From contig NZ_JANAVO010000004.1 in assembly GCF_024213555.1 (NCBI RefSeq), positions 310,001 to 374,000 of the forward strand: DNA of 64,000 bases, read 5' to 3'. Below the pieces are notes generated by a model. It did not search any database. It was not told where the DNA came from and worked only from the letters and a program-made list of their open reading frames with translations. This DNA is from Allokutzneria sp. A3M-2-11 16 (GTDB taxonomy: Bacteria; Actinomycetota; Actinomycetes; Mycobacteriales; Pseudonocardiaceae). A program made the position numbers and the translations under genes. Of the stretch, positions 1 through 64,000 are shown in pieces. Positions within the stretch are counted from its first letter, which is position 1. The number at the start of each line of letters is the position of its first letter.

Positions 1-637
1 TCATGAGCCACTTGTCGTACTCCTCGACGCGGGCGACCACATCGGCGGGACGACCTTCCAGCGGCATGGCGCGCGGCCACTCCAGCAGCGGGCGACGGCT
101 CTCCGGGGTGAGGAACGGCGCGCGGTAGACATCCGCGTCCTCCTCGGACAGGCCGGTGAGCACGGTGTTGGCGAGCGCCTGCTCCAGGAAGCCGCGGGCC
201 AGGTCCGCGTCGAACTCCGCATCTTTGAGCGCTTGGAAACGATCCCAGGCGGCCGCGGGGAACTCCGCGCGGCTCATGGGCTTGAGGATCGTCTCCATGA
301 AGGCGATGCCGCGCACGCGGGTGGGATTGCGCGCGGCCCAGTCGAAGGCGAGCGCGCCGCCCCAGTCGATGCCGACGAGCACCACCTCGTCCAGGTCAAG
401 GGCGTCGAACCACGCGTCCAGGTAGCGCGCGTGGTCGTCGAAGCGGTACGGGATGTCCGGCTTGCCGGAGCGGCCCATGCCGATCAGGTCCGGTGCCAGG
501 CGTCTGCCCCCGACCAGGGGTAACACCTTTCGCCACAGGTGCGAGGACGCCGGGTTGCCGTGCAGGAGGACGTGCGGCGTGCCGCTGCCTTCGTCCTCGA
601 AGTACATGGTCGAGCCGAGCACGTCGACGACGGGCAT
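1..637 (-). CDS. Haloalkane dehalogenase-like alpha/beta hydrolase (3' end outside window)
   Basis: Alpha/beta-hydrolase predicted to act on small substrates such as alkyl halides by an Asp-nucleophile mechanism. The 212 codons present show the oxyanion motif HGNPASSHLW (residues 26-35) and the nucleophile elbow GIDWGGAL with Asp91, as in haloalkane dehalogenases rather than Ser esterases. The family is about 295 residues long, so roughly the last 85, with the catalytic His, lie beyond position 1. The ATG is preceded by GGAGG at 6 nt. The gene is divergent from a MarR regulator across a 74-bp gap holding a 12-bp palindrome, so MarR control is likely. Substrate is not predictable, because many epoxide hydrolases and lipid hydrolases share the fold. 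Confidence 0.85.
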   Translation of the reverse strand, partial: MPVVDVLGSTMYFEDEGSGTPHVLLHGNPASSHLWRKVLPLVGGRRLAPDLIGMGRSGKPDIPYRFDDHARYLDAWFDALDLDEVVLVGIDWGGALAFDWAARNPTRVRGIAFMETILKPMSRAEFPAAAWDRFQALKDAEFDADLARGFLEQALANTVLTGLSEEDADVYRAPFLTPESRRPLLEWPRAMPLEGRPADVVARVEEYDKWLM

Positions 638-661
638 GACGACCTCCAGTTCGTTGGCGGC

Positions 662-673
662 ACTAACGTTAGT
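662..673. promoter_or_regulatory. Palindromic operator between hydrolase and MarR gene
   Basis: ACTAACGTTAGT is a perfect 12-bp palindrome in the gap between the divergent hydrolase and marR-type genes. MarR proteins bind short AT-containing palindromes of this size in their own divergent promoters. It is inferred to be the autoregulatory operator. Confidence 0.6.
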
Positions 674-711
674 TACACCAACGATTGGCGTCAACCGCTA
701 GGATCACCGCC

Positions 712-1149
712 ATGGAGCAGACCCCCGCGCGGCTCTTGGCACTGCCGAGCTGGCTGCTGACGCAGACCGCCGCGCACACCCACCGCCTCGTGCTCGACGG
801 GCTGGCGGAGGCGGGCGCGCGCGGGCACCACTACCGGGTGCTGGCGACGCTGGAGGAGTTCGGCCCGGCCAGCCAGGCGACCGTGGGCAGGCACGCCGGC
901 ATCCACCTCAGCGATGTGGTGGCGGCGCTCAACGAACTGGCCGAGCAGGGGCTGGTGGAGCGCTCGCCGGACCCGGAGGACCGGCGGCGCAACGTCGTCA
1001 CCATCACCGCGACCGGAAGGCGGCAGCTGAAGAAGCTGGACAAGCGGCTCGCCAAGGCCCAGGAAGAGCTGCTCGCCCCGCTCTCCCCGGACGAACGCGA
1101 GCAGCTCACCCTGATGCTGGCGCGGTTGCTAGAGCACCACAAGCGGTGA
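712..1149 (+). CDS. MarR-family transcriptional regulator
   Basis: A 145-residue winged-helix dimer of normal MarR length. The recognition region LSDVVAALNELAEQGLVERS is followed by the wing motif DPEDRRRNVVTITATGR, the Asp-x-Arg signature of MarR (residues about 90-107), and a C-terminal dimerisation helix. It is expected to repress itself and the divergent hydrolase through the palindrome in the shared promoter and to be released by a small lipophilic or phenolic ligand. ATG 712 was chosen because it places the first helix at the family's usual position. An upstream in-frame start adds only unrelated residues. The gene end overlaps the convergent HNH gene by 21 bp. Confidence 0.92.
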   Translation: MEQTPARLLALPSWLLTQTAAHTHRLVLDGLAEAGARGHHYRVLATLEEFGPASQATVGRHAGIHLSDVVAALNELAEQGLVERSPDPEDRRRNVVTITATGRRQLKKLDKRLAKAQEELLAPLSPDEREQLTLMLARLLEHHKR

Positions 1150-1593
1150 CATCTCGTCCCACGAGGGCACTCGCGGGGCGAAGCGCAGCCGCATCCCGGC
1201 CTCCTCCGGCGAGCGGTCGGCCTTGCGGGCGTTGCAGCTGCGCGAGGTCCCGCCGCAGGCCGCGACGGTGTTCAGCCACGAGGTACGGGCACCGCCGCGG
1301 CTGACCGGCGTGACGTGGTCGACGGTGGTGGCCGTGCGACCGCAGTAGGCGCAGATGTGGTTGTCGCGCTTGAGAACTCCGCGACGGGACCACCGCGGCG
1401 GTTGCGAGTAGCGCCACTTCATCACGACGTAGCGCAGCAGCCGCACCGAGCGCGGGCGCGGGAACAGGCCGTAGCCGTTCCCGGTGTCCGACTCGTGGAC
1501 CTCGGCGACCCGGCGCAGGAGCATGCGGATCGCATGCGGGACCGAGACGGTGTGCAGCGGCTCGTAGCTGGCGTTGAGGACGAGTACACGCAT
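1129..1593 (-). CDS. HNH endonuclease family protein
   Basis: A 154-residue HNH protein of the actinobacterial group that begins MRVLVLNASYEPLHTVS. The HNH core shows CAYCGR, then DHVTPVSRGG, then SCNARKADRSP, giving a beta-beta-alpha metal site that would bind and nick DNA. Oddly, the second zinc-knuckle half reads C-GGTSRS-C (CX6C) instead of the usual CX2C, a four-residue insertion that may affect zinc binding. ATG 1593 starts at the conserved N-terminus, and the longer upstream frame is unrelated. It is monocistronic and convergent with the MarR gene. The cellular role of this widespread family is not established. Confidence 0.85.
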   Translation of the reverse strand: MRVLVLNASYEPLHTVSVPHAIRMLLRRVAEVHESDTGNGYGLFPRPRSVRLLRYVVMKWRYSQPPRWSRRGVLKRDNHICAYCGRTATTVDHVTPVSRGGARTSWLNTVAACGGTSRSCNARKADRSPEEAGMRLRFAPRVPSWDEMSPLVVL

Positions 1594-1711
1594 GGCGGAA
1601 CACACTCCTTCCGAGATGATGTGGTTGCCGGACAACGCGTTCATCTTCGGGAGGCGTGACGTCGGCGGCAACCGCATTTCGCAGGCACGCGGAAGCGGGC
1701 ACACTGGTGCC

Positions 1712-2296
1712 ATGTTCGTGAAGATCTGCGGTCTGAAGACCGCGGCCGACGTCGAGTGCGCGGTCGCCGAGGGCGCCGACGCCGTGGGCTTCGTGCTGGC
1801 CAAGAGCCCCCGGCAGATCAGCGTCGACGAGGTCGCGCGGCTCGTCCCGCTGGCTTCCGTGCTGACGGTGGGAGTCTTCCTCGGCCAGACCGTCGCCGAG
1901 ATCCGTTCGGTCGTGGCCGCGACCGGGATCGGCGCCGTGCAGCTGCACGGATCTGCTTACACGGCAAAGGATTTCGCGGACCTGGCCGACCTCGGCGTCC
2001 CCCTGGTCCGGGCCACGGCGACCGATTCACCGATCACGGTCGGTTCCTACGGCGAGGACATGCTGATCCTCGATTCGCCCCGCGCCGGATCAGGCGAGCA
2101 GTGGGCGTGGTCCGCGCTGCGCGGTCAGACCGGCCGCTGGATGCTCGCGGGCGGCCTGGCCCCCCACAACGTCGCCGAGGCGATCGCGGCGGTGCACCCG
2201 TGGGGCGTGGACGTCTCCAGCGGCGTCGAAGTCACCCGTGGCACCAAGGACCACGCCCTCATCCGCGACTTCATGAAAGCCGCCCGCGCCCACTAA
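1712..2296 (+). CDS. trpF: Phosphoribosylanthranilate isomerase
   Basis: TIM-barrel isomerase of tryptophan synthesis converting N-(5-phosphoribosyl)anthranilate to CdRP. The 194 residues carry KICGL with the catalytic Cys6, LAKSPRQIS, the strand-5 Asp in LILDSP, and the phosphate-binding motifs LAGGLAPHNV and GVDVSSGVE near the C-terminus. All expected active-site elements are present, so it looks functional. It stands alone, away from other trp genes. Many actinomycetes lack trpF because the bifunctional HisA-type enzyme PriA does the job, so a dedicated copy is notable. The 3' end is followed at 11 bp by a palindromic repeat that could end transcription. Confidence 0.92.
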   Translation: MFVKICGLKTAADVECAVAEGADAVGFVLAKSPRQISVDEVARLVPLASVLTVGVFLGQTVAEIRSVVAATGIGAVQLHGSAYTAKDFADLADLGVPLVRATATDSPITVGSYGEDMLILDSPRAGSGEQWAWSALRGQTGRWMLAGGLAPHNVAEAIAAVHPWGVDVSSGVEVTRGTKDHALIRDFMKAARAH

Positions 2297-2307
2297 CCCC
2301 CACTTCT

Positions 2308-2370
2308 CCCGTTTCGTACTCTTAGCGGGATTTGGGAGCGCTCTTTTTCCCGTTAAGAGTACGAAACGGG
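2308..2370. repeat. 63-bp palindromic repeat, copy 1
   Basis: Two 23-base arms, CCCGTTTCGTACTCTTAGCG followed by GGA and its complement, match at 22 of 23 positions (the exception would be a G:U pair in RNA). The centre contains GGGAGCGCTC. The same unit recurs at 27101, 35224, 43456 and, shortened, 43649. It lies between the convergent trpF and nitrilase genes, so it could act as a bidirectional terminator, but the sequence conservation exceeds what a terminator needs. Confidence 0.95.
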
Positions 2371-2439
2371 ATTGGTCTGGACCAGCCGACGTTATGTGGG
2401 GCGGGATGTGGGCTGGCGCATGGGGTTATTTTAGCGCGT

Positions 2440-3123
2440 TCAGGAGAGCTGAGCGCGGGCTACGGCGCCGATGTCGGTTCCGGCGAAGGCGATCAAGGTG
2501 CCGTCCGGGGCCCAGACGCCGGAGCGCGCGGCGGTGTCGGAGAACCCGCCACCGGTGGGACCGGCGAAGCTGGAGACGGCGACGTAGACCTCGTGCGTGG
2601 TGGCGGTGCGCTGAGCGCGCTCGGCGATGATGTCGGGCCTGTCCTCGACGACGCCCGCGACATAGGCGTCGATGCCCAGCGCGGCGGTGTCGGAGGCGTG
2701 CTGCGGCACTCCGGTGTCCCGGCAGATGGCGAGGCCGAGCCGCCAACCGTCCACAGTGAACACAACGGGCTCACCGGGCACGAAGAGCCGGGTCTCCTCC
2801 CCGTGCAGGTTGACCTTCTTGTACGCGACGGTGACCCCGGACGCGTCGACCGCGAGCATCGCGATGTGCTTGCCCGGCACGGGTGCCCCGACCAGGGCCA
2901 CCGAACCGGTCTCGGCGCAGGCTTCGACGAGAGGCTCCAGGCGCGGGTCGTCGACCGGCACGACCTCGGCGTCGAGTTCGTAGCCGGTCAGGGAAAGCTC
3001 GGGGAAGACGACCACGCGCGCGTCCGCCGCGCGCACGGTCTCCGCGTGGGTCTTGGCGTTCGCCGCCACTTCGTGTGACGCACACAGGGGTTGGGCTACC
3101 GCGATCACAAGGGGTTCACGCAT
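2440..3123 (-). CDS. Carbon-nitrogen hydrolase (nitrilase superfamily)
   Basis: A 227-residue cytoplasmic amidase of the nitrilase fold. The catalytic triad is visible as Glu42 (FPELSLTGY), Lys103 (YKKVNL) and Cys134 (AICRDTGVP). The family usually runs 250-300 residues, so this is a short member, though all three motifs and the C-terminal GVWAPDGTLIAFAG segment are intact. It probably hydrolyses a linear amide such as an omega-amido acid or an N-carbamoyl amine. The substrate cannot be told. It is convergent with trpF, from which it is separated by the palindromic repeat, and divergent from the ribosomal protection gene. Confidence 0.88.
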   Translation of the reverse strand: MREPLVIAVAQPLCASHEVAANAKTHAETVRAADARVVVFPELSLTGYELDAEVVPVDDPRLEPLVEACAETGSVALVGAPVPGKHIAMLAVDASGVTVAYKKVNLHGEETRLFVPGEPVVFTVDGWRLGLAICRDTGVPQHASDTAALGIDAYVAGVVEDRPDIIAERAQRTATTHEVYVAVSSFAGPTGGGFSDTAARSGVWAPDGTLIAFAGTDIGAVARAQLS

Positions 3124-3203
3124 GGGGGCCAGCGTAATTCAGCTGCGTCGGTAGTGCCGTCCTGTTATGGTCCGGCCCTCATCCGACGACCCGGGAGGAC
3201 TCC

Positions 3204-3314
3204 ATGCGCCGAGTGACGACAGGCCCCGTCTTCTGTCGATCGCTCGCACGTAAGGACCTCATTCCGCATGCGGATGCTCAACCTCGGCATCGTCGCGCAC
3301 GTCGACGCAGGTAA
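3204..3314 (+). CDS. Possible leader peptide of the ribosomal protection gene
   Basis: A 36-codon ORF with the best ribosome binding site of the area (GGGAGG, 5 nt before its ATG). It encodes a very basic peptide, starting MRRVTTGPVFCRSLARKD and ending in an Arg-rich tail. It overlaps the first 47 nt of the downstream GTPase gene in another frame, whose own start has only a distant AAGGA. The layout resembles translational-attenuation leaders in front of drug-resistance genes, where a stalled ribosome exposes the downstream start. This is inference from layout only; no product is known. Confidence 0.45.
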   Translation: MRRVTTGPVFCRSLARKDLIPHADAQPRHRRARRRR

Positions 3315-5088
3315 AACCAGCCTCACCGAACGACTCCTCTTCGAATCCGGCGCCATCCGCCACCTCGGCTCCGTCGACGACGGCAGCACCACGACGGACG
3401 GCATGGAGCTGGAACGGCGCAGGGGCATCACGATCCGCTCGGCCGTCGCCGCGTTCACCACGGCGGACTGCCGGGTGCACCTCATCGACACGCCGGGGCA
3501 CACCGACTTCGTCGCCGAGGTCGAGCGCGCGTTGGGCGTGCTCGACGGCGCGATCCTCGTGATCTCGGCCGTGGAAGGCGTGCAGGCGCACACGCGTGTG
3601 CTCATGCGCACGCTGCGCGCCATGCGCGTGCCAACGCTGTTGTTCGTCAACAAGATCGATCGCGTTGGCGCCCGGCACACCGAGTTGCTGGCAGACATTC
3701 GCCGTCTCCTCAGTGAAACCGCCATCCCGCTGAACCGCCCCGTCAACCTGGGCAGTCGGACGGCGGACGTCGTCGACATCGCCCTGGACGCGGAGTTGCT
3801 CGCCGAACACAGCGACACCGTTCTTCAGTCCTATGTAGACGGACATGTGGATGGCCACCTCCTGCAAGAGGAACTGCGGGCACAGTCCCACGCCGGGATC
3901 CTGAACCCGCTCTTCTTCGGGTCGGCCATCACGGGTGCGGGCATTTCCGCTCTGCGCAAGGGAATCGCGGAGCTGCTGCCCTCGGCCGACCCCGTTCCGT
4001 ACGGCCCGTTGGACGGAGTCGTGTTCGCCGTGGAGCACGGTCGGCAGCGGTTCGCCGTGGCCCGCTTGTTCTCCGGTTCGCTGGCGGCGCGCGATGAGGT
4101 GGTGTTCGGCTCCGGAGCCGGTGTCGCGACGACGGTTCTCGATGCCTCGGGCGACCGGGCCCGGGTGCTCGCGGGTGGAATTGCGCGCATCGGTGGGCTT
4201 CCGCTTCGAATCGGTGATCGACTCGGTGCGGCCACGACCTCGCGCGGCCCGGCGCGGTTCAGTCCGCCAACGCTGGAAACCATTGTGACAGCAGACAATC
4301 CAACCGCGCTGTTCACCGCGCTCAGCCGCCTCGCCGACGAGGACCCGCTGATCAACGTGCGGCGCGGGCAGAACCACGGCAGCCTCGTCGTCTCCCTCTA
4401 CGGCGACGTGCAACGCGAGGTGATCGCCGCCCGCCTGGCGGAGGAATTCGGTGTTGAGGCGTCGTTTTCGGCGCCACGCGTGGTCTGCGTCGAGCGCGTG
4501 GCGGGCATCGGCCACGCCGTCCAGAGCATCGGTGACACCAGCCCCGTCATGCACTGGGCGACGATCGGCCTGCGCGTGGAGCCGGGCTCGTCGGGCGTGG
4601 TGTTCCGCTTGGAAGTCGAGCGCGGATCGCTGCCCGCCGCGTTCATGACCGCGATCGAGGAGACAGTTCATGAGGAACTACGCGAAGGCATCCACGGGTG
4701 GCAGGTGGTGGATTGCGTTGTCACGCTCACGCACAGCGGTTTCTCCAGTCCGATCAGCGTGGCCGCCGACTTCCGCGGGCTCACGCCGCTCGTCCTCGCG
4801 GACGCGTTGGCCGAGGCGGGAACCACGGTGTGCGAGCCATTGGACGACATTGAGCTGGAGGTACCGGAGGAGGCATTGAGCACAGTGCTCAACGCGCTCA
4901 TCCGGCACGACGGCCTGCCCGAAACTCCTTTGGTGCGCAACGGTTCCGCCCTGGTCGACGCCGTCATCCCCTCGGCCCGGCTGCGCGAGTTCCACCGCGC
5001 GCTGCCGGGGCTCTCCGGCGGCTCCGGGGTGCTGACCTCACGCTTCGGCGGCTACCGCCCTGTCAACGGCGAGCCGCCGACCCGCTAG
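3268..5088 (+). CDS. Tet(M)/OtrA-type ribosomal protection GTPase
   Basis: EF-G-like translational GTPase that would remove tetracycline-type drugs from the 30S A site. G motifs in order are AHVDAGKT (G1, residues 10-17), RRRGITI (switch I), DTPGHTDF (G3) and NKIDR (G4), followed by domain II and the C-terminal EF-G IV/V-like domains. The length of 606 aa is slightly below the 640 typical of Tet(M). Closest in kind are the chromosomal OtrA-like proteins of actinomycetes. The start is either ATG 3268 or ATG 3274, both poorly served by a Shine-Dalgarno sequence and lying inside a possible leader ORF. It is tail-to-tail with an FAD monooxygenase, overlapping by 4 bp. Confidence 0.9.
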   Translation: MRMLNLGIVAHVDAGKTSLTERLLFESGAIRHLGSVDDGSTTTDGMELERRRGITIRSAVAAFTTADCRVHLIDTPGHTDFVAEVERALGVLDGAILVISAVEGVQAHTRVLMRTLRAMRVPTLLFVNKIDRVGARHTELLADIRRLLSETAIPLNRPVNLGSRTADVVDIALDAELLAEHSDTVLQSYVDGHVDGHLLQEELRAQSHAGILNPLFFGSAITGAGISALRKGIAELLPSADPVPYGPLDGVVFAVEHGRQRFAVARLFSGSLAARDEVVFGSGAGVATTVLDASGDRARVLAGGIARIGGLPLRIGDRLGAATTSRGPARFSPPTLETIVTADNPTALFTALSRLADEDPLINVRRGQNHGSLVVSLYGDVQREVIAARLAEEFGVEASFSAPRVVCVERVAGIGHAVQSIGDTSPVMHWATIGLRVEPGSSGVVFRLEVERGSLPAAFMTAIEETVHEELREGIHGWQVVDCVVTLTHSGFSSPISVAADFRGLTPLVLADALAEAGTTVCEPLDDIELEVPEEALSTVLNALIRHDGLPETPLVRNGSALVDAVIPSARLREFHRALPGLSGGSGVLTSRFGGYRPVNGEPPTR

Positions 5089-6482
5089 CCGAACGTGGCG
5101 CGGAGTGCGGGTTCGAGGGGGCCTTCGCCTCGCCAGCACACCGCGCCGTCCGGGCGGAGCAGGATCGCGTCGAAGTCCTGGGAAGCCTTGCCGTGCACCA
5201 GGTCCACGCGGTCGACCCACTCCTCGGGCAGCCGCACGGAGCCGGTCAGGTCGACGAGCACACCGCGCCCGGAGCGCAGCAGCTCCGCCGGCCGCGTCGG
5301 GCCATCGGCGGTCACCAGGTCGAAGTCCTGGACGCGGGTCTCGTCGTCCAGGCCGGACATCATGCCCGCGATAGTGCGGTTGGTGTCCGGCAAGCTCAGC
5401 AGGTCGGTGAAGATCTCGCGCAGCGCGCGCACGTCCTCGGAAGGCTTGGGGGTGGCCAGAACCCGTTGCGCCGACGTGTGGTGCAGCACGCGGGCGGCCT
5501 TCGGGTGCCGCTCGGCGTGGTAGCTGTCGAGCAACCCCTCCGGCGCCCACCCCGCGACGGTCGCGGCCAGCTTCCACCCGAGGTTGATCGCATCCTGCAC
5601 GCCGAGGTTCAGCCCCTGGCCGCCCAGTGGCGAGTGGACGTGCGCGGCATCGCCCGCGAACAGCACGCGGCCGTGGCGGTACTGCTCCAGCTGCCGGGTG
5701 GAGTCGCCGAAACGGGACCGCGTAAGGACTTCGGCCAGCGTGGTGGTCTCGCCGTAGAGCGCGACCAGTGCCTGCCGGACCGCGTCGTCGGTCTCCGGGG
5801 TCTCCGGCTCGTCGAGTTTGCCGAAGGTGAACCGGTACTTGTCGCCGCCGATCGGGACGAGCATCCCCCAGTGGTTCTCCACCTCCCTGGTCAGCGCGCT
5901 CATGTGCCCGGCCGCCTTCGGCACGAGGTCGGAGACCGAGGAGAGCCGGACGTCGACGAGCACGGCCTTGAACGTGCCGGAGCGCCCGGGGAACGGCAGG
6001 TCGAGCAGTTTGCGCACGGTGCTGTGCGCACCGTCGCAGGCGACGAGGTACTTGGCGCGGAACTCAGTACCAGCTGACACCGTGACCCCGTTGGCGTCCT
6101 GAGCGACCGCGGTGACCTCGTGGCCGCGCAGCACACGCGCGCCGCGCGCGGTGGCGGCTTCCTCCAGGACCTCCTCGATCCTCCACTGCGGAATGCCGAT
6201 CGGATAAGGGTTCCTCGTGTTCCAGGGAGTGCAGTCCAGTTCCACCGGAAGGCCCGCGAAATGGCCGCCGATGACGGGGCGCGCGTGCACGCGCTCCATG
6301 ATCGGGTCGAGCAGGCCCCGCGCGTCCAGCAGCTCGGCGGTGCGCGGCTGGATGGCGCCGCCCTTGGTCTGTTCGACGCGCTCGGTCAGCCGTTCCACGA
6401 CGACGACCTCGGCGCCGCCCAGTGCCAGCTCGTGCGCCAGCATCAGCCCCGCCGGACCCGCTCCCACCACGATGACGTCCAC
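5085..6482 (-). CDS. FAD-dependent aromatic monooxygenase
   Basis: A 465-residue class A flavoprotein hydroxylase of the RdmE/PgaE/rifampicin-monooxygenase type. It has the Rossmann motif GAGPAG (residues 7-12), the FAD/NAD motif CDGAHSTVRKLL, and GDAAHVHSPLGGQGLNLG contacting the flavin ribityl and phosphate, plus a C-terminal thioredoxin-like segment. Such enzymes hydroxylate polyketides or inactivate antibiotics such as rifamycins and tetracyclines. It lies next to a tetracycline-type ribosomal protection gene and divergent from a TetR regulator. The promoter has two TTGCACT-type sites that are likely the TetR operator. A drug-modifying role is plausible but not shown. Confidence 0.9.
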   Translation of the reverse strand: MDVIVVGAGPAGLMLAHELALGGAEVVVVERLTERVEQTKGGAIQPRTAELLDARGLLDPIMERVHARPVIGGHFAGLPVELDCTPWNTRNPYPIGIPQWRIEEVLEEAATARGARVLRGHEVTAVAQDANGVTVSAGTEFRAKYLVACDGAHSTVRKLLDLPFPGRSGTFKAVLVDVRLSSVSDLVPKAAGHMSALTREVENHWGMLVPIGGDKYRFTFGKLDEPETPETDDAVRQALVALYGETTTLAEVLTRSRFGDSTRQLEQYRHGRVLFAGDAAHVHSPLGGQGLNLGVQDAINLGWKLAATVAGWAPEGLLDSYHAERHPKAARVLHHTSAQRVLATPKPSEDVRALREIFTDLLSLPDTNRTIAGMMSGLDDETRVQDFDLVTADGPTRPAELLRSGRGVLVDLTGSVRLPEEWVDRVDLVHGKASQDFDAILLRPDGAVCWRGEGPLEPALRATFG

Positions 6483-6494
6483 AAAACTCCCCTC

Positions 6495-6526
6495 AGTGCA
6501 AAAGTAGACTTAGTGCAATATAGCAC
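6495..6526. promoter_or_regulatory. Putative TetR operator in monooxygenase promoter
   Basis: AGTGCAA occurs twice, 18 bp apart, just upstream of the monooxygenase ATG. The second copy is part of GTGCAATATAGCAC, a near-perfect 14-bp palindrome. The divergent TetR gene makes this the most likely operator. Confidence 0.5.
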
Positions 6527-6658
6527 CGCGTTCAACTCAGCTCCGAGTACCGCGGCTGACAAGTGCCCCTGTAAGTGGTTGAGCTGAGGGTTCCAGTGAC
6601 GGTGCCGCCCGAGCCCGGGGGTTTGTCGTCGTTGAAGACCGCTGAGGCGGGGGTTGGG

Positions 6659-6680
6659 GGTACTTGAAGACCGGCGAACC
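6659..6680. repeat. Partial copy of the 23.8-kb palindromic element
   Basis: A 22-bp sequence beginning GGTACTTGAAGACC and ending GGCGAACC is exactly the reverse complement of 23770-23791, which includes the left terminal arm of the 134-bp palindrome. A G-rich run (GGCGGGGGTTGGGGG) precedes it here, and a similar G-rich stretch lies inside the other element. It sits 34 bp upstream of the TetR start and may be a deleted relic. Confidence 0.6.
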
Positions 6681-6714
6681 CGAGGGCTTGCCGAACACGG
6701 CCTAGCCTTGTTCC

Positions 6715-7344
6715 GTGGACGAGCCGACCGGACTGCGGGAACGGAAGAAGCAGCGCACGCGCGAGGCGATCTCGAACGCGGCCATCGCGCTGTTCTTCGA
6801 GCACGGCTTCGACCAGGTGTCGATCTCCCGGATCGCCCAGGTCGCCGAGGTCTCCCGGCGCACCCTGTTCGCCTACTTCCCCGCCAAGGAAGACCTGGTC
6901 CTGCACCGGATCGCCGACCACGAGACGGAGAGCGCGCGGATCGTGCGGGATCACCCGGGCGCCCCGCTGGCCGCGCTGCGGGCGCACTTCATGGACGGTC
7001 TGGACCGCCGCGACCCGATCACCGGGCTGTGCGACGTGCCCGCGGCGGTCGCGCTGTACCGGCTGATCATGGGCACACCGTCGCTCGCGGCGGGCATGCT
7101 CCGCTACCGAGGGAGCTCGGAGGTCGCGCTCGCCGAGGCGCTGCGCGAGCGGGCGCCGGAGCTGACGGCCCGGCTCGCGGCCGCGCAGATCATGGCCGTG
7201 CAGTGGCGGCTCGCCGAGGACAACCAGCAGCTGATCGCGGACGGCACGAGCGCGGACGACGCCTACCCCGCGGCCGTGGACGCCGCGAGGCAGGGCTTCG
7301 AACTGCTGAGCAAGGGGCTCGAATCGATACTTGGTACCGATTAA
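6715..7344 (+). CDS. TetR-family transcriptional regulator
   Basis: A 209-residue TetR repressor. The helix-turn-helix lies at residues 15-60 (REAISNAAIALFFEHGF, then VSISRIAQVAEVSRRTLFAY), and the C-terminal part is an all-helical ligand-binding domain. GTG is the start; the longer upstream frame is a shadow. It is divergent from the FAD monooxygenase 232 bp away, a common TetR/target arrangement, and probably represses it and itself until a substrate of the enzyme binds. The intervening DNA holds an operator-like palindrome near the monooxygenase and the relic repeat near this gene. Confidence 0.92.
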   Translation: MDEPTGLRERKKQRTREAISNAAIALFFEHGFDQVSISRIAQVAEVSRRTLFAYFPAKEDLVLHRIADHETESARIVRDHPGAPLAALRAHFMDGLDRRDPITGLCDVPAAVALYRLIMGTPSLAAGMLRYRGSSEVALAEALRERAPELTARLAAAQIMAVQWRLAEDNQQLIADGTSADDAYPAAVDAARQGFELLSKGLESILGTD

Positions 7345-7347
7345 TAC

Positions 7348-8280
7348 TCAGTACCGACTGATACGGAATACCCCGATGTCGTCGGCGGCGGTGCCCTGCG
7401 CGGGCGAGGTCTGGTTCAGCGAAGCCTCGACGCCGACCCACCCGTGGAAGTTCCCGTCGCTGTCGATGATCTGCATCAGCGGCTTCACGTGGGAGTTCCC
7501 GGTGTAGCAGTGCTCGCCACGCGCGTCGGCGAGCGCGGTCCGCCAGTGCCAGATGGTGTCCCTGCGGTCGTTCGCCGTGGCGTTGGCCGTCGACAGGTAG
7601 TACTGAGTGGTGGGCGTTTTGCCGCCGAGACAACGAGAACTCGCGCAGGTCTTCCAGTCCCGCTGCCAGAACGGGCTGCCGGAGCCCTGGTCGAGGTAGG
7701 GCTTCCCGGCGTTGGTCTTCCACAGGTGGAACTGGTGCTCGAAGGCGTCGTGGTCGGCGGCGGCGATCTTCGCCATGGACGCGCGCTGGTCCCACCTCGC
7801 GTCACTGCCGTAGCCGTAGCCGTGGGTGGCCTTGAAGGAGCTGGCGCGGAACGAGAGCTTGGTCAGCTTGCCCGCGATCGGCTGGCTGACCGTCCACTCC
7901 TCCCAGCCGACAGAGTCCCAAGTGATACGCAGTACCGAGCCGGTCACGGTGTACCTGCCGCTGAGCTTCTGCGGTGGCGAACCGGCCTGGAACCCGTTGG
8001 CGGTCTGCACCTGGCACGCTCGCGCCACGCAGTTCTTGCCGGTCACGCCGGTGTAGCTGCGCTTGACGCGGTCCTTCTGGCTCCAGTGGAAATGCGACTC
8101 GCTGACCGTGCCGGAGGCGGTGAGCGAGTAGTTGGCCAGCCGTACCCAGTTCGCCGAGGAACCCGTGCTCAGCCCGCCGATCGCGACGACGAACCGCGAC
8201 ATCACGGGAGCGGCCCGCGCGGGGAGCGCCGAGGTCGCGGTGACCAGGAACGCAAGAACGACGACAGCGAGTGTGCGCAT
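7348..8280 (-). CDS. Secreted protein of unknown function
   Basis: A 310-residue protein with a clear Sec signal peptide (MRTLAVVVLAFLVTATSALPARAA, cleavage about residue 24). The mature part is rich in Trp, Ser and Gly, with four Cys that could form two disulfides (TGKNCVARACQV and KTCASSRCLGG). It contains HFHWSQKDRVKRSYTG and a C-terminal GNFHGWVGVEASLNQ segment. No known domain is recognised. The much longer upstream reading frame is a shadow of the ROK gene, and ATG 8280 was chosen because it begins the signal peptide. It lies 10 bp downstream of the ROK regulator on the same strand, so it may be cotranscribed with it. Confidence 0.75.
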   Translation of the reverse strand: MRTLAVVVLAFLVTATSALPARAAPVMSRFVVAIGGLSTGSSANWVRLANYSLTASGTVSESHFHWSQKDRVKRSYTGVTGKNCVARACQVQTANGFQAGSPPQKLSGRYTVTGSVLRITWDSVGWEEWTVSQPIAGKLTKLSFRASSFKATHGYGYGSDARWDQRASMAKIAAADHDAFEHQFHLWKTNAGKPYLDQGSGSPFWQRDWKTCASSRCLGGKTPTTQYYLSTANATANDRRDTIWHWRTALADARGEHCYTGNSHVKPLMQIIDSDGNFHGWVGVEASLNQTSPAQGTAADDIGVFRISRY

Positions 8281-8290
8281 GCCTCGCAAG

Positions 8291-9436
8291 CTATCCAGCC
8301 GCGGCAAAGATTCGCTTAAGCACGTGCTGGAGCGCGAAGCGCACGGCACCTTCGACGACGGCCCGGTCTCCCAAGGCCGAAGCCAGCAGGCGGGGCGGAC
8401 GGTCGCAGAGCGCGGCGACCTCGCGTTCGAGCGGGCCGAGCAGCACGTCACCCGCCTCCGCGACCGCGCCGCCGACGACCACCAGCTCGGGATCGAGCAG
8501 CGTCGCCAGCACCGCGACAGCGCGGGCGATGCGCGCACAGACCTGCTGAACCACTTGTCCCGCAGCGGAATCCCCGGAGCGCGCGGCGGCGAACACCGCC
8601 TGCGCGGACTCCAGGCCGCTGAGCTTCCGGGTCAGCGCGCCGATCCCCTCGGCGGTCCCCACGTGCTCGACCAGGCTGAGGAAACCCATCTCACCGGCGG
8701 CTCCGCCCGCGCCCCGGACGAGCCTGCCGTTGATGAACACACCGGCACCAAGTCGTTCTCCCGCAAGCAAAAGCACGACATCATCCACGTCACCGGCGAC
8801 ACCGCGTGAGCGCTCACCGAGCACGGCCAGGTTGGCGTCGTTCTCCACCAGCACGGGCCACGCGAAACGTTCTTCGAGGGCGGTGCGCAGATCGACCGCT
8901 TTCCGGCCCGGCAACCACCAATCCGCGACCTTGACCGTGCCGTCGTGCCGGACCGAGCCGGGCACCGCGAGGCCGACCGCGAGCACGGCTTCCTCGGCGA
9001 TCTCGGCTCTACGCAAGGAATCCGTGACCACATCGCGCGCGGTGTCGAGCCGATCGGCGCTGTCGTCGAGCTGACGCGTCTCCTGTTCGACCGCCGTGCC
9101 CGAGAGGTCGCTGACCACGACGGTGACCTTGTTCGCGCCGAGGTCCATGCCGACGACGTAGCCGCCTCGCTCGTTGAAGGTGTAGCGGCGCGCGCGGCGG
9201 CCTCGTCGCGGGACTTGCCCCTGCGGCATGTCCTCCGCGCGCACCCAGCCGAGCCGGATCAGCTCGTCGCAGACCGTGTGCACGGTGGGCCGGGACAGCC
9301 CGGTCTCCTCCATCAACTCGGTGACCGTCATCGGTTCGGCGGCCCTTGGTTCCGCGCCGCGCAGGGCCTCCAGGACCACCGTGGCGTTCATCCTGCGCAG
9401 CAGCGGAGAGGTCGCGGTTTCCGGTCGCTCCGTCAC
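8291..9436 (-). CDS. ROK-family transcriptional repressor of sugar uptake
   Basis: A 381-residue ROK protein with an N-terminal winged helix (MTVTELMEETGLSRPTVHTV, about residues 36-55) and a sugar-kinase-like domain starting GMDLGANKVTVVVSDLSG. The usual zinc-binding ROK motif (GHxxxxxxxxxCxCGxxGCxE) is replaced by GEMGFLSLVEHVGTAEGIGA, so the His/Cys zinc ligands are absent and sensing may differ from NagC/Mlc. The start is GTG 9436 with GGGAGG 4 nt upstream, in preference to the ATG at 9481. It is divergent from the alpha-glucoside ABC operon, which it most likely represses through the perfect palindrome at 9483-9499. Confidence 0.9.
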   Translation of the reverse strand: MTERPETATSPLLRRMNATVVLEALRGAEPRAAEPMTVTELMEETGLSRPTVHTVCDELIRLGWVRAEDMPQGQVPRRGRRARRYTFNERGGYVVGMDLGANKVTVVVSDLSGTAVEQETRQLDDSADRLDTARDVVTDSLRRAEIAEEAVLAVGLAVPGSVRHDGTVKVADWWLPGRKAVDLRTALEERFAWPVLVENDANLAVLGERSRGVAGDVDDVVLLLAGERLGAGVFINGRLVRGAGGAAGEMGFLSLVEHVGTAEGIGALTRKLSGLESAQAVFAAARSGDSAAGQVVQQVCARIARAVAVLATLLDPELVVVGGAVAEAGDVLLGPLEREVAALCDRPPRLLASALGDRAVVEGAVRFALQHVLKRIFAAAG

Positions 9437-9482
9437 AGCCCTCCCCTTGACCTGGCCATCGTGGGCCCCGATACTACGCAAC

Positions 9483-9499
9483 GCCTTTTAATAAAAGGC
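9483..9499. promoter_or_regulatory. ROK operator of the alpha-glucoside operon
   Basis: GCCTTTTAATAAAAGGC is a perfect 17-bp palindrome about one central base, in the divergent promoter between the ROK repressor and the sugar-binding lipoprotein gene. It is strikingly AT-rich for this genome, like NagC/Mlc-type operators. GGGAGG for the next gene follows 11 bp later. Confidence 0.75.
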
Positions 9500-9520
9500 A
9501 CTTAGGAATAGGGAGGCGCC

Positions 9521-10771
9521 GTGGACCAGCGAAGATCCACCCGCGCCAGGGCCCTGGCTGCCGCACTCACCGCGGCCGTCCTCGCGGGTTGCTCGTGGCA
9601 CGGCGACCAGCGGACCACCCTGGTGTTCTTCCAGTTCAAGACCGAAGCCATGCAGTACTTCAAGGACCTGGCCGCGCGGTTCGAGGCCGAGAACCCCGAC
9701 ATCCGCGTGGTCGTCGACAACGTGCCCGACGCGGAGACCGCGCTGCGCACGCGCCTGGTCAAGGGCGACGTGCCGGACGTGCTCACGTTGAACGGCAACG
9801 GCCCCTTCGGCGAGTTCGCCTCGGCGGGTGTCTTCGCGGACTTCTCCCGCGATCCCCTGCTCCGGGACGTCAAGCCCGCCTACGTCGAGGTCCTGCGCGC
9901 GCTCGGCGCGGGCTCCCCGGGCGCGGTGAACGGAATTCCCTTCAGCGCCAACGCGAGCGGCGTCCTCTACAACCAGGACCTGTTCGCCCAGCACGGGGTC
10001 CGGGTGCCACGGACCTGGAGTGAGCTCATGTCGGTGGTGAAGGCGTTCGAGGCCAAGGGGATTCCCCCCTTCTACGCCACGCGCGCGGACGCCTGGACGA
10101 CGCTGTCGCCATTGGCCCCCTTGACCGCGCAGACCACCGCGCAGAGTTTCTTCACTGAGCGTTTCGCCGGTCGGACGACGTTCGAGCAGGGCTGGCGCGA
10201 GGCAGTGGACAAGCTCGGCACCCTGTTCGACCACACCCAGCCGAACCCCGGCGGCACCGGCTACGAGGACGGCACGACGGCGTTCGCCCAGGGCAAGTCC
10301 GCGATGCTGCTCCTCGGCAGCTACGCGGCGCCGCAGATCCGGTCGTCCAAGCCCAAGTTCACCATCGGCAACTTCGCGCTGCCCGCCACGGACGACGCCG
10401 CACGGACCGAGTTCGTGTCCGGTGTGGACCTTCTGGTCACCGCTCACGCGGACGGCGATCACCCCGCCGAGACGCGGCGCTTCATCGAGTTCCTGATGCG
10501 TCCGCAGGTGGTGCAGGACTACGCGGAGGCACAGGTCGCGATTCCGGCGCTGAAGGGCTTGAAGAATCAGGATTCGGTGCTGGCGCTCGCGGATGAGGGT
10601 CGCACCTCGGGCTTCATGGACCACCAGTTCATCCCGGCGATCCCGTTGGGGCCCCTGACACAGCAGTATCTGATCGATCGCGATCGCACGCGGTACCTGC
10701 GAGGGTTGGACTCCACCTGGGACCGGGTGGCGAAGCGGCGGACCTGGGGCCTCGGGGCGGTGCGGCGATGA
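9521..10771 (+). CDS. ABC transporter sugar-binding lipoprotein
   Basis: Extracellular solute-binding protein (family 1) of 416 residues. It has a lipoprotein signal with lipobox LAGCSWHG, so Cys is lipidated and the protein is anchored outside the membrane. The mature part shows the two-lobed maltose-binding-like pattern, for example LTLNGNGPFGEFASAGVFAD and NGIPFSANASGVLYNQDLF. It would capture an alpha-glucoside or maltooligosaccharide and hand it to the two downstream permeases. GTG 9521 follows GGGAGGCGCC. It is first gene of a four-gene operon with ATGA overlaps, and its ligand is inferred from the glucosidase at the operon end. Confidence 0.93.
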   Translation: MDQRRSTRARALAAALTAAVLAGCSWHGDQRTTLVFFQFKTEAMQYFKDLAARFEAENPDIRVVVDNVPDAETALRTRLVKGDVPDVLTLNGNGPFGEFASAGVFADFSRDPLLRDVKPAYVEVLRALGAGSPGAVNGIPFSANASGVLYNQDLFAQHGVRVPRTWSELMSVVKAFEAKGIPPFYATRADAWTTLSPLAPLTAQTTAQSFFTERFAGRTTFEQGWREAVDKLGTLFDHTQPNPGGTGYEDGTTAFAQGKSAMLLLGSYAAPQIRSSKPKFTIGNFALPATDDAARTEFVSGVDLLVTAHADGDHPAETRRFIEFLMRPQVVQDYAEAQVAIPALKGLKNQDSVLALADEGRTSGFMDHQFIPAIPLGPLTQQYLIDRDRTRYLRGLDSTWDRVAKRRTWGLGAVRR

Positions 10772-11619
10772 GCTTCTTCTGGATGGTCTTACCGGCCCTG
10801 GTGCTCTTCCTGGTCTTCCACACCATTCCGGTGCTGCAAGGCATCTTCTACAGCTTCACCGACTCGGCGGGCTACGGCGCGTGGGACTTCGTGGGGTTGT
10901 CCAACTACACGGCGCTGTTCAGCGACGAGCGGGTACTCAGCGCCTACCTGTTCACCTTCCAGTTCGCTTTGGTGGCAACGATCCTGGTCAACGGGATCGC
11001 GTTGGCCCTCGCGGTCGGGCTGAACGGGCGGATCAGGTTCCGCAACGCGTTGCGCGGCATCTACTTCGTGCCGAACATCCTGGCGATCCTGGTCATCGGC
11101 TACGTGTTCAACTACCTGTTCAGCAACTCGCTGCCGGAGATCGCGTCGGCACTGGGGATCGAGGCGCTGTCCACGTCGATCCTGGCCGACCCGGAACTGG
11201 CGTGGGTCGGCGTGCTCGCGCTCGCGGTGTGGCAGGCGGTCGCCTTCAACGTGATCATCTACCTGGCCGGGTTGCAGACGGTACCCGCGGAGCTGTACGA
11301 GGCGGCCGCGCTGGACGGCGCGGGACCCTGGCGGCGCTTCCGCGGCGTGACGCTGCCGATGATCGCGGGCTTCGTCGTGGTGAACACCGTGCTGTCGCTG
11401 AAGAACTTCCTCCAGGTGTTCGACCACGTCGTCGCGATGACCAACGGCGGGCCCGGCACGGCGACGGAGTCGATCTCCGTGCTGATCTACAAGGGTGGCT
11501 TCCAGGGCGGCGAGTACGGCTACCAGATCGCCAACGCCGTCGTCTTCATGGCGGTGATCGCGTTGTTCGCGGTCGTGCAGTTCCGGGTCATGCGGAATCG
11601 AGGTGTTTCCCATGCGTAG
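10768..11619 (+). CDS. Sugar ABC transporter permease (MalF-type)
   Basis: A 283-residue inner-membrane permease with six predicted transmembrane segments, the first being SFFWMVLPALVLFLVFHTIP. The cytoplasmic EAA loop reads ELYEAAALDGAGPWRRFRGVTLP, the docking site for the ATPase. It forms the channel together with the next permease. The start overlaps the binding-protein stop (ATGA). No ATPase gene is present in the operon. Actinomycetes commonly use a shared MsiK-type ATPase encoded elsewhere, which is the likely solution here. Confidence 0.93.
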   Translation: MSFFWMVLPALVLFLVFHTIPVLQGIFYSFTDSAGYGAWDFVGLSNYTALFSDERVLSAYLFTFQFALVATILVNGIALALAVGLNGRIRFRNALRGIYFVPNILAILVIGYVFNYLFSNSLPEIASALGIEALSTSILADPELAWVGVLALAVWQAVAFNVIIYLAGLQTVPAELYEAAALDGAGPWRRFRGVTLPMIAGFVVVNTVLSLKNFLQVFDHVVAMTNGGPGTATESISVLIYKGGFQGGEYGYQIANAVVFMAVIALFAVVQFRVMRNRGVSHA

Positions 11620-12430
11620 CAAGACGAACTGGTGGCTGACGGCGCTGTTGGCCGTGCTCTCGCTGACCGTGCTGATCCCGCTGTACTTCGTCGTGGTGAC
11701 GGCGTTGAAGACGCCGGACCAGTTGGGCGGCAGCGGTTTCGCGTTGCCCACCGAAGTCCGGTGGGAGAACTTCGCGGACGCGTGGCGGATGACGAACTTC
11801 CCGCGCGCGGCGCTCAACAGCGCGCTGGTCACGGTCGGCGCGGTGGTGCTGACTTTGCTGACGAACTCCATGGTGGCCTATGCGATCGCCAGGAATCGGC
11901 ACCGCAGGTTCTTCCGCATCCTGTTCATCTACTTCGTCTCCGCGTTGTTCGTGCCGTTCCCGATCCTGATGCTGCCCGTGGCGAAGCAGACGGCGTTCCT
12001 CGGCCTCGACAACCAGGCCGGGCTCATCCTGCTGTACGTCGTGTACGGCTTGTCCTTCAACATCTTCATCTTCACCGCGTACATCCGCTCGATCCCGCGC
12101 GAGCTGGAGGAAGCTGCGGTGATTGACGGCGCGAGCACCTGGACGGTGTTCTGGCGCATCATCTTCCCGCTGCTGATGCCGATGAACGCCACGGTGGGCA
12201 TCCTGACGTGCTTGTGGGCGTGGAACGACTTCCTGCTGCCACTGGTGATCGTCTCCGCTCCCGAGGCCGCGACGCTTCCCTTGGTGCAGCACGCTTTCCA
12301 AGGAACCTTCCAGACGAACTACACGGTGGCGTTCGCGTCGTACCTGATGGCGATGGCGCCGCTGCTGATCGTGTACGTGTTCGCCCAGCGCTGGGTGATC
12401 TCCGGAGTGACTCAGGGAGCCGTCAAGTGA
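11612..12430 (+). CDS. Sugar ABC transporter permease (MalG-type)
   Basis: Second permease of the alpha-glucoside transporter, 272 residues and six membrane segments. The EAA loop ELEEAAVIDGASTWTVFWRI is near residue 170 and the C-terminus ends in the MalG-like RWVISGVTQGAVK. ATG 11612 is preferred over the GTG nine bases upstream because it begins with the usual short basic N-terminus (MRSKTNWW). It overlaps the end of the first permease gene by 8 bp and the start of the glucosidase gene by 4 bp, so the four genes are translationally coupled. Confidence 0.93.
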   Translation: MRSKTNWWLTALLAVLSLTVLIPLYFVVVTALKTPDQLGGSGFALPTEVRWENFADAWRMTNFPRAALNSALVTVGAVVLTLLTNSMVAYAIARNRHRRFFRILFIYFVSALFVPFPILMLPVAKQTAFLGLDNQAGLILLYVVYGLSFNIFIFTAYIRSIPRELEEAAVIDGASTWTVFWRIIFPLLMPMNATVGILTCLWAWNDFLLPLVIVSAPEAATLPLVQHAFQGTFQTNYTVAFASYLMAMAPLLIVYVFAQRWVISGVTQGAVK

Positions 12431-14052
12431 CGTGGTGGCAGAATTCCGTTGTCTACCAGGTGTACCCGCGTTCGTTCGCCGATTCCAACGGTGATGGCGT
12501 CGGGGACATCGGCGGCATTCGCGCGCACCTGGACCACATCGCCTCGCTGGGCGCGGACGTGATCTGGTTGTCGCCGGTCTATCCGTCACCGCAGGACGAC
12601 AACGGCTACGACATCAGCGACTACCAGGACATCGACCCGGTGTTCGGCACGCTCGCCGAGTTCGACCTCCTCCTGGCGGAGGTGCACGAGCGCGGGATGA
12701 AGCTGGTAATGGACCTGGTCGTCAACCACACCTCCGACGAGCACCCGTGGTTCGTGGAGTCGCGCTCCAGCAAGGACTCCCCGAAACGCGAATGGTACCT
12801 GTGGCGGCCCGAGCCGACGAACTGGCAGAGCGTGTTCTCCGGCTCCGCGTGGGAGCTGGACGAGGCCACCGGCGAGTACTACCTGCACCTGTTCTCCCGC
12901 AAGCAACCGGACCTCAACTGGGAGAATCCCGCACTGCGGCAAGAGATCTACCGGATGATGCGGTGGTGGCTCGATCGCGGCGTCGACGGGTTCCGGATGG
13001 ACGTGATCAATCTGATCTCTAAGGGAGAGCTGGTCGACGGCCCACCGATCCCGGGGACTCCTTACGGCGACGGCTCGGCGAGCTTCGTCAACGGCCCGCG
13101 CGTGCACGAGTACCTGCAGGAAATGCACTCCGAGGTGTTCGCCGGGCGTCCGGCGCTGCTCACCGTCGGCGAGATGCCGGGTGTGCCCCTGGAGGAGGCG
13201 CGCCTGTTCACCGATCCGGCGCGGCGCGAGGTGGACATGGTCTTCCAGTTCGAGCACGTCTGCCTCGACCAGGGGCCGGGCGGCAAGTTCGACACGCACC
13301 CGTTGCGGCTGACGGACCTGAAGAAGTCGTTGGGGCGCTGGCAAACCGGGCTCGCCGACGTCGGGTGGAACAGCCTGTACTGGAACAACCACGACCAGCC
13401 CCGGGTGGTGTCCCGCTTCGGCGACGACAGCCCGGAGTTCCGACGTGATTCAGCGACGTGCCTGGCGACGCTGCTGCACCTGCATCGCGGCACGCCTTAT
13501 GTGTACCAGGGCGAGGAGTTGGGGATGGCCAACTCGCCGTTCGCTTCCGTCTCCGACTTCCGGGACATCGAGTCGTTGAACTACTACTCGTTCGCGTTGG
13601 GTTCGGGTGCCTCTCCGGAGACTGTCCTCAAAGGACTGTGCGCTGCCGGGCGGGACAACGCTCGGACACCGATGCAGTGGTCGTCTGAGCCGCACGCCGG
13701 GTTCAGCTCGGTGCCACCGTGGATCGGGGTGAACCCGGATTATCTTGAGTGGAACGCATCGGCGCAGTACGGGGACACATGGTCGGTGTTCTCGCACTAC
13801 CAGCGGTTGATCCGGTTGCGGCGGGAGCTGCCGGTGGTGTCGTTGGGGGACTTCACGATGCTGCTGCCGGAGGATGAGCGGGTTTACGCGTTCGAGCGTT
13901 CGCTGGGGGATGCACGATTGGTGGTCATGTGCAATGTGAGCGGGGAGGCGGTGGGGGTTTCGTCGGCTGGGGCGCTGGTGTTGGGGAATATGCCGGATCC
14001 GGAGGACGGGGTGTTGCGAGCCTGGGAGGCTCGGGTGCATTGGGCGGTGTAG
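12427..14052 (+). CDS. GH13 alpha-glucosidase / oligo-1,6-glucosidase
   Basis: Cytoplasmic family GH13 hydrolase of 541 residues. It opens with the typical WWQNSVVYQVYPRSFADSNGDG and has the catalytic nucleophile Asp192 (GFRMDVINL), acid/base Glu249 (VGEMPG) and transition-state stabiliser Asp323 (NHDQPR), then a C-terminal beta domain. It would split imported maltose, isomaltose or related alpha-glucosides to glucose. As last gene of the ROK-controlled ABC operon, with its GTG overlapping the permease stop, it defines the pathway. A trehalulose or sucrose-isomer specificity cannot be excluded from sequence alone. Confidence 0.93.
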   Translation: MTWWQNSVVYQVYPRSFADSNGDGVGDIGGIRAHLDHIASLGADVIWLSPVYPSPQDDNGYDISDYQDIDPVFGTLAEFDLLLAEVHERGMKLVMDLVVNHTSDEHPWFVESRSSKDSPKREWYLWRPEPTNWQSVFSGSAWELDEATGEYYLHLFSRKQPDLNWENPALRQEIYRMMRWWLDRGVDGFRMDVINLISKGELVDGPPIPGTPYGDGSASFVNGPRVHEYLQEMHSEVFAGRPALLTVGEMPGVPLEEARLFTDPARREVDMVFQFEHVCLDQGPGGKFDTHPLRLTDLKKSLGRWQTGLADVGWNSLYWNNHDQPRVVSRFGDDSPEFRRDSATCLATLLHLHRGTPYVYQGEELGMANSPFASVSDFRDIESLNYYSFALGSGASPETVLKGLCAAGRDNARTPMQWSSEPHAGFSSVPPWIGVNPDYLEWNASAQYGDTWSVFSHYQRLIRLRRELPVVSLGDFTMLLPEDERVYAFERSLGDARLVVMCNVSGEAVGVSSAGALVLGNMPDPEDGVLRAWEARVHWAV

Positions 14053-14070
14053 GTCTGGTGGGGGTTCTTT

Positions 14071-14250
14071 GCTGTGGCGGCTGACGGAGGTTGCGGGGTT
14101 GCGTTTTCTTGGCAAGGACGGGGCGTGCGTTGAGGATGGCTTTCGTTGCCGTGGCGGGTGGCGGAGGTGGGGCGGTGCGTTGTTCGGCAAGGACCGGGCG
14201 TGCGTTGGGTTGAGCGTTTGTTGCCGTGGCGGGTGGCGGTGAGGTGGTGG
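14071..14250. repeat. Degenerate tandem repeat, about 76 bp x 2.3
   Basis: GCYGTGGCGG motifs begin at 14071, 14148 and 14223, and GGCAAGGAC followed by GGGCGTGCGTTG recurs in the first two units. The plus strand is strongly G-rich. It fills most of the gap of 364 bp between the glucosidase and the DUF222-HNH gene. No reading frame in it is convincing. The remainder (14251-14416) holds a more AT-rich stretch that probably contains the promoter of the HNH gene. Confidence 0.75.
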
Positions 14251-14416
14251 GGCGCGGTCGATGGGATGGACTGTCGTTCGCCTGGCGTCTTCCGGTGGAG
14301 TTGTTGGGGTGCAAGGGAAAAGATCGATCGGATACTCTGCGTGTCCCTCCTATCGAGTGACCGGAGACGGTGCCACATAAGGGAAAACGTGGTTCTCGAC
14401 CAGATATAATCAGGGT

Positions 14417-15532
14417 ATGCGCGACGAACTCGACGACGTCGAAGACGCCTTCCGCGAACTCACCCGGAAACAAGCCACCCTCACCCACCGCATCGGGCTG
14501 TTCCTCGACTCCCAACCACCCTCGTTCTACCCCTACGCCGCCGAAGAAGTCGCCGCGCTCCTGTCGATCTCCCGCCGCGCCGCCGCGACCCTGGTCAACA
14601 ACGCCGAACTCCTCCTCGACCGACCCGCTCTCCTCGACGCCATGACCACCGGGGCACTCGATCAGAGCAAAGCACTGCTCATCGCCGGACTCCTCCTCCC
14701 CCTCTCACCCGAGAAGGCCGCGATCGCCGAGAAAGACCTGCTCGCCTTCGCGCCCAAGCACACCTACGGCGAAACCAGGGGACGCGGGCAGCGGCTGGTC
14801 ATCAAACTCGACCCGGAGGCAGCCCTCGCCCAACACGAGGAGAAACGTAAGACCCGGCGGGTGGAGAAACTTCCCCAGGACGACGCCATGTGCGACCTCC
14901 GCCTCTGCCTCACCGCCGTAGAAGGCGTGACCGTCTGGGACAGGATCGACCGCATCGCCCGCGCCCTGCCGAAAGACGGCCGGACGATGGACCAGAAACG
15001 AGCCGACGTCGCGGTGGATCTGCTGTTGGGCAAAGCGACCCCCGCACCCCAAGGAGCGGTCAAGGTTCAGGTCACCATGCCCATCACCGCGCTGATGGGA
15101 CTGAACCAAGACCCCGGGATGCTCGCCGGATACGGGGCCATCCCCGCACCCCTGGGCCGCGAACTCGCCGCCGACGGCACCTGGAAACGCATCCTCACCG
15201 ACCCCACCACCGGCATCGCCCAACACATCAGCACCACCTACCGGCCATCGGCCGCGCTCCGCGAGCTGATCCACGCCCGCCACCCCCACTGCACCGCCAT
15301 CGGCTGCCGCCAACCCGCGCACCGCTGCGACATCGACCACTGCTGTCCCTTCGACGGCACCAACACCACCGCCGAGAACCTCCGACCCAAATGCCGACAC
15401 CACCACCGCATGAAAACCCACACCCCCTGGCACTGCGACAACCTCGACAACGGCCAACACGTGTGGACCACACCCACCGGACGCGTCTACCCGGCAGAAC
15501 CCGAACCCATCGCCGACCCGGCACCGTTCTGA
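14417..15532 (+). CDS. DUF222 / HNH endonuclease (13E12 repeat family)
   Basis: A 371-residue protein with an N-terminal helical DUF222 region (residues about 20-240) and a C-terminal HNH nuclease. The HNH part has CTAIGCRQPAHRCDIDHCCPF, then NLRPKCRHHHRMKTH, with the His/Asn/His metal site complete. The family is multicopy in actinomycetes and is often linked to repeats or mobile DNA; its role is unknown. The coding strand is unusually C-rich and the preceding spacer G-rich, an abrupt strand-bias switch. It lies beside a tandem repeat, which fits a history of insertion. Confidence 0.9.
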   Translation: MRDELDDVEDAFRELTRKQATLTHRIGLFLDSQPPSFYPYAAEEVAALLSISRRAAATLVNNAELLLDRPALLDAMTTGALDQSKALLIAGLLLPLSPEKAAIAEKDLLAFAPKHTYGETRGRGQRLVIKLDPEAALAQHEEKRKTRRVEKLPQDDAMCDLRLCLTAVEGVTVWDRIDRIARALPKDGRTMDQKRADVAVDLLLGKATPAPQGAVKVQVTMPITALMGLNQDPGMLAGYGAIPAPLGRELAADGTWKRILTDPTTGIAQHISTTYRPSAALRELIHARHPHCTAIGCRQPAHRCDIDHCCPFDGTNTTAENLRPKCRHHHRMKTHTPWHCDNLDNGQHVWTTPTGRVYPAEPEPIADPAPF

Positions 15533-15631
15533 CCGTCAGTGAGCAGGTGTGCGCCGACAGCAGTCAGCGGCTGCGCCACATGCAGCATTACCGGTGATCT
15601 TCAGCGATCTTGACTTGGACGGCGGGTCGCG

Positions 15632-16297
15632 GTGTGCCAGCGTCGAGGGGTGGCCGAGCTGAGGGTGTGGTTGATCCGGCACGGGGAGAGCGACTCCAAC
15701 GTCGGAGGACCCAGCTCGACCCCGGGCGAGACACCGCTGACCGCGATCGGCCACCGGCAGGCCGCACAGCTCGCGCGGGCGATACCGGTGCCACCGGGGC
15801 TGATCGTGAGTTCGCCGTACTGGCGCGCCCGGCAGACCGCGCAGCCCGCCATGGACCGCTTCCCGGGCACGCCGAGCGAAGTGTGGCCGGTGCAGGAGTT
15901 CACCCACCTCGGCAGCCTCGACGGCCGCTCCACCACCGTCCAGGAACGCAGACCGTACGTGCAGGCGTACTGGAACCGCGCCGACCCCGACCTCCGGGAA
16001 GGCGGGGCCGAATCATTCGCCGACCTCGTCGCGCGCGTGCGCGATTGCTTGGCACGACTGGGAAAACACCGTCCCGGACCGATCATGGTGTTCACCCACG
16101 AGAACTTCATCAAGTGCGTGATGTGGGTACTGCTGAACCAGCCGGGCGCGATCGACCGGCGGGCGATGCTCAGCTTCCGCGAATTCCACGACAGCAACAC
16201 CGTCGCCAACTGCACGGGGGTCGAACTGCGCTCCACCGAGAGCGGGCGCTTCGTCCTGCTGCCGCACCGGATCGCGTGGAGCCCGCCGCCGCGCTGA
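15632..16297 (+). CDS. Histidine phosphatase family protein
   Basis: Phosphoglycerate-mutase-like phosphatase of about 215-221 residues. The phosphohistidine motif LIRHGESDSN lies near the N-terminus, the second Arg in SSPYWRARQTA, and the distal His in MVFTHENFIKCV. It is a cytoplasmic phosphomonoesterase whose substrate is not inferable. GTG 15632 is used; an internal GTG at 15650 is also possible but has its GAGG only 1 nt away. The end is 12 bp before the next small gene, so the two may be cotranscribed. Confidence 0.85.
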   Translation: MCQRRGVAELRVWLIRHGESDSNVGGPSSTPGETPLTAIGHRQAAQLARAIPVPPGLIVSSPYWRARQTAQPAMDRFPGTPSEVWPVQEFTHLGSLDGRSTTVQERRPYVQAYWNRADPDLREGGAESFADLVARVRDCLARLGKHRPGPIMVFTHENFIKCVMWVLLNQPGAIDRRAMLSFREFHDSNTVANCTGVELRSTESGRFVLLPHRIAWSPPPR

Positions 16298-16309
16298 ACT
16301 CCGGGCAGA

Positions 16310-16588
16310 ATGGCGGGCATGAACGAGCCGAAGCCGATCGAGGGCGAGATCGTCGACGTCACCCCACCGCCGCCGGTGACCCCGCAGTTCGACTACGACG
16401 AGGGCGGCGTGCCAACGTTTGACTACGTGCGCGACCGCATCGAGGGGCGGGCGGCGACCGCGGTGGGGGCGACCGAACTGGACGCGATGACCGGCGACAC
16501 CGCCGACGTGGAACAGCAGTTCGCCGAGCGGGAGCGCGCCGGGCGGGACCGGCTTGAGGAGATTCGCAGGTCGATGCGTGGCGAGTGA
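16310..16588 (+). CDS. Small acidic protein of unknown function
   Basis: A 92-residue acidic protein, predicted largely unstructured at the N-terminus (KPIEGEIVDVTPPPPVTP) and helical with charged repeats at the C-terminus (VEQQFAERERAGRDRLEEIR). No domain is recognised. Codon use has normal third-position GC bias. It follows the histidine phosphatase gene after 12 bp on the same strand. ATG 16310 or ATG 16319 could be the start. Confidence 0.65.
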   Translation: MAGMNEPKPIEGEIVDVTPPPPVTPQFDYDEGGVPTFDYVRDRIEGRAATAVGATELDAMTGDTADVEQQFAERERAGRDRLEEIRRSMRGE

Positions 16589-16660
16589 GCCGATCGAGTA
16601 GTTCTGTCGACGCCCCGCGGGGACGATACTCATCCGTTGAACAACGGAGGTGGTATCCCC

Positions 16661-17563
16661 ATGGCGAGCCCCCTACTCCGCGACAGGATCCTGCTCACCG
16701 ACTCGGGCCTGGAGACCGACCTCATCTTCAACGAGGGCGTCGACCTGCCCGACTTCGCGGCCTTCCCGCTGCTGGCCCACGCGGAAGGACGGCAGCGGCT
16801 GCGCGCCTACTTCCTCCGGCACATCGCCGTGGCCAGGCGGGCGGGCACCGGCTTCGTGCTCGAAGCGCCCACGTGGCGGGCCAACCCCGACTGGGCGGCG
16901 CGCCTCGGTTACGACGAAGCGGCGCTGGCCACCGCGAACCGCAACGCCGTCGAACTGCTGGCGGACCTGTGCGAAGCCTTCGAGGGCACCGAGATGCTGA
17001 TCAGCGGCTGCGTCGGACCGCGGGGGGACGGCTACCGGCCGGACGCGGTCATGACGGCGGAGCAAGCCCAGTCCTACCACCAACCCCAGGTCGACACGTT
17101 CGCCGAAGCAGGGGTGGACATGATCACCGCGATGACCATGACGACCGTCGCGGAAGGACTCGGGATCGCGCGCGCCGCCGCGCGGGCCGGGCTGCCGCCG
17201 GTGGTGTCGTTCACCGTGGAGACCGACGGGAACCTGCCGGACGGCACGGCGCTGGCGGAGGCGATCGCGGCGGTCGACGCGGACACGCCACCCGCCTACT
17301 TCATGATCAACTGTGCGCACCCCGACCACTTCGCCGGACAGTTGAACGGGGAGTGGACGGCCCGGGTGCGCGGCGTGCGCGCCAACGCCTCCCGGCGCAG
17401 CCACGCGGAACTGGACGAGGCCACCGAGCTCGACGCGGGCGACCCGGCGGAGCTGGCCGACGACTACGCTCGGCTCCGGGAGCTACTGCCGAACCTGAGC
17501 GTGCTCGGCGGCTGCTGCGGCACGGACGTGCGGCACGTGTCCGCGATCGCCGAAACCCTCTAG
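16661..17563 (+). CDS. Homocysteine S-methyltransferase family protein
   Basis: A TIM-barrel methyltransferase of 300 residues (Pfam S-methyl_trans type) that would move a methyl group, for example from S-methylmethionine, to a thiol such as homocysteine. Zinc-binding Cys residues appear in INCAHPDHF and in the C-terminal GGCCGTD. The start is LLTDSGLETDLIFNEGVDLP, close to other members. ATG 16661 with GGAGG 9 nt upstream was preferred over the earlier ATG 16637. The end overlaps by 4 bp with a convergent oxidoreductase, and a MetE-like gene lies 1 kb downstream. Confidence 0.88.
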   Translation: MASPLLRDRILLTDSGLETDLIFNEGVDLPDFAAFPLLAHAEGRQRLRAYFLRHIAVARRAGTGFVLEAPTWRANPDWAARLGYDEAALATANRNAVELLADLCEAFEGTEMLISGCVGPRGDGYRPDAVMTAEQAQSYHQPQVDTFAEAGVDMITAMTMTTVAEGLGIARAAARAGLPPVVSFTVETDGNLPDGTALAEAIAAVDADTPPAYFMINCAHPDHFAGQLNGEWTARVRGVRANASRRSHAELDEATELDAGDPAELADDYARLRELLPNLSVLGGCCGTDVRHVSAIAETL

Positions 17564-18507
17564 GGCACCAGCAGAACGCGGCCGCCCGTCCCGCCCTCCT
17601 CCAGCACGCGATGCGCCCGCGCCGCCTCCGCCAGGGGAACCACCTGGTACGGCGGCGGCGTCAGCGTCCCGTCGCCCAGCCAGCCGGAGATCATCGCGAT
17701 GTCCTCGCGCAGGTCGTCGCCGGTCAGGTTCTCCGTGCTGTAGCCGGTCAGCACCAGCTCCTGGATCAGGTCCCACGCGGACAGGCCGAGCTCCGACCCG
17801 GTGAGCGCGCCGACCAGGCACAGCCTGCCACCCCGGCGCAGCACCGCGACGGAGTCGGAGAAAGTGCGCTCCCCCAACGTTTCCAGCACGCCGTCCACAC
17901 TGCGCGGGCCGAGCTCGTCGAGCAGGGAGCGCTCGGCAAGCGTGCGCGAGCTCGTGCCGATCACCTTGGCGCCCATGGCTTCGGCCATCCGCACCGCGAC
18001 CGAGCCGACCCCGCCGGACGCGCCGTGCACCACGACGGTGTGGCCAGGGCGGATCTCCAAGCGCCGCAAGCCTTCGTAGGCCGTCACCCCGGCCAGCCCG
18101 ACCGCCGCGACCGCGTACGGGTCCAGCTCCTCCGGCACCGCCGCGACCGCCTCAGCGCGCACGGTGACGTGCGTGGCGTAGCCGCCGGGCCGTTCGCCGT
18201 GGATGCCGCCGAGCCGCTGCATCATGGTGATCACGCGCTGCCCCACCGGAGGCCACTGCACGCCGGGCCCGGTCTCCACGACCTCGCCGAGGACTTCGAG
18301 GCCCGGCGTGTACGGGAACGGGTCGGCACGCTCGATCGGCCAGTGCCCGCGGCGGATCTCCACGTCGGCGCGGTTCACCGGGGCGGCGATCGTGGCGATC
18401 CGGACCTCGCCCTCCGGCACCGGACCCAGTTGAACTTCGCGCAGTTCCAACACTTCCGGGCCACCGTAGCCGTTCAACTGCACCGCGGCCGATCCTGGCG
18501 TCGTCAT
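17560..18507 (-). CDS. Zinc-free quinone oxidoreductase-like dehydrogenase
   Basis: Medium-chain dehydrogenase/reductase of 315 residues in the QOR group. The catalytic domain (NRADVEIRRGHWPI, TPGLEVLGEVVETG) is followed by an NADPH-binding Rossmann fold with VVHGASGGVGSVAVRMAE. There is no structural-zinc Cys cluster, so it is a zinc-independent member reducing quinones or enones. ATG 18507 begins the conserved region; the 28 upstream residues of the longer frame are not conserved in kind. It is convergent with the homocysteine methyltransferase and divergent from the MetE-like gene. Confidence 0.88.
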   Translation of the reverse strand: MTTPGSAAVQLNGYGGPEVLELREVQLGPVPEGEVRIATIAAPVNRADVEIRRGHWPIERADPFPYTPGLEVLGEVVETGPGVQWPPVGQRVITMMQRLGGIHGERPGGYATHVTVRAEAVAAVPEELDPYAVAAVGLAGVTAYEGLRRLEIRPGHTVVVHGASGGVGSVAVRMAEAMGAKVIGTSSRTLAERSLLDELGPRSVDGVLETLGERTFSDSVAVLRRGGRLCLVGALTGSELGLSAWDLIQELVLTGYSTENLTGDDLREDIAMISGWLGDGTLTPPPYQVVPLAEAARAHRVLEEGGTGGRVLLVP

Positions 18508-18608
18508 TCGCGGGAGCCTAGCCGGACGAAGGTGATCGGCGTGTCGGGATGAAACGGCGGCCGTCCCTCCAGGACACTCGGCCACCCACACGAGGGAGGC
18601 TCCCCACC

Positions 18609-19691
18609 ATGTCCCGACAGCTGCACTTCTGCGGCAGCCTGCCGCCCGAGCTGACGACCACCGACGCCGAGGTCTCGCGCTGGTTCCTGGACAACGCCGA
18701 CGGACGGCCGATCACGGCGCTGCCCGCGCGGCAGGACCCGAACTGGGTGATCGAGTACCTGCTGGGCCTGGCCGCGCACCGCGACGTGTTCGAGGTGACC
18801 GTGCCCGGCGAGTACGTGGACTACGACGACATGCGCGGCTACCGCGTGCGCAAGGGCGCCGTGCTGAGACCGGAACACGTCTCGCACGGCGACGTGGACG
18901 AGACACTGTCCAAAGTGGACGCGTTCACATCGCTGGGGCTGGAGGGCACGCGGCTGATGCTGCCGGTGCCGAGCCCGATCGACCTGGCGCTGTTCACCTT
19001 CGTCGGCCCCAGCTTCCAGAACGCTATCCCGGCGCTGCCCGAGGTGCGGTCGGCGCTGAGGTACATGCCGGTCTACACCGACGCCATCGTCGACTACGTC
19101 ACCAGGGTCACCGAGGCGCGCGGCGAGGACGTGCTGTGGCACATCGAGTTCCCGTCCGCGCTGATCGGCATGTGGAAGGCGCGGATCTTCCCCGGCGGTC
19201 CCGCGCTGTCCTCGTCGTTGCACACCAAGTACACCGCGAAGATGCTGGCGCGCTTCCCCAAGCAGGCCAAGGTGATCCTGCACCTGTGCTACGGCAACTA
19301 CAACAACACCGAGATCTTCGTGCCGAAGGACCTGTCGTGGACGGTCACCTACCTCAACAAGCTCGGCCGTGAGCTGACCCGCAGGCAGGTCGCCCTGCCG
19401 CCGGTGCACATCCCGATCGCTTTCGGCGCGCACGCGCCCTCGCTGGACGAGGCGTTCTACGCACCGCTGAAGGGCTTGTCGCCGTCCTGGAACAAGCTCA
19501 TCGCGGGCGTGGTGGCAGAGTCCGACGAGCTGGCGTCGGTGGGGGCGCTGCACCTGTTCGAGAGCGCGGCGCGGCGCAAGTCCGTCGGCGTGGCGTGCGC
19601 GTGCGGTCTGGGACGGCACACCGTCGCCGCGGCCGGGCGCGCGGCCAAGGCGATGATCACCGTGGCGGAGTCGCACCCCCGCCAGGACTGA
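18609..19691 (+). CDS. MetE/UROD-like methyltransferase superfamily protein
   Basis: A 360-residue protein whose pattern fits the TIM-barrel superfamily of cobalamin-independent methionine synthase and uroporphyrinogen decarboxylase. Seen in the sequence are HLCYGNYNN (a possible His-x-Cys zinc pair) near residue 222 and VGVACACGLGRHTV near the C-terminus, where MetE-type enzymes place the last zinc Cys. It lacks the N-terminal duplicated domain of MetE. The acceptor is unknown. ATG 18609 follows GGGAGG by 9 nt. A homocysteine S-methyltransferase gene nearby suggests sulfur or methyl metabolism, but the link is only proximity. Confidence 0.6.
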   Translation: MSRQLHFCGSLPPELTTTDAEVSRWFLDNADGRPITALPARQDPNWVIEYLLGLAAHRDVFEVTVPGEYVDYDDMRGYRVRKGAVLRPEHVSHGDVDETLSKVDAFTSLGLEGTRLMLPVPSPIDLALFTFVGPSFQNAIPALPEVRSALRYMPVYTDAIVDYVTRVTEARGEDVLWHIEFPSALIGMWKARIFPGGPALSSSLHTKYTAKMLARFPKQAKVILHLCYGNYNNTEIFVPKDLSWTVTYLNKLGRELTRRQVALPPVHIPIAFGAHAPSLDEAFYAPLKGLSPSWNKLIAGVVAESDELASVGALHLFESAARRKSVGVACACGLGRHTVAAAGRAAKAMITVAESHPRQD

Positions 19692-19766
19692 AATCGGGGT
19701 GCGGTGCCCGGGGCGCGCTGTGAGAATCGCGCCACCGCACGTACTCGACCCCCACCGGGAGGCGCA

Positions 19767-21257
19767 GTGTCCCAGTCCAGAACCGCGATCTCACCGCGAC
19801 GGGGCGAGAACTTCCCGTCGTGGTACCAGGAGGTCGTGCGCGCCGCCGACCTGGCGTCCATGTCGCACGTGCGCGGCTGCATGGTGATCAAGCCGTGGGG
19901 CTACGGCGTCTGGGAGCTGATGCAGCGCGAGCTGGACCGGATGATCAAGGAGCGCGGGCACGACAACGTGTACTTCCCGCTGTTCATCCCGTTGTCCTAC
20001 ATCCAGAAGGAGGCCGAGCACGTCGAGGGCTTCGCCAAGGAGATGGCGGTGGTGACCCACCACCGGCTGGAGAAGCGCGACGGGAAACTGGTGCCCGCGG
20101 CCCCGTTCGAGGAACCGCTGGTGGTGCGGCCCACCTCGGAGACGATCATCGGCGAGAGCATGGCCGAGTGGATCCAGTCCTATCGCGACCTGCCGCTGAA
20201 GCTCAACCAGTGGGCGAACGTGGTGCGCTGGGAGATGCGGCCCCGCGTTCTGTTGCGCACCACGGAGTTCCTGTGGCAGGAGGGGCACACCGCGCACGCC
20301 GACGAGGCCGAGGCGGTGGCGGAGACCCTGGAGATGCACCGGGTCTACGAGAGCTTCGCCCGCGACTGGCTGGCGATGCCGGTGGTGGCCGGGGAGAAGT
20401 CGCCGACCGAGCGGTTCCCCGGGGCGAGGCAGACCTTCACCATCGAGGCGATGATGCAGGACGGCAAGGCGGTGCAGGCCGGGACCTCGCACTACCTCGG
20501 GCAGAACTTCGCGCGCTCGGCCGGGATCGAGTTCACCGGCGTCGACGGTGAGCGCCAGTACGCCTACACCACCTCCTGGGGCGCTTCGACGCGGTTGGTC
20601 GGGGCGCTGGTGATGACCCACGGCGACGACGACGGGCTGTGCGTGCCTCCCGCCGTCGCACCGCACCAGATCGTCGTCGTGCCGATGCTGCGCGGGGAGG
20701 ACGTCGACGCCGAGGTCCTGGACTACGCCCGCGAGATCGCCGCGGATCTTCGCGGGAAGTCCACCAGGTTCGGGCCGCTGCGGGTGCACGTCGACGAGCG
20801 CGCGACCCGGCCCTCGGACAAGAAGTGGCAGTGGGTCAAACGCGGTGCGCCGCTGCTCGTCGAGGTCGGGGCCCGTGACGCCACCGCGAGCGTGGTCAGC
20901 TACCGCAACCGGTTCTCGCCCGGCCACCAGCTCCAGAAGCCGTTCGCGGAGTTCGTCGCCACCGCCGCGACCGAGCTGGAATCGTTGCAGGACAAGCTTC
21001 TTGAGCAGGCACGGCAGCGGCTCGACGACAACATCCGCCGGGACATCCTCACGCGCGCCGACGCCGAGGTGTTCTTCAAGCAGGACAAGGCCGGGTTCGC
21101 CCTCGCGGGCTGGTGCGGCGCGAGGGACTGCGAGATCGGGCTGAAGGCGCTCGGCGTGACCATCCGCTGCCTGCCGACGCACCTCACCACCGACGCGCCG
21201 TGCCTCCCTTGTGGACAGACGTCGCGCCATTCGGCGATCTGGGGCCTGTCCTACTGA
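19767..21257 (+). CDS. proS: Proline--tRNA ligase, archaeal/eukaryal type
   Basis: Class II aminoacyl-tRNA synthetase of 496 residues charging tRNA-Pro. Motif 2 is seen in LRTTEFLWQEGHTAHA, motif 3 in TTSWGASTRLVGALVMTHGD, and TSETIIGESM contacts proline. It has the anticodon-binding domain and a C-terminal zinc-like extension ending WGLSY, which is diagnostic of the archaeal/eukaryal type; there is no bacterial editing insertion. GTG 19767 follows GGGAGG at 7 nt. It may be the housekeeping enzyme or a second, inhibitor-resistant copy. The rest of the genome would decide. Confidence 0.95.
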   Translation: MSQSRTAISPRRGENFPSWYQEVVRAADLASMSHVRGCMVIKPWGYGVWELMQRELDRMIKERGHDNVYFPLFIPLSYIQKEAEHVEGFAKEMAVVTHHRLEKRDGKLVPAAPFEEPLVVRPTSETIIGESMAEWIQSYRDLPLKLNQWANVVRWEMRPRVLLRTTEFLWQEGHTAHADEAEAVAETLEMHRVYESFARDWLAMPVVAGEKSPTERFPGARQTFTIEAMMQDGKAVQAGTSHYLGQNFARSAGIEFTGVDGERQYAYTTSWGASTRLVGALVMTHGDDDGLCVPPAVAPHQIVVVPMLRGEDVDAEVLDYAREIAADLRGKSTRFGPLRVHVDERATRPSDKKWQWVKRGAPLLVEVGARDATASVVSYRNRFSPGHQLQKPFAEFVATAATELESLQDKLLEQARQRLDDNIRRDILTRADAEVFFKQDKAGFALAGWCGARDCEIGLKALGVTIRCLPTHLTTDAPCLPCGQTSRHSAIWGLSY

Positions 21258-21263
21258 GCTTTC

Positions 21264-21845
21264 TCACTGGGCGACACCGAGTTCGGCGCGGGCGCACGAG
21301 CGCACCTGGTCGAGCGCGGTCAACGCGTCCAGGTACGGCTCGTGCGCCCGGGTGTCGCGGCCGGCCTGCTGCTCGTGCTTGAGCACCGTGCGCGCGGCGA
21401 ACATGAAGTCGAAGGACTTCGCCTTGAACTCGCGGACCCGCTGGTGGACGTCGCCGCTCCAGCACAGGCTGGCGGCGACGTACTCCGCGGGCACCTGGCC
21501 GCCGCCCCACACCCAGTCCTCGACCGACACCAGCGCACGCTTGCGCAGCTGTTCGTCCGCGGTCTGGCAGGCGCTCCAGACCTCCTCGACGGTCCGCTCC
21601 AGCGCGTGCGTCCAGCGGGCCAGGTCGTCGTAGACCTCGCGGAGATCGCGGCGGCCGTCCTGCTCGCGGACCGCGTCGAGGAACGCCTGGTGCTGCCGCC
21701 CGGACAGCTCCAGGTGGACGTTGATCTGGCGTTCCAGCACGGCGACGTCCTGCCGTGTCTTCCACCGCGACAGCAGGGTTCCCAGTGCGATGCCGGAGCC
21801 GAGGAGGAGGGCGACGACAACCGCCGTCTGCACGTCAAACGCCAC
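21264..21845 (-). CDS. Membrane-anchored protein of unknown function
   Basis: A 193-residue protein with one N-terminal transmembrane helix (VQTAVVVALLLGSGIALGTLL) followed by a cytoplasmic alpha-helical region rich in charged residues and Trp (LARWTHALERTVEEVW). No domain is recognised. It is convergent with proS at 6 bp and divergent from a polytopic membrane protein gene 81 bp away, so a shared promoter region is possible. Strong coding bias supports it as real. Confidence 0.75.
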   Translation of the reverse strand: MAFDVQTAVVVALLLGSGIALGTLLSRWKTRQDVAVLERQINVHLELSGRQHQAFLDAVREQDGRRDLREVYDDLARWTHALERTVEEVWSACQTADEQLRKRALVSVEDWVWGGGQVPAEYVAASLCWSGDVHQRVREFKAKSFDFMFAARTVLKHEQQAGRDTRAHEPYLDALTALDQVRSCARAELGVAQ

Positions 21846-21926
21846 ATGATCATGTTGTCACGGGGGCACTTTCCGGTCGCCGCCGGGTGATCCCCTGATC
21901 GCGAGAAGCCGTTCAGATCGGGTGCG

Positions 21927-23066
21927 ATGCGCGCTACGGTGATCGCCGTGCTCGTTCTGCCAGGGGGATGGCGCGATGTGCTCGCGTCACTGTCGATCGG
22001 GGTGATCGCGACGCTGCTCGCGACCGCCCCCGCCACCGTGCTGGTCGGGCGCGAGGTGCGCAGCCCGGCCGATGTGCACTGGCAGCCCGTCACCGTCACG
22101 GCGATCGTCGCCGTCGTCGGGTGGCTGGCCTGCCTCGGGCTGCGCGCGGCGGCTTCGCGCAGGTACCTCGCGAAGGTGGTCGCCACCCGCCAGGTCACCT
22201 GGTCCCCGGTGTTCGCCTACACGCTCGTCGGCTGGCTGCTGCTGGTCGGCGCGGGCGGCTTCGCCTTCGGCACCTACCACGTGGCCAGCACGGCCGACGC
22301 GCCCGTCGAGCCCGGCTCCTACCGCGACAACCTCGTCAAGTACCCGCTGCCGCTGCTGTTCCTCGGCGTCGTGCTGGTGACGGTCGGCTGCGCCGGGTAC
22401 GCCGCGCTGAAGTACCGGCGCCGCAACGAGTTCCCGGTGCTCAAGGAGTACGGCATCGCGCGGGAGGTCACCCCGCCCGGCAAGCTGCCCAAGGCCGAGG
22501 CGTTCAAGGTGCGGACCAGGTTCTGGATCGAGGGCGTGATCATCGACGGTCTCGCGTTCGCCAGCGGCATCGTCCCCCGGCTGCTCGACGGCGAGCGGCC
22601 CTCCGATGACGAACTGGGCATGGGCCTCATCTCCGTCATCGGCGGTCCCGGCATCATCAGCTTCGCGCTGCTGGTCGCGATGTTCCTGCTCGGCTGGCCC
22701 GCGCGCTCGTCCGCGCTCGACGCCGTGCGCCAGCCGTCCTCGCTGACCGCGATCGGCCTCACCGTGGTCGGTTTCGCCGTCGGCGAGCAGAACCAGCTGC
22801 TGGGCAGCATCCTCGCGACGGCCGGGGTCATCCTCGCCTCGGCGACCTGCCTGAACATCATGGATCGCGGTTCGCAGCCGTGGCTCGGTTTCGTGTACTT
22901 CGCGGGCACCTACCTCCTCGGCTACTTCATGGGCCAGAGCGGCGATCCCGCGCTCCCCGAGGGGATCAGCGGCTGGGCCCTCGCCCTCGGCGGCGCCGTC
23001 TTCGCCGCCCGCGAGGCCCGCGAGCACTGGCGCAAGTGGGCCACTCTGGAACCGCTGCGCGAGTGA
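21927..23066 (+). CDS. Polytopic membrane protein of unknown function
   Basis: A 379-residue protein with about eight predicted membrane segments: two near the N-terminus, one with LVGWLLLVGAGGFAFG, one with LPLLFLGVVLVTVGCAGYAAL, then a soluble loop of about 70 residues (KYRRRNEFPVLKEYGIARE) and a C-terminal cluster of four. No transporter or enzyme signature is seen. ATG 21927 was kept for lack of a better start with a Shine-Dalgarno sequence. Function unknown. Confidence 0.75.
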   Translation: MRATVIAVLVLPGGWRDVLASLSIGVIATLLATAPATVLVGREVRSPADVHWQPVTVTAIVAVVGWLACLGLRAAASRRYLAKVVATRQVTWSPVFAYTLVGWLLLVGAGGFAFGTYHVASTADAPVEPGSYRDNLVKYPLPLLFLGVVLVTVGCAGYAALKYRRRNEFPVLKEYGIAREVTPPGKLPKAEAFKVRTRFWIEGVIIDGLAFASGIVPRLLDGERPSDDELGMGLISVIGGPGIISFALLVAMFLLGWPARSSALDAVRQPSSLTAIGLTVVGFAVGEQNQLLGSILATAGVILASATCLNIMDRGSQPWLGFVYFAGTYLLGYFMGQSGDPALPEGISGWALALGGAVFAAREAREHWRKWATLEPLRE

Positions 23067-23170
23067 GCCTTCCCCGTCAGCCGAAAGATGCCGCCGTGCG
23101 CGCAACCGGTTACCTCCCGCCGCGTCACCTCTCCGTATCAGCCGTACCATCGCCGCCCGGAGGGCATCTC

Positions 23171-23674
23171 TTGAACAGCACCATCCGTCGCGCGGGCGTC
23201 GCCGCACTGGCCGTCTCCGCGATCACCACCCTCGCCCTTCCCGCCTCCGCCGCCCCGGCCGCGCCCGTGTACGACATCGGCATCGAGGTCTCGTCGAAGT
23301 CGACCCACGTCGCCAAGGACGCCTTGGTCGAGGCGACCGTGGTCGTGAGCAACAAGGGCACCGTCGAGCACACCGGCGGTGACTGGTTCACCATCCGCAT
23401 CCCGCACGGCATCGCTTTCTCCGGCGCTTCCGGTGACACCTGGAACTGCGTACCGCGGCTGTCCGAGGCGTGGGCCCACGTGCACTGCCGCTCCGAGGCC
23501 GCCCACGCGCCCGGCACCAGCCGCCCGCCGGTCAAGTTCACCGTGCGGCCGACGATCGCCGGTTCCGACACCAACGTCGAGGTCAGCGTCGCCGGTTTCC
23601 GCCGCAGCGAGACGGGGCCGGTCCCCAACAGCGCTCTCCTCCGCATCACCGCCTACGGAACCACCGCGTACTGA
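23171..23674 (+). CDS. Secreted DUF11-like repeat-domain protein
   Basis: A 167-residue secreted protein with a Sec signal peptide (RRAGVAALAVSAITTLALPASAAP) and one beta-sandwich domain. Its pattern, VVVSNKGTVEHTGGDWFTIRIP then GASGDTWNCV, matches the DUF11/conserved-repeat type found on cell surfaces. TTG 23171 was chosen because GGAGGG lies 7 nt upstream and the signal peptide begins there; the longer frame shadows the preceding gene. The single domain with no wall anchor suggests it is released. Partner unknown. Confidence 0.75.
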   Translation: MNSTIRRAGVAALAVSAITTLALPASAAPAAPVYDIGIEVSSKSTHVAKDALVEATVVVSNKGTVEHTGGDWFTIRIPHGIAFSGASGDTWNCVPRLSEAWAHVHCRSEAAHAPGTSRPPVKFTVRPTIAGSDTNVEVSVAGFRRSETGPVPNSALLRITAYGTTAY

Positions 23675-23778
23675 ACCACCGCACGCTGAACCCCCGCCTG
23701 CTGAACCCGCACCTCGCGCCCCCCGCCTGCTGACCCCTCAGCTCGCGTGGTCGCGCCGCACGCCGCGGTGGTTCGCCG

Positions 23779-23912
23779 GTCTTCAAGTACCACCGACCCT
23801 CCAAACGATCACCGTTAACCGCCCCCAACCCCACCGCGCGGCGAGCTGCCGCTGGAAGGGGTTTGCTGCGGTTATCGGTGATCAACAAGGGGGGTGGGTG
23901 GTACTTGAAGAC
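23779..23912. repeat. 134-bp long imperfect palindrome
   Basis: The ends GTCTTCAAGTACCACC (23779-23794) and its exact complement (23897-23912) form 16-bp perfect terminal inverted repeats. Inside, GATCACCGTTAACCGC (23807-23822) pairs with 23868-23883 at 15 of 16 bases. The 45-bp centre is GC-rich. It lies between convergent genes. No ORF fits in it. It resembles a small non-autonomous element or a REP-type structure more than a simple terminator. Confidence 0.8.
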
Positions 23913-23944
23913 GCCCCAACCTCGCGAGCTTGGGGGATGAGGGG

Positions 23945-24934
23945 TCAACCGCAGACCTTCGTCAGCACACGCGCCGCATTGCCCCCGGCCACACCGGCCA
24001 CCTCGGGCTCGCTCAGCCCGGCGACGCGCAGCGCCTCCGTGAGCACAGCGAAGTCGCGCGCGCCACGATAGCCCGACATCAGTCCGGACACGCCGTTCAT
24101 ATCCGTGCCGAAGCACAGGTGCGCCGGACCGGCCACCTCCGCCAGGTGCCGGACGTGCCGCACGAAGTCGTCCACAGTGGACACTCCGATCCCCTTGTCC
24201 CCGTAGGGCCACAACCCGATCAGCCCGCCGGTCCCGGCAATCGCGCGGATCTCGTCATCGCCCAGGTATCGCGCGAAGTCCTGCACCGCGCGCGCCCCGG
24301 TGTGCGAGCTGATCACCGGAGCCGTCGTCCGCGCGCACACATCCATGATCGTTTCCCGGTCAGCGTGCGCCAGGTCGATCACCATGCCGCGGCGGTTCAG
24401 CTCGGCGACGACCTCGGCGCCCAACGCGGTCAGACCGGGCTCGCGGCGGCCCGCGCGCACAGCGGGGCTGGCCGCAGACTTGTCCCACGACATGCAGATC
24501 GTGCCCAGTTCGTTGTCGGCGTAGTGCACCAAGCCGACCACGCGAACGCCGAGCGCGTACAGGTCGTCGAGCCGCGACGGATCGGCGCCGACCACGTCCG
24601 CGCCCTCGATCCCCAGCAGCACGGCGGTTTCCCGCGAAGCGCGGATCTCCGCGACGGTGGTGGCCATCCGGCAGCCCGCCGCTGACGCGTCGGCGCGGAT
24701 CTCGGCGAACTGCCGCCGGACCGCGTGCCACGGACCCCAGGGGCGGCGCCACCGGGTCACCAGTGGATCTCCGACCGCCTTCGCGACCACGGCGCGCACC
24801 GGGGTCTCCGCGAGGTCGGCGTAGGTGGTGTTCTCCGGCCACGAGCGCGCCAGGAACCGGCGGTGCAGCGCGCGGAACGGCTGCGGCAGCAGGCGGGTGC
24901 CGTGCGTGTGCATGTCGATCACGAGCTCGGTCAC
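23945..24934 (-). CDS. Membrane dipeptidase (peptidase M19 family)
   Basis: Zinc dipeptidase of 329 residues related to renal dipeptidase. Metal ligands can be read as His-x-His in VIDMHTHG, Glu in LGIEGADVVG, and His in VIDLAHADRETI and ISSHTGARAV. FGTDMNGVSG closes the site. It would hydrolyse dipeptides, including D-containing ones. There is no signal peptide, so it is cytoplasmic. It is divergent from a TetR regulator that has a strong operator between the genes, so the dipeptidase may be under the same control. Confidence 0.9.
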   Translation of the reverse strand: MTELVIDMHTHGTRLLPQPFRALHRRFLARSWPENTTYADLAETPVRAVVAKAVGDPLVTRWRRPWGPWHAVRRQFAEIRADASAAGCRMATTVAEIRASRETAVLLGIEGADVVGADPSRLDDLYALGVRVVGLVHYADNELGTICMSWDKSAASPAVRAGRREPGLTALGAEVVAELNRRGMVIDLAHADRETIMDVCARTTAPVISSHTGARAVQDFARYLGDDEIRAIAGTGGLIGLWPYGDKGIGVSTVDDFVRHVRHLAEVAGPAHLCFGTDMNGVSGLMSGYRGARDFAVLTEALRVAGLSEPEVAGVAGGNAARVLTKVCG

Positions 24935-24947
24935 GGTTGCTCCTTAC

Positions 24948-24959
24948 TAGACCAGTCTA
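24948..24959. promoter_or_regulatory. LmrA/YxaF-type TetR operator
   Basis: TAGACCAGTCTA (TAGAC arms around CA) followed by TATATAG lies 12 bp upstream of the TetR start and 13 bp from the dipeptidase start. This matches the kind of box known for LmrA/YxaF regulators of Bacillus (TAGACCRGTC with an AT-rich flank), and the adjacent regulator belongs to that group. Confidence 0.65.
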
Positions 24960-24971
24960 TATAGTTATCGC

Positions 24972-25550
24972 ATGGCACCCCGCGGCGTGACAAGGCGGCG
25001 CATCCTGGAGACCGCACGGACCCTGTTCCGGCGGCAGGGCTACCACGCGACCGGCCTCAACCAGATCCTCGACGAGGGCGCCGCCCCCAAGGGCTCGCTG
25101 TACTTCCACTTCCCCGGCGGCAAGGAACAGCTGGCGGTGGAGGCGGTCCAGCTCTCCGCGACCGAGCTGCGCGGCGCCGTCGACCTGCTCATCCAGAGCA
25201 CGCCGGACACCGCCTCCGCCCTGCGCGCCTCGGCCGACCTGCTCGGCGGGCTGCTGGAGCACTCCGAGTTCCGGGACGGCTGCCCGATCGCCACCGTGGC
25301 GCTCGAAGCGGCGGCGGGCAGCGACGCGATCCGCGAGGCGTGCGCCGAGGGCTACCGGTCCTGGATCGAGCTGATCGCCGAACGCCTGCGCGCGGACGGC
25401 GCGGACGAGGCCGCCGCCGCGGAGCTGGCCACCTTCGCGGTCTCCGCCATCGAGGGCGCGCTGCTGCTGGCCAGGGTCCAGCGCGACATCACTCCCCTGC
25501 GCCGCGTCGCGGCCAGGATCGCCACCATGATCGAGGAGACCACGGCATGA
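24972..25550 (+). CDS. TetR regulator, LmrA/YxaF type
   Basis: A 192-residue TetR protein. The HTH is RRRILETARTLFRRQGYHAT then LNQILDEGAAPKGSLYFHF (residues 8-47). The C-terminal domain contains FRDGCPIATVALEAAAGSD, typical of the LmrA/YxaF subgroup, some of which respond to flavonoids or drugs. The start overlaps its probable operator region, indicating autoregulation. It is coupled by ATGA to the downstream hydrolase, its likeliest target. Confidence 0.92.
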   Translation: MAPRGVTRRRILETARTLFRRQGYHATGLNQILDEGAAPKGSLYFHFPGGKEQLAVEAVQLSATELRGAVDLLIQSTPDTASALRASADLLGGLLEHSEFRDGCPIATVALEAAAGSDAIREACAEGYRSWIELIAERLRADGADEAAAAELATFAVSAIEGALLLARVQRDITPLRRVAARIATMIEETTA

Positions 25551-26374
25551 CCGGACTGCGCGCGCACCACATCAACTGCGGCACGATGCACCCGCCGAGC
25601 CACCGCCTCGTCCACGGCGAGGGCGGCCTGTTCAAGCCAGCGGTGATGGTCTGCCACTGCCTGGTCGTGGAGACCGACGAGGGCCTGGTGCTCGTCGACA
25701 CCGGCCTCGGCCTCGGCGACGTCCAGGACCCGAAAGCCACGCTCAGCACCGTGTTCCGCACCGTGACGCGTCCCGTGCTCGACCCGGAGGAGACCGCGGT
25801 CCGGCAGGTCGAGCGGCTCGGCCACAAACCCGAGGACGTGCGGCACATCGTGCTGACCCACCTCGACGTCGACCACGCGGGCGGCCTCCGCGACTTCCCG
25901 TGGGCGAAGGTGCACGTGCACCAGGTCGAGCACGACCGGGCGCTCAACCCCACCGGAGCCGAAAAGCGCCGGTACCAAGGGAAGCAGTGGGCGCACGGTC
26001 CGGACTGGCAGACCTACGCCGAGGCCGGTGACCGGTGGTTCGGCTTCGAGGCGGTGCGCGAGCTCAACGGGCTGCCGCCGGAGATCCTGCTCGTCCCGCT
26101 CGCCGGGCACACGCACGGCCACACCGCCGTCGCGGTGGACACCGGCGAGAAGTGGTTGCTGCACGCGGGCGACGCGTACATGGTCCACGACGAGACCGAT
26201 CCGGTGCGCCCGCGCTCCACGCCGGGGCTGGCGTTCTTCCAGAACCTGATGCAGGTCGACGGTCCCAAACGCAGGGCCAACCAGCGACGGCTGGGCGAAC
26301 TCCGCGCCGCGCACGGCGACGAGGTCGAGATCTTCTCCGCGCACGACCACGCCGAGCTGCGGCGCTACCTATAG
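25547..26374 (+). CDS. Metallo-beta-lactamase-fold hydrolase (lactonase-like)
   Basis: A 275-residue MBL-fold enzyme. The metal motif HLDVDHAGG (HxDxDH) is at about residue 104, AGHTHGH supplies the third-site His, and LLHAGDAY the bridging Asp. Overall layout resembles N-acyl homoserine lactonases (AiiA type), which open lactone rings, though other esters or phosphoesters are possible. Cytoplasmic. It overlaps the TetR stop by four bases, so the regulator probably senses its substrate. Confidence 0.88.
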   Translation: MTGLRAHHINCGTMHPPSHRLVHGEGGLFKPAVMVCHCLVVETDEGLVLVDTGLGLGDVQDPKATLSTVFRTVTRPVLDPEETAVRQVERLGHKPEDVRHIVLTHLDVDHAGGLRDFPWAKVHVHQVEHDRALNPTGAEKRRYQGKQWAHGPDWQTYAEAGDRWFGFEAVRELNGLPPEILLVPLAGHTHGHTAVAVDTGEKWLLHAGDAYMVHDETDPVRPRSTPGLAFFQNLMQVDGPKRRANQRRLGELRAAHGDEVEIFSAHDHAELRRYL

Positions 26375-26383
26375 TTCGGTCGC

Positions 26384-27118
26384 ATGAGCACCGAACCGCG
26401 TCGGCGCCGCTGGGCGTGGATCATCGCTGTCGCGGCCGTCTTGACGCTGGCTTCCGGCGCGACGCTGGTCCTCGCTTTCCCCTCGATCGCCGCGACCACC
26501 TGTCCTCGGTGCTACGGGCTGGTCCCGGTGGAGGACGGGCTCTACGCCGAACGCGACGTGTCGGACGCCGACCGACAGCGACTCGTCGCGTTGCACCGCG
26601 AGGCGAACCAGCGCGTCACCGACTTCTACGAAGGACGCAAGAGCAAACCGATCGTGCTCGCCTGCCTCACTCCCGAGTGCTACAGGCGGATCGGCGGCGG
26701 CGGGGAACGGGGCGTCGCGGTGGGCAACCAAGCGGTGATGTTGTCGCCCCGCGGCATCGATCCCGCCATCGCCGCGCACGAGCTGTCCCATGTCGAACTC
26801 CACGCGCGACTGGGCTCAGCGGGCGAGGTGCCGCAGTGGTTCGACGAAGGACTCGCCGTCCTGGTCTCCGACGATCCGCGTTTTCTGTTGCCGCGCAACG
26901 TTGCGGACCGTTGTCGCGTCGCTGCACAGGGGCCTCTGCCGCAGACGCTGGACGAGTGGTTGCGCGCCGCCAGCGCCGATGAGCAGATGTACGCCAAGGC
27001 TGCCTGTCAGGTGCACCGGTGGGCGGAGGCGCACGGCGGGCGACGGGCGGTGCTGGCCCTCGTCGACCGGCTGAACCACGGCGCGCGCTTCGCCGCATTT
27101 CCCGTTTCGTACTCTTAG
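26384..27118 (+). CDS. Membrane-anchored gluzincin-like metallopeptidase
   Basis: A 244-residue protein with an N-terminal signal anchor (WAWIIAVAAVLTLASGATLVL) and an extracytoplasmic domain carrying HELSHVELHARLG and, 25 residues on, WFDEGLAVLVS. Together these give the HExxH...E zinc site of gluzincins. It probably trims envelope peptides. Its last codons and stop (PVSYS then TAG) are provided by the left arm of a palindromic repeat, so the natural C-terminus was probably replaced when the repeat arrived. It starts 9 bp after the MBL gene. Confidence 0.82.
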   Translation: MSTEPRRRRWAWIIAVAAVLTLASGATLVLAFPSIAATTCPRCYGLVPVEDGLYAERDVSDADRQRLVALHREANQRVTDFYEGRKSKPIVLACLTPECYRRIGGGGERGVAVGNQAVMLSPRGIDPAIAAHELSHVELHARLGSAGEVPQWFDEGLAVLVSDDPRFLLPRNVADRCRVAAQGPLPQTLDEWLRAASADEQMYAKAACQVHRWAEAHGGRRAVLALVDRLNHGARFAAFPVSYS

Positions 27119-27163
27119 CGGGATTTGGGAGCGCTCTCTTTCCCGCTAAGAGTACGAAACGGG
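27101..27163. repeat. 63-bp palindromic repeat, copy 2
   Basis: Arms of 23 bp are perfectly complementary (23 of 23), with the same GGGAGCGCTC centre as copy 1. Where copy 1 has a G:T mismatch, this copy has G:C. The left arm is read through by the metallopeptidase gene and supplies its stop codon. It lies between convergent genes. Confidence 0.95.
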
Positions 27164-27165
27164 GT

Positions 27166-27233
27166 TCTCCCCTACTGCAACCCACGATTGAGTGAACATG
27201 AGGGGAGATAGCGCATGGGGTGGAGTCTATCTC
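27166..27233. terminator. Nested inverted repeats after convergent genes
   Basis: TCTCCCCT (27166-27173) pairs with AGGGGAGA (27201-27208), and GAGATAG (27205-27211) pairs with CTATCTC (27227-27233). The two hairpins are mutually exclusive and lie just past the end of the minus-strand operon, so termination of that operon is the simplest role. Confidence 0.45.
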
Positions 27234-27241
27234 ACGTTGTT

Positions 27242-28069
27242 TCAGCGCAGGCCGACCTCGGCGTGGGCGCGGCCGTCCACCAGCCAACGTCGTCCCCGGA
27301 ACACGACCTCAGCCGTTGCAGCCTCGGAGTTCACGCAGACCGCGGTAGCGCCGTCGGGATCGGTGTAGTCGACGCGAACACACCGCGAAGGGTCCTGCGT
27401 CACCGTGACATCAAGCCCCAAACCGCGCACTGTCCACACAGGAAGCTCGATGCGCGCGGTGAAGCGAAAAGCGGACAACAGCGGCCTTCGCGGCCAGTCC
27501 ACTCCGGACAGTCGAAGCTGAACCAAGGGCAACGGACGGAGCCGGGGGCGGCGAGCGACGGCGGCGACGATCTCCAGCACGTCACCACCGCCGAGGTCGG
27601 CGTGCAACCACGCCCATCGGTGTGCGTTGCCGTGACCGTAGATCCGGGCGATCGCACCGGGCGCCGCGCGGAGTTCCCACGTGCGACCGCCCACGGTGAC
27701 GGTGCCGGTGAACCAGGTGAGAACGCGGGGAACCACCTGAGCAGCAGGGAGCAGGCCGGTTTTCCAAGCCCAGCGCGGAAATGTGTACAGCGGCGCGCTG
27801 CCGTCGTCCTCAGCGGTCAGGGACCACTGGCTTCCGACAAGGAGATCTGGCTCGCGGCCGACGACGGCGGGCACGGGGCCGAAGCGCTCGAACACGGGCT
27901 CGGCGTCGGGCGGGAAGACGGCGATCCACCCGTGTTCGTGCGCCACGCCGTCGCGGGACGCGAGCACCTCGACGTGCACCCAGAAACCGGTGCCGGTGAC
28001 GGGATCGGTGAAAGTCGTGTACCAGACTTCGAGCCGCCCTGGCCTGCCGTCCCACTTCGGGCCGAACAT
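27242..28069 (-). CDS. Unknown protein of the GMC-oxidoreductase operon
   Basis: A 275-residue soluble protein with no recognised domain. It begins MFGPKWDGRPGRLEVWYTTF and is rich in Trp and beta-strand patterns (TGTVTVGGRTWELRA; SGVDWPRRPLLSAFRF), resembling a lipocalin-like or carotenoid-1,2-hydratase-type beta barrel, but this is only an impression. ATG 28069 with GGGAAGGGG upstream starts right after the oxidoreductase stop. Last gene of a four-gene operon, so a role with that enzyme's substrate is likely. Confidence 0.75.
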   Translation of the reverse strand: MFGPKWDGRPGRLEVWYTTFTDPVTGTGFWVHVEVLASRDGVAHEHGWIAVFPPDAEPVFERFGPVPAVVGREPDLLVGSQWSLTAEDDGSAPLYTFPRWAWKTGLLPAAQVVPRVLTWFTGTVTVGGRTWELRAAPGAIARIYGHGNAHRWAWLHADLGGGDVLEIVAAVARRPRLRPLPLVQLRLSGVDWPRRPLLSAFRFTARIELPVWTVRGLGLDVTVTQDPSRCVRVDYTDPDGATAVCVNSEAATAEVVFRGRRWLVDGRAHAEVGLR

Positions 28070-28071
28070 GA

Positions 28072-29577
28072 TCACCCCTTCCCGGGGAGCGGGACGTCCC
28101 GCGCGGGGCGCCCGGTGCTCTCGACAATGATGCGGCTCGCACGCTCGGCGAGCGCGGCGATGGTCAGCGAAGGGTTGACGCACAACGATGTCGGCACGGC
28201 GGAGCCGTCGGTGACGAACAGCCCGGGATGCCCGCGCACCTCGTGCCGGTCGTCGAGCGCGGACGTGCGCGGGTCGTCACCGATCCGGCAGCTCGCCAAA
28301 GGATGCGCGGTGACCGAACCCGCGAAGTCGCGCCAGGGCTTCACCGTGGACAACCCGCCGCGCTCCAGGATCGCCTTGGCCTCGTCGTCAGCCAGGGCCC
28401 AACCCCGAAGCGTGCGCGAAGAAGGCCGGTAGCGCAAGGAAGACCGCACGACGGACAACGCCAGCCGCAGTCCGCTGCCGGACGGCGCGGGCGGCCCGAA
28501 GACGCCTTCGTTGTCGTCCTCGGTCATCGCGAGCACCGACAACCACGACGCCCACTTCGCCCGCGCGTCCCGCGCCGAATCGCCGAACCCCGTGTCGGCC
28601 AGCACATTGGTGATCGCCGGGAAATAGATCTGCTGCAAGGAAAACCGCTCGTACTCGGGCTGAACCGGATCGAGCCGGTCGAAGCTCATCGTGTTGATCG
28701 GCCGCCCGACCGCGAAACCCTCGTACGGCATGCCGAGCTTCTTGTCGTCCACCACGGCGATGCTGACCCGATCCCCGTTGCCGGAGAAGTACTTCCCCAC
28801 CGCGCCCGGCACGTCGAGCGCGGAGCGTTGCAGGATCGGCGGTGTGGCAACGGCTCCGGCCGCGAGCACGACGGTCTTCGCCTCGATCGCACCGATACCG
28901 ACGACCTTGCGGTAGTCATCGGGGTCGATCACGGTGTAGCTCACCACATAGCGATCACCCCGCGTCAGCGTCTGCACCTCGTGCAACGGCCGGATCTCCG
29001 CGCCCGCGGCCTCAGCGGCGGGCAGGTAGTTCAGCAGCATGGACCGCTTCGCGTCGAAGTCGCAGCCGGCGAGCATCCAGTTGCAGTTCACGCAGCGCTT
29101 CAAGTCCACCGCCAACGGAACCGGATTGCACGTGCGCCCAGCACGCGAGCACGCGGCGGCGAAAACACCGCCCGAGTAAGCGATCTGCGACCACTGCGGA
29201 ACTTCCACCGGAAGCGCCTGTTCGACACGCGCGTACCACGGATCAAGCGATGCCCGGCTGATCGCGCGCGGCCAGACTCGTCGCCCTGTGCCGCAACGAC
29301 GCTCGAACACGAAGCTCGGCGCGCGCAACGACGCTCCGAAGTAGACAACGCTCGACCCGCCGACGCAGTTGCCCGTCACCGCGGCGACCCCGTCACCCAC
29401 CACAAGATCGACAGCACGGGTGAACTCTCCCAGTCGCAGGGAGTGCGGGAACCGGGTCAGCCGAGGACCTCGTTCCAGGACAACGACTTTCGCCCCGGAC
29501 GCCGCGCAGTAGTAAGCCGGGACCGCACCACCGAATCCGCTGCCGACCACGACCACGTCGGCCTTCTCGAAGGTCAT
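28072..29577 (-). CDS. GMC-family FAD oxidoreductase (cholesterol-oxidase-like)
   Basis: A 501-residue flavoprotein alcohol oxidase or dehydrogenase. It has the FAD motif VVVGSGFGGAVPAYY at the N-terminus, the GMC signature NCVGGSSVVYFGA near residue 70, and C-terminal HPLASCRIGDD followed by LFVTDGSAVPTSLCVNPSLT, where the active-site His/Asn lies. It is closest in pattern to cholesterol-oxidase-like GMC proteins. Coupled to the upstream Tat-signal small subunit by ATGA; that protein may chaperone or escort it across the membrane. Substrate (sterol or other alcohol) not known. Confidence 0.9.
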   Translation of the reverse strand: MTFEKADVVVVGSGFGGAVPAYYCAASGAKVVVLERGPRLTRFPHSLRLGEFTRAVDLVVGDGVAAVTGNCVGGSSVVYFGASLRAPSFVFERRCGTGRRVWPRAISRASLDPWYARVEQALPVEVPQWSQIAYSGGVFAAACSRAGRTCNPVPLAVDLKRCVNCNWMLAGCDFDAKRSMLLNYLPAAEAAGAEIRPLHEVQTLTRGDRYVVSYTVIDPDDYRKVVGIGAIEAKTVVLAAGAVATPPILQRSALDVPGAVGKYFSGNGDRVSIAVVDDKKLGMPYEGFAVGRPINTMSFDRLDPVQPEYERFSLQQIYFPAITNVLADTGFGDSARDARAKWASWLSVLAMTEDDNEGVFGPPAPSGSGLRLALSVVRSSLRYRPSSRTLRGWALADDEAKAILERGGLSTVKPWRDFAGSVTAHPLASCRIGDDPRTSALDDRHEVRGHPGLFVTDGSAVPTSLCVNPSLTIAALAERASRIIVESTGRPARDVPLPGKG

Positions 29578-30080
29578 GGCGGGCTCCCGGCAGCCGTGGT
29601 CTGAGGGTGGCTCGGAGCGAGCCGACGCCCGTAGGAGTACTCCGGAAAGCGCCAGAGGCCGTCCGCGTCCGGCATGGGAAACCGCAGGTGACGAAGCCCG
29701 GGATGACCGCTCCGCGCGGCCTGCGCGGTGTTGAGGTGCGCAGCGCAATCGAACGCCGACGCACACAGCAACGCCAGCAGCACGTAGACCTCCCGGTCGA
29801 GCCCGCCGCTCCGCAACAGTTCGTCGACAAGAGCGGCTCGCTCAGCGGGATTCAGCGCGGCCAACGGCCGACCTGCCGACAGCACGGCGCGCGTGTCGAG
29901 GAGCGCGGCCATGCCGGGCAGAAGCAGCGCGAGACCAAGCGAAGGTAGCCGCAGCACGGTCATCGCCCCCGCCCGCGTCGCCCCGGGGACGATCGTGTCG
30001 GCGAAAGCCTCCAGGGCACCCGAGGAACGGCCGAGCGGGGCGACCAGGGCCAGGCCGAGCAGGCTCCTGCGGGAGATCAT
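29574..30080 (-). CDS. DUF5987-type Tat-exported small subunit
   Basis: A 168-residue protein with a probable twin-arginine signal (MISRRSLLGLALVAPLG) and a helical domain (LEAFADTIVPGATRAG) like the gluconate-dehydrogenase subunit-3/DUF5987 group. Such small subunits accompany GMC oxidoreductases and help export or cofactor loading. It overlaps the oxidoreductase start by ATGA and the preceding gene by four bases. The DUF assignment is from pattern memory and should be confirmed by a profile search. Confidence 0.75.
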   Translation of the reverse strand: MISRRSLLGLALVAPLGRSSGALEAFADTIVPGATRAGAMTVLRLPSLGLALLLPGMAALLDTRAVLSAGRPLAALNPAERAALVDELLRSGGLDREVYVLLALLCASAFDCAAHLNTAQAARSGHPGLRHLRFPMPDADGLWRFPEYSYGRRLAPSHPQTTAAGSPP

Positions 30081-30589
30081 CGGCAGAACAGGCTGGGCGG
30101 CAAGGGAATGCTGATCCCGGCGTCGAGCCGGATCAGGGCGTCGGCCAGCTCCGGCGAGTACCCGCGGACCGCGGACACGGCACCGTCCACAGTGGTCGGT
30201 TCACCGCCGATGCGGAAGTTCCGCACGCGCGCGGCGGCCCGGCCGGACCGCTTGTCGAACCAGTAGCTGCCGTCCCAGGCGACCAACGGCGGCTCACCCC
30301 GGCTGACCTGCACGCTCCAGTGATCACGTTGCCAGTAGCGGCAGGCGGGCACCGCGACGGCGATGCGCATCGGCTCCGCGAGCAGGAACCGCGCCGCACC
30401 ACCGTTGTCGAAGGTGATGTCCTGCTTGGCGTACTCCACGCACAGCGGATCACGCATGATCACGTGCCACGGCGGGCGCTCCCCCTCACCGAAGCTCAGG
30501 AACTCGCACGCGGAACCGAACGCCGGGTCGTGGTACGGGGCGGGCAGCACGGTGAAGGGCAGGGTCAGCAGGGCGACGAGCACGCGCAC
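30077..30589 (-). CDS. Secreted protein of unknown function, first gene of the GMC operon
   Basis: A 170-residue exported protein with a short signal peptide (MRVLVALLTLPFTVLPAP). The mature part has four Cys (SACEFL, PLCVEY, PACRYW, LFCR), possibly two disulfides, and a C-terminal helix that could be an alpha/beta element (SPELADALIRLDAG). GTG 30589 has AGGAGG 5 nt upstream and is preferred to the ATG at 30703. It overlaps the DUF5987 start. It is transcribed away from the kinase gene, giving a divergent promoter at 30590-30716. Confidence 0.78.
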   Translation of the reverse strand: MRVLVALLTLPFTVLPAPYHDPAFGSACEFLSFGEGERPPWHVIMRDPLCVEYAKQDITFDNGGAARFLLAEPMRIAVAVPACRYWQRDHWSVQVSRGEPPLVAWDGSYWFDKRSGRAAARVRNFRIGGEPTTVDGAVSAVRGYSPELADALIRLDAGISIPLPPSLFCR

Positions 30590-30716
30590 GGTGGCCTCCT
30601 GGTGGGTCGACCAGCAGCCCACCACGGAGATCGCCGCCACGAACCCGGCGTGAGACAGTCTTGAGACCCGGGAGCGAACCCGGCGGAACGCGGAGCGGAA
30701 CAACAGAGGGGTGGAC

Positions 30717-32027
30717 GTGACGTCGATCGGTACTGGTCACGTGGTGGGCGGGCGCTACCGGCTGGTCGCCGAGCTGGGCTCGGGCGGCTTCGGGCGGGTC
30801 TGGCGCGCGCACGACGAGACCCTCGGCGTCGACGTGGCGATCAAGGAGATGCGCATGCCGTCGGGGTTGTCCCAGGTGGAGCAGGACGAGCGGCTCGCGC
30901 GCGCCGTGCGCGAGGCCCGCAACGCCGCCCGCCTGCGCAACCACGAGAACATCGTCGCGATCTACGACGCCGTCACCGACGACGACCGACCCTGGATCGT
31001 CATGGAGCTGGTCCAGGGCCGTACGCTCGCCGAGCACGTCGCGGCGCACGGTCCACTGTCGACGGACATGGCGGCGAAGCTCGCCAAGGCGCTGCTGAGC
31101 GCGGTCGAGGCGGCGCACCGGGAAGGCCTGGTGCACCGCGACATCAAACCGGCCAACGTCATGCTCACCGATTCCGGCAGGGTGCTGCTCACCGACTTCG
31201 GGACGGCGGTCCACCACTCCGACACCGCGTTGACCGCGACCGGGATGTTCATCGGTTCACTGGAGTACCTCGCGCCCGAGCGGTTGCGCACCGACGGGCT
31301 GCCCGCCAGCGACCTGTTCTCCGTCGGCGTGGCCCTCTACCAGGCCGTCGAGGGAGTCTCGCCGTTCCGCCGCGACTCCCCGGAGGCCACGCTGGCCGCG
31401 CTCCTGCTGGGCGAGGTCCCCGCGCCGAGCCGCGCCGGGGGGCTGACGGAGCTCATCACCCGGTTGCTGGACAAGGACCCGGACACGCGGCCGACCGTCC
31501 CCGAGGCGATGGCCATGATCGGCGACACGGACGACACCAAGATCCTCACGAAACAGAGCCCGAAACAGAGCCCGACGCCGAAGCCGGGCCCGGCGACGTG
31601 GCGGAAGCGGCTGCCCACCGCCGCCTCCGGGATGCTGATGGCGCTCGTCGCCGCCCTCGCCGTCGTGGGTCTCTGGTACTCCGACCTCGAATACGGCGAG
31701 GACGGCTGGCAGTACTTCACGCTGGATCCGGCCGGCTACCACGGCAGCTTCGTCACGACCGCGTTCCAGCTCGTCGTCGTGCTCGTCGCGGGCCTGGTGT
31801 GCGCCGAACTCACGCGGTTCCTGCCGATCCCGGTCCGCCTCGCCGGGCTTCTCATCGGCGGCGCGGCCACCGTCTACGCCTTCCACGGGGTGGCCTACGT
31901 CGTGTTGTTCACCTACGAGTACGGGGCGAAGCCGACGCAGACCGCGGTCCTGACGGTCAGCGGGATCGTGCTCGCCGCCGCGGTACTGGCCTGGGCCGCG
32001 AGGAGATCGTCGCGGCCCAGGTCCTGA
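30717..32027 (+). CDS. Membrane Ser/Thr protein kinase (Hanks type)
   Basis: A eukaryotic-like protein kinase of 436 residues. The kinase domain (residues about 10-265) has the glycine loop GSGGFG, Lys in VAIKEM, catalytic HRDIKPANV and DFGTA, all intact. A KQSPKQSPTPKPGP linker leads to four C-terminal membrane helices with no PASTA or other extracellular sensor domain, so signals may come through the membrane part. GTG 30717 is preferred to GTG 30711 because AGAGGGG is then at 5 nt. Divergent from the GMC operon. Target proteins unknown. Confidence 0.93.
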   Translation: MTSIGTGHVVGGRYRLVAELGSGGFGRVWRAHDETLGVDVAIKEMRMPSGLSQVEQDERLARAVREARNAARLRNHENIVAIYDAVTDDDRPWIVMELVQGRTLAEHVAAHGPLSTDMAAKLAKALLSAVEAAHREGLVHRDIKPANVMLTDSGRVLLTDFGTAVHHSDTALTATGMFIGSLEYLAPERLRTDGLPASDLFSVGVALYQAVEGVSPFRRDSPEATLAALLLGEVPAPSRAGGLTELITRLLDKDPDTRPTVPEAMAMIGDTDDTKILTKQSPKQSPTPKPGPATWRKRLPTAASGMLMALVAALAVVGLWYSDLEYGEDGWQYFTLDPAGYHGSFVTTAFQLVVVLVAGLVCAELTRFLPIPVRLAGLLIGGAATVYAFHGVAYVVLFTYEYGAKPTQTAVLTVSGIVLAAAVLAWAARRSSRPRS

Positions 32028-32032
32028 CGCCT

Positions 32033-33556
<1,524 letters not shown>

Positions 33557-33563
33557 CTACCCG

Positions 33564-33755
33564 CTAACCGCAGCCGACCACGAACAGGCCGACGCGAAGC
33601 GCCTGCGCGTCCTGGGGCCGCCGCATCACCACATCGGTGACACCATCCTGCTTCTTCCGCCCCAGGAACAACGCTTCGACAACGAGGGCAGCGACACCGG
33701 TCACCAGGGCGGCCAGCAGGCCGATCCCGATGTGCACCAAGGCTTTCCTCACCAC
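33564..33755 (-). CDS. Small membrane protein
   Basis: A 63-residue protein with one hydrophobic helix near the N-terminus (HIGIGLLAALVTGVAALVVEAL) followed by a basic segment (GRKKQD) and a short tail. GTG start with GGGGAGGAG about 9 nt upstream. The DNA between argG and the MFS gene has no other credible frame. Function unknown; no domain recognised. Confidence 0.55.
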   Translation of the reverse strand: MVRKALVHIGIGLLAALVTGVAALVVEALFLGRKKQDGVTDVVMRRPQDAQALRVGLFVVGCG

Positions 33756-33829
33756 TGCCGCTCTCCTCCCCGCGGTCGAGGGGGAAGCGTCACAGACCGC
33801 GCTGAAATCGCGGTGAAATGACCTCCGCG

Positions 33830-35116
33830 CTACCGGAAGGCCGGGTCGCGACCGAGAACGAGGGTGGCGACGGCGGCGATGACCATGAAACCGGCGACCA
33901 CGAGCATGCCCAGCCGGTAGTCGCCGGTGAGGTCCCGCAGCCAGCCGGTCAGGTACGGGGCGAGGAAGCCGGAGAGGTTCGCCAGCGCCGCGATCACGGC
34001 GATGCCGCCCGCCGCGGCCGGACCGGTCAGCAGCGCGCCGGGCAGCTGCCACCACACGGGCAGCGTCACGAACGCGCCGACCGTGGTGATCGTGATGGCG
34101 ACCATCACCAGCAGCGGTGACGTCAGGTACAACGCGATGCCGAGCGCCAGCGCCGCCGGGACCAGCGGCAGCGCGATGTGCCGGATGCGCTCGCCGAGCC
34201 GGTCGGATCGTCGCGCGTACAACCACATCGAGACCGCGGCGAGGCCGGAGGGCACGGCGGTGACGAGGCCGATCTCGGTGATCGAGAGCTGCACGCCGTA
34301 GGTCTCGCGGAAGCCCGCGATGATCTGCGGCAGGAAGTAGGTGAGCGCGTACAGGCCGCCGCTGATTCCGAACCCGATCAGCGCGACGACGTACAGCCGC
34401 ACGTCACGCAGCGCCGCACCCAGCGTGCTGTTGCCGTGGCTGACGACAGCACCGGCCTCGTTGGCCAGCGTCTCCCGGATCGCCGACCTCTCCTTGTCAG
34501 GGAGCCAACTCGCCTGTTCCGGGCCGTCCGGCAGGAGCTTCGGCACCAGGAACCCGAGCAGGATCGCGGGCGCGCCCTCGGCGAGGAACATGAAGCGCCA
34601 CCCGGCCAGTTCCGGGACGTCGAGGTTCATCAGCAGCGTGGACAGCGGGGTCCCCACGGCCACGGTCACCGGGACGGCGACCATGAACAGGGCGGTGATC
34701 TGGGCCCGCCGCGCGCTGGGGAACCACTGGGTGAGGTAGAAGATCATGCCCGGCAGGAAACCCGCTTCGCAGGCGCCGAGCAGGAAGCGCAGCAGGTAGA
34801 AGTCCGTCTCCCCCTGGACGAACGCGGTCCCGGCCGCGCACAGCCCCCAGCTGACCGTGATGATCGCGATCCACCGCCGGGCGCCCAGCCTGCGGAGCAC
34901 GAGGTTGCTGGGCAGCTCGAACACCGTGTACCCGACGAACAGCAGGCCCGCGCCGAGCCCGAAAACCGTTGTGCTGAAGCCAAGATCGGCGTTCATCCGC
35001 ACCGCGGCGATACCGACGTTCACGCGGTCCAGGTAGTTCACGAAGAACAGGACGGCCATGAACGGCAGCAATCGCAAGCTCGCCCGCCGCACTCCGCTGG
35101 CCAGATCGTGATCCAC
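33830..35116 (-). CDS. MFS transporter, anion:cation symporter type
   Basis: A 428-residue carrier with 12 predicted membrane segments. It opens RLLPFMAVLFFVNYLDRVNVGIAA, the N-terminal signature of the phthalate/tartrate/glucarate permease group, and has the MFS loop RRLGARRW and a central cytoplasmic loop with GPEQASWLPDKER. It likely imports an organic acid by proton symport. GTG 35116 follows GGGGGATAGAA. A repeat-associated GC-rich block with GGGCACAGTTTACGTGGTGT lies only 33 bp upstream and may contain its promoter. Confidence 0.92.
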   Translation of the reverse strand: MDHDLASGVRRASLRLLPFMAVLFFVNYLDRVNVGIAAVRMNADLGFSTTVFGLGAGLLFVGYTVFELPSNLVLRRLGARRWIAIITVSWGLCAAGTAFVQGETDFYLLRFLLGACEAGFLPGMIFYLTQWFPSARRAQITALFMVAVPVTVAVGTPLSTLLMNLDVPELAGWRFMFLAEGAPAILLGFLVPKLLPDGPEQASWLPDKERSAIRETLANEAGAVVSHGNSTLGAALRDVRLYVVALIGFGISGGLYALTYFLPQIIAGFRETYGVQLSITEIGLVTAVPSGLAAVSMWLYARRSDRLGERIRHIALPLVPAALALGIALYLTSPLLVMVAITITTVGAFVTLPVWWQLPGALLTGPAAAGGIAVIAALANLSGFLAPYLTGWLRDLTGDYRLGMLVVAGFMVIAAVATLVLGRDPAFR

Positions 35117-35148
35117 TTCTATCCCCCAGGTGGTTCGTCCGTTCGCCC

Positions 35149-35286
35149 CACACCACGTAAACTGTGCCCATGCTCCCCGACCGCCCCCGCACCCAACCCT
35201 CCGGCGGCCGCAACCTAGGTAACCCCGTTTCGTACTCATAACGGGAAAAAGAGCGCTCCCAAATCCCGGCAAGAGTACGAAACGGG
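35149..35286. repeat. Palindromic repeat, copy 3, with extended flank
   Basis: The 63-bp palindrome (35224-35286) is in opposite orientation to copies 1 and 2. Its arms differ at three positions. The 75 bp next to it (35149-35223) match the flank of copy 4 at nearly 90%, including TTGGGTGCGGGGGCGGT and TTACGTGGTGTG read on the minus strand. It lies between the VOC gene end and the MFS start. Confidence 0.9.
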
Positions 35287-35389
35287 TTCTTCAGCGACCT
35301 CAGCGCGGGATGAGGGTGGGTGCGAGGTGGGGCGGGCCCGTTGATGGTCCAGGGCGAGCATGGGTGGTGGTGTGCGCGCAGGACGGGCC

Positions 35390-35782
35390 TTAGTGCACGC
35401 AGAACTCGTTGCCCTCGACGTCGGTCATGGCGACGAAGTACTGGCCGCGTTCCCGGCCCACTCTCAGCACCGTGCCGCCCAGCGAAGACAGCCGGGCGAC
35501 GAGCGCGTCGACCCCGTCCGGGGCGCTGACGTCCAGGTGCAGGCGGTTCTTGACCCGCTTCTCCTCGGGCACGGCGAGGAAGCAGATCCGCCCGTCGCCC
35601 ACCGGGTCCGTGATCGCGGCGAAGCCGACCCGCTCCGCCTCCGGGAACCTGACCTGGTAGTCGTCCCACGTCGACCACTCCCCCGGCGGGGCCTGCACTT
35701 CGTAGTCCAGTGCGACCGCCCAGAACCCGGCCATCCGATCGGGATCACGGCAGTCGACGACCACCTGGAATCGTCGGGGCAT
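35390..35782 (-). CDS. VOC-family (glyoxalase-like) protein
   Basis: A 130-residue vicinal-oxygen-chelate protein made of two beta-alpha-beta-beta-beta modules. The first begins FQVVVDCRDPDRMAGFWAVAL, and the second holds RLHLDVSAPDGVDALVARL and TDVEGNEFCVH. Members include glyoxalases, dioxygenases and drug-binding resistance proteins such as bleomycin binders; metal ligands fit the HLD and NEF positions. It is probably cytoplasmic with unknown substrate. Followed by palindromic copy 3. Confidence 0.88.
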   Translation of the reverse strand: MPRRFQVVVDCRDPDRMAGFWAVALDYEVQAPPGEWSTWDDYQVRFPEAERVGFAAITDPVGDGRICFLAVPEEKRVKNRLHLDVSAPDGVDALVARLSSLGGTVLRVGRERGQYFVAMTDVEGNEFCVH

Positions 35783-35838
35783 CGCCCGAGCGTAGCCACC
35801 GGTCCCGCGCCGCTGGGGAGGCGCGGGACCGGCGTGGC

Positions 35839-36129
35839 TCAGCAGGGGGGACCAGGAGGGAGCAGCTTGGCGTACACGGGTTGCTGACGCCCGCCGAAGG
35901 CCCCGGAGAGGTCACGCAGACCAGGGCCGACGCACCACACGACCTTGCGCATCTGGAAGGCCGAGTGGATCTCGATCCGCTGCACACCAGGGCCGCAGTT
36001 GTTCCAGTGCAGGTGGTTGTGCGGGCCGTGCGCCCTGATCATCCCGCACGGCAGAGCGCTCGCCGGGGCGGGCGCGGTCAACGCGGCGGCGGCCGCGAGA
36101 ACAAGGGACAGAACGATCCTGACAGACAT
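35839..36129 (-). CDS. Small secreted Cys-containing protein
   Basis: A 96-residue exported protein with signal peptide MSVRIVLSLVLAAAAALTAP and a mature part of about 70 residues with four Cys (LPCGM, NNCGP, VWCVG, GPPC) suggesting two disulfides, and His-rich HGPHNHLHWN. ATG 36129 has AGGA 5 nt before it. It follows the GH16 gene after 11 bp on the same strand, so the two are likely co-expressed. Function unknown. Confidence 0.75.
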   Translation of the reverse strand: MSVRIVLSLVLAAAAALTAPAPASALPCGMIRAHGPHNHLHWNNCGPGVQRIEIHSAFQMRKVVWCVGPGLRDLSGAFGGRQQPVYAKLLPPGPPC

Positions 36130-36140
36130 TTTTCCTCGTT

Positions 36141-36953
36141 TCACGCCGGAAGGGCGTAGACGCGCGTCCAGTCGACCTCATAGACAGCCGACTGCATGTT
36201 CGTGCCGTGGAAGTTGTCCAGCTGAATGGTCTGGTGCATCGACGGGGCGCACTGAATGCACTTGCGGACGCTGTTGGCGCCCCCGGAGAAACGGAACCAC
36301 TCGACGCCGTCCACGAAACCCTTCACGTGGTCCTTCGTCCATTCGACGGCGATGTTGTGCCACTTGCTCAGGTCGACGCCGCACTTCTTGGCGTGCTCCT
36401 GCTGCACGGAGGCGTCCTTCTTGTGCGGGTAGTGGATGAACGCCTCGGCGCACGCCTCACCGGGAGCGCTGTTCTCCAGGTAGTCGTACTCGCCGTCCTC
36501 CGGCCACCTGTTGGAGTCCGGCCACAGGATCAGCAGCGGGTGGTACTGCCTGCCGTTGTCCGAGCTCGTGGCCTGCGAGCGCACCCGCGCCTCCCACCGG
36601 CCGTAGCGCTGGCCGAACTTCGAGGCGAGCCATCCCGAGTCGCCGCCGCTCTCCCCGGTCTGCCGGAGCACGCCGCCCACGACGCGCGTGTTCTCCTCGC
36701 ACCGCTTGCCGTTGCCCGCGTGGCCGGGCCAGCACTTGCCGACCCCGCCACCGGCGAGGCTCCACTTCGCCGCGTCCGGCACCGCGGGGCTCTGGGCCGA
36801 GCCGTAGTTGAACTCGTCGGACCCCTGCGGAAGGGGGTTCCCCCAGCCGTAGCGGCCTGCGGCGGTGTCCACGGCGGGCGCGGCGGCGGCGGCCACCGTG
36901 GTGGTCACCAGCAGCACCGCCGCCCCCCAGCTCGCGAGCCATTGAAGTCGCAT
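36141..36953 (-). CDS. Secreted GH16 family glycosidase
   Basis: A 270-residue secreted beta-glucanase-fold hydrolase. Signal peptide MRLQWLASWGAAVLLVTTTV with cleavage after AAAA. The GH16 catalytic motif is GEYDYLENS (ExDxxE: nucleophile, helper Asp, acid/base), flanked by FGQRYGRWEARVR before and HNIAVEWTKDHVKGFVDGV after. Acts on a beta-1,3- or beta-1,3/1,4-linked glucan or galactan outside the cell. ATG 36953 with GGAGG at 5 nt. A 28-bp interrupted palindrome just upstream is a probable operator. Confidence 0.9.
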   Translation of the reverse strand: MRLQWLASWGAAVLLVTTTVAAAAAPAVDTAAGRYGWGNPLPQGSDEFNYGSAQSPAVPDAAKWSLAGGGVGKCWPGHAGNGKRCEENTRVVGGVLRQTGESGGDSGWLASKFGQRYGRWEARVRSQATSSDNGRQYHPLLILWPDSNRWPEDGEYDYLENSAPGEACAEAFIHYPHKKDASVQQEHAKKCGVDLSKWHNIAVEWTKDHVKGFVDGVEWFRFSGGANSVRKCIQCAPSMHQTIQLDNFHGTNMQSAVYEVDWTRVYALPA

Positions 36954-36973
36954 GTAGCCTCCCCAACATTCCG

Positions 36974-37001
36974 TGCATCGATTTACCAGTACATCGATGC
37001 A
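36974..37001. promoter_or_regulatory. Interrupted palindrome upstream of GH16 gene
   Basis: TGCATCGAT and ATCGATGCA form 9-bp perfect arms separated by TTACCAGTAC, 21 bp upstream of the GH16 start codon. It is a likely operator, positioned to affect the GH16 promoter. The gap of 333 bp from 36954 to 37286 holds this, the lanA palindrome at 37239 and no credible gene. Confidence 0.6.
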
Positions 37002-37238
37002 GTACGGTAGGGTCACCTCGGCGCGCAGTCAATGACGAATCCCGGACCCGAATGCGGGTCATTCGACCCGCAGGCACTTCGAGATGTCGAATGGCGACAC
37101 CACCATCGCGGCGGGTCACCCCGGGGCGATTCCTGCTGCTCCGCGCCGATTTCGCCGGAAGCGGGCGCCGAATAGGCCCATGGTGAAACTTGTTCAGCTG
37201 CCGCCGGCGTTCTTGCCCGCGCCGATCCGCCACTGCCA

Positions 37239-37251
37239 TGCTGATTCAGCA
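37239..37251. promoter_or_regulatory. Palindrome upstream of the lanthipeptide precursor
   Basis: TGCTGATTCAGCA is symmetrical about one central base and lies 36 bp before the precursor ATG. It may be an operator of the lanA-lanM unit. No regulator gene is adjacent. Confidence 0.4.
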
Positions 37252-37286
37252 GTATCCGAAAAGTGATTACGCGAGGTGAGTTCCGG

Positions 37287-37463
37287 ATGCCTATTCAGCT
37301 GTGCACTCCTTCGAATGACGGGCTGACCGCGGCGGGAAATGTGGAAGCTGAACTGTCCGTACTGGACGTCATGGACGGCGGGGCGCCGGTGGATGCCGCT
37401 TTCACCTTTCCCAGCATTCGTTCCATGATGCCCATCGGCTGCTGCTCGCTCGCCGATTTCTGA
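37287..37463 (+). CDS. lanA: Class II lanthipeptide precursor
   Basis: A 58-residue peptide directly before lanM. The leader (residues 1-32) has ELSVLDVMDGG, the acidic double-glycine motif of class II leaders. The predicted core starts after Gly32: APVDAAFTFPSIRSM then MPIGCCSLADF (26 residues). It holds one Thr, three Ser and two adjacent Cys, so at most two (methyl)lanthionine rings, both ending at the CC pair. The core matches no lanthipeptide I know. ATG 37287 has GAGGTGAG 8 nt upstream; an ATT-to-GTG extension to 37263 adds a leader-unlike start. lanM follows after 3 bp. No protease-transporter gene is near. Confidence 0.8.
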   Translation: MPIQLCTPSNDGLTAAGNVEAELSVLDVMDGGAPVDAAFTFPSIRSMMPIGCCSLADF

Positions 37464-37466
37464 CAG

Positions 37467-40400
37467 ATGTTCGACGTTCGAGAGCGCGGTGGCGCGCCGT
37501 CGTGGGACGAGCCGTCCGTGATCGACTCCGAGGATCGCTACCGCGCTCTCGGTCAGCGCCTGACCGACCGGCGGGCCACACCGTTCGCCACCCTCGCCGA
37601 GCCGCTCGTGGCCTGGGCGCACGAACGGCTCGCCGTGCCGTGGCGCACCGCCGGGCCGCACGCGCACCGGCTGCCCGCCCCTCGGCAGTGGGCCCGGCTG
37701 CTCCTGCCCGACCTGGCCCGGCGGCTCAACGGCATGGCGCAGCGCACCTGCCTGGTCGAGCTGGCGCACGCCCGCGATCACGACCTGCTCGCCGGGGACA
37801 GCGGCGAGGTCCGCTTCGAATCCTTCCTCGACTGGCTGTCCGAACCGGACAACCGCCGAGCGGTGCTGGCCCGCCACCCCGTGCTGGCCAAGCAGTTCGC
37901 GGTGGTCGCCAGGCTCTGGCTGGACCAGGCCGCCGAGTTCTCCGAGCGGCTGGCCGACGACCTCCCCGCGCTGGTCGAGCACTTCGCCGGGGGAACCGAT
38001 CCGGGCGCCGTCTCCACCGTCCACATGGGACTCGGCGATCCGCACGGCGGGGGTCGCACCGTCTGCTCGGTGCGCTTCGAGAGCGGTCTCGGCTGCGTGT
38101 ACAAACCCAGGTCGCTGGCCACCGACGTGCATTTCCGGGCGCTGGTGGACTGGCTCGACGAACGCCTCGACGGTCCGGCGCTGCCGACGATCCGCTGCCT
38201 GGACCGGGGCTCGCACGGCTGGGCGGAGTTCGTCGAGGCCGCCGACTGCGCGCCCGGCGAACCCGCGAAGCGCCTTTTCCGGCGGTACGGCGGCCTGATG
38301 GCCGTCCTCCACCTCGTGCACGCCGGGGACTGCCACGTCGAGAACATGATCGTCGCCGGGGAACACCCGTACCTGATCGACCTCGAAACGGTCTTCCAGC
38401 CGCACATCACCTCGCTGCGCTCCGGCTCCAGCTCGGCGGCGGAGATGGCCGCGGCCGCGATGTGCGAGGGCTCCGTCCTGTTCAGCGGGCTGCTGCCGAC
38501 CGGCGCCCGCCCGGCCGACGCGATGGATCCGGCCGGGCTCGGATCGTCTGCGGTGGCGCCGAAGCCGGGCTCTGGGCTACCCCAGGCGGCCATCGTGGAC
38601 GCGGGCACCGACCGGATGCGCATCGAGATCTCCACGCGGAACAAGAAGATCGTGCAGCGCCCGGAAGCCCGGTGGCGCCCCATCGATCACCTGCACGACA
38701 TCGAGGCAGGTTTCACCGATGCCTACAGGGTTTTCGTCGATCACCGTGCCGAACTGGCCGCCGCGGACGGCCCGCTCGCCGCGTTCTCGGCCGACCGCGT
38801 TCGCTGCATCGTGCGGGACACGACGGTCTACGGGTTGTTGCTGTCCACCTCCTTCCACCCGGGCCTGTTGTGCGGCACGGAGGACCGGGAGCGGCACTTC
38901 GATCGGCTCCACCGCGACATCGCCCGGCGACCGGGCTTGGCCGCGTTCGTCGAAGCCGAACGGAAAGACTTGTGGCGCAATGACATTCCGCTGTTCACCG
39001 TGGGCGTCAGCGGCGGTCCGGTCCGCGCCGCGGACGGCGATCCGCTGCGCGGGGTGACCGTGCGGCCCGGCATGGACATCGCGCACGAGGTGCTCGACCG
39101 GCTGGGGCCCGACGATCTGGAGTTGCAGACCTGGCTGATCCGCACGGCGGTCACGTCCGAGACGATCCGCTCGGAACTGACTGTCGCACACCAACGACAC
39201 GAATCAGCCCCCGCCGCGCATCCCGTCGACCGAACCCGGCTCGCCGACGCGGCGGACGCGATCGCGGAGCGGGTCGCCGCGCTGGCGATCAGCGCCGATG
39301 ACGAGGCGGTGTGGCTGGGCTGTTCGACCGGCCGCAGCGGCAACTACTCGGTCGGCCTCCTCGGCAACGGGTTCTACGACGGCCTGACCGGGATCGCCAC
39401 GTTCCTCGCGCAGCACGGCACAGTGCGCGGTTCAGCGGAGTCCCTGCGCTTGGCCGCCGCAGCTGCTCGCGCCGCCGTTCGCCAGGTTTCCCGCTCGGCG
39501 AACAGCACAGGGGTGGGGTTGCAGGGCGCCGGAGGCATCGTCTACGGGCTCGCCCAGCTGCATTCCCTTCTACCGAGCCAAGATCTGCTCGATCACGCCG
39601 TTGAGCTGACGGAGTGGCTTCGCACGAACGTCGCCTCCGACGAGCAGTTCGATGTCCTGAGCGGAGCCGCAGGCGCGATCTTCGGGCTCGCCGCATTGCA
39701 CCGTGTGCGGCCGGAAGGCGTTGTGCGGGACGCGATCGCCGCAGCGGCTGACCGGCTCGTTTCAGCGCAACGCCCGAGTGCGGTTGGAGCCGCCTGGACG
39801 TCCGCCCTGATCGGCGAGCTGGGCGTGGCCACGCAACCACTCGGCGGGTTCGCCCACGGAACCTCCGGCATCGCAGCCGCCTTGGCTGTCGCTGCCGATG
39901 TGCTCGGCGATGCGCGTTATGAGGCCGCGATGCGCGCTGGCTTGGCCTATGAGGCGCACCTGTTCGACGCGGAGGCCGGTGACTGGAGGGATGTGCGCCG
40001 CGATGTCGGCACCGATCTCGTTGTCACACTGGAGTCCGGGCGCTCCGTCACGTGGTGCCACGGCGCGCCCGGAATCGGCATCGCCCGGCACATCGTCCTC
40101 GACGTCGTCGACGAACCGGCGTGGCGTGACGACCTGAACACCGCCACGGCGGTCACGCTGCGCTCCGGGTTCGGCAGTGATCATTCGCTGTGCCACGGTG
40201 ATCTCGGCAATCTCGACTTCCTCCTGCTCTCCGCGCGCGGAGACACCGAGGTCATTCATCGGCACGCCGCGGGTGTGCTGGACGGAGTCGACGAGCACGG
40301 ATGGCGCTGTGGCCTGCACCCGAACCTGGTCGGCACGGGCCTGTTCACCGGCCTCGCCGGAATCGGCTACGGCTTGCTGCGCCTGCTCGAACCCGAGACG

Positions 40401-40472
40401 GTGCCCTCGGTCCTCGCGCTCGAACCACCGAACCTCTCGACCAAGTGCTCCCGACCTGCCGGTGGTTCGTAG
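37467..40472 (+). CDS. lanM: Class II lanthipeptide synthetase
   Basis: A 1001-residue bifunctional LanM. The N-terminal kinase-like dehydratase (about 1-600) phosphorylates and eliminates Ser/Thr; visible are VYKPRSLATDVHF, LHLVHAGDCHVENMIV (catalytic HxxN region) and YLIDLETVFQPH. The C-terminal LanC-like cyclase has the zinc ligands Cys864 (WCHGAPGIG), Cys909 and His910 (LCHGDLGN), so both activities look intact. It acts on the 58-residue precursor just upstream; the short gap and weak Shine-Dalgarno suggest translational coupling. The 3' end overlaps a convergent SnoaL-like gene by 106 bp. Confidence 0.95.
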   Translation: MFDVRERGGAPSWDEPSVIDSEDRYRALGQRLTDRRATPFATLAEPLVAWAHERLAVPWRTAGPHAHRLPAPRQWARLLLPDLARRLNGMAQRTCLVELAHARDHDLLAGDSGEVRFESFLDWLSEPDNRRAVLARHPVLAKQFAVVARLWLDQAAEFSERLADDLPALVEHFAGGTDPGAVSTVHMGLGDPHGGGRTVCSVRFESGLGCVYKPRSLATDVHFRALVDWLDERLDGPALPTIRCLDRGSHGWAEFVEAADCAPGEPAKRLFRRYGGLMAVLHLVHAGDCHVENMIVAGEHPYLIDLETVFQPHITSLRSGSSSAAEMAAAAMCEGSVLFSGLLPTGARPADAMDPAGLGSSAVAPKPGSGLPQAAIVDAGTDRMRIEISTRNKKIVQRPEARWRPIDHLHDIEAGFTDAYRVFVDHRAELAAADGPLAAFSADRVRCIVRDTTVYGLLLSTSFHPGLLCGTEDRERHFDRLHRDIARRPGLAAFVEAERKDLWRNDIPLFTVGVSGGPVRAADGDPLRGVTVRPGMDIAHEVLDRLGPDDLELQTWLIRTAVTSETIRSELTVAHQRHESAPAAHPVDRTRLADAADAIAERVAALAISADDEAVWLGCSTGRSGNYSVGLLGNGFYDGLTGIATFLAQHGTVRGSAESLRLAAAAARAAVRQVSRSANSTGVGLQGAGGIVYGLAQLHSLLPSQDLLDHAVELTEWLRTNVASDEQFDVLSGAAGAIFGLAALHRVRPEGVVRDAIAAAADRLVSAQRPSAVGAAWTSALIGELGVATQPLGGFAHGTSGIAAALAVAADVLGDARYEAAMRAGLAYEAHLFDAEAGDWRDVRRDVGTDLVVTLESGRSVTWCHGAPGIGIARHIVLDVVDEPAWRDDLNTATAVTLRSGFGSDHSLCHGDLGNLDFLLLSARGDTEVIHRHAAGVLDGVDEHGWRCGLHPNLVGTGLFTGLAGIGYGLLRLLEPETVPSVLALEPPNLSTKCSRPAGGS

Positions 40473-40810
40473 GGCTCGGGCCAATAATCGGTGATACGGC
40501 TGATCAACCCGTCCTCATCCAGCTCGAACCACACACAGGCGTCCATGCGTTCCTCGCCGACGCGCGCGTCGATCCACGCCGCGGCGGTCCGGCCATCGGC
40601 CACGATTCGCCGGGTGAGCAGGTGCCAGTCGCCGGGGTACTCCACGTTGAAGCGCAGCAACCCCGCCCTTCCCCGGATTCGCTCGCGCGTCTGCGGCATC
40701 TCGTACAGCACGTCCTCGTGCAGCAGGCCGCCGAGGGCATCCCAGTCCCGCGCCTCGGCGCTGGTGACATACCGCTGGACGACCTGCCGCGTCCGGTCCG
40801 TCTCATCCAT
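40367..40810 (-). CDS. SnoaL/NTF2-like protein
   Basis: A 147-residue alpha+beta barrel protein of the NTF2-like group. The N-terminal helix has RTRQVVQRYVTSAEARDWDAL, followed by ACVWFELDEDGLISRITDYW near residue 100. Members are isomerases, cyclases or binding proteins in secondary metabolism. The last 24 codons or so, antisense to the end of lanM, form a low-complexity Arg/Ser tail that may be an overlap extension. Third gene of the kinase/HopA1 operon, so possibly part of peptide maturation. Confidence 0.82.
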   Translation of the reverse strand: MDETDRTRQVVQRYVTSAEARDWDALGGLLHEDVLYEMPQTRERIRGRAGLLRFNVEYPGDWHLLTRRIVADGRTAAAWIDARVGEERMDACVWFELDEDGLISRITDYWPEPYEPPAGREHLVERFGGSSARTEGTVSGSSRRSKP

Positions 40811-40847
40811 GCCCGGCAAGCTACAACCGCCCACCGACAATCAGTTC

Positions 40848-41744
40848 TCAGCGTTCGCCACAGGGGGTCAGCGGATCGAAACCAGCCTGCCAGCACGCCA
40901 ACGCGACCTGGTCCGCGGTACTCGATCCCAGGCTGAGCAGCCCGTCGGCCACGGCCTGCGCGCGGTGCTCGCCGAAGCTCAACCGCCTGCCCTCCGCAGG
41001 CCGCGGTTGTTCCCACGCCGCGGCCACACCCGGCGCCAACTGTTGGGTGAACGGCGAGGTCGACTCGCCCAGCCCGGGATGCGCACGGAGCCGCTCGGCG
41101 AGGGATTCCGCGCTCCCCCAAGCATTTCCGGGCAGGTACACCACAAGTGCGTCATGGCGCGGGTAGAGCGCGGGAACGCTCAAGACCTTGGCGTAGTAAT
41201 GGAGGTTGCGGGTTTCCAAGTGCCCCAACGCAACCCGCCACACGTCCACTGCGGACAGCGGGTCCTTCAGGTGCCCGTAAACCCGCAGGACCTGCGGTTC
41301 CGGTCCCGTTCCGCGTGATCCGTACGCCAGGAAGAATCCCGGCGAGAGCGCGGGCCTGCCCGGCGGCAGTCCGAGCGCGACCCGCTTCCCGGTGCCGCGC
41401 AACACCGAACGCGGAACCCTGACCGCGATGCCGGTGAGCTCCACGAGCGCGGATTCCTCGCTCAGCTTGAGCACAACCGCCTCATCCAGCGTCTCCTGGT
41501 ACGGGATCGCCTCGGCGAAATCCCGCTCCAGCGCCGAATCCCGCAACGACACCGGCGTGTCGTCGTCCTCCGGCGGCCTTCCCTGGTGGAACACCTCGTA
41601 GATCGCGTGGCGCAGCCGCGAGCGCAACTCCGCGCGGCTGTCGGCGGTCACCGAACGGCCCGCCACCGACGCGGTCAGCGCATCATGGTCCACCGAGATC
41701 TTGTCGAGCACCGCAGCCAATTCAGGCGCCAGCTCACCGGTCAT
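40848..41744 (-). CDS. lxmY: HopA1-domain protein, LxmY-type dehydration lyase
   Basis: A 298-residue protein matching the T3SS-effector HopA1 family, whose bacterial members pair with an APH-fold kinase in class V lanthipeptide and thioamitide pathways. There the kinase phosphorylates Ser/Thr and the HopA1 protein removes phosphate to give dehydroamino acids. Visible are FFLAYGSRG, LRVYGHLKDPLSAVDVW and the HYYAKVLSVPALYPRHDALVVYL core. Four-base overlap with the kinase gene upstream. Role inferred from that pairing. Confidence 0.85.
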   Translation of the reverse strand: MTGELAPELAAVLDKISVDHDALTASVAGRSVTADSRAELRSRLRHAIYEVFHQGRPPEDDDTPVSLRDSALERDFAEAIPYQETLDEAVVLKLSEESALVELTGIAVRVPRSVLRGTGKRVALGLPPGRPALSPGFFLAYGSRGTGPEPQVLRVYGHLKDPLSAVDVWRVALGHLETRNLHYYAKVLSVPALYPRHDALVVYLPGNAWGSAESLAERLRAHPGLGESTSPFTQQLAPGVAAAWEQPRPAEGRRLSFGEHRAQAVADGLLSLGSSTADQVALACWQAGFDPLTPCGER

Positions 41745-42784
41745 GCCGTCCCCAGACCGATGACCTCAACGAAGCGATCCGGGTCCAGCAGGAGTTTGCG
41801 GCCGATACCCGCCCCCGCGGGCTGCCCCGCCGCGGTCACGCGGTCGAACACGTGCCACCCCGCGAACGCGGTCGCGCGCTCGGCGAGCCCGTCCTCGACC
41901 TCGCCCCTCGCGGCGCGGTAGCCCGCCCAGAACGCGTTGACGACCGGGCGGACCTCACGCGTCCGCTGGATGATGTCGTTGTGCGACAAGGAAGTCTCGG
42001 CCACCTGCCGGTCCGGCCCGGTGATCCCGAGCACCGCGCGCAACAGCCACTGGCCGACGAAGGCGCCTACGTCCACCGCCGGGTCGGCGAGCCCGAACTC
42101 CTCCCAGTCGGTGAGGTACACGGTGTCCCCGGCGACCTGGAGCTGGTCCAGGCGCAGGTCTCCGTGCACCGGCCGGAGCACGACCACCGAATCCTGTCCT
42201 GCCAACGCGTCCAACGCGGCGCGCAGCGGCCGGTCGTGCCGGACCAGCCGCCACACCTCCAGCTCCGCCCCCGTCGCCTCCAAGTACACCGGCAGGGGAA
42301 GTCCGTCGAAGAGCCGCACGATACTGCCGAGGATCGGAACCTCCTCGTGCGCAACGACTTCCGGCGTCGGCGCCCACCCGTGCAGTTCACCGATCGCCAG
42401 CCCCGTCGCTTCCGCGGCGGCGCTGCCGAAGCGCCCGTCGTCGGCCAGTTCGTCGCCGGGGACGCAGTCCCGCAGCAGCCGCGTGACGTGCAGGCCCGCG
42501 CCCTCGTCCCAGCCCAGGCAGCTCGGCGTGCGCAGGTGCTTCGGCGCGTGCCCCGACGCGAACAGCTCGAAGGCCACCGCCCGGTGCATCCCGCCCTCCG
42601 AGGTCCGCTTGACGAAGACCTCCGCGCCGCTGGTCGTCGGCCCGGCCCAGTTGTCGTTGCGGCCCGGGAACGACACCGCGCCGTCGTCCACCGCCTCACC
42701 CAGCCCGAGCCGGTCGAACAGCTCGCGGGTGACCGGCTCGGCGATCACCGGGTTCGGCGTCCGCATTTTTACGGACGAGTTCAT
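41741..42784 (-). CDS. lxmK: APH-fold kinase, class V lanthionine synthetase LxmK type
   Basis: A 347-residue protein with the aminoglycoside-phosphotransferase fold. It has the catalytic loop LRPVHGDLRLDQLQV and the metal site LTDWEEFGLADP. Members beside HopA1 proteins form LxmK/TvaC kinases that phosphorylate Ser/Thr of a precursor peptide. ATG 42784 with GGGGGGAAT upstream. It is the first gene of an operon (kinase, HopA1, SnoaL) convergent with lanA-lanM, placing two separate dehydration systems within 6 kb. No own precursor peptide is seen in the 184 bp upstream. Confidence 0.87.
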   Translation of the reverse strand: MNSSVKMRTPNPVIAEPVTRELFDRLGLGEAVDDGAVSFPGRNDNWAGPTTSGAEVFVKRTSEGGMHRAVAFELFASGHAPKHLRTPSCLGWDEGAGLHVTRLLRDCVPGDELADDGRFGSAAAEATGLAIGELHGWAPTPEVVAHEEVPILGSIVRLFDGLPLPVYLEATGAELEVWRLVRHDRPLRAALDALAGQDSVVVLRPVHGDLRLDQLQVAGDTVYLTDWEEFGLADPAVDVGAFVGQWLLRAVLGITGPDRQVAETSLSHNDIIQRTREVRPVVNAFWAGYRAARGEVEDGLAERATAFAGWHVFDRVTAAGQPAGAGIGRKLLLDPDRFVEVIGLGTA

Positions 42785-42968
42785 GATTCCCCCCAGAATC
42801 GTGACCGAAAGCCCGGCTGGACCCGAGTTTAGACACACGGAAAGAGCGCGATGCAGGCGCAAAAATGATGAATTCCGATCATCAAGTTTGCGCCGAATCG
42901 CCGACGATCTCAATCACGGCGGAAGCCCGCACCACCGTTGAGCAGCACCCCAACCCGAGCAGGCGTCT

Positions 42969-43424
42969 GTGGCGAGACGAAGAAGGCGACCGTCCGTGTC
43001 GGTACGGACGGCGCTGACCTGGCTCATGATCATGTTCGCCGTGTTCTGCTACTGGCGCATCGATGCCGGTGACACCTCGGGGGCGATGCGCTTCGGGACG
43101 GTCGGGGCCATGTGCGGATTCCTGCTGTACGGCTTCGCGCTGCGGGTGCAGTGCCGCGTCACCACGACCAACAGCGGCCGACCCTGCAAGTCCTTCGGGC
43201 GAGGGGTGTTCCTGGGCTGCCACCACCACCGCTGGGAGAAGTTCCAGGCCCGTTTCGGGAGGCATCCGGTGGTCCGGCGAGCCCCAGGCGGTCCCCGGCC
43301 CACCGAGCGAGTCACCGCGGTGGACGAGGGCAGACGGGAACGCATCAACTTCTGGGTGCCGATCGTGGCGCTCCTCGTCGCCACGATCTCGATGATCACC
43401 GACGTGCACGGCCTGTTCGACTAG
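42969..43424 (+). CDS. Small membrane protein of unknown function
   Basis: A 151-residue protein with basic N-terminus MARRRRRPSVSVRT and three predicted membrane helices: LTWLMIMFAVFCYWRI, FGTVGAMCGFLLYGFAL and, at the C-terminus, FWVPIVALLVATISMI. The middle loop has Cys/His-rich SGRPCKSFGRGVFLGCHHHRWEKF that might bind metal. No known domain. GTG 42969. It is divergent from lxmK and followed by two palindromic repeats. Confidence 0.75.
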   Translation: MARRRRRPSVSVRTALTWLMIMFAVFCYWRIDAGDTSGAMRFGTVGAMCGFLLYGFALRVQCRVTTTNSGRPCKSFGRGVFLGCHHHRWEKFQARFGRHPVVRRAPGGPRPTERVTAVDEGRRERINFWVPIVALLVATISMITDVHGLFD

Positions 43425-43455
43425 CCGCATCCTGTGCTGAGGTAGCCGAAGATCT

Positions 43456-43592
43456 CCCGTTTCGTACTCTTGCCGGGATTTGGGAGCGCTCTCTTCCCCG
43501 TTATGAGTACGAAACGGGGTTCTCTAGGTTGCGTCCACCGCAGGTTGGGTGCGGGGGCGGTGGGGATGCATGGGCACAGCTTACGTGGTGTG
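43456..43592. repeat. Palindromic repeat, copy 4, with extended flank
   Basis: The 63-bp palindrome (43456-43518) equals copy 3 read on the other strand except for two bases near the centre. The next 74 bp (43519-43592) also match, ending TTACGTGGTGTG. It lies between convergent genes, in a gap of 283 bp shared with copy 5. Nothing else is seen in this gap. Confidence 0.9.
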
Positions 43593-43648
43593 CACGGGCA
43601 GCGGGGGCTTGCAGGGCAAGGACTACGCGCTGTCCTGGAGGTGGTCAG

Positions 43649-43699
43649 CCCGTTTCGTACTCATAACGGGGTTCGAGCCCGCTATGAGTACGAAACGGG
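43649..43699. repeat. 51-bp shortened palindromic repeat, copy 5
   Basis: The same arms as the other copies (CCCGTTTCGTACTCATA... with 20 of 21 complementary) but the 12-bp GGGAGCGCTC centre is missing and replaced by GTTCGAG. It is 130 bp from copy 4 and 8 bp from the end of the acyltransferase gene. Confidence 0.85.
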
Positions 43700-43707
43700 G
43701 GAAACCG

Positions 43708-45426
43708 TTATGTCGCCAGCAGTTCCACCTGCTCGCGCAGCGCGGTGCTCAGCGCGTCGGCGAACGCGTGCATCTGGTCGGCCACCGGCTTCGGCGTGCT
43801 CAGGTACACGTTGAGCCGGTCGGGCAGCAGCACGTACGCGACGCCGATGCACTTGCTGCTGGTCGAGCCGAAGCCGAAGTACTGGATGTTCCGCGAGGGC
43901 GCCGAACTCGTGCTCAGGTAGTCCTCGCGCATGATCAGCCAGCCCGGCGACTCGTACAGCGCGATCGGCTCGGTGCCGCCCTTGCGCTTGTGGATCAGCT
44001 GCAACTCCCACAGGTGCTGCTCGGGCGCCTGCCCCGCTTGGCATTCCTTGGCGCGGGCCACGTGCTTGCCCGCCGCTTCCCGCAACGCCGCCCGCTTCGT
44101 CTCGGCGTCGCCGTCCTCCATCGCCGCCACGTAGCGCAGCATCTCCGGCGTGACCACGCGCATCGCCTCGGTGCGGCCGTTCTGGTACTGCCGCGTGGCG
44201 ATCGATTCGTACGTCGTGCCGGTCATTCCCTTGCTGCGCCGATGCGCGAGCTGATACCCCGCCTGCACGAAGCCGTCCGGCGAAACGCCCAGCTGCTTGA
44301 TCCTGCTCGTGCCGATGTCCTCGAACGACACCAAGGTGGTGGCGGTCGCGGCCCCGTAGTCCGCGAATGCCTTGCCCGCGGCCACAACGTCGTCCCGCAG
44401 CGCGTCATCGAGGGCGAACCGCACCGGCTCAACGGCAGGAATTCCTTGCGCCACAGCGCTTTCGGTGCCCGTCGTGGTTAGCAGCGCGTCGACGAACGCG
44501 AGGATCGTCGTGCCGTCGAGCAGGCAGTGCTCCACGTTGATCCCGGCCCGCCCGTCCGCGAAGACGATCAGCGACACCGCCTTGTCGAACCACCGGTTCG
44601 CACTGTCGCCGTGCAACAGGGCGTCGCACGCCGCGAGCGTGTCATCCGGGGTGTCGGATTCCAGGGACACGCAGAACAACGCCGACTCGACGGCCTCCAG
44701 TGCCTCGGCGTTGCCCAGGTCGAGCAACCGCGCCCGGCTGGCCGCCCACTCCGCCCTGGCCTTCGTGGTGAGGTGGCCGACCGCGACGTCCTCGGCCGCG
44801 TCCGCCTCCAGCACCGCGCGCAACCCGCCCGCGAGCTCGTCGAGGGTGTGCGGCTTGCCTTCCGCCCCAAGCACATCCATCCGGAAGATCTGCCCGTGGT
44901 GGAACACCACGATGTGCTTCGCCTGCACGGGCCCGCTCACCGTGTCCTGCTCGGCACCCGGAATCCTGGTGGTGGAGAACAGATAGCGGTGCTGCTCCAT
45001 CGACTGCGGCTGCCCGCGGAGCACGACCGGCGGGATCGTCTCGGCGTCCAGCGCCGCCTTGTACTCCAACGCCGAGGCGACCAGCGCGGCCGCCCGGTCG
45101 ACCTGGCCCAGCTCCGAGTCCTTGAACAGGAAGAAGAAGTTGGCGTTGAGCGCGATCCGGTCCCGCCGCCCCAGGTACCGCGACGGCCAGAACGTGTCCA
45201 GCCAGCTGCGCACCCCCGGGCTTTCGTTGTAGCGCACCAGGTCCGCCTGGAGCGCGTGCACGGTGTCCGAGGCCAGGAACGCCGCGACGGCCTTCTCCGT
45301 CTCGGCCAGCTCGTCCGCCGTGAGCAGCGGCGAGCACCACTCCAGGAACAGCTCGCAGCTTTCTTCCAGCGTGGGCAGGGGAACCCGCGGCAGCTTGTCC
45401 TCGTACTCGAAGGTCGTCACTGTCAT
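43708..45426 (-). CDS. Carnitine/choline-type O-acyltransferase
   Basis: A 572-residue enzyme of the choline/carnitine acyltransferase family, common in eukaryotes but rare in bacteria. Seen are the start YEDKLPRVPLPTLEES, typical of carnitine acetyltransferases, the catalytic His in INVEHCLLDGTTILAFVD at about residue 300, and FGFGSTSSKCIGVAYVL near the C-terminus. It moves an acyl group from acyl-CoA to a hydroxyl next to a quaternary ammonium in known members. Coupled by ATGA to a methyltransferase and preceded by a hydroxylase gene, suggesting a methylated, hydroxylated and then acylated small molecule. No signal peptide. Confidence 0.88.
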   Translation of the reverse strand: MTVTTFEYEDKLPRVPLPTLEESCELFLEWCSPLLTADELAETEKAVAAFLASDTVHALQADLVRYNESPGVRSWLDTFWPSRYLGRRDRIALNANFFFLFKDSELGQVDRAAALVASALEYKAALDAETIPPVVLRGQPQSMEQHRYLFSTTRIPGAEQDTVSGPVQAKHIVVFHHGQIFRMDVLGAEGKPHTLDELAGGLRAVLEADAAEDVAVGHLTTKARAEWAASRARLLDLGNAEALEAVESALFCVSLESDTPDDTLAACDALLHGDSANRWFDKAVSLIVFADGRAGINVEHCLLDGTTILAFVDALLTTTGTESAVAQGIPAVEPVRFALDDALRDDVVAAGKAFADYGAATATTLVSFEDIGTSRIKQLGVSPDGFVQAGYQLAHRRSKGMTGTTYESIATRQYQNGRTEAMRVVTPEMLRYVAAMEDGDAETKRAALREAAGKHVARAKECQAGQAPEQHLWELQLIHKRKGGTEPIALYESPGWLIMREDYLSTSSAPSRNIQYFGFGSTSSKCIGVAYVLLPDRLNVYLSTPKPVADQMHAFADALSTALREQVELLAT

Positions 45427-46235
45427 CCTTGTCCGATGGCCGAGGTCAGATCGACGATGGTCCGGGCCGACGCGGTCGGCCGGCACAGGTGCAGCTGAGC
45501 GTAGAGCCAGCCGGTGTCCTCCAACCCGCGTGGATCAACCCCGGCCGCACGCAGCGTATCCAGCACCTGATCTTGCTCTTCGGCCGAGACGAACCTCCGC
45601 TGCCGGAAGTACCTGTCCACCTTCACCGTGTCGTACCCGAGCTCGCGCAGGCTGTCCTCCACCGGCTCGAACGGCACCATCCGCAGCACGAAGTGCGCCA
45701 TCAACGGCTGGCTGATCTCAGCCACCTTGGAGATCGTGCTCGCGCCCACGTACCCGATGCAGCCCGTCGAGATCACCAGGTCCGTCCCGGCCAGCTGCTC
45801 CCGCTGCTCCTCGGTGAGGTCCTTGTTCTCCAGGTCCGCGCACACGGCGTCATCCAGAAACCCCGCCTGTACTGCGTAATCCAGCGCTGGCCGCGAACTG
45901 TCCAGCCCCACGATCCAGGCATTTCCCTGCTTCACACGCCGCTGACGATCACGTGCGGCCAAAGCACTCGTCGACCAGGCCGCCACGTCCGGATCGGCGT
46001 ACCGCTCGTACAGGTCCTCCATCGTCGCGCCGTGGTTCAGCAGCGCCGCGTTGATCCCGTACGAGCACCCGATGTCCACCACCCGCGCCTGCTTTTCGAT
46101 CAGCTCGGCGAAGTACGGCTTCGCCAGCTGCGGGATGTTGTACTCAAGCCCGCGCAACGTCGTGAAGTACGCACGCGGATCCGGCTGCGTGTAGATGTGG
46201 TCGAGGGTGACTTTCCCCGTGGCGTCGAATGCCAT
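45423..46235 (-). CDS. SAM-dependent methyltransferase
   Basis: Class I methyltransferase of 270 residues. The SAM site is VVDIGCSYGINAALL (motif I, about residue 51), with IVGLDSSRPALDYA (acidic loop after strand 2) and TDLVISTGCIGYVG (motif IV region). No substrate-specific signature is recognised; N-methylation of an amino acid or amine would fit the carnitine-type neighbour. GGGAGGACAC precedes ATG 46235. It is the middle gene of the operon, 10 bp after the oxygenase and overlapping the acyltransferase start. Confidence 0.88.
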   Translation of the reverse strand: MAFDATGKVTLDHIYTQPDPRAYFTTLRGLEYNIPQLAKPYFAELIEKQARVVDIGCSYGINAALLNHGATMEDLYERYADPDVAAWSTSALAARDRQRRVKQGNAWIVGLDSSRPALDYAVQAGFLDDAVCADLENKDLTEEQREQLAGTDLVISTGCIGYVGASTISKVAEISQPLMAHFVLRMVPFEPVEDSLRELGYDTVKVDRYFRQRRFVSAEEQDQVLDTLRAAGVDPRGLEDTGWLYAQLHLCRPTASARTIVDLTSAIGQG

Positions 46236-46245
46236 GTGTCCTCCC

Positions 46246-47091
46246 TCAGTCCAGCAGCTGGTCGCTTCGCACTGCCGCGGTCCGGTGCTCGGGCAGCACC
46301 CGGCCGAACAACTGCCTCGTCCGTTCCACGCTCCCGATCACCCCCGGCCGCTCGCTGTAGGCAAAAATCGCCGAGTGCCGCGCTCTTGCGCCACCGACCT
46401 GCGTCACCCGGTGCAACGCGTAACGCCCCTTGAACAACTGCAGATCTCCCGGCCTGAGGGTGAGACGCCGCACCAGGTCCGGCCGCTCTTCGTTCAACAC
46501 CCCTGCCACATCGGCGAAGTTCTCCGCCTCCGGCGTCCGGATGTTCGGGCAGTACTCGAAAACCCCGCCCTCGTCCGGCTCCTGCGTCAACATGCTGACC
46601 GTGTACTCGTTTGTGTCGAAGTGCCACGGGTGCGCCAGGCCCGGCTCAATCACGTTGAGGCACAACCCCGACAGCGGATCTGCCAGCTCGTGCACCACCG
46701 GCAACTCGAAGCAGGCCGCCACGAACTCTCGGAACGCCTCGCTCGTGTACAGCTTCTCGATCACGAAGTCCGCCGGGATGTGGTCGCGCGCGACAAACGC
46801 GTTGCCCTTCTTCATCGCGATGCGCCCCGGATGCCCTTCCGGCAACGGCGCGTCCACCGCGATGTTGTAGGCATTCACCACCTCGACCCGGTTGTACGCG
46901 CGGTCCGCGATTCCCGCGCACTCCGCTTGTAGCGCCTCCGGATCCCGTACGAAGCCTTCGAGCACGCAACACCCGTCTTGCTTCAGCTCCCGCTGCGCGT
47001 GCTCCACCACCTCGCGCCACGCCGCACTCCCCGGCTCCGCCAACGGGTAGCGCCCCACGTCCACCACGGTCCCGTGCTCACCCACGCGCAA
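46246..47091 (-). CDS. 2OG-Fe(II) dioxygenase
   Basis: A 281-residue non-heme iron oxygenase. Iron ligands appear as His157 and Asp159 (HPWHFDTNE) and His227 (YALHRVTQ), with an Arg some 10 residues on (ARARHSAIF) for 2-oxoglutarate. The intact Asp argues for a hydroxylase, not a halogenase (which would have Gly/Ala there). The overall length and layout recall free-amino-acid oxygenases of the BesD/HalD kind, but this is only impression. First gene of the operon; GTGATCAC (47111-47118) 20 bp upstream may be an operator. Confidence 0.85.
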   Translation of the reverse strand: MRVGEHGTVVDVGRYPLAEPGSAAWREVVEHAQRELKQDGCCVLEGFVRDPEALQAECAGIADRAYNRVEVVNAYNIAVDAPLPEGHPGRIAMKKGNAFVARDHIPADFVIEKLYTSEAFREFVAACFELPVVHELADPLSGLCLNVIEPGLAHPWHFDTNEYTVSMLTQEPDEGGVFEYCPNIRTPEAENFADVAGVLNEERPDLVRRLTLRPGDLQLFKGRYALHRVTQVGGARARHSAIFAYSERPGVIGSVERTRQLFGRVLPEHRTAAVRSDQLLD

Positions 47092-47248
47092 TCCCCTTCA
47101 CCTCTGGAAAGTGATCACCAAGTGAACTAGCACAGCCGCCACCACCACCCACATGCCTGTGACCGGCACCACCGCGTTCCCGAACCGATCCAGTCCCTCT
47201 GACTAGGCCACCCGGTCACACTTCCTAGCGCTCCGCTCCTCGGAGCCG

Positions 47249-47938
47249 CTATCGGCGGGGTTTACGGCTCCGGCCGCCCTTCGCAGTTCCGCGCGCCTTG
47301 CGCTGAGGCTGGGTCTTCTGCTTCGCAGGAGGCTGTGGCGGGCGCCCCCGCGTGCTGTTGACGGTCCGCCCGCGAACGATCCCGATCAGCTCTTCGATCA
47401 GCTCAGGACCCCCGTCCTGCAACCACGACAACCCCACGCCGGAGCCCGGAGCCTCGGTGAGCGGCCGATAAGTGAGGTCACGGCGATGGTGCAGGCGCGC
47501 GAGGGACTGCGGAACCACCAGCAACCCCAGTCCCGCTGCCGCCAGGCGAATGGCGTGCTCGGTCGTCTCAGGACGCTCCGGCGCGACGAGTCCGGGCGGA
47601 CGCTCCCAGTCCAGCGTGTCGTCGAGGGGGTGCAACACGACGCTCTCGGCCAGCTCCGCAGCCGAGACCTCCTCGGCCTCGGTCAGCGGGTGTTCCTTGG
47701 GCATCACGACCACGGTCGTCTCCGTGTAGAGCGGGATCGTGTGCATGCCCGTTCGGTCGGTGCACAACCGCAGCAGGACCGCGTCCGCCTCCCGTCGCCG
47801 TACCAGGTCCACGGCGTCCGCAGCGGAGACGTTCACCAGGGTCAGCGGGACCTCGGGCAGCCGCTCCTGCCAGATCCGCAGCCACTTCGTGGGGACCACC
47901 CCGGGCACATAGCCGAGCAGGAACTCCGAGCCAGTCAC
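47249..47938 (-). CDS. LysR-type substrate-binding domain protein without HTH
   Basis: A 229-residue protein that looks like the effector-binding half of a LysR regulator (GYVPGVVPTKWLRIWQERLP then LRRREADAVLLRL, VVMPKEHPL, LGLLVVPQSLARLH) with no DNA-binding helix-turn-helix at the N-terminus. The C-terminal 45 residues are basic and disordered (KQKTQPQRKARGTAKGGRSR) and might contact nucleic acid. It is divergent from a DUF5997 gene 57 bp away; this pair recurs in actinobacteria, from memory. Role unknown. Confidence 0.85.
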   Translation of the reverse strand: MTGSEFLLGYVPGVVPTKWLRIWQERLPEVPLTLVNVSAADAVDLVRRREADAVLLRLCTDRTGMHTIPLYTETTVVVMPKEHPLTEAEEVSAAELAESVVLHPLDDTLDWERPPGLVAPERPETTEHAIRLAAAGLGLLVVPQSLARLHHRRDLTYRPLTEAPGSGVGLSWLQDGGPELIEELIGIVRGRTVNSTRGRPPQPPAKQKTQPQRKARGTAKGGRSRKPRR

Positions 47939-47995
47939 CGGGTCAGGCTACCCGCTGTGATCAGGGCTTCCTCGGCCGCTGGATATCCTGGGGCC

Positions 47996-48379
47996 ATGAA
48001 GGCGCACAAGACTCCCCAGACGATGAAGCCGGCCACGGCCGCCAGGAAGCTGGAGGTGTACCTGGAGGCCACCCCCGCCGAGTTCCAGGAGGGTGTCGTC
48101 TCGCGCGACGAGCTCAACGCCCTCCAGGCCGACCCGCCGCAGTGGCTGCGCGACCTGCGCCGCAACGGCCCGCACCCCCGGCAGATCCTCGCGCTGAAGC
48201 TCGGCGTCTCGATCAGCGGTCTCGCCAGGGGCGGCATCACCGAGGCCCTCACCAGCGAGCAGGTCGAGGAGATCAAGGCCAGCAACCCCGACTGGCTGCA
48301 GCGCGAACGCGCCATCCAGGTCGAGTCCCTCAAGGAAGCCGCGCGCCTCAAGCAGCGCAAGAACGACCGGGCCCGCTAG
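47996..48379 (+). CDS. DUF5997 family protein
   Basis: A 127-residue basic helical protein. Residues 17-50 have LEVYLEATPAEFQEGVVSR, followed by DPPQWLRDLRRNGPHPRQIL and a helix-turn-helix-like LKLGVSISGLARGGI near residue 70. The C-terminus is a charged helix ending LKQRKNDRAR. It fits the actinobacterial DUF5997 family of unknown function. Divergent from the HTH-less LysR-type protein, with which it may form a functional pair (ligand sensor and DNA binder on separate chains; speculation). Confidence 0.82.
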   Translation: MKAHKTPQTMKPATAARKLEVYLEATPAEFQEGVVSRDELNALQADPPQWLRDLRRNGPHPRQILALKLGVSISGLARGGITEALTSEQVEEIKASNPDWLQRERAIQVESLKEAARLKQRKNDRAR

Positions 48380-48550
48380 CCGAAGCGATCACCCCTCCTC
48401 GCGTCCCGGTACCGATCGCGATTCGACATAGGCAGCTGCCAAAACCTGGTAGTCGGCGCCTTCGGGACCAGCAAACGTTGTTGCAGACTTGCTCCCGCCC
48501 GTGCCCAGCGCGGGGGAATGGAACCTCCGTCGTTTCCCAGGGAGCCAGAG

Positions 48551-50146
48551 GTGGCACGCAAGCGAGGGTTCTTCGCCGAGATGGCGTATCAGCGCGAACA
48601 AGCCGAGCGTCGCGAACGCCAGGAACGCGAACGAGCGGCCCGAGAGGCCGAACGCGCCGAAAGAGCACGGCAGCGCGCGGCGGCGCAGGCAAATCGCGAA
48701 ATGCAGGCAGCCTATGTACGAGCACAGCAAGAAGACGCCGCGGCGCGGACCGAGGCGACCCGTGCCCGGGTGGCGGAATTGGAAGGAGTCCTCACTTCGG
48801 GGGCGTCCTCCGCCCGTGCCGTGACCTTCGACCAGTTGCGCAAGCCGTTCGAAGCACGGCTGTTCAGCCCCGGGCGACTCATACAGCCAGCACAACCTCC
48901 GTACTGGCAGAACTACCAGCCTGCACCGCCATCCGCACTGAGCCGCCTGTTCTCCAAGACAAAGATCCACCAAGCGCAAGTCGAAGCACGGGCGCGCTTC
49001 GAGGCGGCGACAGAACGCTTCCAGCACGGCGAACGGCAGCGACTCGCGGCATTGGCTCAAGCTGAGGCGAAACACGCGAGCACCGAGCGCCAGCGACGCG
49101 GAGAAATCGACGAGCACAACAGGCGGGTCGACGAACTCGAACGCGGCGTGAGGGCGAAATCCGCGACGGCGGTCGAGGACTACTGCGAATTGCTGATCGA
49201 GTTGTCCCGCCTCCCGGAAGAACTCCCGATCGATGTCGAGGTCGCTTATCAACCGGATGCGCGAAAGCTGCTGGTGATCAGGGAGCTTCCCGACGTCGTG
49301 GTCATTCCCGGAGTGCGCGAGTTCAGCTACGTGCGCAGCCGAGATGAGACCGTCGAGAAACCCAGGCCGCAGAAGGAGATCCGGCAGCGCTACGCCGACC
49401 TGGTGGCGCAGCTGGTGCTGCGAACCATGCGCGACGCCTTCCAGATCCGCCCGGCCGCGATCATCGACGAGGTGGCCGTCAACGGGCATGTCTCCACTCG
49501 CAACAAGGCCACGGGCCGACCGGAGCGCCCCTGTCTCGTCAGCGTTTCCGCCACCCGCGCGCAGTTCGAGGACCTCGTGCTGACCGAGCTCGACCCCGCG
49601 GAGTGCCTGCGCCACCTCAGCGCACTGGTCTCCCCTCATCCGTGGGACCTGGAGGCGATCCGTCCGATCTTCGACCCCGACCTGTCAAAGTACCGGTTCG
49701 TCGACGCCCACGACGCGGCTGCGGGACTCGACTCCCGGCAGGTGCTGCTGGAGATGGCGCCCATCGAGTTCGAACACCTCGTCCGGCAGCTGTTCGAGGC
49801 CATGGGCATGAGGTCCTGGGTGACCCAGGCTTCCCGCGACGACGGTGTTGACGCCGTCGCGGTCAACGAAGACCCCATCATGGGTGGCGTCTGCGTGGTG
49901 CAAGCGAAGCGGTACAGCGGGATCGTGCCCGCCGACGCGGTCCGGGCGCTCGCCGGAGTCATGGATGACAAACGCGCCAGCCGAGGTGTCCTGGTCACCA
50001 CCTCGTGGTTCGGCAAAGCCACGCACGACTTCAGCGCCCGCCACGGCCGCATCCAGCTCATCGAAGGCCCACAGCTGAAACACCTCATCGCCGAACACCT
50101 CGGCAAGGACATCGTGATCGGCGAACTCAAACGCCGCACGAAGTAA
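48551..50146 (+). CDS. Coiled-coil Mrr-type restriction endonuclease
   Basis: A 531-residue protein. The first 60 residues are a highly charged coiled coil (QREQAERRERQERERAAREA), the middle is of unknown fold, and the C-terminal 120 residues form an Mrr-type PD-(D/E)xK nuclease: FEHLVRQLFEAMG, Asp434 (DDGVDAV) and Gln451-Ala-Lys453 (VVQAKRY). It likely cleaves foreign or modified DNA. GTG 48551 with GGGAG upstream is preferred; ATG 48518 is possible. It ends 17 bp before jetD, so it probably belongs to the defence operon. Confidence 0.85.
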   Translation: MARKRGFFAEMAYQREQAERRERQERERAAREAERAERARQRAAAQANREMQAAYVRAQQEDAAARTEATRARVAELEGVLTSGASSARAVTFDQLRKPFEARLFSPGRLIQPAQPPYWQNYQPAPPSALSRLFSKTKIHQAQVEARARFEAATERFQHGERQRLAALAQAEAKHASTERQRRGEIDEHNRRVDELERGVRAKSATAVEDYCELLIELSRLPEELPIDVEVAYQPDARKLLVIRELPDVVVIPGVREFSYVRSRDETVEKPRPQKEIRQRYADLVAQLVLRTMRDAFQIRPAAIIDEVAVNGHVSTRNKATGRPERPCLVSVSATRAQFEDLVLTELDPAECLRHLSALVSPHPWDLEAIRPIFDPDLSKYRFVDAHDAAAGLDSRQVLLEMAPIEFEHLVRQLFEAMGMRSWVTQASRDDGVDAVAVNEDPIMGGVCVVQAKRYSGIVPADAVRALAGVMDDKRASRGVLVTTSWFGKATHDFSARHGRIQLIEGPQLKHLIAEHLGKDIVIGELKRRTK

Positions 50147-50163
50147 CACCTGGGCCGCTCCCT

Positions 50164-51426
50164 ATGCTGGCGGACATCGTGGATCCCCTGCTGTCGCCTG
50201 CGCTCAAGCCGCTCTGGCAGGCCGTGCACGCGCGGCTCTCGACCGGCCGACCCGTCAGCCGGGTCCGGGTCGGCCCGCTCGGCCTCGACCAGCGCACCGC
50301 TCTCGCGGACCTGCTCGGCTCCGCGCGACTGCCCGGCGAGAAGGTCGACATCAGCCTGGAGCGGCTCGACGAAGTGCTCCTGGAGCGGACCGGCCGGGAC
50401 GCCAGGGATTTCGTCGTCCAGGTCATCGGACCGATCGGTGATCGCGCGGCCGAGCGACGCGAAGCCGCGGCCGACCGAGCCGAGCTGTGGGACTGGTTCA
50501 CCACCCACCCGGTCATCTCGGCACAGCCCGCGCTGGCGGAGTGGGCGGTGGGTGTTCGAAGGACGGGCCTCATCGACGGCTCGATCACTCGGACGAAGGA
50601 CGAACTCGGCAAGGTCCTGACCGTGCTCGCCGAACTGCCCGCAGCCGGGCGACCGCTACCCGCGTTCGCCGACGACGTGCTCAACGATCCCCACGCGCTC
50701 GACGACGGCACGCGCCGAGCGAACCTCGTTCTGAAAGCCCTCGTCGCCATCTACGACGTCCCGGCTCCGGTCGACGCGCCCGAGCGCCGCGCGTTGTGGG
50801 AGCGGGCCGGAATCGCTGATGACCAGCTCTCCTCGACCGCGCTCGCCGCGGGATTGCGACTGGCGGGCGACGACGTCGCCAGCGGCGTCCTCCGGCTCTG
50901 CGCCGACTCCGGCCTCGCGGCAGTGCTCACCTTGCAACAGCTCCGAGCCACTACCGCGTTCACCGGTGCCCCGTCCGAGGTGTGGGTGTTCGAGAACCCC
51001 AGCGTGCTCGCGGTGGCACTCGACCGGTTCGGAGTCCACTGCCCGCCGCTCGTCTGCACGTCGGGATGGCCGAGCAGTGCCGACATCCTCTTGCTCAACC
51101 GGTTGCGGGAAGCCGGCTCGGCGCTTCACTACCACGGCGACTTCGACGGCGAGGGGCTCCGCATCGCTGCCAACGTGATCGCACGGACCGGCGCGACCCC
51201 GTGGCGGATGAGCAGCGCCGACTACCTCGCCGCTGCCACCGATGGGCCTCCGGTCGGCCGGGTCACGCCAGTGCCGTGGGACCCGGACCTCGCCGGTCAC
51301 CTCGGCGAAGTCGGCCGTGCTGTCCCGGAGGAACGTCTGGCAATCGCCCTACTGGACGAGATCGTCCAGCAGCTGCCGAAGACGAACGGCGGCGAAGGAC
51401 CCGGAATCGTCGGCACCCTCCCGTAG
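50164..51426 (+). CDS. jetD: Wadjet JetD-type nuclease subunit (TIGR02679/DUF2399)
   Basis: A 420-residue protein of the TIGR02679 type. The C-terminal Toprim domain is intact: Glu277 (VWVFENPSVL) and Asp326-x-Asp328-x-Glu330 (HGDFDGEGL), the metal site that cleaves plasmid DNA in Wadjet. The N-terminal part (DUF3323-like) binds DNA or partners. ATG 50164 has a poor Shine-Dalgarno; GTG 50179 is an alternative. In this operon it comes first, whereas JetD is usually last. The nuclease, kleisin, KITE and SMC genes together make the system complete. Confidence 0.92.
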   Translation: MLADIVDPLLSPALKPLWQAVHARLSTGRPVSRVRVGPLGLDQRTALADLLGSARLPGEKVDISLERLDEVLLERTGRDARDFVVQVIGPIGDRAAERREAAADRAELWDWFTTHPVISAQPALAEWAVGVRRTGLIDGSITRTKDELGKVLTVLAELPAAGRPLPAFADDVLNDPHALDDGTRRANLVLKALVAIYDVPAPVDAPERRALWERAGIADDQLSSTALAAGLRLAGDDVASGVLRLCADSGLAAVLTLQQLRATTAFTGAPSEVWVFENPSVLAVALDRFGVHCPPLVCTSGWPSSADILLLNRLREAGSALHYHGDFDGEGLRIAANVIARTGATPWRMSSADYLAAATDGPPVGRVTPVPWDPDLAGHLGEVGRAVPEERLAIALLDEIVQQLPKTNGGEGPGIVGTLP

Positions 51427-51453
51427 CGTGGCCGGGGACCGCCGGAGGGAAGC

Positions 51454-52989
51454 ATGGGTCCGATCCGTGTCCCGCCCGAGATGTTCCGTTTCACCCGCGG
51501 AGACCGGGCCGGGCTGTACATCTCAGTCCTGCACGCCTTCGGCGAGGCGAACGAACGGCTCGAAACCGCGCTGAGCCTGCTCGACATCCGCGCCCGGCTG
51601 CGTTCGGTGGGCTGGCTGGAAGCCCTCGAAGACGACGAGCTCATCACCGCGCTGGCGCAGCTGCGTGACTGGAACCTCGTCGACGTCGTCCAGAACCACT
51701 CCGAGAACTACCGCACGGCGGACGAGTACGAGCGGCGCAATCTCCAGTACTCCCTTACCCGCCAAGGCGAAGCCGCCTTCGCAGGTGTCGTTCACGCCAT
51801 GGGCGTGCTCGCCGCGACCGGCGCGTTGCAGACGGCGGTGCTCGACGCGATCGCCGACCGGCTGGGCAGCTTGATCCAGGAACTGGAAACCGGGACCGAC
51901 CGGCGGATCTTCAGCACGCTCGTCGAACTCGAGGCCCATCTCGACGCCCTGCGCGGCAACACCAAGCAGTTCAACGGTGAGCTCCAGCGGCTCCTGCGCG
52001 CCGACGGCGCGAACGTCACCACGTTCCACGAGGTCAAAGCCAGCACTGTCGCCTACCTCCAAGAGTTCCTGACCAACTTGGAGCACCGGGCGCACACGAT
52101 CGCGGTGCGGGTCCAGCGGGTGGAGGAACACGGCGTCGGGCTGATGCAGCAGCGCGCGCTGGCCGGTGCGGACCTGCCGCGGCTCTCCGCGACGGAGCCG
52201 GGACCTGCCTGGCTGGAGCACCGGCGCGCGAAGTGGGAGGGCCTGCGCACCTGGTTCCTGCCGGTCGACGGCACACACCCTCGGGTCGAGCAGCTGCACG
52301 TCGTGGCACGCAAGGCGATCATCGCGTTGCTCCAGGTGCTCGACCGCATCACCGAGTCACGGCGGCGAGCCAGCAGTGCGGTCACCGACTTCCGCGAGCT
52401 CGCGAGGTGGTTCACCGTCGTTCCCGCGCACGACGACCTCCACCGCCTGTGGTCGACCGCCTTCGGACTCAGTTCCGCCCGCCACGCCCACCTGGCACAC
52501 CCCGACCCGGAGCTGATCAGCTCGTCGTCGTCCTGGTCCCATGCCCCACCGGTCGCCGTCTCCCCGCTGCTCAGGGCGAGCGGGCGGACCGAACGGTTCA
52601 GCCGCACGGGCAAGGTCCGCGAGGTCGCGGCGGTGCGCGCGGCCCGAGCCGAACAGGCGCGAGCCGAGCGGGCTGAGCTGGAAGCCGCGTGGGACATGCT
52701 CGACACGGATGGCCGAGTCCGGCTGTCCTCCTTCGGATCGCTGGACCACGGTGTGTTCGAGCGGTTGCTGGACCTGCTGGGCCGGGCGCTCAGCGCGACA
52801 CCCGGTCAAGGTGGCACCCGGCGGGGCACCACCTCCGACGGGCGGATCGAGATCCTGCTGCGGCCAACGCGCGATGGGGTGACCGCGACGCTCACCACTG
52901 CCCGCGGGCAGTTCCGCGGTCCCGACTACGACATCGAGATCCGGACCGCTGGACAGCGCTCACGGGATGCCTCGGTAGGCCGTCGATGA
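51454..52989 (+). CDS. jetA: Wadjet JetA-type kleisin subunit (TIGR02677/DUF2397)
   Basis: A 511-residue protein of the TIGR02677 type, the kleisin-like linker of type III Wadjet. It begins PPEMFRFTRGDRAGLYISVL and has a winged-helix region (EDDELITALAQLRDWNLVD), then long helices (RRRASSAVTDFRELARW) and a C-terminal domain ending near RGPDYDIEIRT. It bridges the SMC heads and carries JetB. GGAGGG lies 4-6 nt before the ATG. It follows jetD by 27 bp and overlaps jetB by 4 bp. Confidence 0.93.
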   Translation: MGPIRVPPEMFRFTRGDRAGLYISVLHAFGEANERLETALSLLDIRARLRSVGWLEALEDDELITALAQLRDWNLVDVVQNHSENYRTADEYERRNLQYSLTRQGEAAFAGVVHAMGVLAATGALQTAVLDAIADRLGSLIQELETGTDRRIFSTLVELEAHLDALRGNTKQFNGELQRLLRADGANVTTFHEVKASTVAYLQEFLTNLEHRAHTIAVRVQRVEEHGVGLMQQRALAGADLPRLSATEPGPAWLEHRRAKWEGLRTWFLPVDGTHPRVEQLHVVARKAIIALLQVLDRITESRRRASSAVTDFRELARWFTVVPAHDDLHRLWSTAFGLSSARHAHLAHPDPELISSSSSWSHAPPVAVSPLLRASGRTERFSRTGKVREVAAVRAARAEQARAERAELEAAWDMLDTDGRVRLSSFGSLDHGVFERLLDLLGRALSATPGQGGTRRGTTSDGRIEILLRPTRDGVTATLTTARGQFRGPDYDIEIRTAGQRSRDASVGRR

Positions 52990-54230
52990 CCAAGCTCACC
53001 AACCAGTTGGTGACCGCGGAACGCGAAGAGGTGGCTGACGCGATCCGGCGGCTGCTGGCCACTCCACTGATCACCGAACAAGCTCAACCGGAAGCCTTCG
53101 ACCTGATCCGCAGGCGGCGGGAACCCCTCCAGCAGTGGTTCGACTACTACTGCGGCTGGACGTTGACCGTCGAGCCGCGGCTCGGCTACGCCCGGCTCGT
53201 CAAGGTGCGGACCGCGACCGATCCGACCAGACCGGCCAGGCGGCTGCGGTCGGGCCGAGCACCGTTCGACCGCCGTCGCTACACGCTGCTGTGCGTCGTG
53301 GCGGCCGAGTTGCTCACCGTGCCGGTGACCACGATCGGCCTGCTGGCAGACCGGGTCGGCCGGGCAACCGCGACGGACGAGGTGGTGCCGACCTTCGACA
53401 CCGCCAACCGCGCTGAGCGCATGGCCTTCGTCGACGTCCTGCGGTTGTTGGAGTCCTACGGTGTCGTGGAGACCGTCGACGGCACGACGGAGTCCTTTGT
53501 GGACTCGGCGGCGGCCAAGGTGCTGTACCGGATCGATGCCACCCTGCTGCTCCGGCTGCTGGCGGTTCCGGTTGGACCATCACAGCTCGGCGTACCGATC
53601 GATGACGTGGCGCTGCGCTTCGACGAGCTGCTCGCCGCCATCTCGCACGAACGGCGATACGGTCTGGGTTCCGGTGCCCACGACGAGTCCGCCACCCGGT
53701 CGGAGGTGCAGCGCAACCTCTGGCTCCGGCACTCCGTGTTCCGCCGTCTCGTGGACGATCCGGTGCTGTACTTCGAAGACCTCCTCCCCGAAGAGCGCGC
53801 CTACCTCGCCTCCCCGACCGGTCGGCAGCTGCTGCGCCGTGCCGCGGAGCAAGGCGGTTTCGTCCTTGAGGAACGCGCCGAAGGGCTTCTCCTGGTGGAC
53901 GTCGACGGCATCGCCACCGACAGCCGCTTCCCGGACGACGCGGGCAACGCGAAGGTCGCGGCGCTGCTGTTGCTGGAATCGCTGACCGGGCCCGCCACCG
54001 TCGAGCAACTCGAAATCCAGGTGGAGGACCTGCTTTCCCGCTTTCCCCGGTGGGCCAAGACCTATCGAGACGAGGACGGTCCTCGACAGCTCGTTTCCGA
54101 CGCCGTCGCGGTCTTGACAGCTTTCGGCCTCGCAGAACGGGAAGGCGGCATCATCCGACCCCTTCCAGCCGCGGCTCGGTACGCCGTAGACGCCCCCAGG
54201 ACCACCGATCCCGGAGAAGCAACGCCATGA
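52986..54230 (+). CDS. jetB: Wadjet JetB-type KITE subunit (TIGR02678/DUF2398)
   Basis: A 414-residue protein of the TIGR02678 type. It has winged-helix pairs with signature pieces RRRREPLQQWFDYYCGWTL, SGRAPFDRRRYTLLCVVAAEL and LRLLESYGVVETVDG, as expected of KITE proteins that sit on the kleisin of condensin-like complexes. Part of the DNA-loop-extruding Wadjet machine. Both ends overlap neighbouring jet genes by ATGA, so stoichiometry is probably coupled. Confidence 0.93.
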   Translation: MTKLTNQLVTAEREEVADAIRRLLATPLITEQAQPEAFDLIRRRREPLQQWFDYYCGWTLTVEPRLGYARLVKVRTATDPTRPARRLRSGRAPFDRRRYTLLCVVAAELLTVPVTTIGLLADRVGRATATDEVVPTFDTANRAERMAFVDVLRLLESYGVVETVDGTTESFVDSAAAKVLYRIDATLLLRLLAVPVGPSQLGVPIDDVALRFDELLAAISHERRYGLGSGAHDESATRSEVQRNLWLRHSVFRRLVDDPVLYFEDLLPEERAYLASPTGRQLLRRAAEQGGFVLEERAEGLLLVDVDGIATDSRFPDDAGNAKVAALLLLESLTGPATVEQLEIQVEDLLSRFPRWAKTYRDEDGPRQLVSDAVAVLTAFGLAEREGGIIRPLPAAARYAVDAPRTTDPGEATP

Positions 54231-57200
54231 CGGTGACCGCACTCCCACGCCACTCCACAGGAGAGCCGACGGCGCGCTCCGCGCGCTGGCTACCGAGCCG
54301 CGCGGGCATCCTCAACGTATGGCGGTACTACGACGAGGTCTTCGAGTTCCACGAAGGCCGCCTGTTGCTCCGCGGCCCCAACGGCAGCGGCAAGTCGAAG
54401 GCACTGGAGCTGCTCCTGCCGTTCCTGTACGACGCGAACCTGCGCGCCAACCGGCTCTCGACCTTCGGTACCAGCGAACGGACCATGCACTGGAACCTCA
54501 TGGGCGAGGGCGCGAGCGGAACCACCCGAGTCGGGTACGTGTGGATGGAGTTCCGCTTCCCCAACGAGCCGGAGCAGTGGTTCACGTGCGGCGCCCGGCT
54601 CCAGGCGAGCACGCACACGACCACGGTGCACCCCGACTACTTCATCACGAACCTCCGCGTTGGCCTTGACGGTTTTTCCCTTGTCAATCAAGCAGGCCAG
54701 CCGCTGACGAAGAAGGCTCTGGAGGAACGTCTCGGCGCAGACGGCGTCGTTCACGACAACGCTGGGGACTATCGGGCAGAGGTCCGCACCACCCTGTTTC
54801 CTGGACTGAGCGAGCAGCGCTTCGACGCGTTGATCACCGCGCTCCTCCAGCTGCGCCAACCGAAGCTGTCGCAGCGGCTCGACCCCAGTCTGCTGTCGAA
54901 CCTGCTCTCCAAGGCGCTGCCACCGTTGGGGCAGCAGGAGATCGAGGACCTCGCCGAGGGCTTCGAACGACTGGACGCGCAACGGGAACGGCTGAAGTCC
55001 TTGGAAGAGGAGGTGTCGGCGACCCGCACGCTTGCGAGTCGGCAGAAGACCTACGCGCAGCGGGTGCTCCGCGCGGGCGCCGCGAACGTGATCTCGGCGA
55101 CCACCGAGCTGGAGAACCTGGCGAAGACCGCGCGGACTTCTGCCGAGCAGTACGAGAAAACCGCCCAGCAAAAGGAAAAATCCGAGAACGACGTCGAGGA
55201 ACTCGCGGCGGAGATCGAGACCACCGAAGCACGCAAGACGGGGTTGGTCGAAAGCGAGGAGTACAAGCAGGGGAAGGAACTCGACCGTCTGCGCCAGATG
55301 ACCGTCGAAGCTGGCAGCACCGCCACACGGCTTCGCGACGACGCCGCCAACAAGCGATCGGCGGCGGTGCGCGACGAGGAGGCCAGACAGGCGGCTGAGC
55401 TCTCGGAGAGCCAGCGGGCCGAAATCGTGCGAAGCCAGGAACTCCAGACCCGCAGCGCGGCGACCCGCGCCAGCTTGGCAAGCGTCCACGCCGAAGTGGT
55501 GGCGCAGCTGGAAACCGACTCCGGCCCCGCCCGCGCTCTGCTCAGCGCGGCGATCCGGAGCAGGCAGGAGCAGCTCGACACGGTCCGGGGCGCGGTGAAC
55601 GAGCACGAACGAGCCGTCGATCGCCGCACATCCGCCGAGGGTGATCTCGACGAAGCACGGGGCCGTCTCTCCCAGGCCCAGGACCGGCTCACAACCGCAA
55701 TCGCGGAACACGAGGCGGTCCTGGACGCCCTGAGTTCGCAGCTGCTCGCGTGGGCGGCGAACTGCCGAGAGTTGCTCTTCGCCGATCCCGGCGCGCTGCT
55801 GGCCCACCTGGAATCCGAACCGGCGCTGATCGCGGCCGTCGATGCGGCTGCGACCCCCGTCCTGGAAGACATCGCCGGGAAGGAGGCGATCATCACGGCG
55901 GCCGTCGACGCGGCTCGCCGTGAGCGCACCGAAGTAGCCGACGAGCTGGCGCGGCTGCGCACCGAGCGGGACCTGCCGCCGGTCGCTCCGCCCACCAGGA
56001 CCACCGATCGCGCGACGATGACCGGTGCACCTCTGTGGCGGCTCGTCGATTTCGCCGACTCGACACCAGATCGCACGGCCGCGTCGATCGAGGCGGCCCT
56101 CGAAGGAAGCGGCTTGCTCGACGCCTGGGTCGGCGCTCGCGGTGAGATCGAGGGACACGACGTCTTCGCCGATCCCGATGCGCTACCGCCGGTCCGGAGC
56201 CGCTCCCTCGCCGACGTGCTGGTTGCCGAACACGAAGCCGTGCGCCGTCTCCTGGGCTCAATCGCCTACGGAGATGAGCTTCCCGACGCGCTGGTGGCCA
56301 TCGGCGGCGACGGAACCTGGCGCCTGGGTTCGTTGTCCGGCAGCTGGGCCAAGGACCACGCCTCCTACATCGGCACGCTCGCGCGCCAGCGCGCCCGGCA
56401 GCGGCGCATCGACGAGCTGACCGTGCTGATCGCGGAGTACGACACGACTTTGGCGTCACTCGACGACCAGCTGACCGGCTTGTCGGCCCGACGCCAGGTG
56501 CTGCGTGACGAACGCGGAGCACGGCCGAGCCACGCGGCGGTGAACGATGCCGCGGACACCGTGAGGCGGCGGGAATCCGAGCGATCCGCCGCCGAAGCGG
56601 CCGTCCGATCCCGCGTCGGCGTAGTCACCGAACGAGAACGGATGGTGACGCGCGCTCTCCGTGAGCTGACGAGCGTGGCCGCCGAGCACGGCGTGCCAAC
56701 GGACCGCGCAGCGTTGAAGGCGCTGGAAAAGGCGATCCGCTCGTTCCACGACCAGGCCGAGAGCTGGTTGGAAGCACACAGCCAACTGATCTCGTCCCGT
56801 CAGCATCTCCACGACATGGCCGAACGGGCGCTGCGTTCGGAAAGCATCGCCGCCGAGCGCGAAACCGAAGCCGCGCGGGCCGCCGCCGAGCACGACCAGT
56901 TGGCCGCCAAGCTCAACGCAATCGACAGCACTTTCGGGGTGGACTACCGCGAGGTGCTCACCGAGATCGACGAACTGCGGAGGAAGCTCGGGCAGCTGAG
57001 CGCGGACCAGCACAAGGCGAGGGCACGCGTGACCGAACTCGCCACGGCACTCGGCGAACTCCGGGTCCAGCACAAGAACGACGCCGAGGCCCACGAAGAA
57101 GCCGGAGTCCAACGAGATGCCGCAGCGACGCGCTTCCGCCAGCTGACCAGCGGTGTCTTCCCCGCTGACGGCGGCGCCGATGACGCTCTCGAAGCGACCC

Positions 57201-58240
57201 TCGCCGCATCAGAAGGCGTCCGCGCCACGTTGGACGCTGCCCGCCTGGTCGCCGCCGCCTGGCCCGTGATCCCCCACTCCCCCGCGAACATCAGCGACGC
57301 GCTGCACCGGCTCCTGGAATCCGTTCACTCCTGCCGCGAGAGCTTGAAGTCCCGCGCCGACCTCGATCTCGAAACCGATGAGGACGTGCAGGTCTTCACC
57401 GCCGTGGTGGACGGTATCCGGGTCGGTGCCGCCGAGCTGCTGGCCATCCTCCGCGCCGAGGCCGAGGAGAGCCGCCGCGAGATCACCGACCGCGAACGCG
57501 CGCTGTTCGACCAGACGTTGACCGGGGACATCCGACGCCACCTCGCCGCGCGGATCAGACAGGCGAACGAGCTCGTCGACGGCATGAACGCCCGCCTGGA
57601 ACGCGTCCGGACCGCGTCCAAGGTGGCTGTCCGGCTGGTCTGGCAAGTGGCTCCCGACCTACCAGCTGGCACGAAAGCCGCCCGCGACCTGCTGCTCAAG
57701 GACCCCGCCGGGTTGAACGACGCCGACCGCGAGTCCCTGCACCGCTTCTTCCGCGACCGCATCGAACAGGCCAAGGCCGACGACACCGCGACCAGCTGGG
57801 AACAGCAACTCGGCCAGGTCTTCGACTACACCGCGTGGCACCAGTTCGTCGTCAAGGTCGACCGCGCCAACGGTGCCGGTTGGCAGCTGCTGACCCGCAA
57901 GCTCCACGGCGCCCTCTCCGGCGGCGAGAAGGCGATCGCCCTGCACCTCCCCCTGTTCGCCGCCGTCGCCGCTCACTACCAGGCAACTCCTCCCGCCCCA
58001 CGCGTCATCCTGCTCGACGAGGTCTTCGTCGGCGTCGACACCACCAACCGAGGCCAGGTGTTCGCCCTGCTGTCCCTCCTCGACCTCGACCTCATGCTCA
58101 CGTCCGACCACGAGTGGTGCGTCTACTCCGAACTCAGCGGCATCGGCATCCACCAGCTGATCACCGCCTCCGACGGCGACGACGCCGTCACCACCGCCCG
58201 CTTCACCTGGAACGGCCACCAACTACTTCCGCAGGACTAG
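54227..58240 (+). CDS. jetC: Wadjet JetC-type SMC ATPase (TIGR02680)
   Basis: A 1337-residue SMC/MukB-like ATPase. Walker A GPNGSGKS at residues 50-57, signature LSGGEKA from residue 1230 and Walker B VILLDEVFVGVD with Asp1264-Glu1265. Between lie two long coiled-coil arms (about 250-600 and 750-1100) with a hinge of uncertain fold. It folds with JetA and JetB, extrudes circular DNA and hands it to JetD for cutting, which limits plasmids. All catalytic motifs are intact, so the system is probably active. Confidence 0.95.
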   Translation: MTVTALPRHSTGEPTARSARWLPSRAGILNVWRYYDEVFEFHEGRLLLRGPNGSGKSKALELLLPFLYDANLRANRLSTFGTSERTMHWNLMGEGASGTTRVGYVWMEFRFPNEPEQWFTCGARLQASTHTTTVHPDYFITNLRVGLDGFSLVNQAGQPLTKKALEERLGADGVVHDNAGDYRAEVRTTLFPGLSEQRFDALITALLQLRQPKLSQRLDPSLLSNLLSKALPPLGQQEIEDLAEGFERLDAQRERLKSLEEEVSATRTLASRQKTYAQRVLRAGAANVISATTELENLAKTARTSAEQYEKTAQQKEKSENDVEELAAEIETTEARKTGLVESEEYKQGKELDRLRQMTVEAGSTATRLRDDAANKRSAAVRDEEARQAAELSESQRAEIVRSQELQTRSAATRASLASVHAEVVAQLETDSGPARALLSAAIRSRQEQLDTVRGAVNEHERAVDRRTSAEGDLDEARGRLSQAQDRLTTAIAEHEAVLDALSSQLLAWAANCRELLFADPGALLAHLESEPALIAAVDAAATPVLEDIAGKEAIITAAVDAARRERTEVADELARLRTERDLPPVAPPTRTTDRATMTGAPLWRLVDFADSTPDRTAASIEAALEGSGLLDAWVGARGEIEGHDVFADPDALPPVRSRSLADVLVAEHEAVRRLLGSIAYGDELPDALVAIGGDGTWRLGSLSGSWAKDHASYIGTLARQRARQRRIDELTVLIAEYDTTLASLDDQLTGLSARRQVLRDERGARPSHAAVNDAADTVRRRESERSAAEAAVRSRVGVVTERERMVTRALRELTSVAAEHGVPTDRAALKALEKAIRSFHDQAESWLEAHSQLISSRQHLHDMAERALRSESIAAERETEAARAAAEHDQLAAKLNAIDSTFGVDYREVLTEIDELRRKLGQLSADQHKARARVTELATALGELRVQHKNDAEAHEEAGVQRDAAATRFRQLTSGVFPADGGADDALEATLAASEGVRATLDAARLVAAAWPVIPHSPANISDALHRLLESVHSCRESLKSRADLDLETDEDVQVFTAVVDGIRVGAAELLAILRAEAEESRREITDRERALFDQTLTGDIRRHLAARIRQANELVDGMNARLERVRTASKVAVRLVWQVAPDLPAGTKAARDLLLKDPAGLNDADRESLHRFFRDRIEQAKADDTATSWEQQLGQVFDYTAWHQFVVKVDRANGAGWQLLTRKLHGALSGGEKAIALHLPLFAAVAAHYQATPPAPRVILLDEVFVGVDTTNRGQVFALLSLLDLDLMLTSDHEWCVYSELSGIGIHQLITASDGDDAVTTARFTWNGHQLLPQD

Positions 58241-58249
58241 GGGGCGAAA

Positions 58250-58930
58250 GTGCCGGAGTTCTACACCGATCCGCAGGGCCGAATCAGACCCATCCGAGGC
58301 AAGGGTGGTCTGGTAGCTGGCGCAGTCGCCGTGGGGATATTCGCCTCCAGCGGCGGAGCAATCTCATTAGGCGGCACCACGGCCAGCGAGATCGGTGTCG
58401 CCCAAGCAGGCAGCTCACCATCGCTCCAGTTGCGAGCACGTAAGAGCGAGAGCCAGAAGGCCGCCCGGCGAGGTGATGCTGCTGGGGCATGGCAGCGAAT
58501 GGGGCTACGACAACTACGCCGCCCCGCCCGCCAACAAGCCGAATGCGTCACCGCCTCCTACGGCCAGGTACGAGAGTTCTTCACCCGGCACCGCTGTAAG
58601 TCCCTGGACCGGATGCTGTTCCCCGTGGCGGACAAGACTGGTAACACCGCAGTGGTGTCCGTCGTGTGGGTCGGGCTAACCAACAGCAACGACGCCAGGA
58701 GGTTCCGGACGCTGATGGACGAGCACGGCACCGGTGACATCACCCCGCTCGGCGCACAACTGCTCGGCCTGGCCAACATCACGTTCACCGGCCTCCGCTA
58801 CGGCAGCGACCGTGATGGCAGCACCGTCACCATCGCCGAGGCCGAGAACGCTGCGGGAAGCCACTTCGACCACGACACCCTGGACGCCATCGCCGAAGTC
58901 GCCGCCCTTCTGCCTCGTGGTCGAGGTTGA
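58250..58930 (+). CDS. Membrane-anchored protein trailing the Wadjet operon
   Basis: A 226-residue protein starting MPEFYTDPQGRIRPIRGKGG with one hydrophobic helix (LVAGAVAVGIFASSGGAISLGG) near residue 20-42, then a basic stretch (RARKSESQKAARRGDAAGAW) and a globular C-terminal half (VVSVVWVGLTNSNDARRFRTLMDEHGTGD). No domain is recognised. GTG 58250 is 9 bp after jetC with GGGGGCG upstream, so it is the last gene of the operon. Whether it serves Wadjet is unknown. Confidence 0.7.
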   Translation: MPEFYTDPQGRIRPIRGKGGLVAGAVAVGIFASSGGAISLGGTTASEIGVAQAGSSPSLQLRARKSESQKAARRGDAAGAWQRMGLRQLRRPARQQAECVTASYGQVREFFTRHRCKSLDRMLFPVADKTGNTAVVSVVWVGLTNSNDARRFRTLMDEHGTGDITPLGAQLLGLANITFTGLRYGSDRDGSTVTIAEAENAAGSHFDHDTLDAIAEVAALLPRGRG

Positions 58931-58934
58931 TCAA

Positions 58935-58948
58935 TGACGGATCCGTCA
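58935..58948. promoter_or_regulatory. 14-bp perfect palindrome after the Wadjet operon
   Basis: TGACGGATCCGTCA begins 4 bp past the stop of the trailing gene and 162 bp before the next start. It might be an operator for the next gene or a weak terminator stem; it has no loop or T-run, so an operator is likelier. Confidence 0.4.
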
Positions 58949-59109
58949 CGCCGTGAACAGTCCGGCGAATCGCACTCAAGGCTCGGCAATCAAAGGTGTA
59001 CTCGGCGGTACCACACCCACTCGTGGTCATGGAGGAGATCCGAGAGTGGGTGCGCGGGCTGGTGCCGAGCGCGTGACGATCTGCCTGATCCGCAATCTGG
59101 AGGTGGAGG

Positions 59110-60942
59110 GTGACCGAACGTCCGAAGTGCGGACGTCCGACAAAGGCTGGCACGCCGTGTGGAGCGGTGGTTCGCCGATCAGTGCCGTTGAGCTCGATGG
59201 CGCCGGCTTGTCGCAAACACATGACCGCGAAAGAACAGCAGGAGTTCGACTCCAACCCGCTGTGGTCTACCGAGGGCCAAATCCTGTGGTTGTTCGGCGA
59301 ACAGCACGAGTACCCCGGTTTGTTGACGATCGCCGAGATCTCCAGGCGGCTGTTGCTGTCGCAACCGACCGTGTCGTACACGCTGACGCAGTTGTTGAAG
59401 AAAGGCAAGGCGACGACGTGCCAGGTGGATCGGCGGGAAGTGTGGGGAACCAGCGACCAGGTCATGGCGTGGCTCAGGAAACGCCGTCTGGAGGCAGAGC
59501 GGATCCAGAGCGAACGAGAGGAGGCGCGCGAGCGCGTCACGAAGACCAACGAGGCGTTGGCCGATGCGGCGACGCAGCTGCGTGAGGTCTGCGCAGGACG
59601 CGGAGTCAGCGTGTCGACCTTCGGTGGCTACGGCACCGACTCCGACGAACCTCGCAAACTCTCGCTCTTACTGGCGGTGGACGATCCGGAGGCCGCCGTC
59701 TGGCTGGTCGGGCGCATGAGCAGGCCCGTTCCCGGGGAGGACGCGCCGTCCGACGAACGTTGGGCCGAGCACATCGAACACGTCGAGGAGCTTCTCAGCT
59801 GCTTCGAATGGGCGGGATGGTCAGAACATGAGCACGACTACTTCACGGAGTACGACGACGAGACCGGACCGGTGCTGTACACGACCCTGCGTCGGACCTG
59901 CATGGCGTTCGACGTCGAATTCCACCCATCGACCGCCCAGCTCCGTCTTCTTCCGCACGAGTATCCAGGCGGCTGGCCACAGGTCTTCAGCATGCTGGAC
60001 GACGAAGTCGTGATCGAACTCGGCGGTGACGTCGACGAGCAGATGGAGCGCGTTACCGAGCGCGCGGGTGCACTCGGTCTGCTTGATGCCACTCGGGTCG
60101 AGGTCGATCCTGTTGCTGACGTGTCGTTGCGGCAGTTCATGGCCGTCCAGCTGAGAGAGCATGTCTTCGAGGAGATCGCACAATACCGCGAGAAGTCCCT
60201 TCAAGACGCCGTCGGTGACCTCGACGCAGACCCATACCTCCAAACCTACTTCGCCACCGTTGTTGACGTGTTCGGGCGAGATGCGCTGCCGGATCTCGTG
60301 CCGAACGCCGCCGTGCACGGAATCGCGGCATGGTGCTGGCGCAACGACACCGAGGTGGAGGCGTGGCACGTGCCGGATGACGTGCTTATGGCCAGGATCA
60401 ACATCGCGGTCACCAAGAAGATCTCCGACTACGTCGACCCGTACGAGGGCGTCGACTGGCCCGGCCTTGAGACAGCTCTGACCGATTCAGAGTGGACGCT
60501 CCCAGACGGGAGAGCGATCTCCGGCCTGTTCGGAGAGGGATGGCAGGAAGTTCGTGACTCCGTAAGCGAAAAACTCACGACGTGGCGACGTCTGGACGAG
60601 GATCTGCTCGGACCAGCGGCAACGTTGCGGTTGCTGACGATTGGCGGCTCGACCAGCTACACGTGGACGTGGTGGGGGCAAGGCCGGTGGGCAGCTGTGT
60701 GCCGCGCCATCGTCGAAGACGCTGTCGCTGGCGGCATCATTCTTCCTGCGCCCTATGACGGCCTTGGTTCAGAACGTTTCATCGCCGACCTCGCAGAGCC
60801 GGATCAGCTCGACGACGAGGCACTGGAATGGCTAATTGACATGCCTGCCGCCGACGTCGACGGGCCCCGCGGACTGCGGTTCCACGACGCCAGCAAGCCC
60901 ATCTCGCGCATCGTGGAACCAGTCGACTGGGATCTGGAGTGA
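59110..60942 (+). CDS. Large unknown protein with Cys/His motif and winged helix
   Basis: A 610-residue acidic protein. The N-terminus has KCGRPTKAGTPCG followed by ACRKH (a C-x8-C...C-x2-H cluster that could bind zinc), then a winged helix at about residues 70-105 (TIAEISRRLLLSQPTVSYTL). The rest is a long acidic region rich in Asp, Glu and Trp with no recognised domain, e.g. YVDPYEGVDWPGLETAL. GTG 59110 follows GGAGGTGGAGG. G+C is lower than in the flanks, which fits acquired DNA. Next to a tRNA and the Wadjet operon; a defence or regulatory role is possible. Confidence 0.72.
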   Translation: MTERPKCGRPTKAGTPCGAVVRRSVPLSSMAPACRKHMTAKEQQEFDSNPLWSTEGQILWLFGEQHEYPGLLTIAEISRRLLLSQPTVSYTLTQLLKKGKATTCQVDRREVWGTSDQVMAWLRKRRLEAERIQSEREEARERVTKTNEALADAATQLREVCAGRGVSVSTFGGYGTDSDEPRKLSLLLAVDDPEAAVWLVGRMSRPVPGEDAPSDERWAEHIEHVEELLSCFEWAGWSEHEHDYFTEYDDETGPVLYTTLRRTCMAFDVEFHPSTAQLRLLPHEYPGGWPQVFSMLDDEVVIELGGDVDEQMERVTERAGALGLLDATRVEVDPVADVSLRQFMAVQLREHVFEEIAQYREKSLQDAVGDLDADPYLQTYFATVVDVFGRDALPDLVPNAAVHGIAAWCWRNDTEVEAWHVPDDVLMARINIAVTKKISDYVDPYEGVDWPGLETALTDSEWTLPDGRAISGLFGEGWQEVRDSVSEKLTTWRRLDEDLLGPAATLRLLTIGGSTSYTWTWWGQGRWAAVCRAIVEDAVAGGIILPAPYDGLGSERFIADLAEPDQLDDEALEWLIDMPAADVDGPRGLRFHDASKPISRIVEPVDWDLE

Positions 60943-61222
60943 AATTCGGATTTCAGGTCCGCCGCGGACCTCGAAAGATCGCAACTCGGTCGACTTGGTT
61001 CACCCAGATGATCTGCGGCAACTGTATGCCGCCTTTCGGACATGGTGCGCTCAGCGTGGATCAACAGCCCTTTTTCCTCGCTGAGCTGCGCCTTGAACCT
61101 AAAGCCGATGTGCACGCACCCAGCGTCACGGATGCGAGACGAAGCCCTGACGGAGCACCTGAGTGCATGCCCGAACATCATCTGAGTGGATCTTAATTTC
61201 AGTTGTTTCGCCTGGTGAGGCG
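60943..61222. other. Intergenic stretch without a convincing gene
   Basis: This 280-bp gap has lower G+C than the rest of the window. Short frames exist on both strands, but none has a ribosome binding site with matching codon bias. No att-like copy of the neighbouring tRNA 3' end was found in it by eye. It could be the eroded edge of the island. Confidence 0.5.
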
Positions 61223-61299
61223 TGGTGCCCCTGGAGCGACTCGAACGCTCACTGTACAGATTTTGAGTCTGCTGCCTCTGCCGATTGGGCTACAGGGGC
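61223..61299 (-). tRNA. tRNA with anticodon CAA (Leu) and short variable loop
   Basis: A full 77-nt cloverleaf on the minus strand with encoded CCA. Acceptor GCCCCTG/CAGGGGC, D-arm GCC/GGC, anticodon stem GCAGA/TCTGT with loop CTCAAAA (U33, anticodon CAA, codon UUG), T-arm GAGCG-TTCGAGT-CGCTC. The variable region is only 6 nt, whereas tRNA-Leu is class II with a long variable arm. Either an isoacceptor charged in a non-standard way, or a tRNA with a different identity. Its 3' end faces the Wadjet side, the direction from which islands insert. Confidence 0.88.
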
Positions 61300-61359
61300 G
61301 CACCGGGTAGCAGTGTACGTGGTGGTGCTGATCATATCGGACGGGGTGCGGGGGTGGGC

Positions 61360-61887
61360 GTGCGGCCGACGTTGGTGGTGGTGAGCGGGCCGGCGGGGGC
61401 GGGGAAGACGACGTTGGCGCATGAGCTGGCGAAGCGCATCGGGTGTCCGGCGGTGTGCCGGGATGAGATCAAGGAGGGGATGGTGCATGCGGCGCCGCGC
61501 GCACCAAGGGATGAGCTGAGCCTGAAGGCGCTGGGGGCCTTCTTCGGGGTGGTGGAGCACCTGCTGCGGGCGGGGGTGACGACGGTGGCGGAGGCGGCGT
61601 TCCAGGATCGGTTATGGCGGCCTGGGCTGGAGCCGCTACGGGACATAGCGGACGTCAAGGTCGTGCACTGCGTGGTGGATGCGGAAGTGGCGATGGAGCG
61701 CAGGGTGCGGAGGTGGCGGGAGAACCCGGTACGGCGGGCGCACGAGGACGAGCCGGTGGAGCTTGGGGAGTTTGAGCGGGTCACAACCACTGCGCCGTGG
61801 ATGGAGGTGGACACGACGGACGGGTATCGGCCGGGGTTGGAGAGCGTGGTGGCGTTCGTCGGCTTGCGGGGGCCGGAGCTGGGCTGA
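61360..61887 (+). CDS. P-loop kinase / AAA family ATPase
   Basis: A 175-residue P-loop protein with Walker A SGPAGAGKTTLA at residues 8-19 and CRDEIKEGM downstream, as in small-molecule kinases of the chloramphenicol-phosphotransferase, shikimate-kinase or zeta-toxin kind. A lid region has RRVRRWRENPVRRAHEDE. GTG 61360 is used; GTG 61354 is an alternative. Probably phosphorylates a small substrate; no partner antitoxin is seen. Divergent from the tRNA. Confidence 0.85.
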   Translation: MRPTLVVVSGPAGAGKTTLAHELAKRIGCPAVCRDEIKEGMVHAAPRAPRDELSLKALGAFFGVVEHLLRAGVTTVAEAAFQDRLWRPGLEPLRDIADVKVVHCVVDAEVAMERRVRRWRENPVRRAHEDEPVELGEFERVTTTAPWMEVDTTDGYRPGLESVVAFVGLRGPELG

Positions 61888-61965
61888 AACGATCAGGATC
61901 GGGTGGCGTTTACGTGATCGTCCCGTTGGTAACTACCCACTCGGCAGCCACCCTGAGGAGACGAC

Positions 61966-64000
61966 ATGCAGCCGTGGCCGGGTCATTCTTATCCGTTGGG
62001 TGCGAGCTACGACGGCACAGGCACGAACTTCGCGTTGTTCTCGAGCGTCGCCACGAAGGTGGAGCTCTGCCTGTTCGACGAGGCGGGCGCGGAGACGCGG
62101 GTGCGGTTGCACGAGGTGGACGCCTTCGTGTGGCACGGCTACCTGCCGCACGTGGTGCCGGGGCAGCGGTACGGGTACCGGGTTCACGGGCCGCATGAGC
62201 CGGAGTTCGGGCTGCGGTGCAACCCAAACAAGCTGCTGCTGGATCCGTACGCGAAGGCGGTGGACGGGCAGCTGGAGTGGCACGAAGCGCTGTTCGACTA
62301 CCGATTCGACGATCCCGATCAAGTCAACGAGCTGGACTCGGCGCCGTATGTGCCGAAAGCGGTGGTGATCAACCCGTTCTTCGACTGGTCGGAGGATCGG
62401 GCGCCGCGGACGGCCTACCACAAGTCGGTGATCTACGAGGCGCATGTGCGCGGGCTGACGATCGACCACCCGGACGTCCCGATGGAGCTGCGCGGCACGT
62501 ACGCGGGCCTGGCGCACCCGGTGATGATCGACTACCTGACGAAGCTCGGGGTGACGGCGGTCGAGTTGATGCCGGTGCACCAGTTCATCCCGGAGCACTC
62601 GCTGGCGGAGCGCGGGCTGACGAACTACTGGGGCTACAACACCTTGGGCTTCTTCGCGCCGCACGACGCGTACGCCTCGCAAACGGTGCAGGGCAGCCAG
62701 GTGCAGGAGTTCAAGGCGATGGTGCGCTCGCTGCACCAAGCGGGCATCGAGGTCATCCTGGACGTGGTCTACAACCACACCGCGGAGGGCAACCACCTCG
62801 GGCCGACGTTGAGCCTGCGCGGGATCGACAACACCGCCTACTACCGGTTGGTGGAGGACGATCAGCGCTACTACATGGACTACACGGGCACGGGGAACTC
62901 GCTGAACGCCCGTGATCCGCACACGTTGCAGCTGATCATGGACTCGTTGCGGTACTGGGTAACGGAAATGCACGTGGACGGGTTCCGCTTCGACCTGGCC
63001 TCGACGTTGGCGCGCGAGTTCTACGACGTGGACCGGCTGAGCGCGTTCTTCGACATCGTGCAGCAGGACCCGATCATCAGCAGGGCCAAGCTGATCGCGG
63101 AGCCGTGGGACGTCGGGCCCGGCGGCTACCAGGTGGGCAACTTCCCTCCACTGTGGACGGAGTGGAACGGGAAGTACCGCGACACGGTGCGCGACTTCTG
63201 GCGCGGGGAGCCGGCGACGCTGGGCGAGTTCGCCTCGCGGATCACGGGTTCGTCGGATCTGTACCAGGACGACGGGCGCAAGCCGTTCGCCTCGATCAAC
63301 TTCGTGACGGCGCACGACGGGTTCACCTTGGCCGACCTGGTGTCGTACAACGAGCGGCACAACGAGGACAACGGCGAGGACAACAACGACGGGCATTCGG
63401 ACAACCGGTCGTGGAACTGCGGGGTGGAGGGGCCGACCGACGACGAGGACGTGAACGCGTTGCGGCGCAGGCAGGTCCGCAACTTCATCGCGACGCTCGC
63501 GGTGTCGCAGGGTGTGCCGATGTTCTCGCACGGCGATGAGATCGGGCGGACGCAGCGCGGGAACAACAACGCCTACTGCCAGAACAACGAGCTGAGCTGG
63601 GTGGACTGGAAGCGGGCCGCCGAAAACGACGATCTGTACGCGTTCACGTCGTCGATGTTGGAGTTGCGGCGCACGCATCCGGTATTCCGGCGGCAGAGGT
63701 TCTTCCGGGGACGGCCGTTGCGGCGCGGGGACGAGTTGCGCGATATCGCCTGGTTCACGCCGTCCGGGCGGGAAATGACTGATGAGGACTGGGAAGCCGG
63801 TTTCGGCAAGTGCGTCATCGTCTTCCTGAACGGCGACGGGCTGACGGATCGGGACGAGCGCGGTGAGCTGGTCACCGATGACTCGTTCCTGTTGTGCTTC
63901 AACGGACATGACGGGGAGATCGAGGTGACCGTGCCTGACGGCAGCCACGGTGAGGAGTGGGCGGTCGTGGTGGACACCGTGACGGGCGAGGTGTTCGCGG
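61966..64000 (+). CDS. glgX: Glycogen debranching enzyme (3' end outside window)
   Basis: The first 678 residues of a GH13 debranching enzyme that cuts alpha-1,6 branches in limit dextrin. It begins [20 protein letters not shown] with an N-terminal CBM48 domain; catalytic residues are Asp343 ([10 protein letters not shown]), Glu379 (LIAEPWDVG) and Asp451 ([10 protein letters not shown]). [20 protein letters not shown] is diagnostic for GlgX. GAGGAGACGAC precedes ATG 61966. The family is about 700-710 residues, so only the end is missing. Confidence 0.96.

What the first reader, a model, noticed from the sequence alone, without database searches (positions are those of the whole stretch)
37287..42784. 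Class II (LanM) and class V (LxmK/HopA1) lanthipeptide machinery side by side
A precursor and complete LanM are convergent with an operon for an APH-fold kinase, a HopA1-domain protein and a SnoaL-like protein. LanM alone can dehydrate and cyclise; LxmK/LxmY is an independent dehydration pair known from class V lanthipeptides and thioamitides. Two dehydration systems in 6 kb with only one visible precursor suggests either a hybrid pathway, in which two enzyme sets act on one peptide, or an unseen second precursor. I know of no described compound made this way.
Basis: partly seen in the sequence, partly recalled or inferred. Interest (0 to 1): 0.85.

Follow-up and report, generated by a model that had tools for sequence, protein, structure and literature searches.

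The report
Two unrelated lanthipeptide gene sets joined
A complete two-gene peptide-antibiotic-type system sits beside leftover enzymes of a different peptide system in an Allokutzneria-like soil bacterium; related genomes show the two sets apart, so a joint pathway is unlikely.

Summary
The genes are as described: class II precursor plus LanM (37287-40472, +), convergent with a SnoaL-like gene, a HopA1 lyase (LanY) and an APH kinase (LanK) at 40367-42784 (-). The hybrid reading is not supported. The same precursor-LanM unit (LanM 70-72% identical) occurs in three other genomes with no LanK/LanY found beside it. In Allokutzneria sp. NRRL B-24872 the syntenic locus has no LanM but two tandem class V cassettes: kinase, lyase, precursor, kinase-like X, SDR. 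No homologue of that precursor or X was found in the window genome. LanM homology stops at its last codons: LanM and the SnoaL gene each end in sequence belonging to the other, and the site where relatives keep LanM holds only shreds here. So the adjacency is secondary: a class II unit was joined to a class V operon that lacks its substrate. The kinase keeps its active site but has a 9-residue deletion in a segment of fixed length in 101 of 104 relatives, in the lobe said to bind leader peptides; probably a relic losing function. LanM lies near a LanY in 5 of 109 distinct cases including this one; the other four carry a fuller class V set and are better hybrid candidates.

The parts
37287..37463 (+). 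class II lanthipeptide precursor (58 aa); leader ...VEAELSVLDVMDGGAPVDA, core with TFP, CCSLADF
   Evidence: orthologues beside LanM in G001, G002, G142
37467..40472 (+). LanM, class II lanthipeptide synthetase (1001 aa), PF13575 + PF05147, two CHG motifs at residues 864 and 909
37212..40430 (+). mobile block: DNA homologous to the precursor-LanM loci of other genomes; homology ends at the last LanM codons
40367..40840 (-). SnoaL-like protein (157 aa, ATG at 40810 also possible); its last about 20 residues are antisense LanM sequence
40848..41744 (-). LanY-type HopA1 phospho-Ser/Thr lyase (298 aa), residues R154 K186 R196 Y203 in the spacing of CaoY R187 K219 R229 Y236
   Evidence: PMC9486802
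41741..42784 (-). LanK-type APH-fold kinase; HGD, Q and D of the active site kept; 9-residue and 4-residue in-frame deletions in the C-terminal lobe
43708..45486 (-). choline/carnitine O-acyltransferase, flank conserved in G001 and G002 (context, not part of the peptide pathway as far as shown)
36141..37016 (-). GH16-like protein, flank on the other side, syntenic with G002

Best explanation
Two independent systems lie next to each other. (1) Precursor 37287-37463 plus LanM is a self-contained class II lanthipeptide unit: LanM phosphorylates and dehydrates Ser/Thr of the core and its LanC domain adds the adjacent Cys pair to make thioether rings (inferred from the family; not shown here). (2) LanK/LanY is what remains here of a class V cassette whose precursor, LanX-like protein and SDR, present in the syntenic locus of a relative, are missing. 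The class II block was joined to this site by recombination at the 3' end of LanM, where relatives keep the class V precursor, X and SDR. The orphan kinase has a damaged C-terminal lobe and probably no longer modifies a leader-bearing peptide; LanK/LanY contributes nothing to the LanM product. Shown: gene identities, orthologous LanM units elsewhere, class V cassettes in G002, the breakpoint, the LanM-less site on C11, the kinase deletions. Inferred: loss of function, independence of the products, direction of the events.
For: LanM orthologues with orthologous precursors lie away from LanK/LanY in G001, G002 and G142; G001 has no HopA1 match at E 1e-5. Syntenic G002 locus: no LanM, two cassettes K-Y-precursor-X-SDR, same flanks on both sides. 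Precursor and X not found in the own genome, no clear relic at the locus. Breakpoint: LanM homology ends at about 40430, 13 extra LanM residues follow, and the SnoaL tail matches antisense LanM. The syntenic LanM site in the own genome (C11) keeps both flanks at 84-86% and holds 276 bp where G001 has 3.2 kb. Kinase: GWH-to-GIG spacing 15 in the window, 24 in 101 of 104. The LanM precursor has no Tyr; in CaoA Tyr-17 is needed for dehydration (PMC9486802).
Against: LanK and LanY are intact open frames with active-site residues kept; pairwise dN/dS to G002 is 0.35-0.37 (K) and 0.25-0.29 (Y), no higher than K1-K2 (0.40) or LanM (0.25-0.29), so no relaxation is visible at that depth. AlphaFold2 models of the window kinase and of G002 kinase 2 are equally confident (pLDDT 86.7 and 87.8), so the deletions need not unfold it. 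Bare LanK/LanY pairs are not rare: 31 of 109 distinct HopA1 sequences had no X, HFCD, LanC or LanM found nearby. LanM is found near LanY more often than a rough chance estimate (5 of 109 against 0.23 expected).
Confidence: 0.8

Rival explanations
1. Hybrid pathway: LanM and LanK/LanY act on the one precursor, the kinase deletions being a re-tuning to a class II leader.
For: Adjacency within 6 kb; intact active sites; kinase changes concentrated in the lobe reported to bind leaders; LanC is used with LanK/LanY in class Vb (PMC12291118 passages), so a LanC domain could in principle serve them; LanM near LanY in four other distinct cases.
Against: The same precursor core occurs with LanM and no LanK/LanY beside it; the window core has 4 Ser/Thr, no more than the orthologues; no Tyr in the leader; convergent, not co-transcribed, genes; the four other LanMs are not close to this one.
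Confidence: 0.05
2. LanK/LanY still serve an unlinked precursor elsewhere in the genome that is too unlike the G002 precursors to be found.
For: Pairwise dN/dS below 0.4; intact lyase residues; class V precursors vary (PMC9486802 types A-C).
Against: Best hit for the G002 precursor in the own genome E 0.16; the pair is 71-75% (K) and 71% (Y) identical to that of G002, whose two precursors are 83% alike, so a similar substrate is expected; kinase lobe altered.
Confidence: 0.12
3. The precursor-LanM block was acquired from another bacterium rather than moved within this genome (same conclusion about function).
For: LanM DNA is 75% identical to G001 while flanks of the C11 site are 84-90%; window LanM is about equally far from G001, G002 and the G142 copy.
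Against: One 65-bp shred at the old site is 95% identical to the window LanM and 85% to G001, but another of 80-83 bp is nearer G001 (79.5%) than the window (72.5%); tree groups the window with G001 and G002 at 81/76, below the program's mark. Undecided.
Confidence: 0.5

Closest known systems
Class II lanthipeptide LanA-LanM systems
   Same: bifunctional LanM with dehydratase and LanC domains, adjacent precursor with an acidic ELxxL-type leader and Cys/Ser/Thr core
   Different: no transporter or protease gene recognised beside it; the precursor family (core TFP...CC(S/T)LADF) was not matched to a named compound here
Class V lanthipeptide dehydratase LanK-LanY (CaoK/CaoY, LxmK/LxmY, RosK/RosY)
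   Same: adjacent APH-fold kinase and HopA1 lyase, active-site residues kept, match to PDB 9dk1 in both chains
   Different: no class V precursor, LanX, flavoprotein decarboxylase or LanC beside it; kinase with two deletions in the C-terminal lobe
Class V-type tandem cassettes of Allokutzneria sp. NRRL B-24872 (L035/L152)
   Same: same position between the same flanking genes; K and Y 71-75% identical
   Different: there the precursor, X and SDR follow LanY in both cassettes and no LanM is present

Membership tests
Class II lanthipeptide | single protein with DUF4135 dehydratase and LanC-like cyclase domains | tested here: met
   PF13575 E 1e-102, PF05147 E 2e-54
Class II lanthipeptide | linked precursor with leader and Cys plus Ser/Thr core, conserved with LanM | tested here: met
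   orthologous precursors beside LanM in G001, G002, G142
Class II lanthipeptide | zinc-site Cys-His motifs of the cyclase (motif recalled) | tested here: met
   CHG at residues 864 and 909
Class II lanthipeptide | thioether rings in the product | not testable with these tools
   needs expression and mass spectrometry
Class V lanthipeptide | adjacent LanK (PF01636) and LanY (PF17914) | tested here: met
Class V lanthipeptide | lyase and kinase active-site residues | tested here: met
   against residues named in PMC9486802 and PMC12291118
Class V lanthipeptide | class V precursor linked to the pair | tested here: not met
   relatives in G002 have it
Class V lanthipeptide | LanX with LanD (class Va) or LanC (class Vb) | tested here: not met
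   none in the window 30000-50000; only the LanC domain inside LanM; X absent from own genome; 31 of 109 other cases also lack them
Class V lanthipeptide | kinase leader-binding lobe intact | tested here: not met
   spacing 15 against 24 in 101 of 104; Arg column P in the window, R in 87 of 107; link to leader binding inferred from PMC9486802 and PMC12141560
Class II/V hybrid | one precursor modified by both enzyme sets | not testable with these tools
   comparative evidence is against it

The most novel reading that the evidence does not exclude
After the LanM block replaced the class V precursor, LanK/LanY were re-tuned (deletions in the leader-binding lobe) to the class II precursor or to its LanM-modified form, giving a first natural class II/V hybrid in which LanM rings the peptide and LanK/LanY add further dehydro residues.
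Probability: 0.04. Interest if true: 0.75.

Novelty: new member of a known kind. Interest (0 to 1): 0.3.

Why it matters
It shows how a genome-mining rule that reads neighbouring dehydration enzymes as one pathway can mislead: here comparative synteny separates two systems and shows a breakpoint at base resolution. It also gives an uncharacterised class II precursor family in four genomes, an intact tandem class V cassette in a relative, and a short list of four other loci where LanM sits beside a fuller class V set and where the hybrid question can be tested properly.

Tried and rejected
Hybrid pathway: rejected as the leading reading for the reasons above. Unseen second precursor: ORFs of at least 25 aa between kinase and acyltransferase and relic searches gave nothing convincing; the only hit below E 0.01 was X against the window kinase itself (E 0.002, same fold). 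Idea that all LanM-next-to-LanY cases are one lineage: rejected, the four others are not each other's close kin. Idea that the flanking dispersed repeat moved the block: copies lie at 35149-35286 and 43456-43592, outside the breakpoint, and the repeat is genome-wide; no link shown. First genome-contig scan with the single protein found no relative; the allowed second scan with an alignment gave 80 loci of 88. Relocation versus acquisition of LanM: not decided. Literature for a described class II/V hybrid: searches (listings only; 29, 0 and 11 papers) showed no title or abstract start about one; this is not proof of absence.

Full report
What is there. The window is G000:C38:310001-374000 of an 8.8 Mb genome. 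A same-genus genome, G002, has contigs whose lengths equal those of Allokutzneria sp. NRRL B-24872 records (105724 and 12591 bp), so the window is Allokutzneria-like (Pseudonocardiaceae). The precursor (37287-37463) and LanM (37467-40472) are on the + strand; SnoaL-like (40367-40840), HopA1/LanY (40848-41744) and APH/LanK (41741-42784) are on the - strand, followed upstream by a carnitine-type acyltransferase, a methyltransferase and a HalD/WelO5-like protein. Both class V proteins match the two chains of PDB 9dk1, the lexapeptide dehydratase LxmKY according to PMC12141560 (passages).

The class II unit stands alone elsewhere. Searching 390 genomes of the family with the window LanM gave a match at E 1e-40 in 161; three stand out at 72% identity (G142, G001, G002), the next best being 39%. 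All three have an orthologous precursor directly upstream; the four precursors share VEAELS in the leader and end in CC(S/T)LADF. No kinase or HopA1 hit lies in the 20 kb (30 kb for G002) read around them. G001 has no HopA1 match at E 1e-5; G142 has three HopA1 places about 4 Mb from its LanM; in G002 they are on other contigs of a draft of about 480.

The class V pair belongs to another cassette. HopA1 relatives occur in 25 of 390 family genomes, 30 places with the window. In all 28 loci read around them (29 pairs) a LanK lies directly beside. The nearest pairs, about 70% identical, are in G002 at the syntenic locus: acyltransferase, methyltransferase and HalD-like genes on one side and the GH16-like gene on the other are shared, but instead of LanM there are two tandem cassettes, each kinase, lyase, a 60-61 aa precursor (83% alike), an APH-fold X protein and an SDR. 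In the own genome the best hit for X is E 0.018 over 72 residues and for the precursor E 0.16. G001 has the acyltransferase group but no HopA1.

The joint. DNA homology to the other LanM loci runs from 37212 to about 40430 and stops at the last LanM codons. The window LanM then reads 13 residues that relatives lack, and the SnoaL-like protein ends in about 20 residues that are antisense LanM (84% and 90% identical to that strand in G001 and G002). SnoaL has no match at E 1e-10 in the other two genomes of the genus. In the own genome the flanks of the G001 LanM locus are kept on contig C11 at 84-86%, with 276 bp where G001 has 3.2 kb, holding matches of 60, 83 and 33 bp to the LanM region. LanM is therefore absent from the place where G001 keeps it. 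Whether it moved or was replaced by an acquired copy is undecided: one shred is nearer the window LanM (95% against 85%), another nearer G001 (79.5% against 72.5%), and the tree support is 81/76.

State of the orphan pair. LanY has R154, K186, R196 and Y203 in the exact spacing of CaoY R187, K219, R229 and Y236 (PMC9486802, section 4 parts 1 and 2 of 3 and section 9 read). LanK keeps HGD, Gln and Asp. But among 107 distinct LanK-like sequences, the stretch between the GWH motif and GIGR is 24 residues in 101 of the 104 that cover it, 15 in the window, 22 and 1 in two others; a second stretch is 9 residues in 101, 5 in the window and one other, 0 in one. The column of the arginine before AAAGIG is R in 87 of 107, K or H in 10, and P in the window. 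This lies in the C-terminal lobe, where leaders bind in an LxmKY-LxmA prediction and CaoK Arg354 is thought to meet leader Glu-12; equating that Arg with the column is my inference from spacing, as I did not have the CaoK sequence. AlphaFold2 models show a shorter loop and helix there (residues 320-333 in the window, 329-350 in G002 kinase 2) but equal confidence. Against decay: pairwise dN/dS of 0.25-0.37 to G002, no higher than between the two G002 kinases.

How often LanM lies near LanY. Pooling 119 fetched loci and the window (80 of them from 88 confirmed hits in genome contigs; others from family and phylum searches) gave 123 HopA1 hits, 109 distinct. Within the stretch held: X and HFCD 60, X only 10, none 31, LanC 2, X and LanC 1, X, HFCD and LanM 4, LanM only 1, the window. 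Loci cut by contig ends make these lower bounds; three loci lacked a kinase hit. A rough chance estimate from 31 LanM genes in 296 Mb (counted by hand) expects 0.23 in 109. So LanM and class V genes do meet more often than chance, but the window is the one case without any other class V partner.

Conclusion. The most likely mechanism is a plain class II lanthipeptide from precursor plus LanM, beside an orphaned, probably decaying class V kinase-lyase pair. Papers seen: PMC9486802 (abstract, sections named above), PMC12291118 (abstract and passages), PMC12141560 and PMC9415263 (passages), PMC7794033 (passages and section 9); the rest as search listings.

Noticed in passing
L046/L192, L141 (5513-8878 +), L155 (1489-4431 -), L230 (16419-19772 +): A LanM-like gene (in L046 a dehydratase domain without LanC) lies within about 10 kb of a class V K-Y-X-HFCD set; in L141 and L046 a histidine kinase gene (and, by sequence, a response regulator) lies between. 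L141 has two class V precursors and no obvious class II one.
   Followed up: partly
L035:7715-16051: Two tandem class V cassettes in Allokutzneria sp. NRRL B-24872, each K-Y-precursor-X-SDR; the SDR instead of a known LanJ reductase is unusual to me; Streptomyces-like order in L142 and L143 also has X plus SDR.
   Followed up: partly
window 43708-47091 (-): Acyltransferase, methyltransferase and HalD/WelO5-like Fe/2OG protein (PF23169 E 4.6e-13) conserved in the three genomes of the genus; sequence has H-F-D, which by recall suggests hydroxylation rather than halogenation.
   Followed up: no
window 35149-35286 and 43456-43592: Dispersed repeat of about 138 bp, at least 39 near full-length copies in the genome (only 40 of 288 candidates scored); its last 60 bp also match in inverted sense.
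   Followed up: partly
L035:7102-7592: The GH16-like gene next to the locus has an internal deletion in G002 relative to the window.
   Followed up: no
L039, L055, L157, L146, L147, L149: LanC-like proteins beside K-Y in L039, L055 and L157 (class Vb-like); in L147 and L149 the lyase and a LanC-like stretch lie in one ORF, in L146 in neighbouring ORFs.
   Followed up: no
31 of 109 distinct HopA1 cases: LanK/LanY pairs without X, HFCD, LanC or LanM found nearby are common; their precursors were not examined.
   Followed up: no
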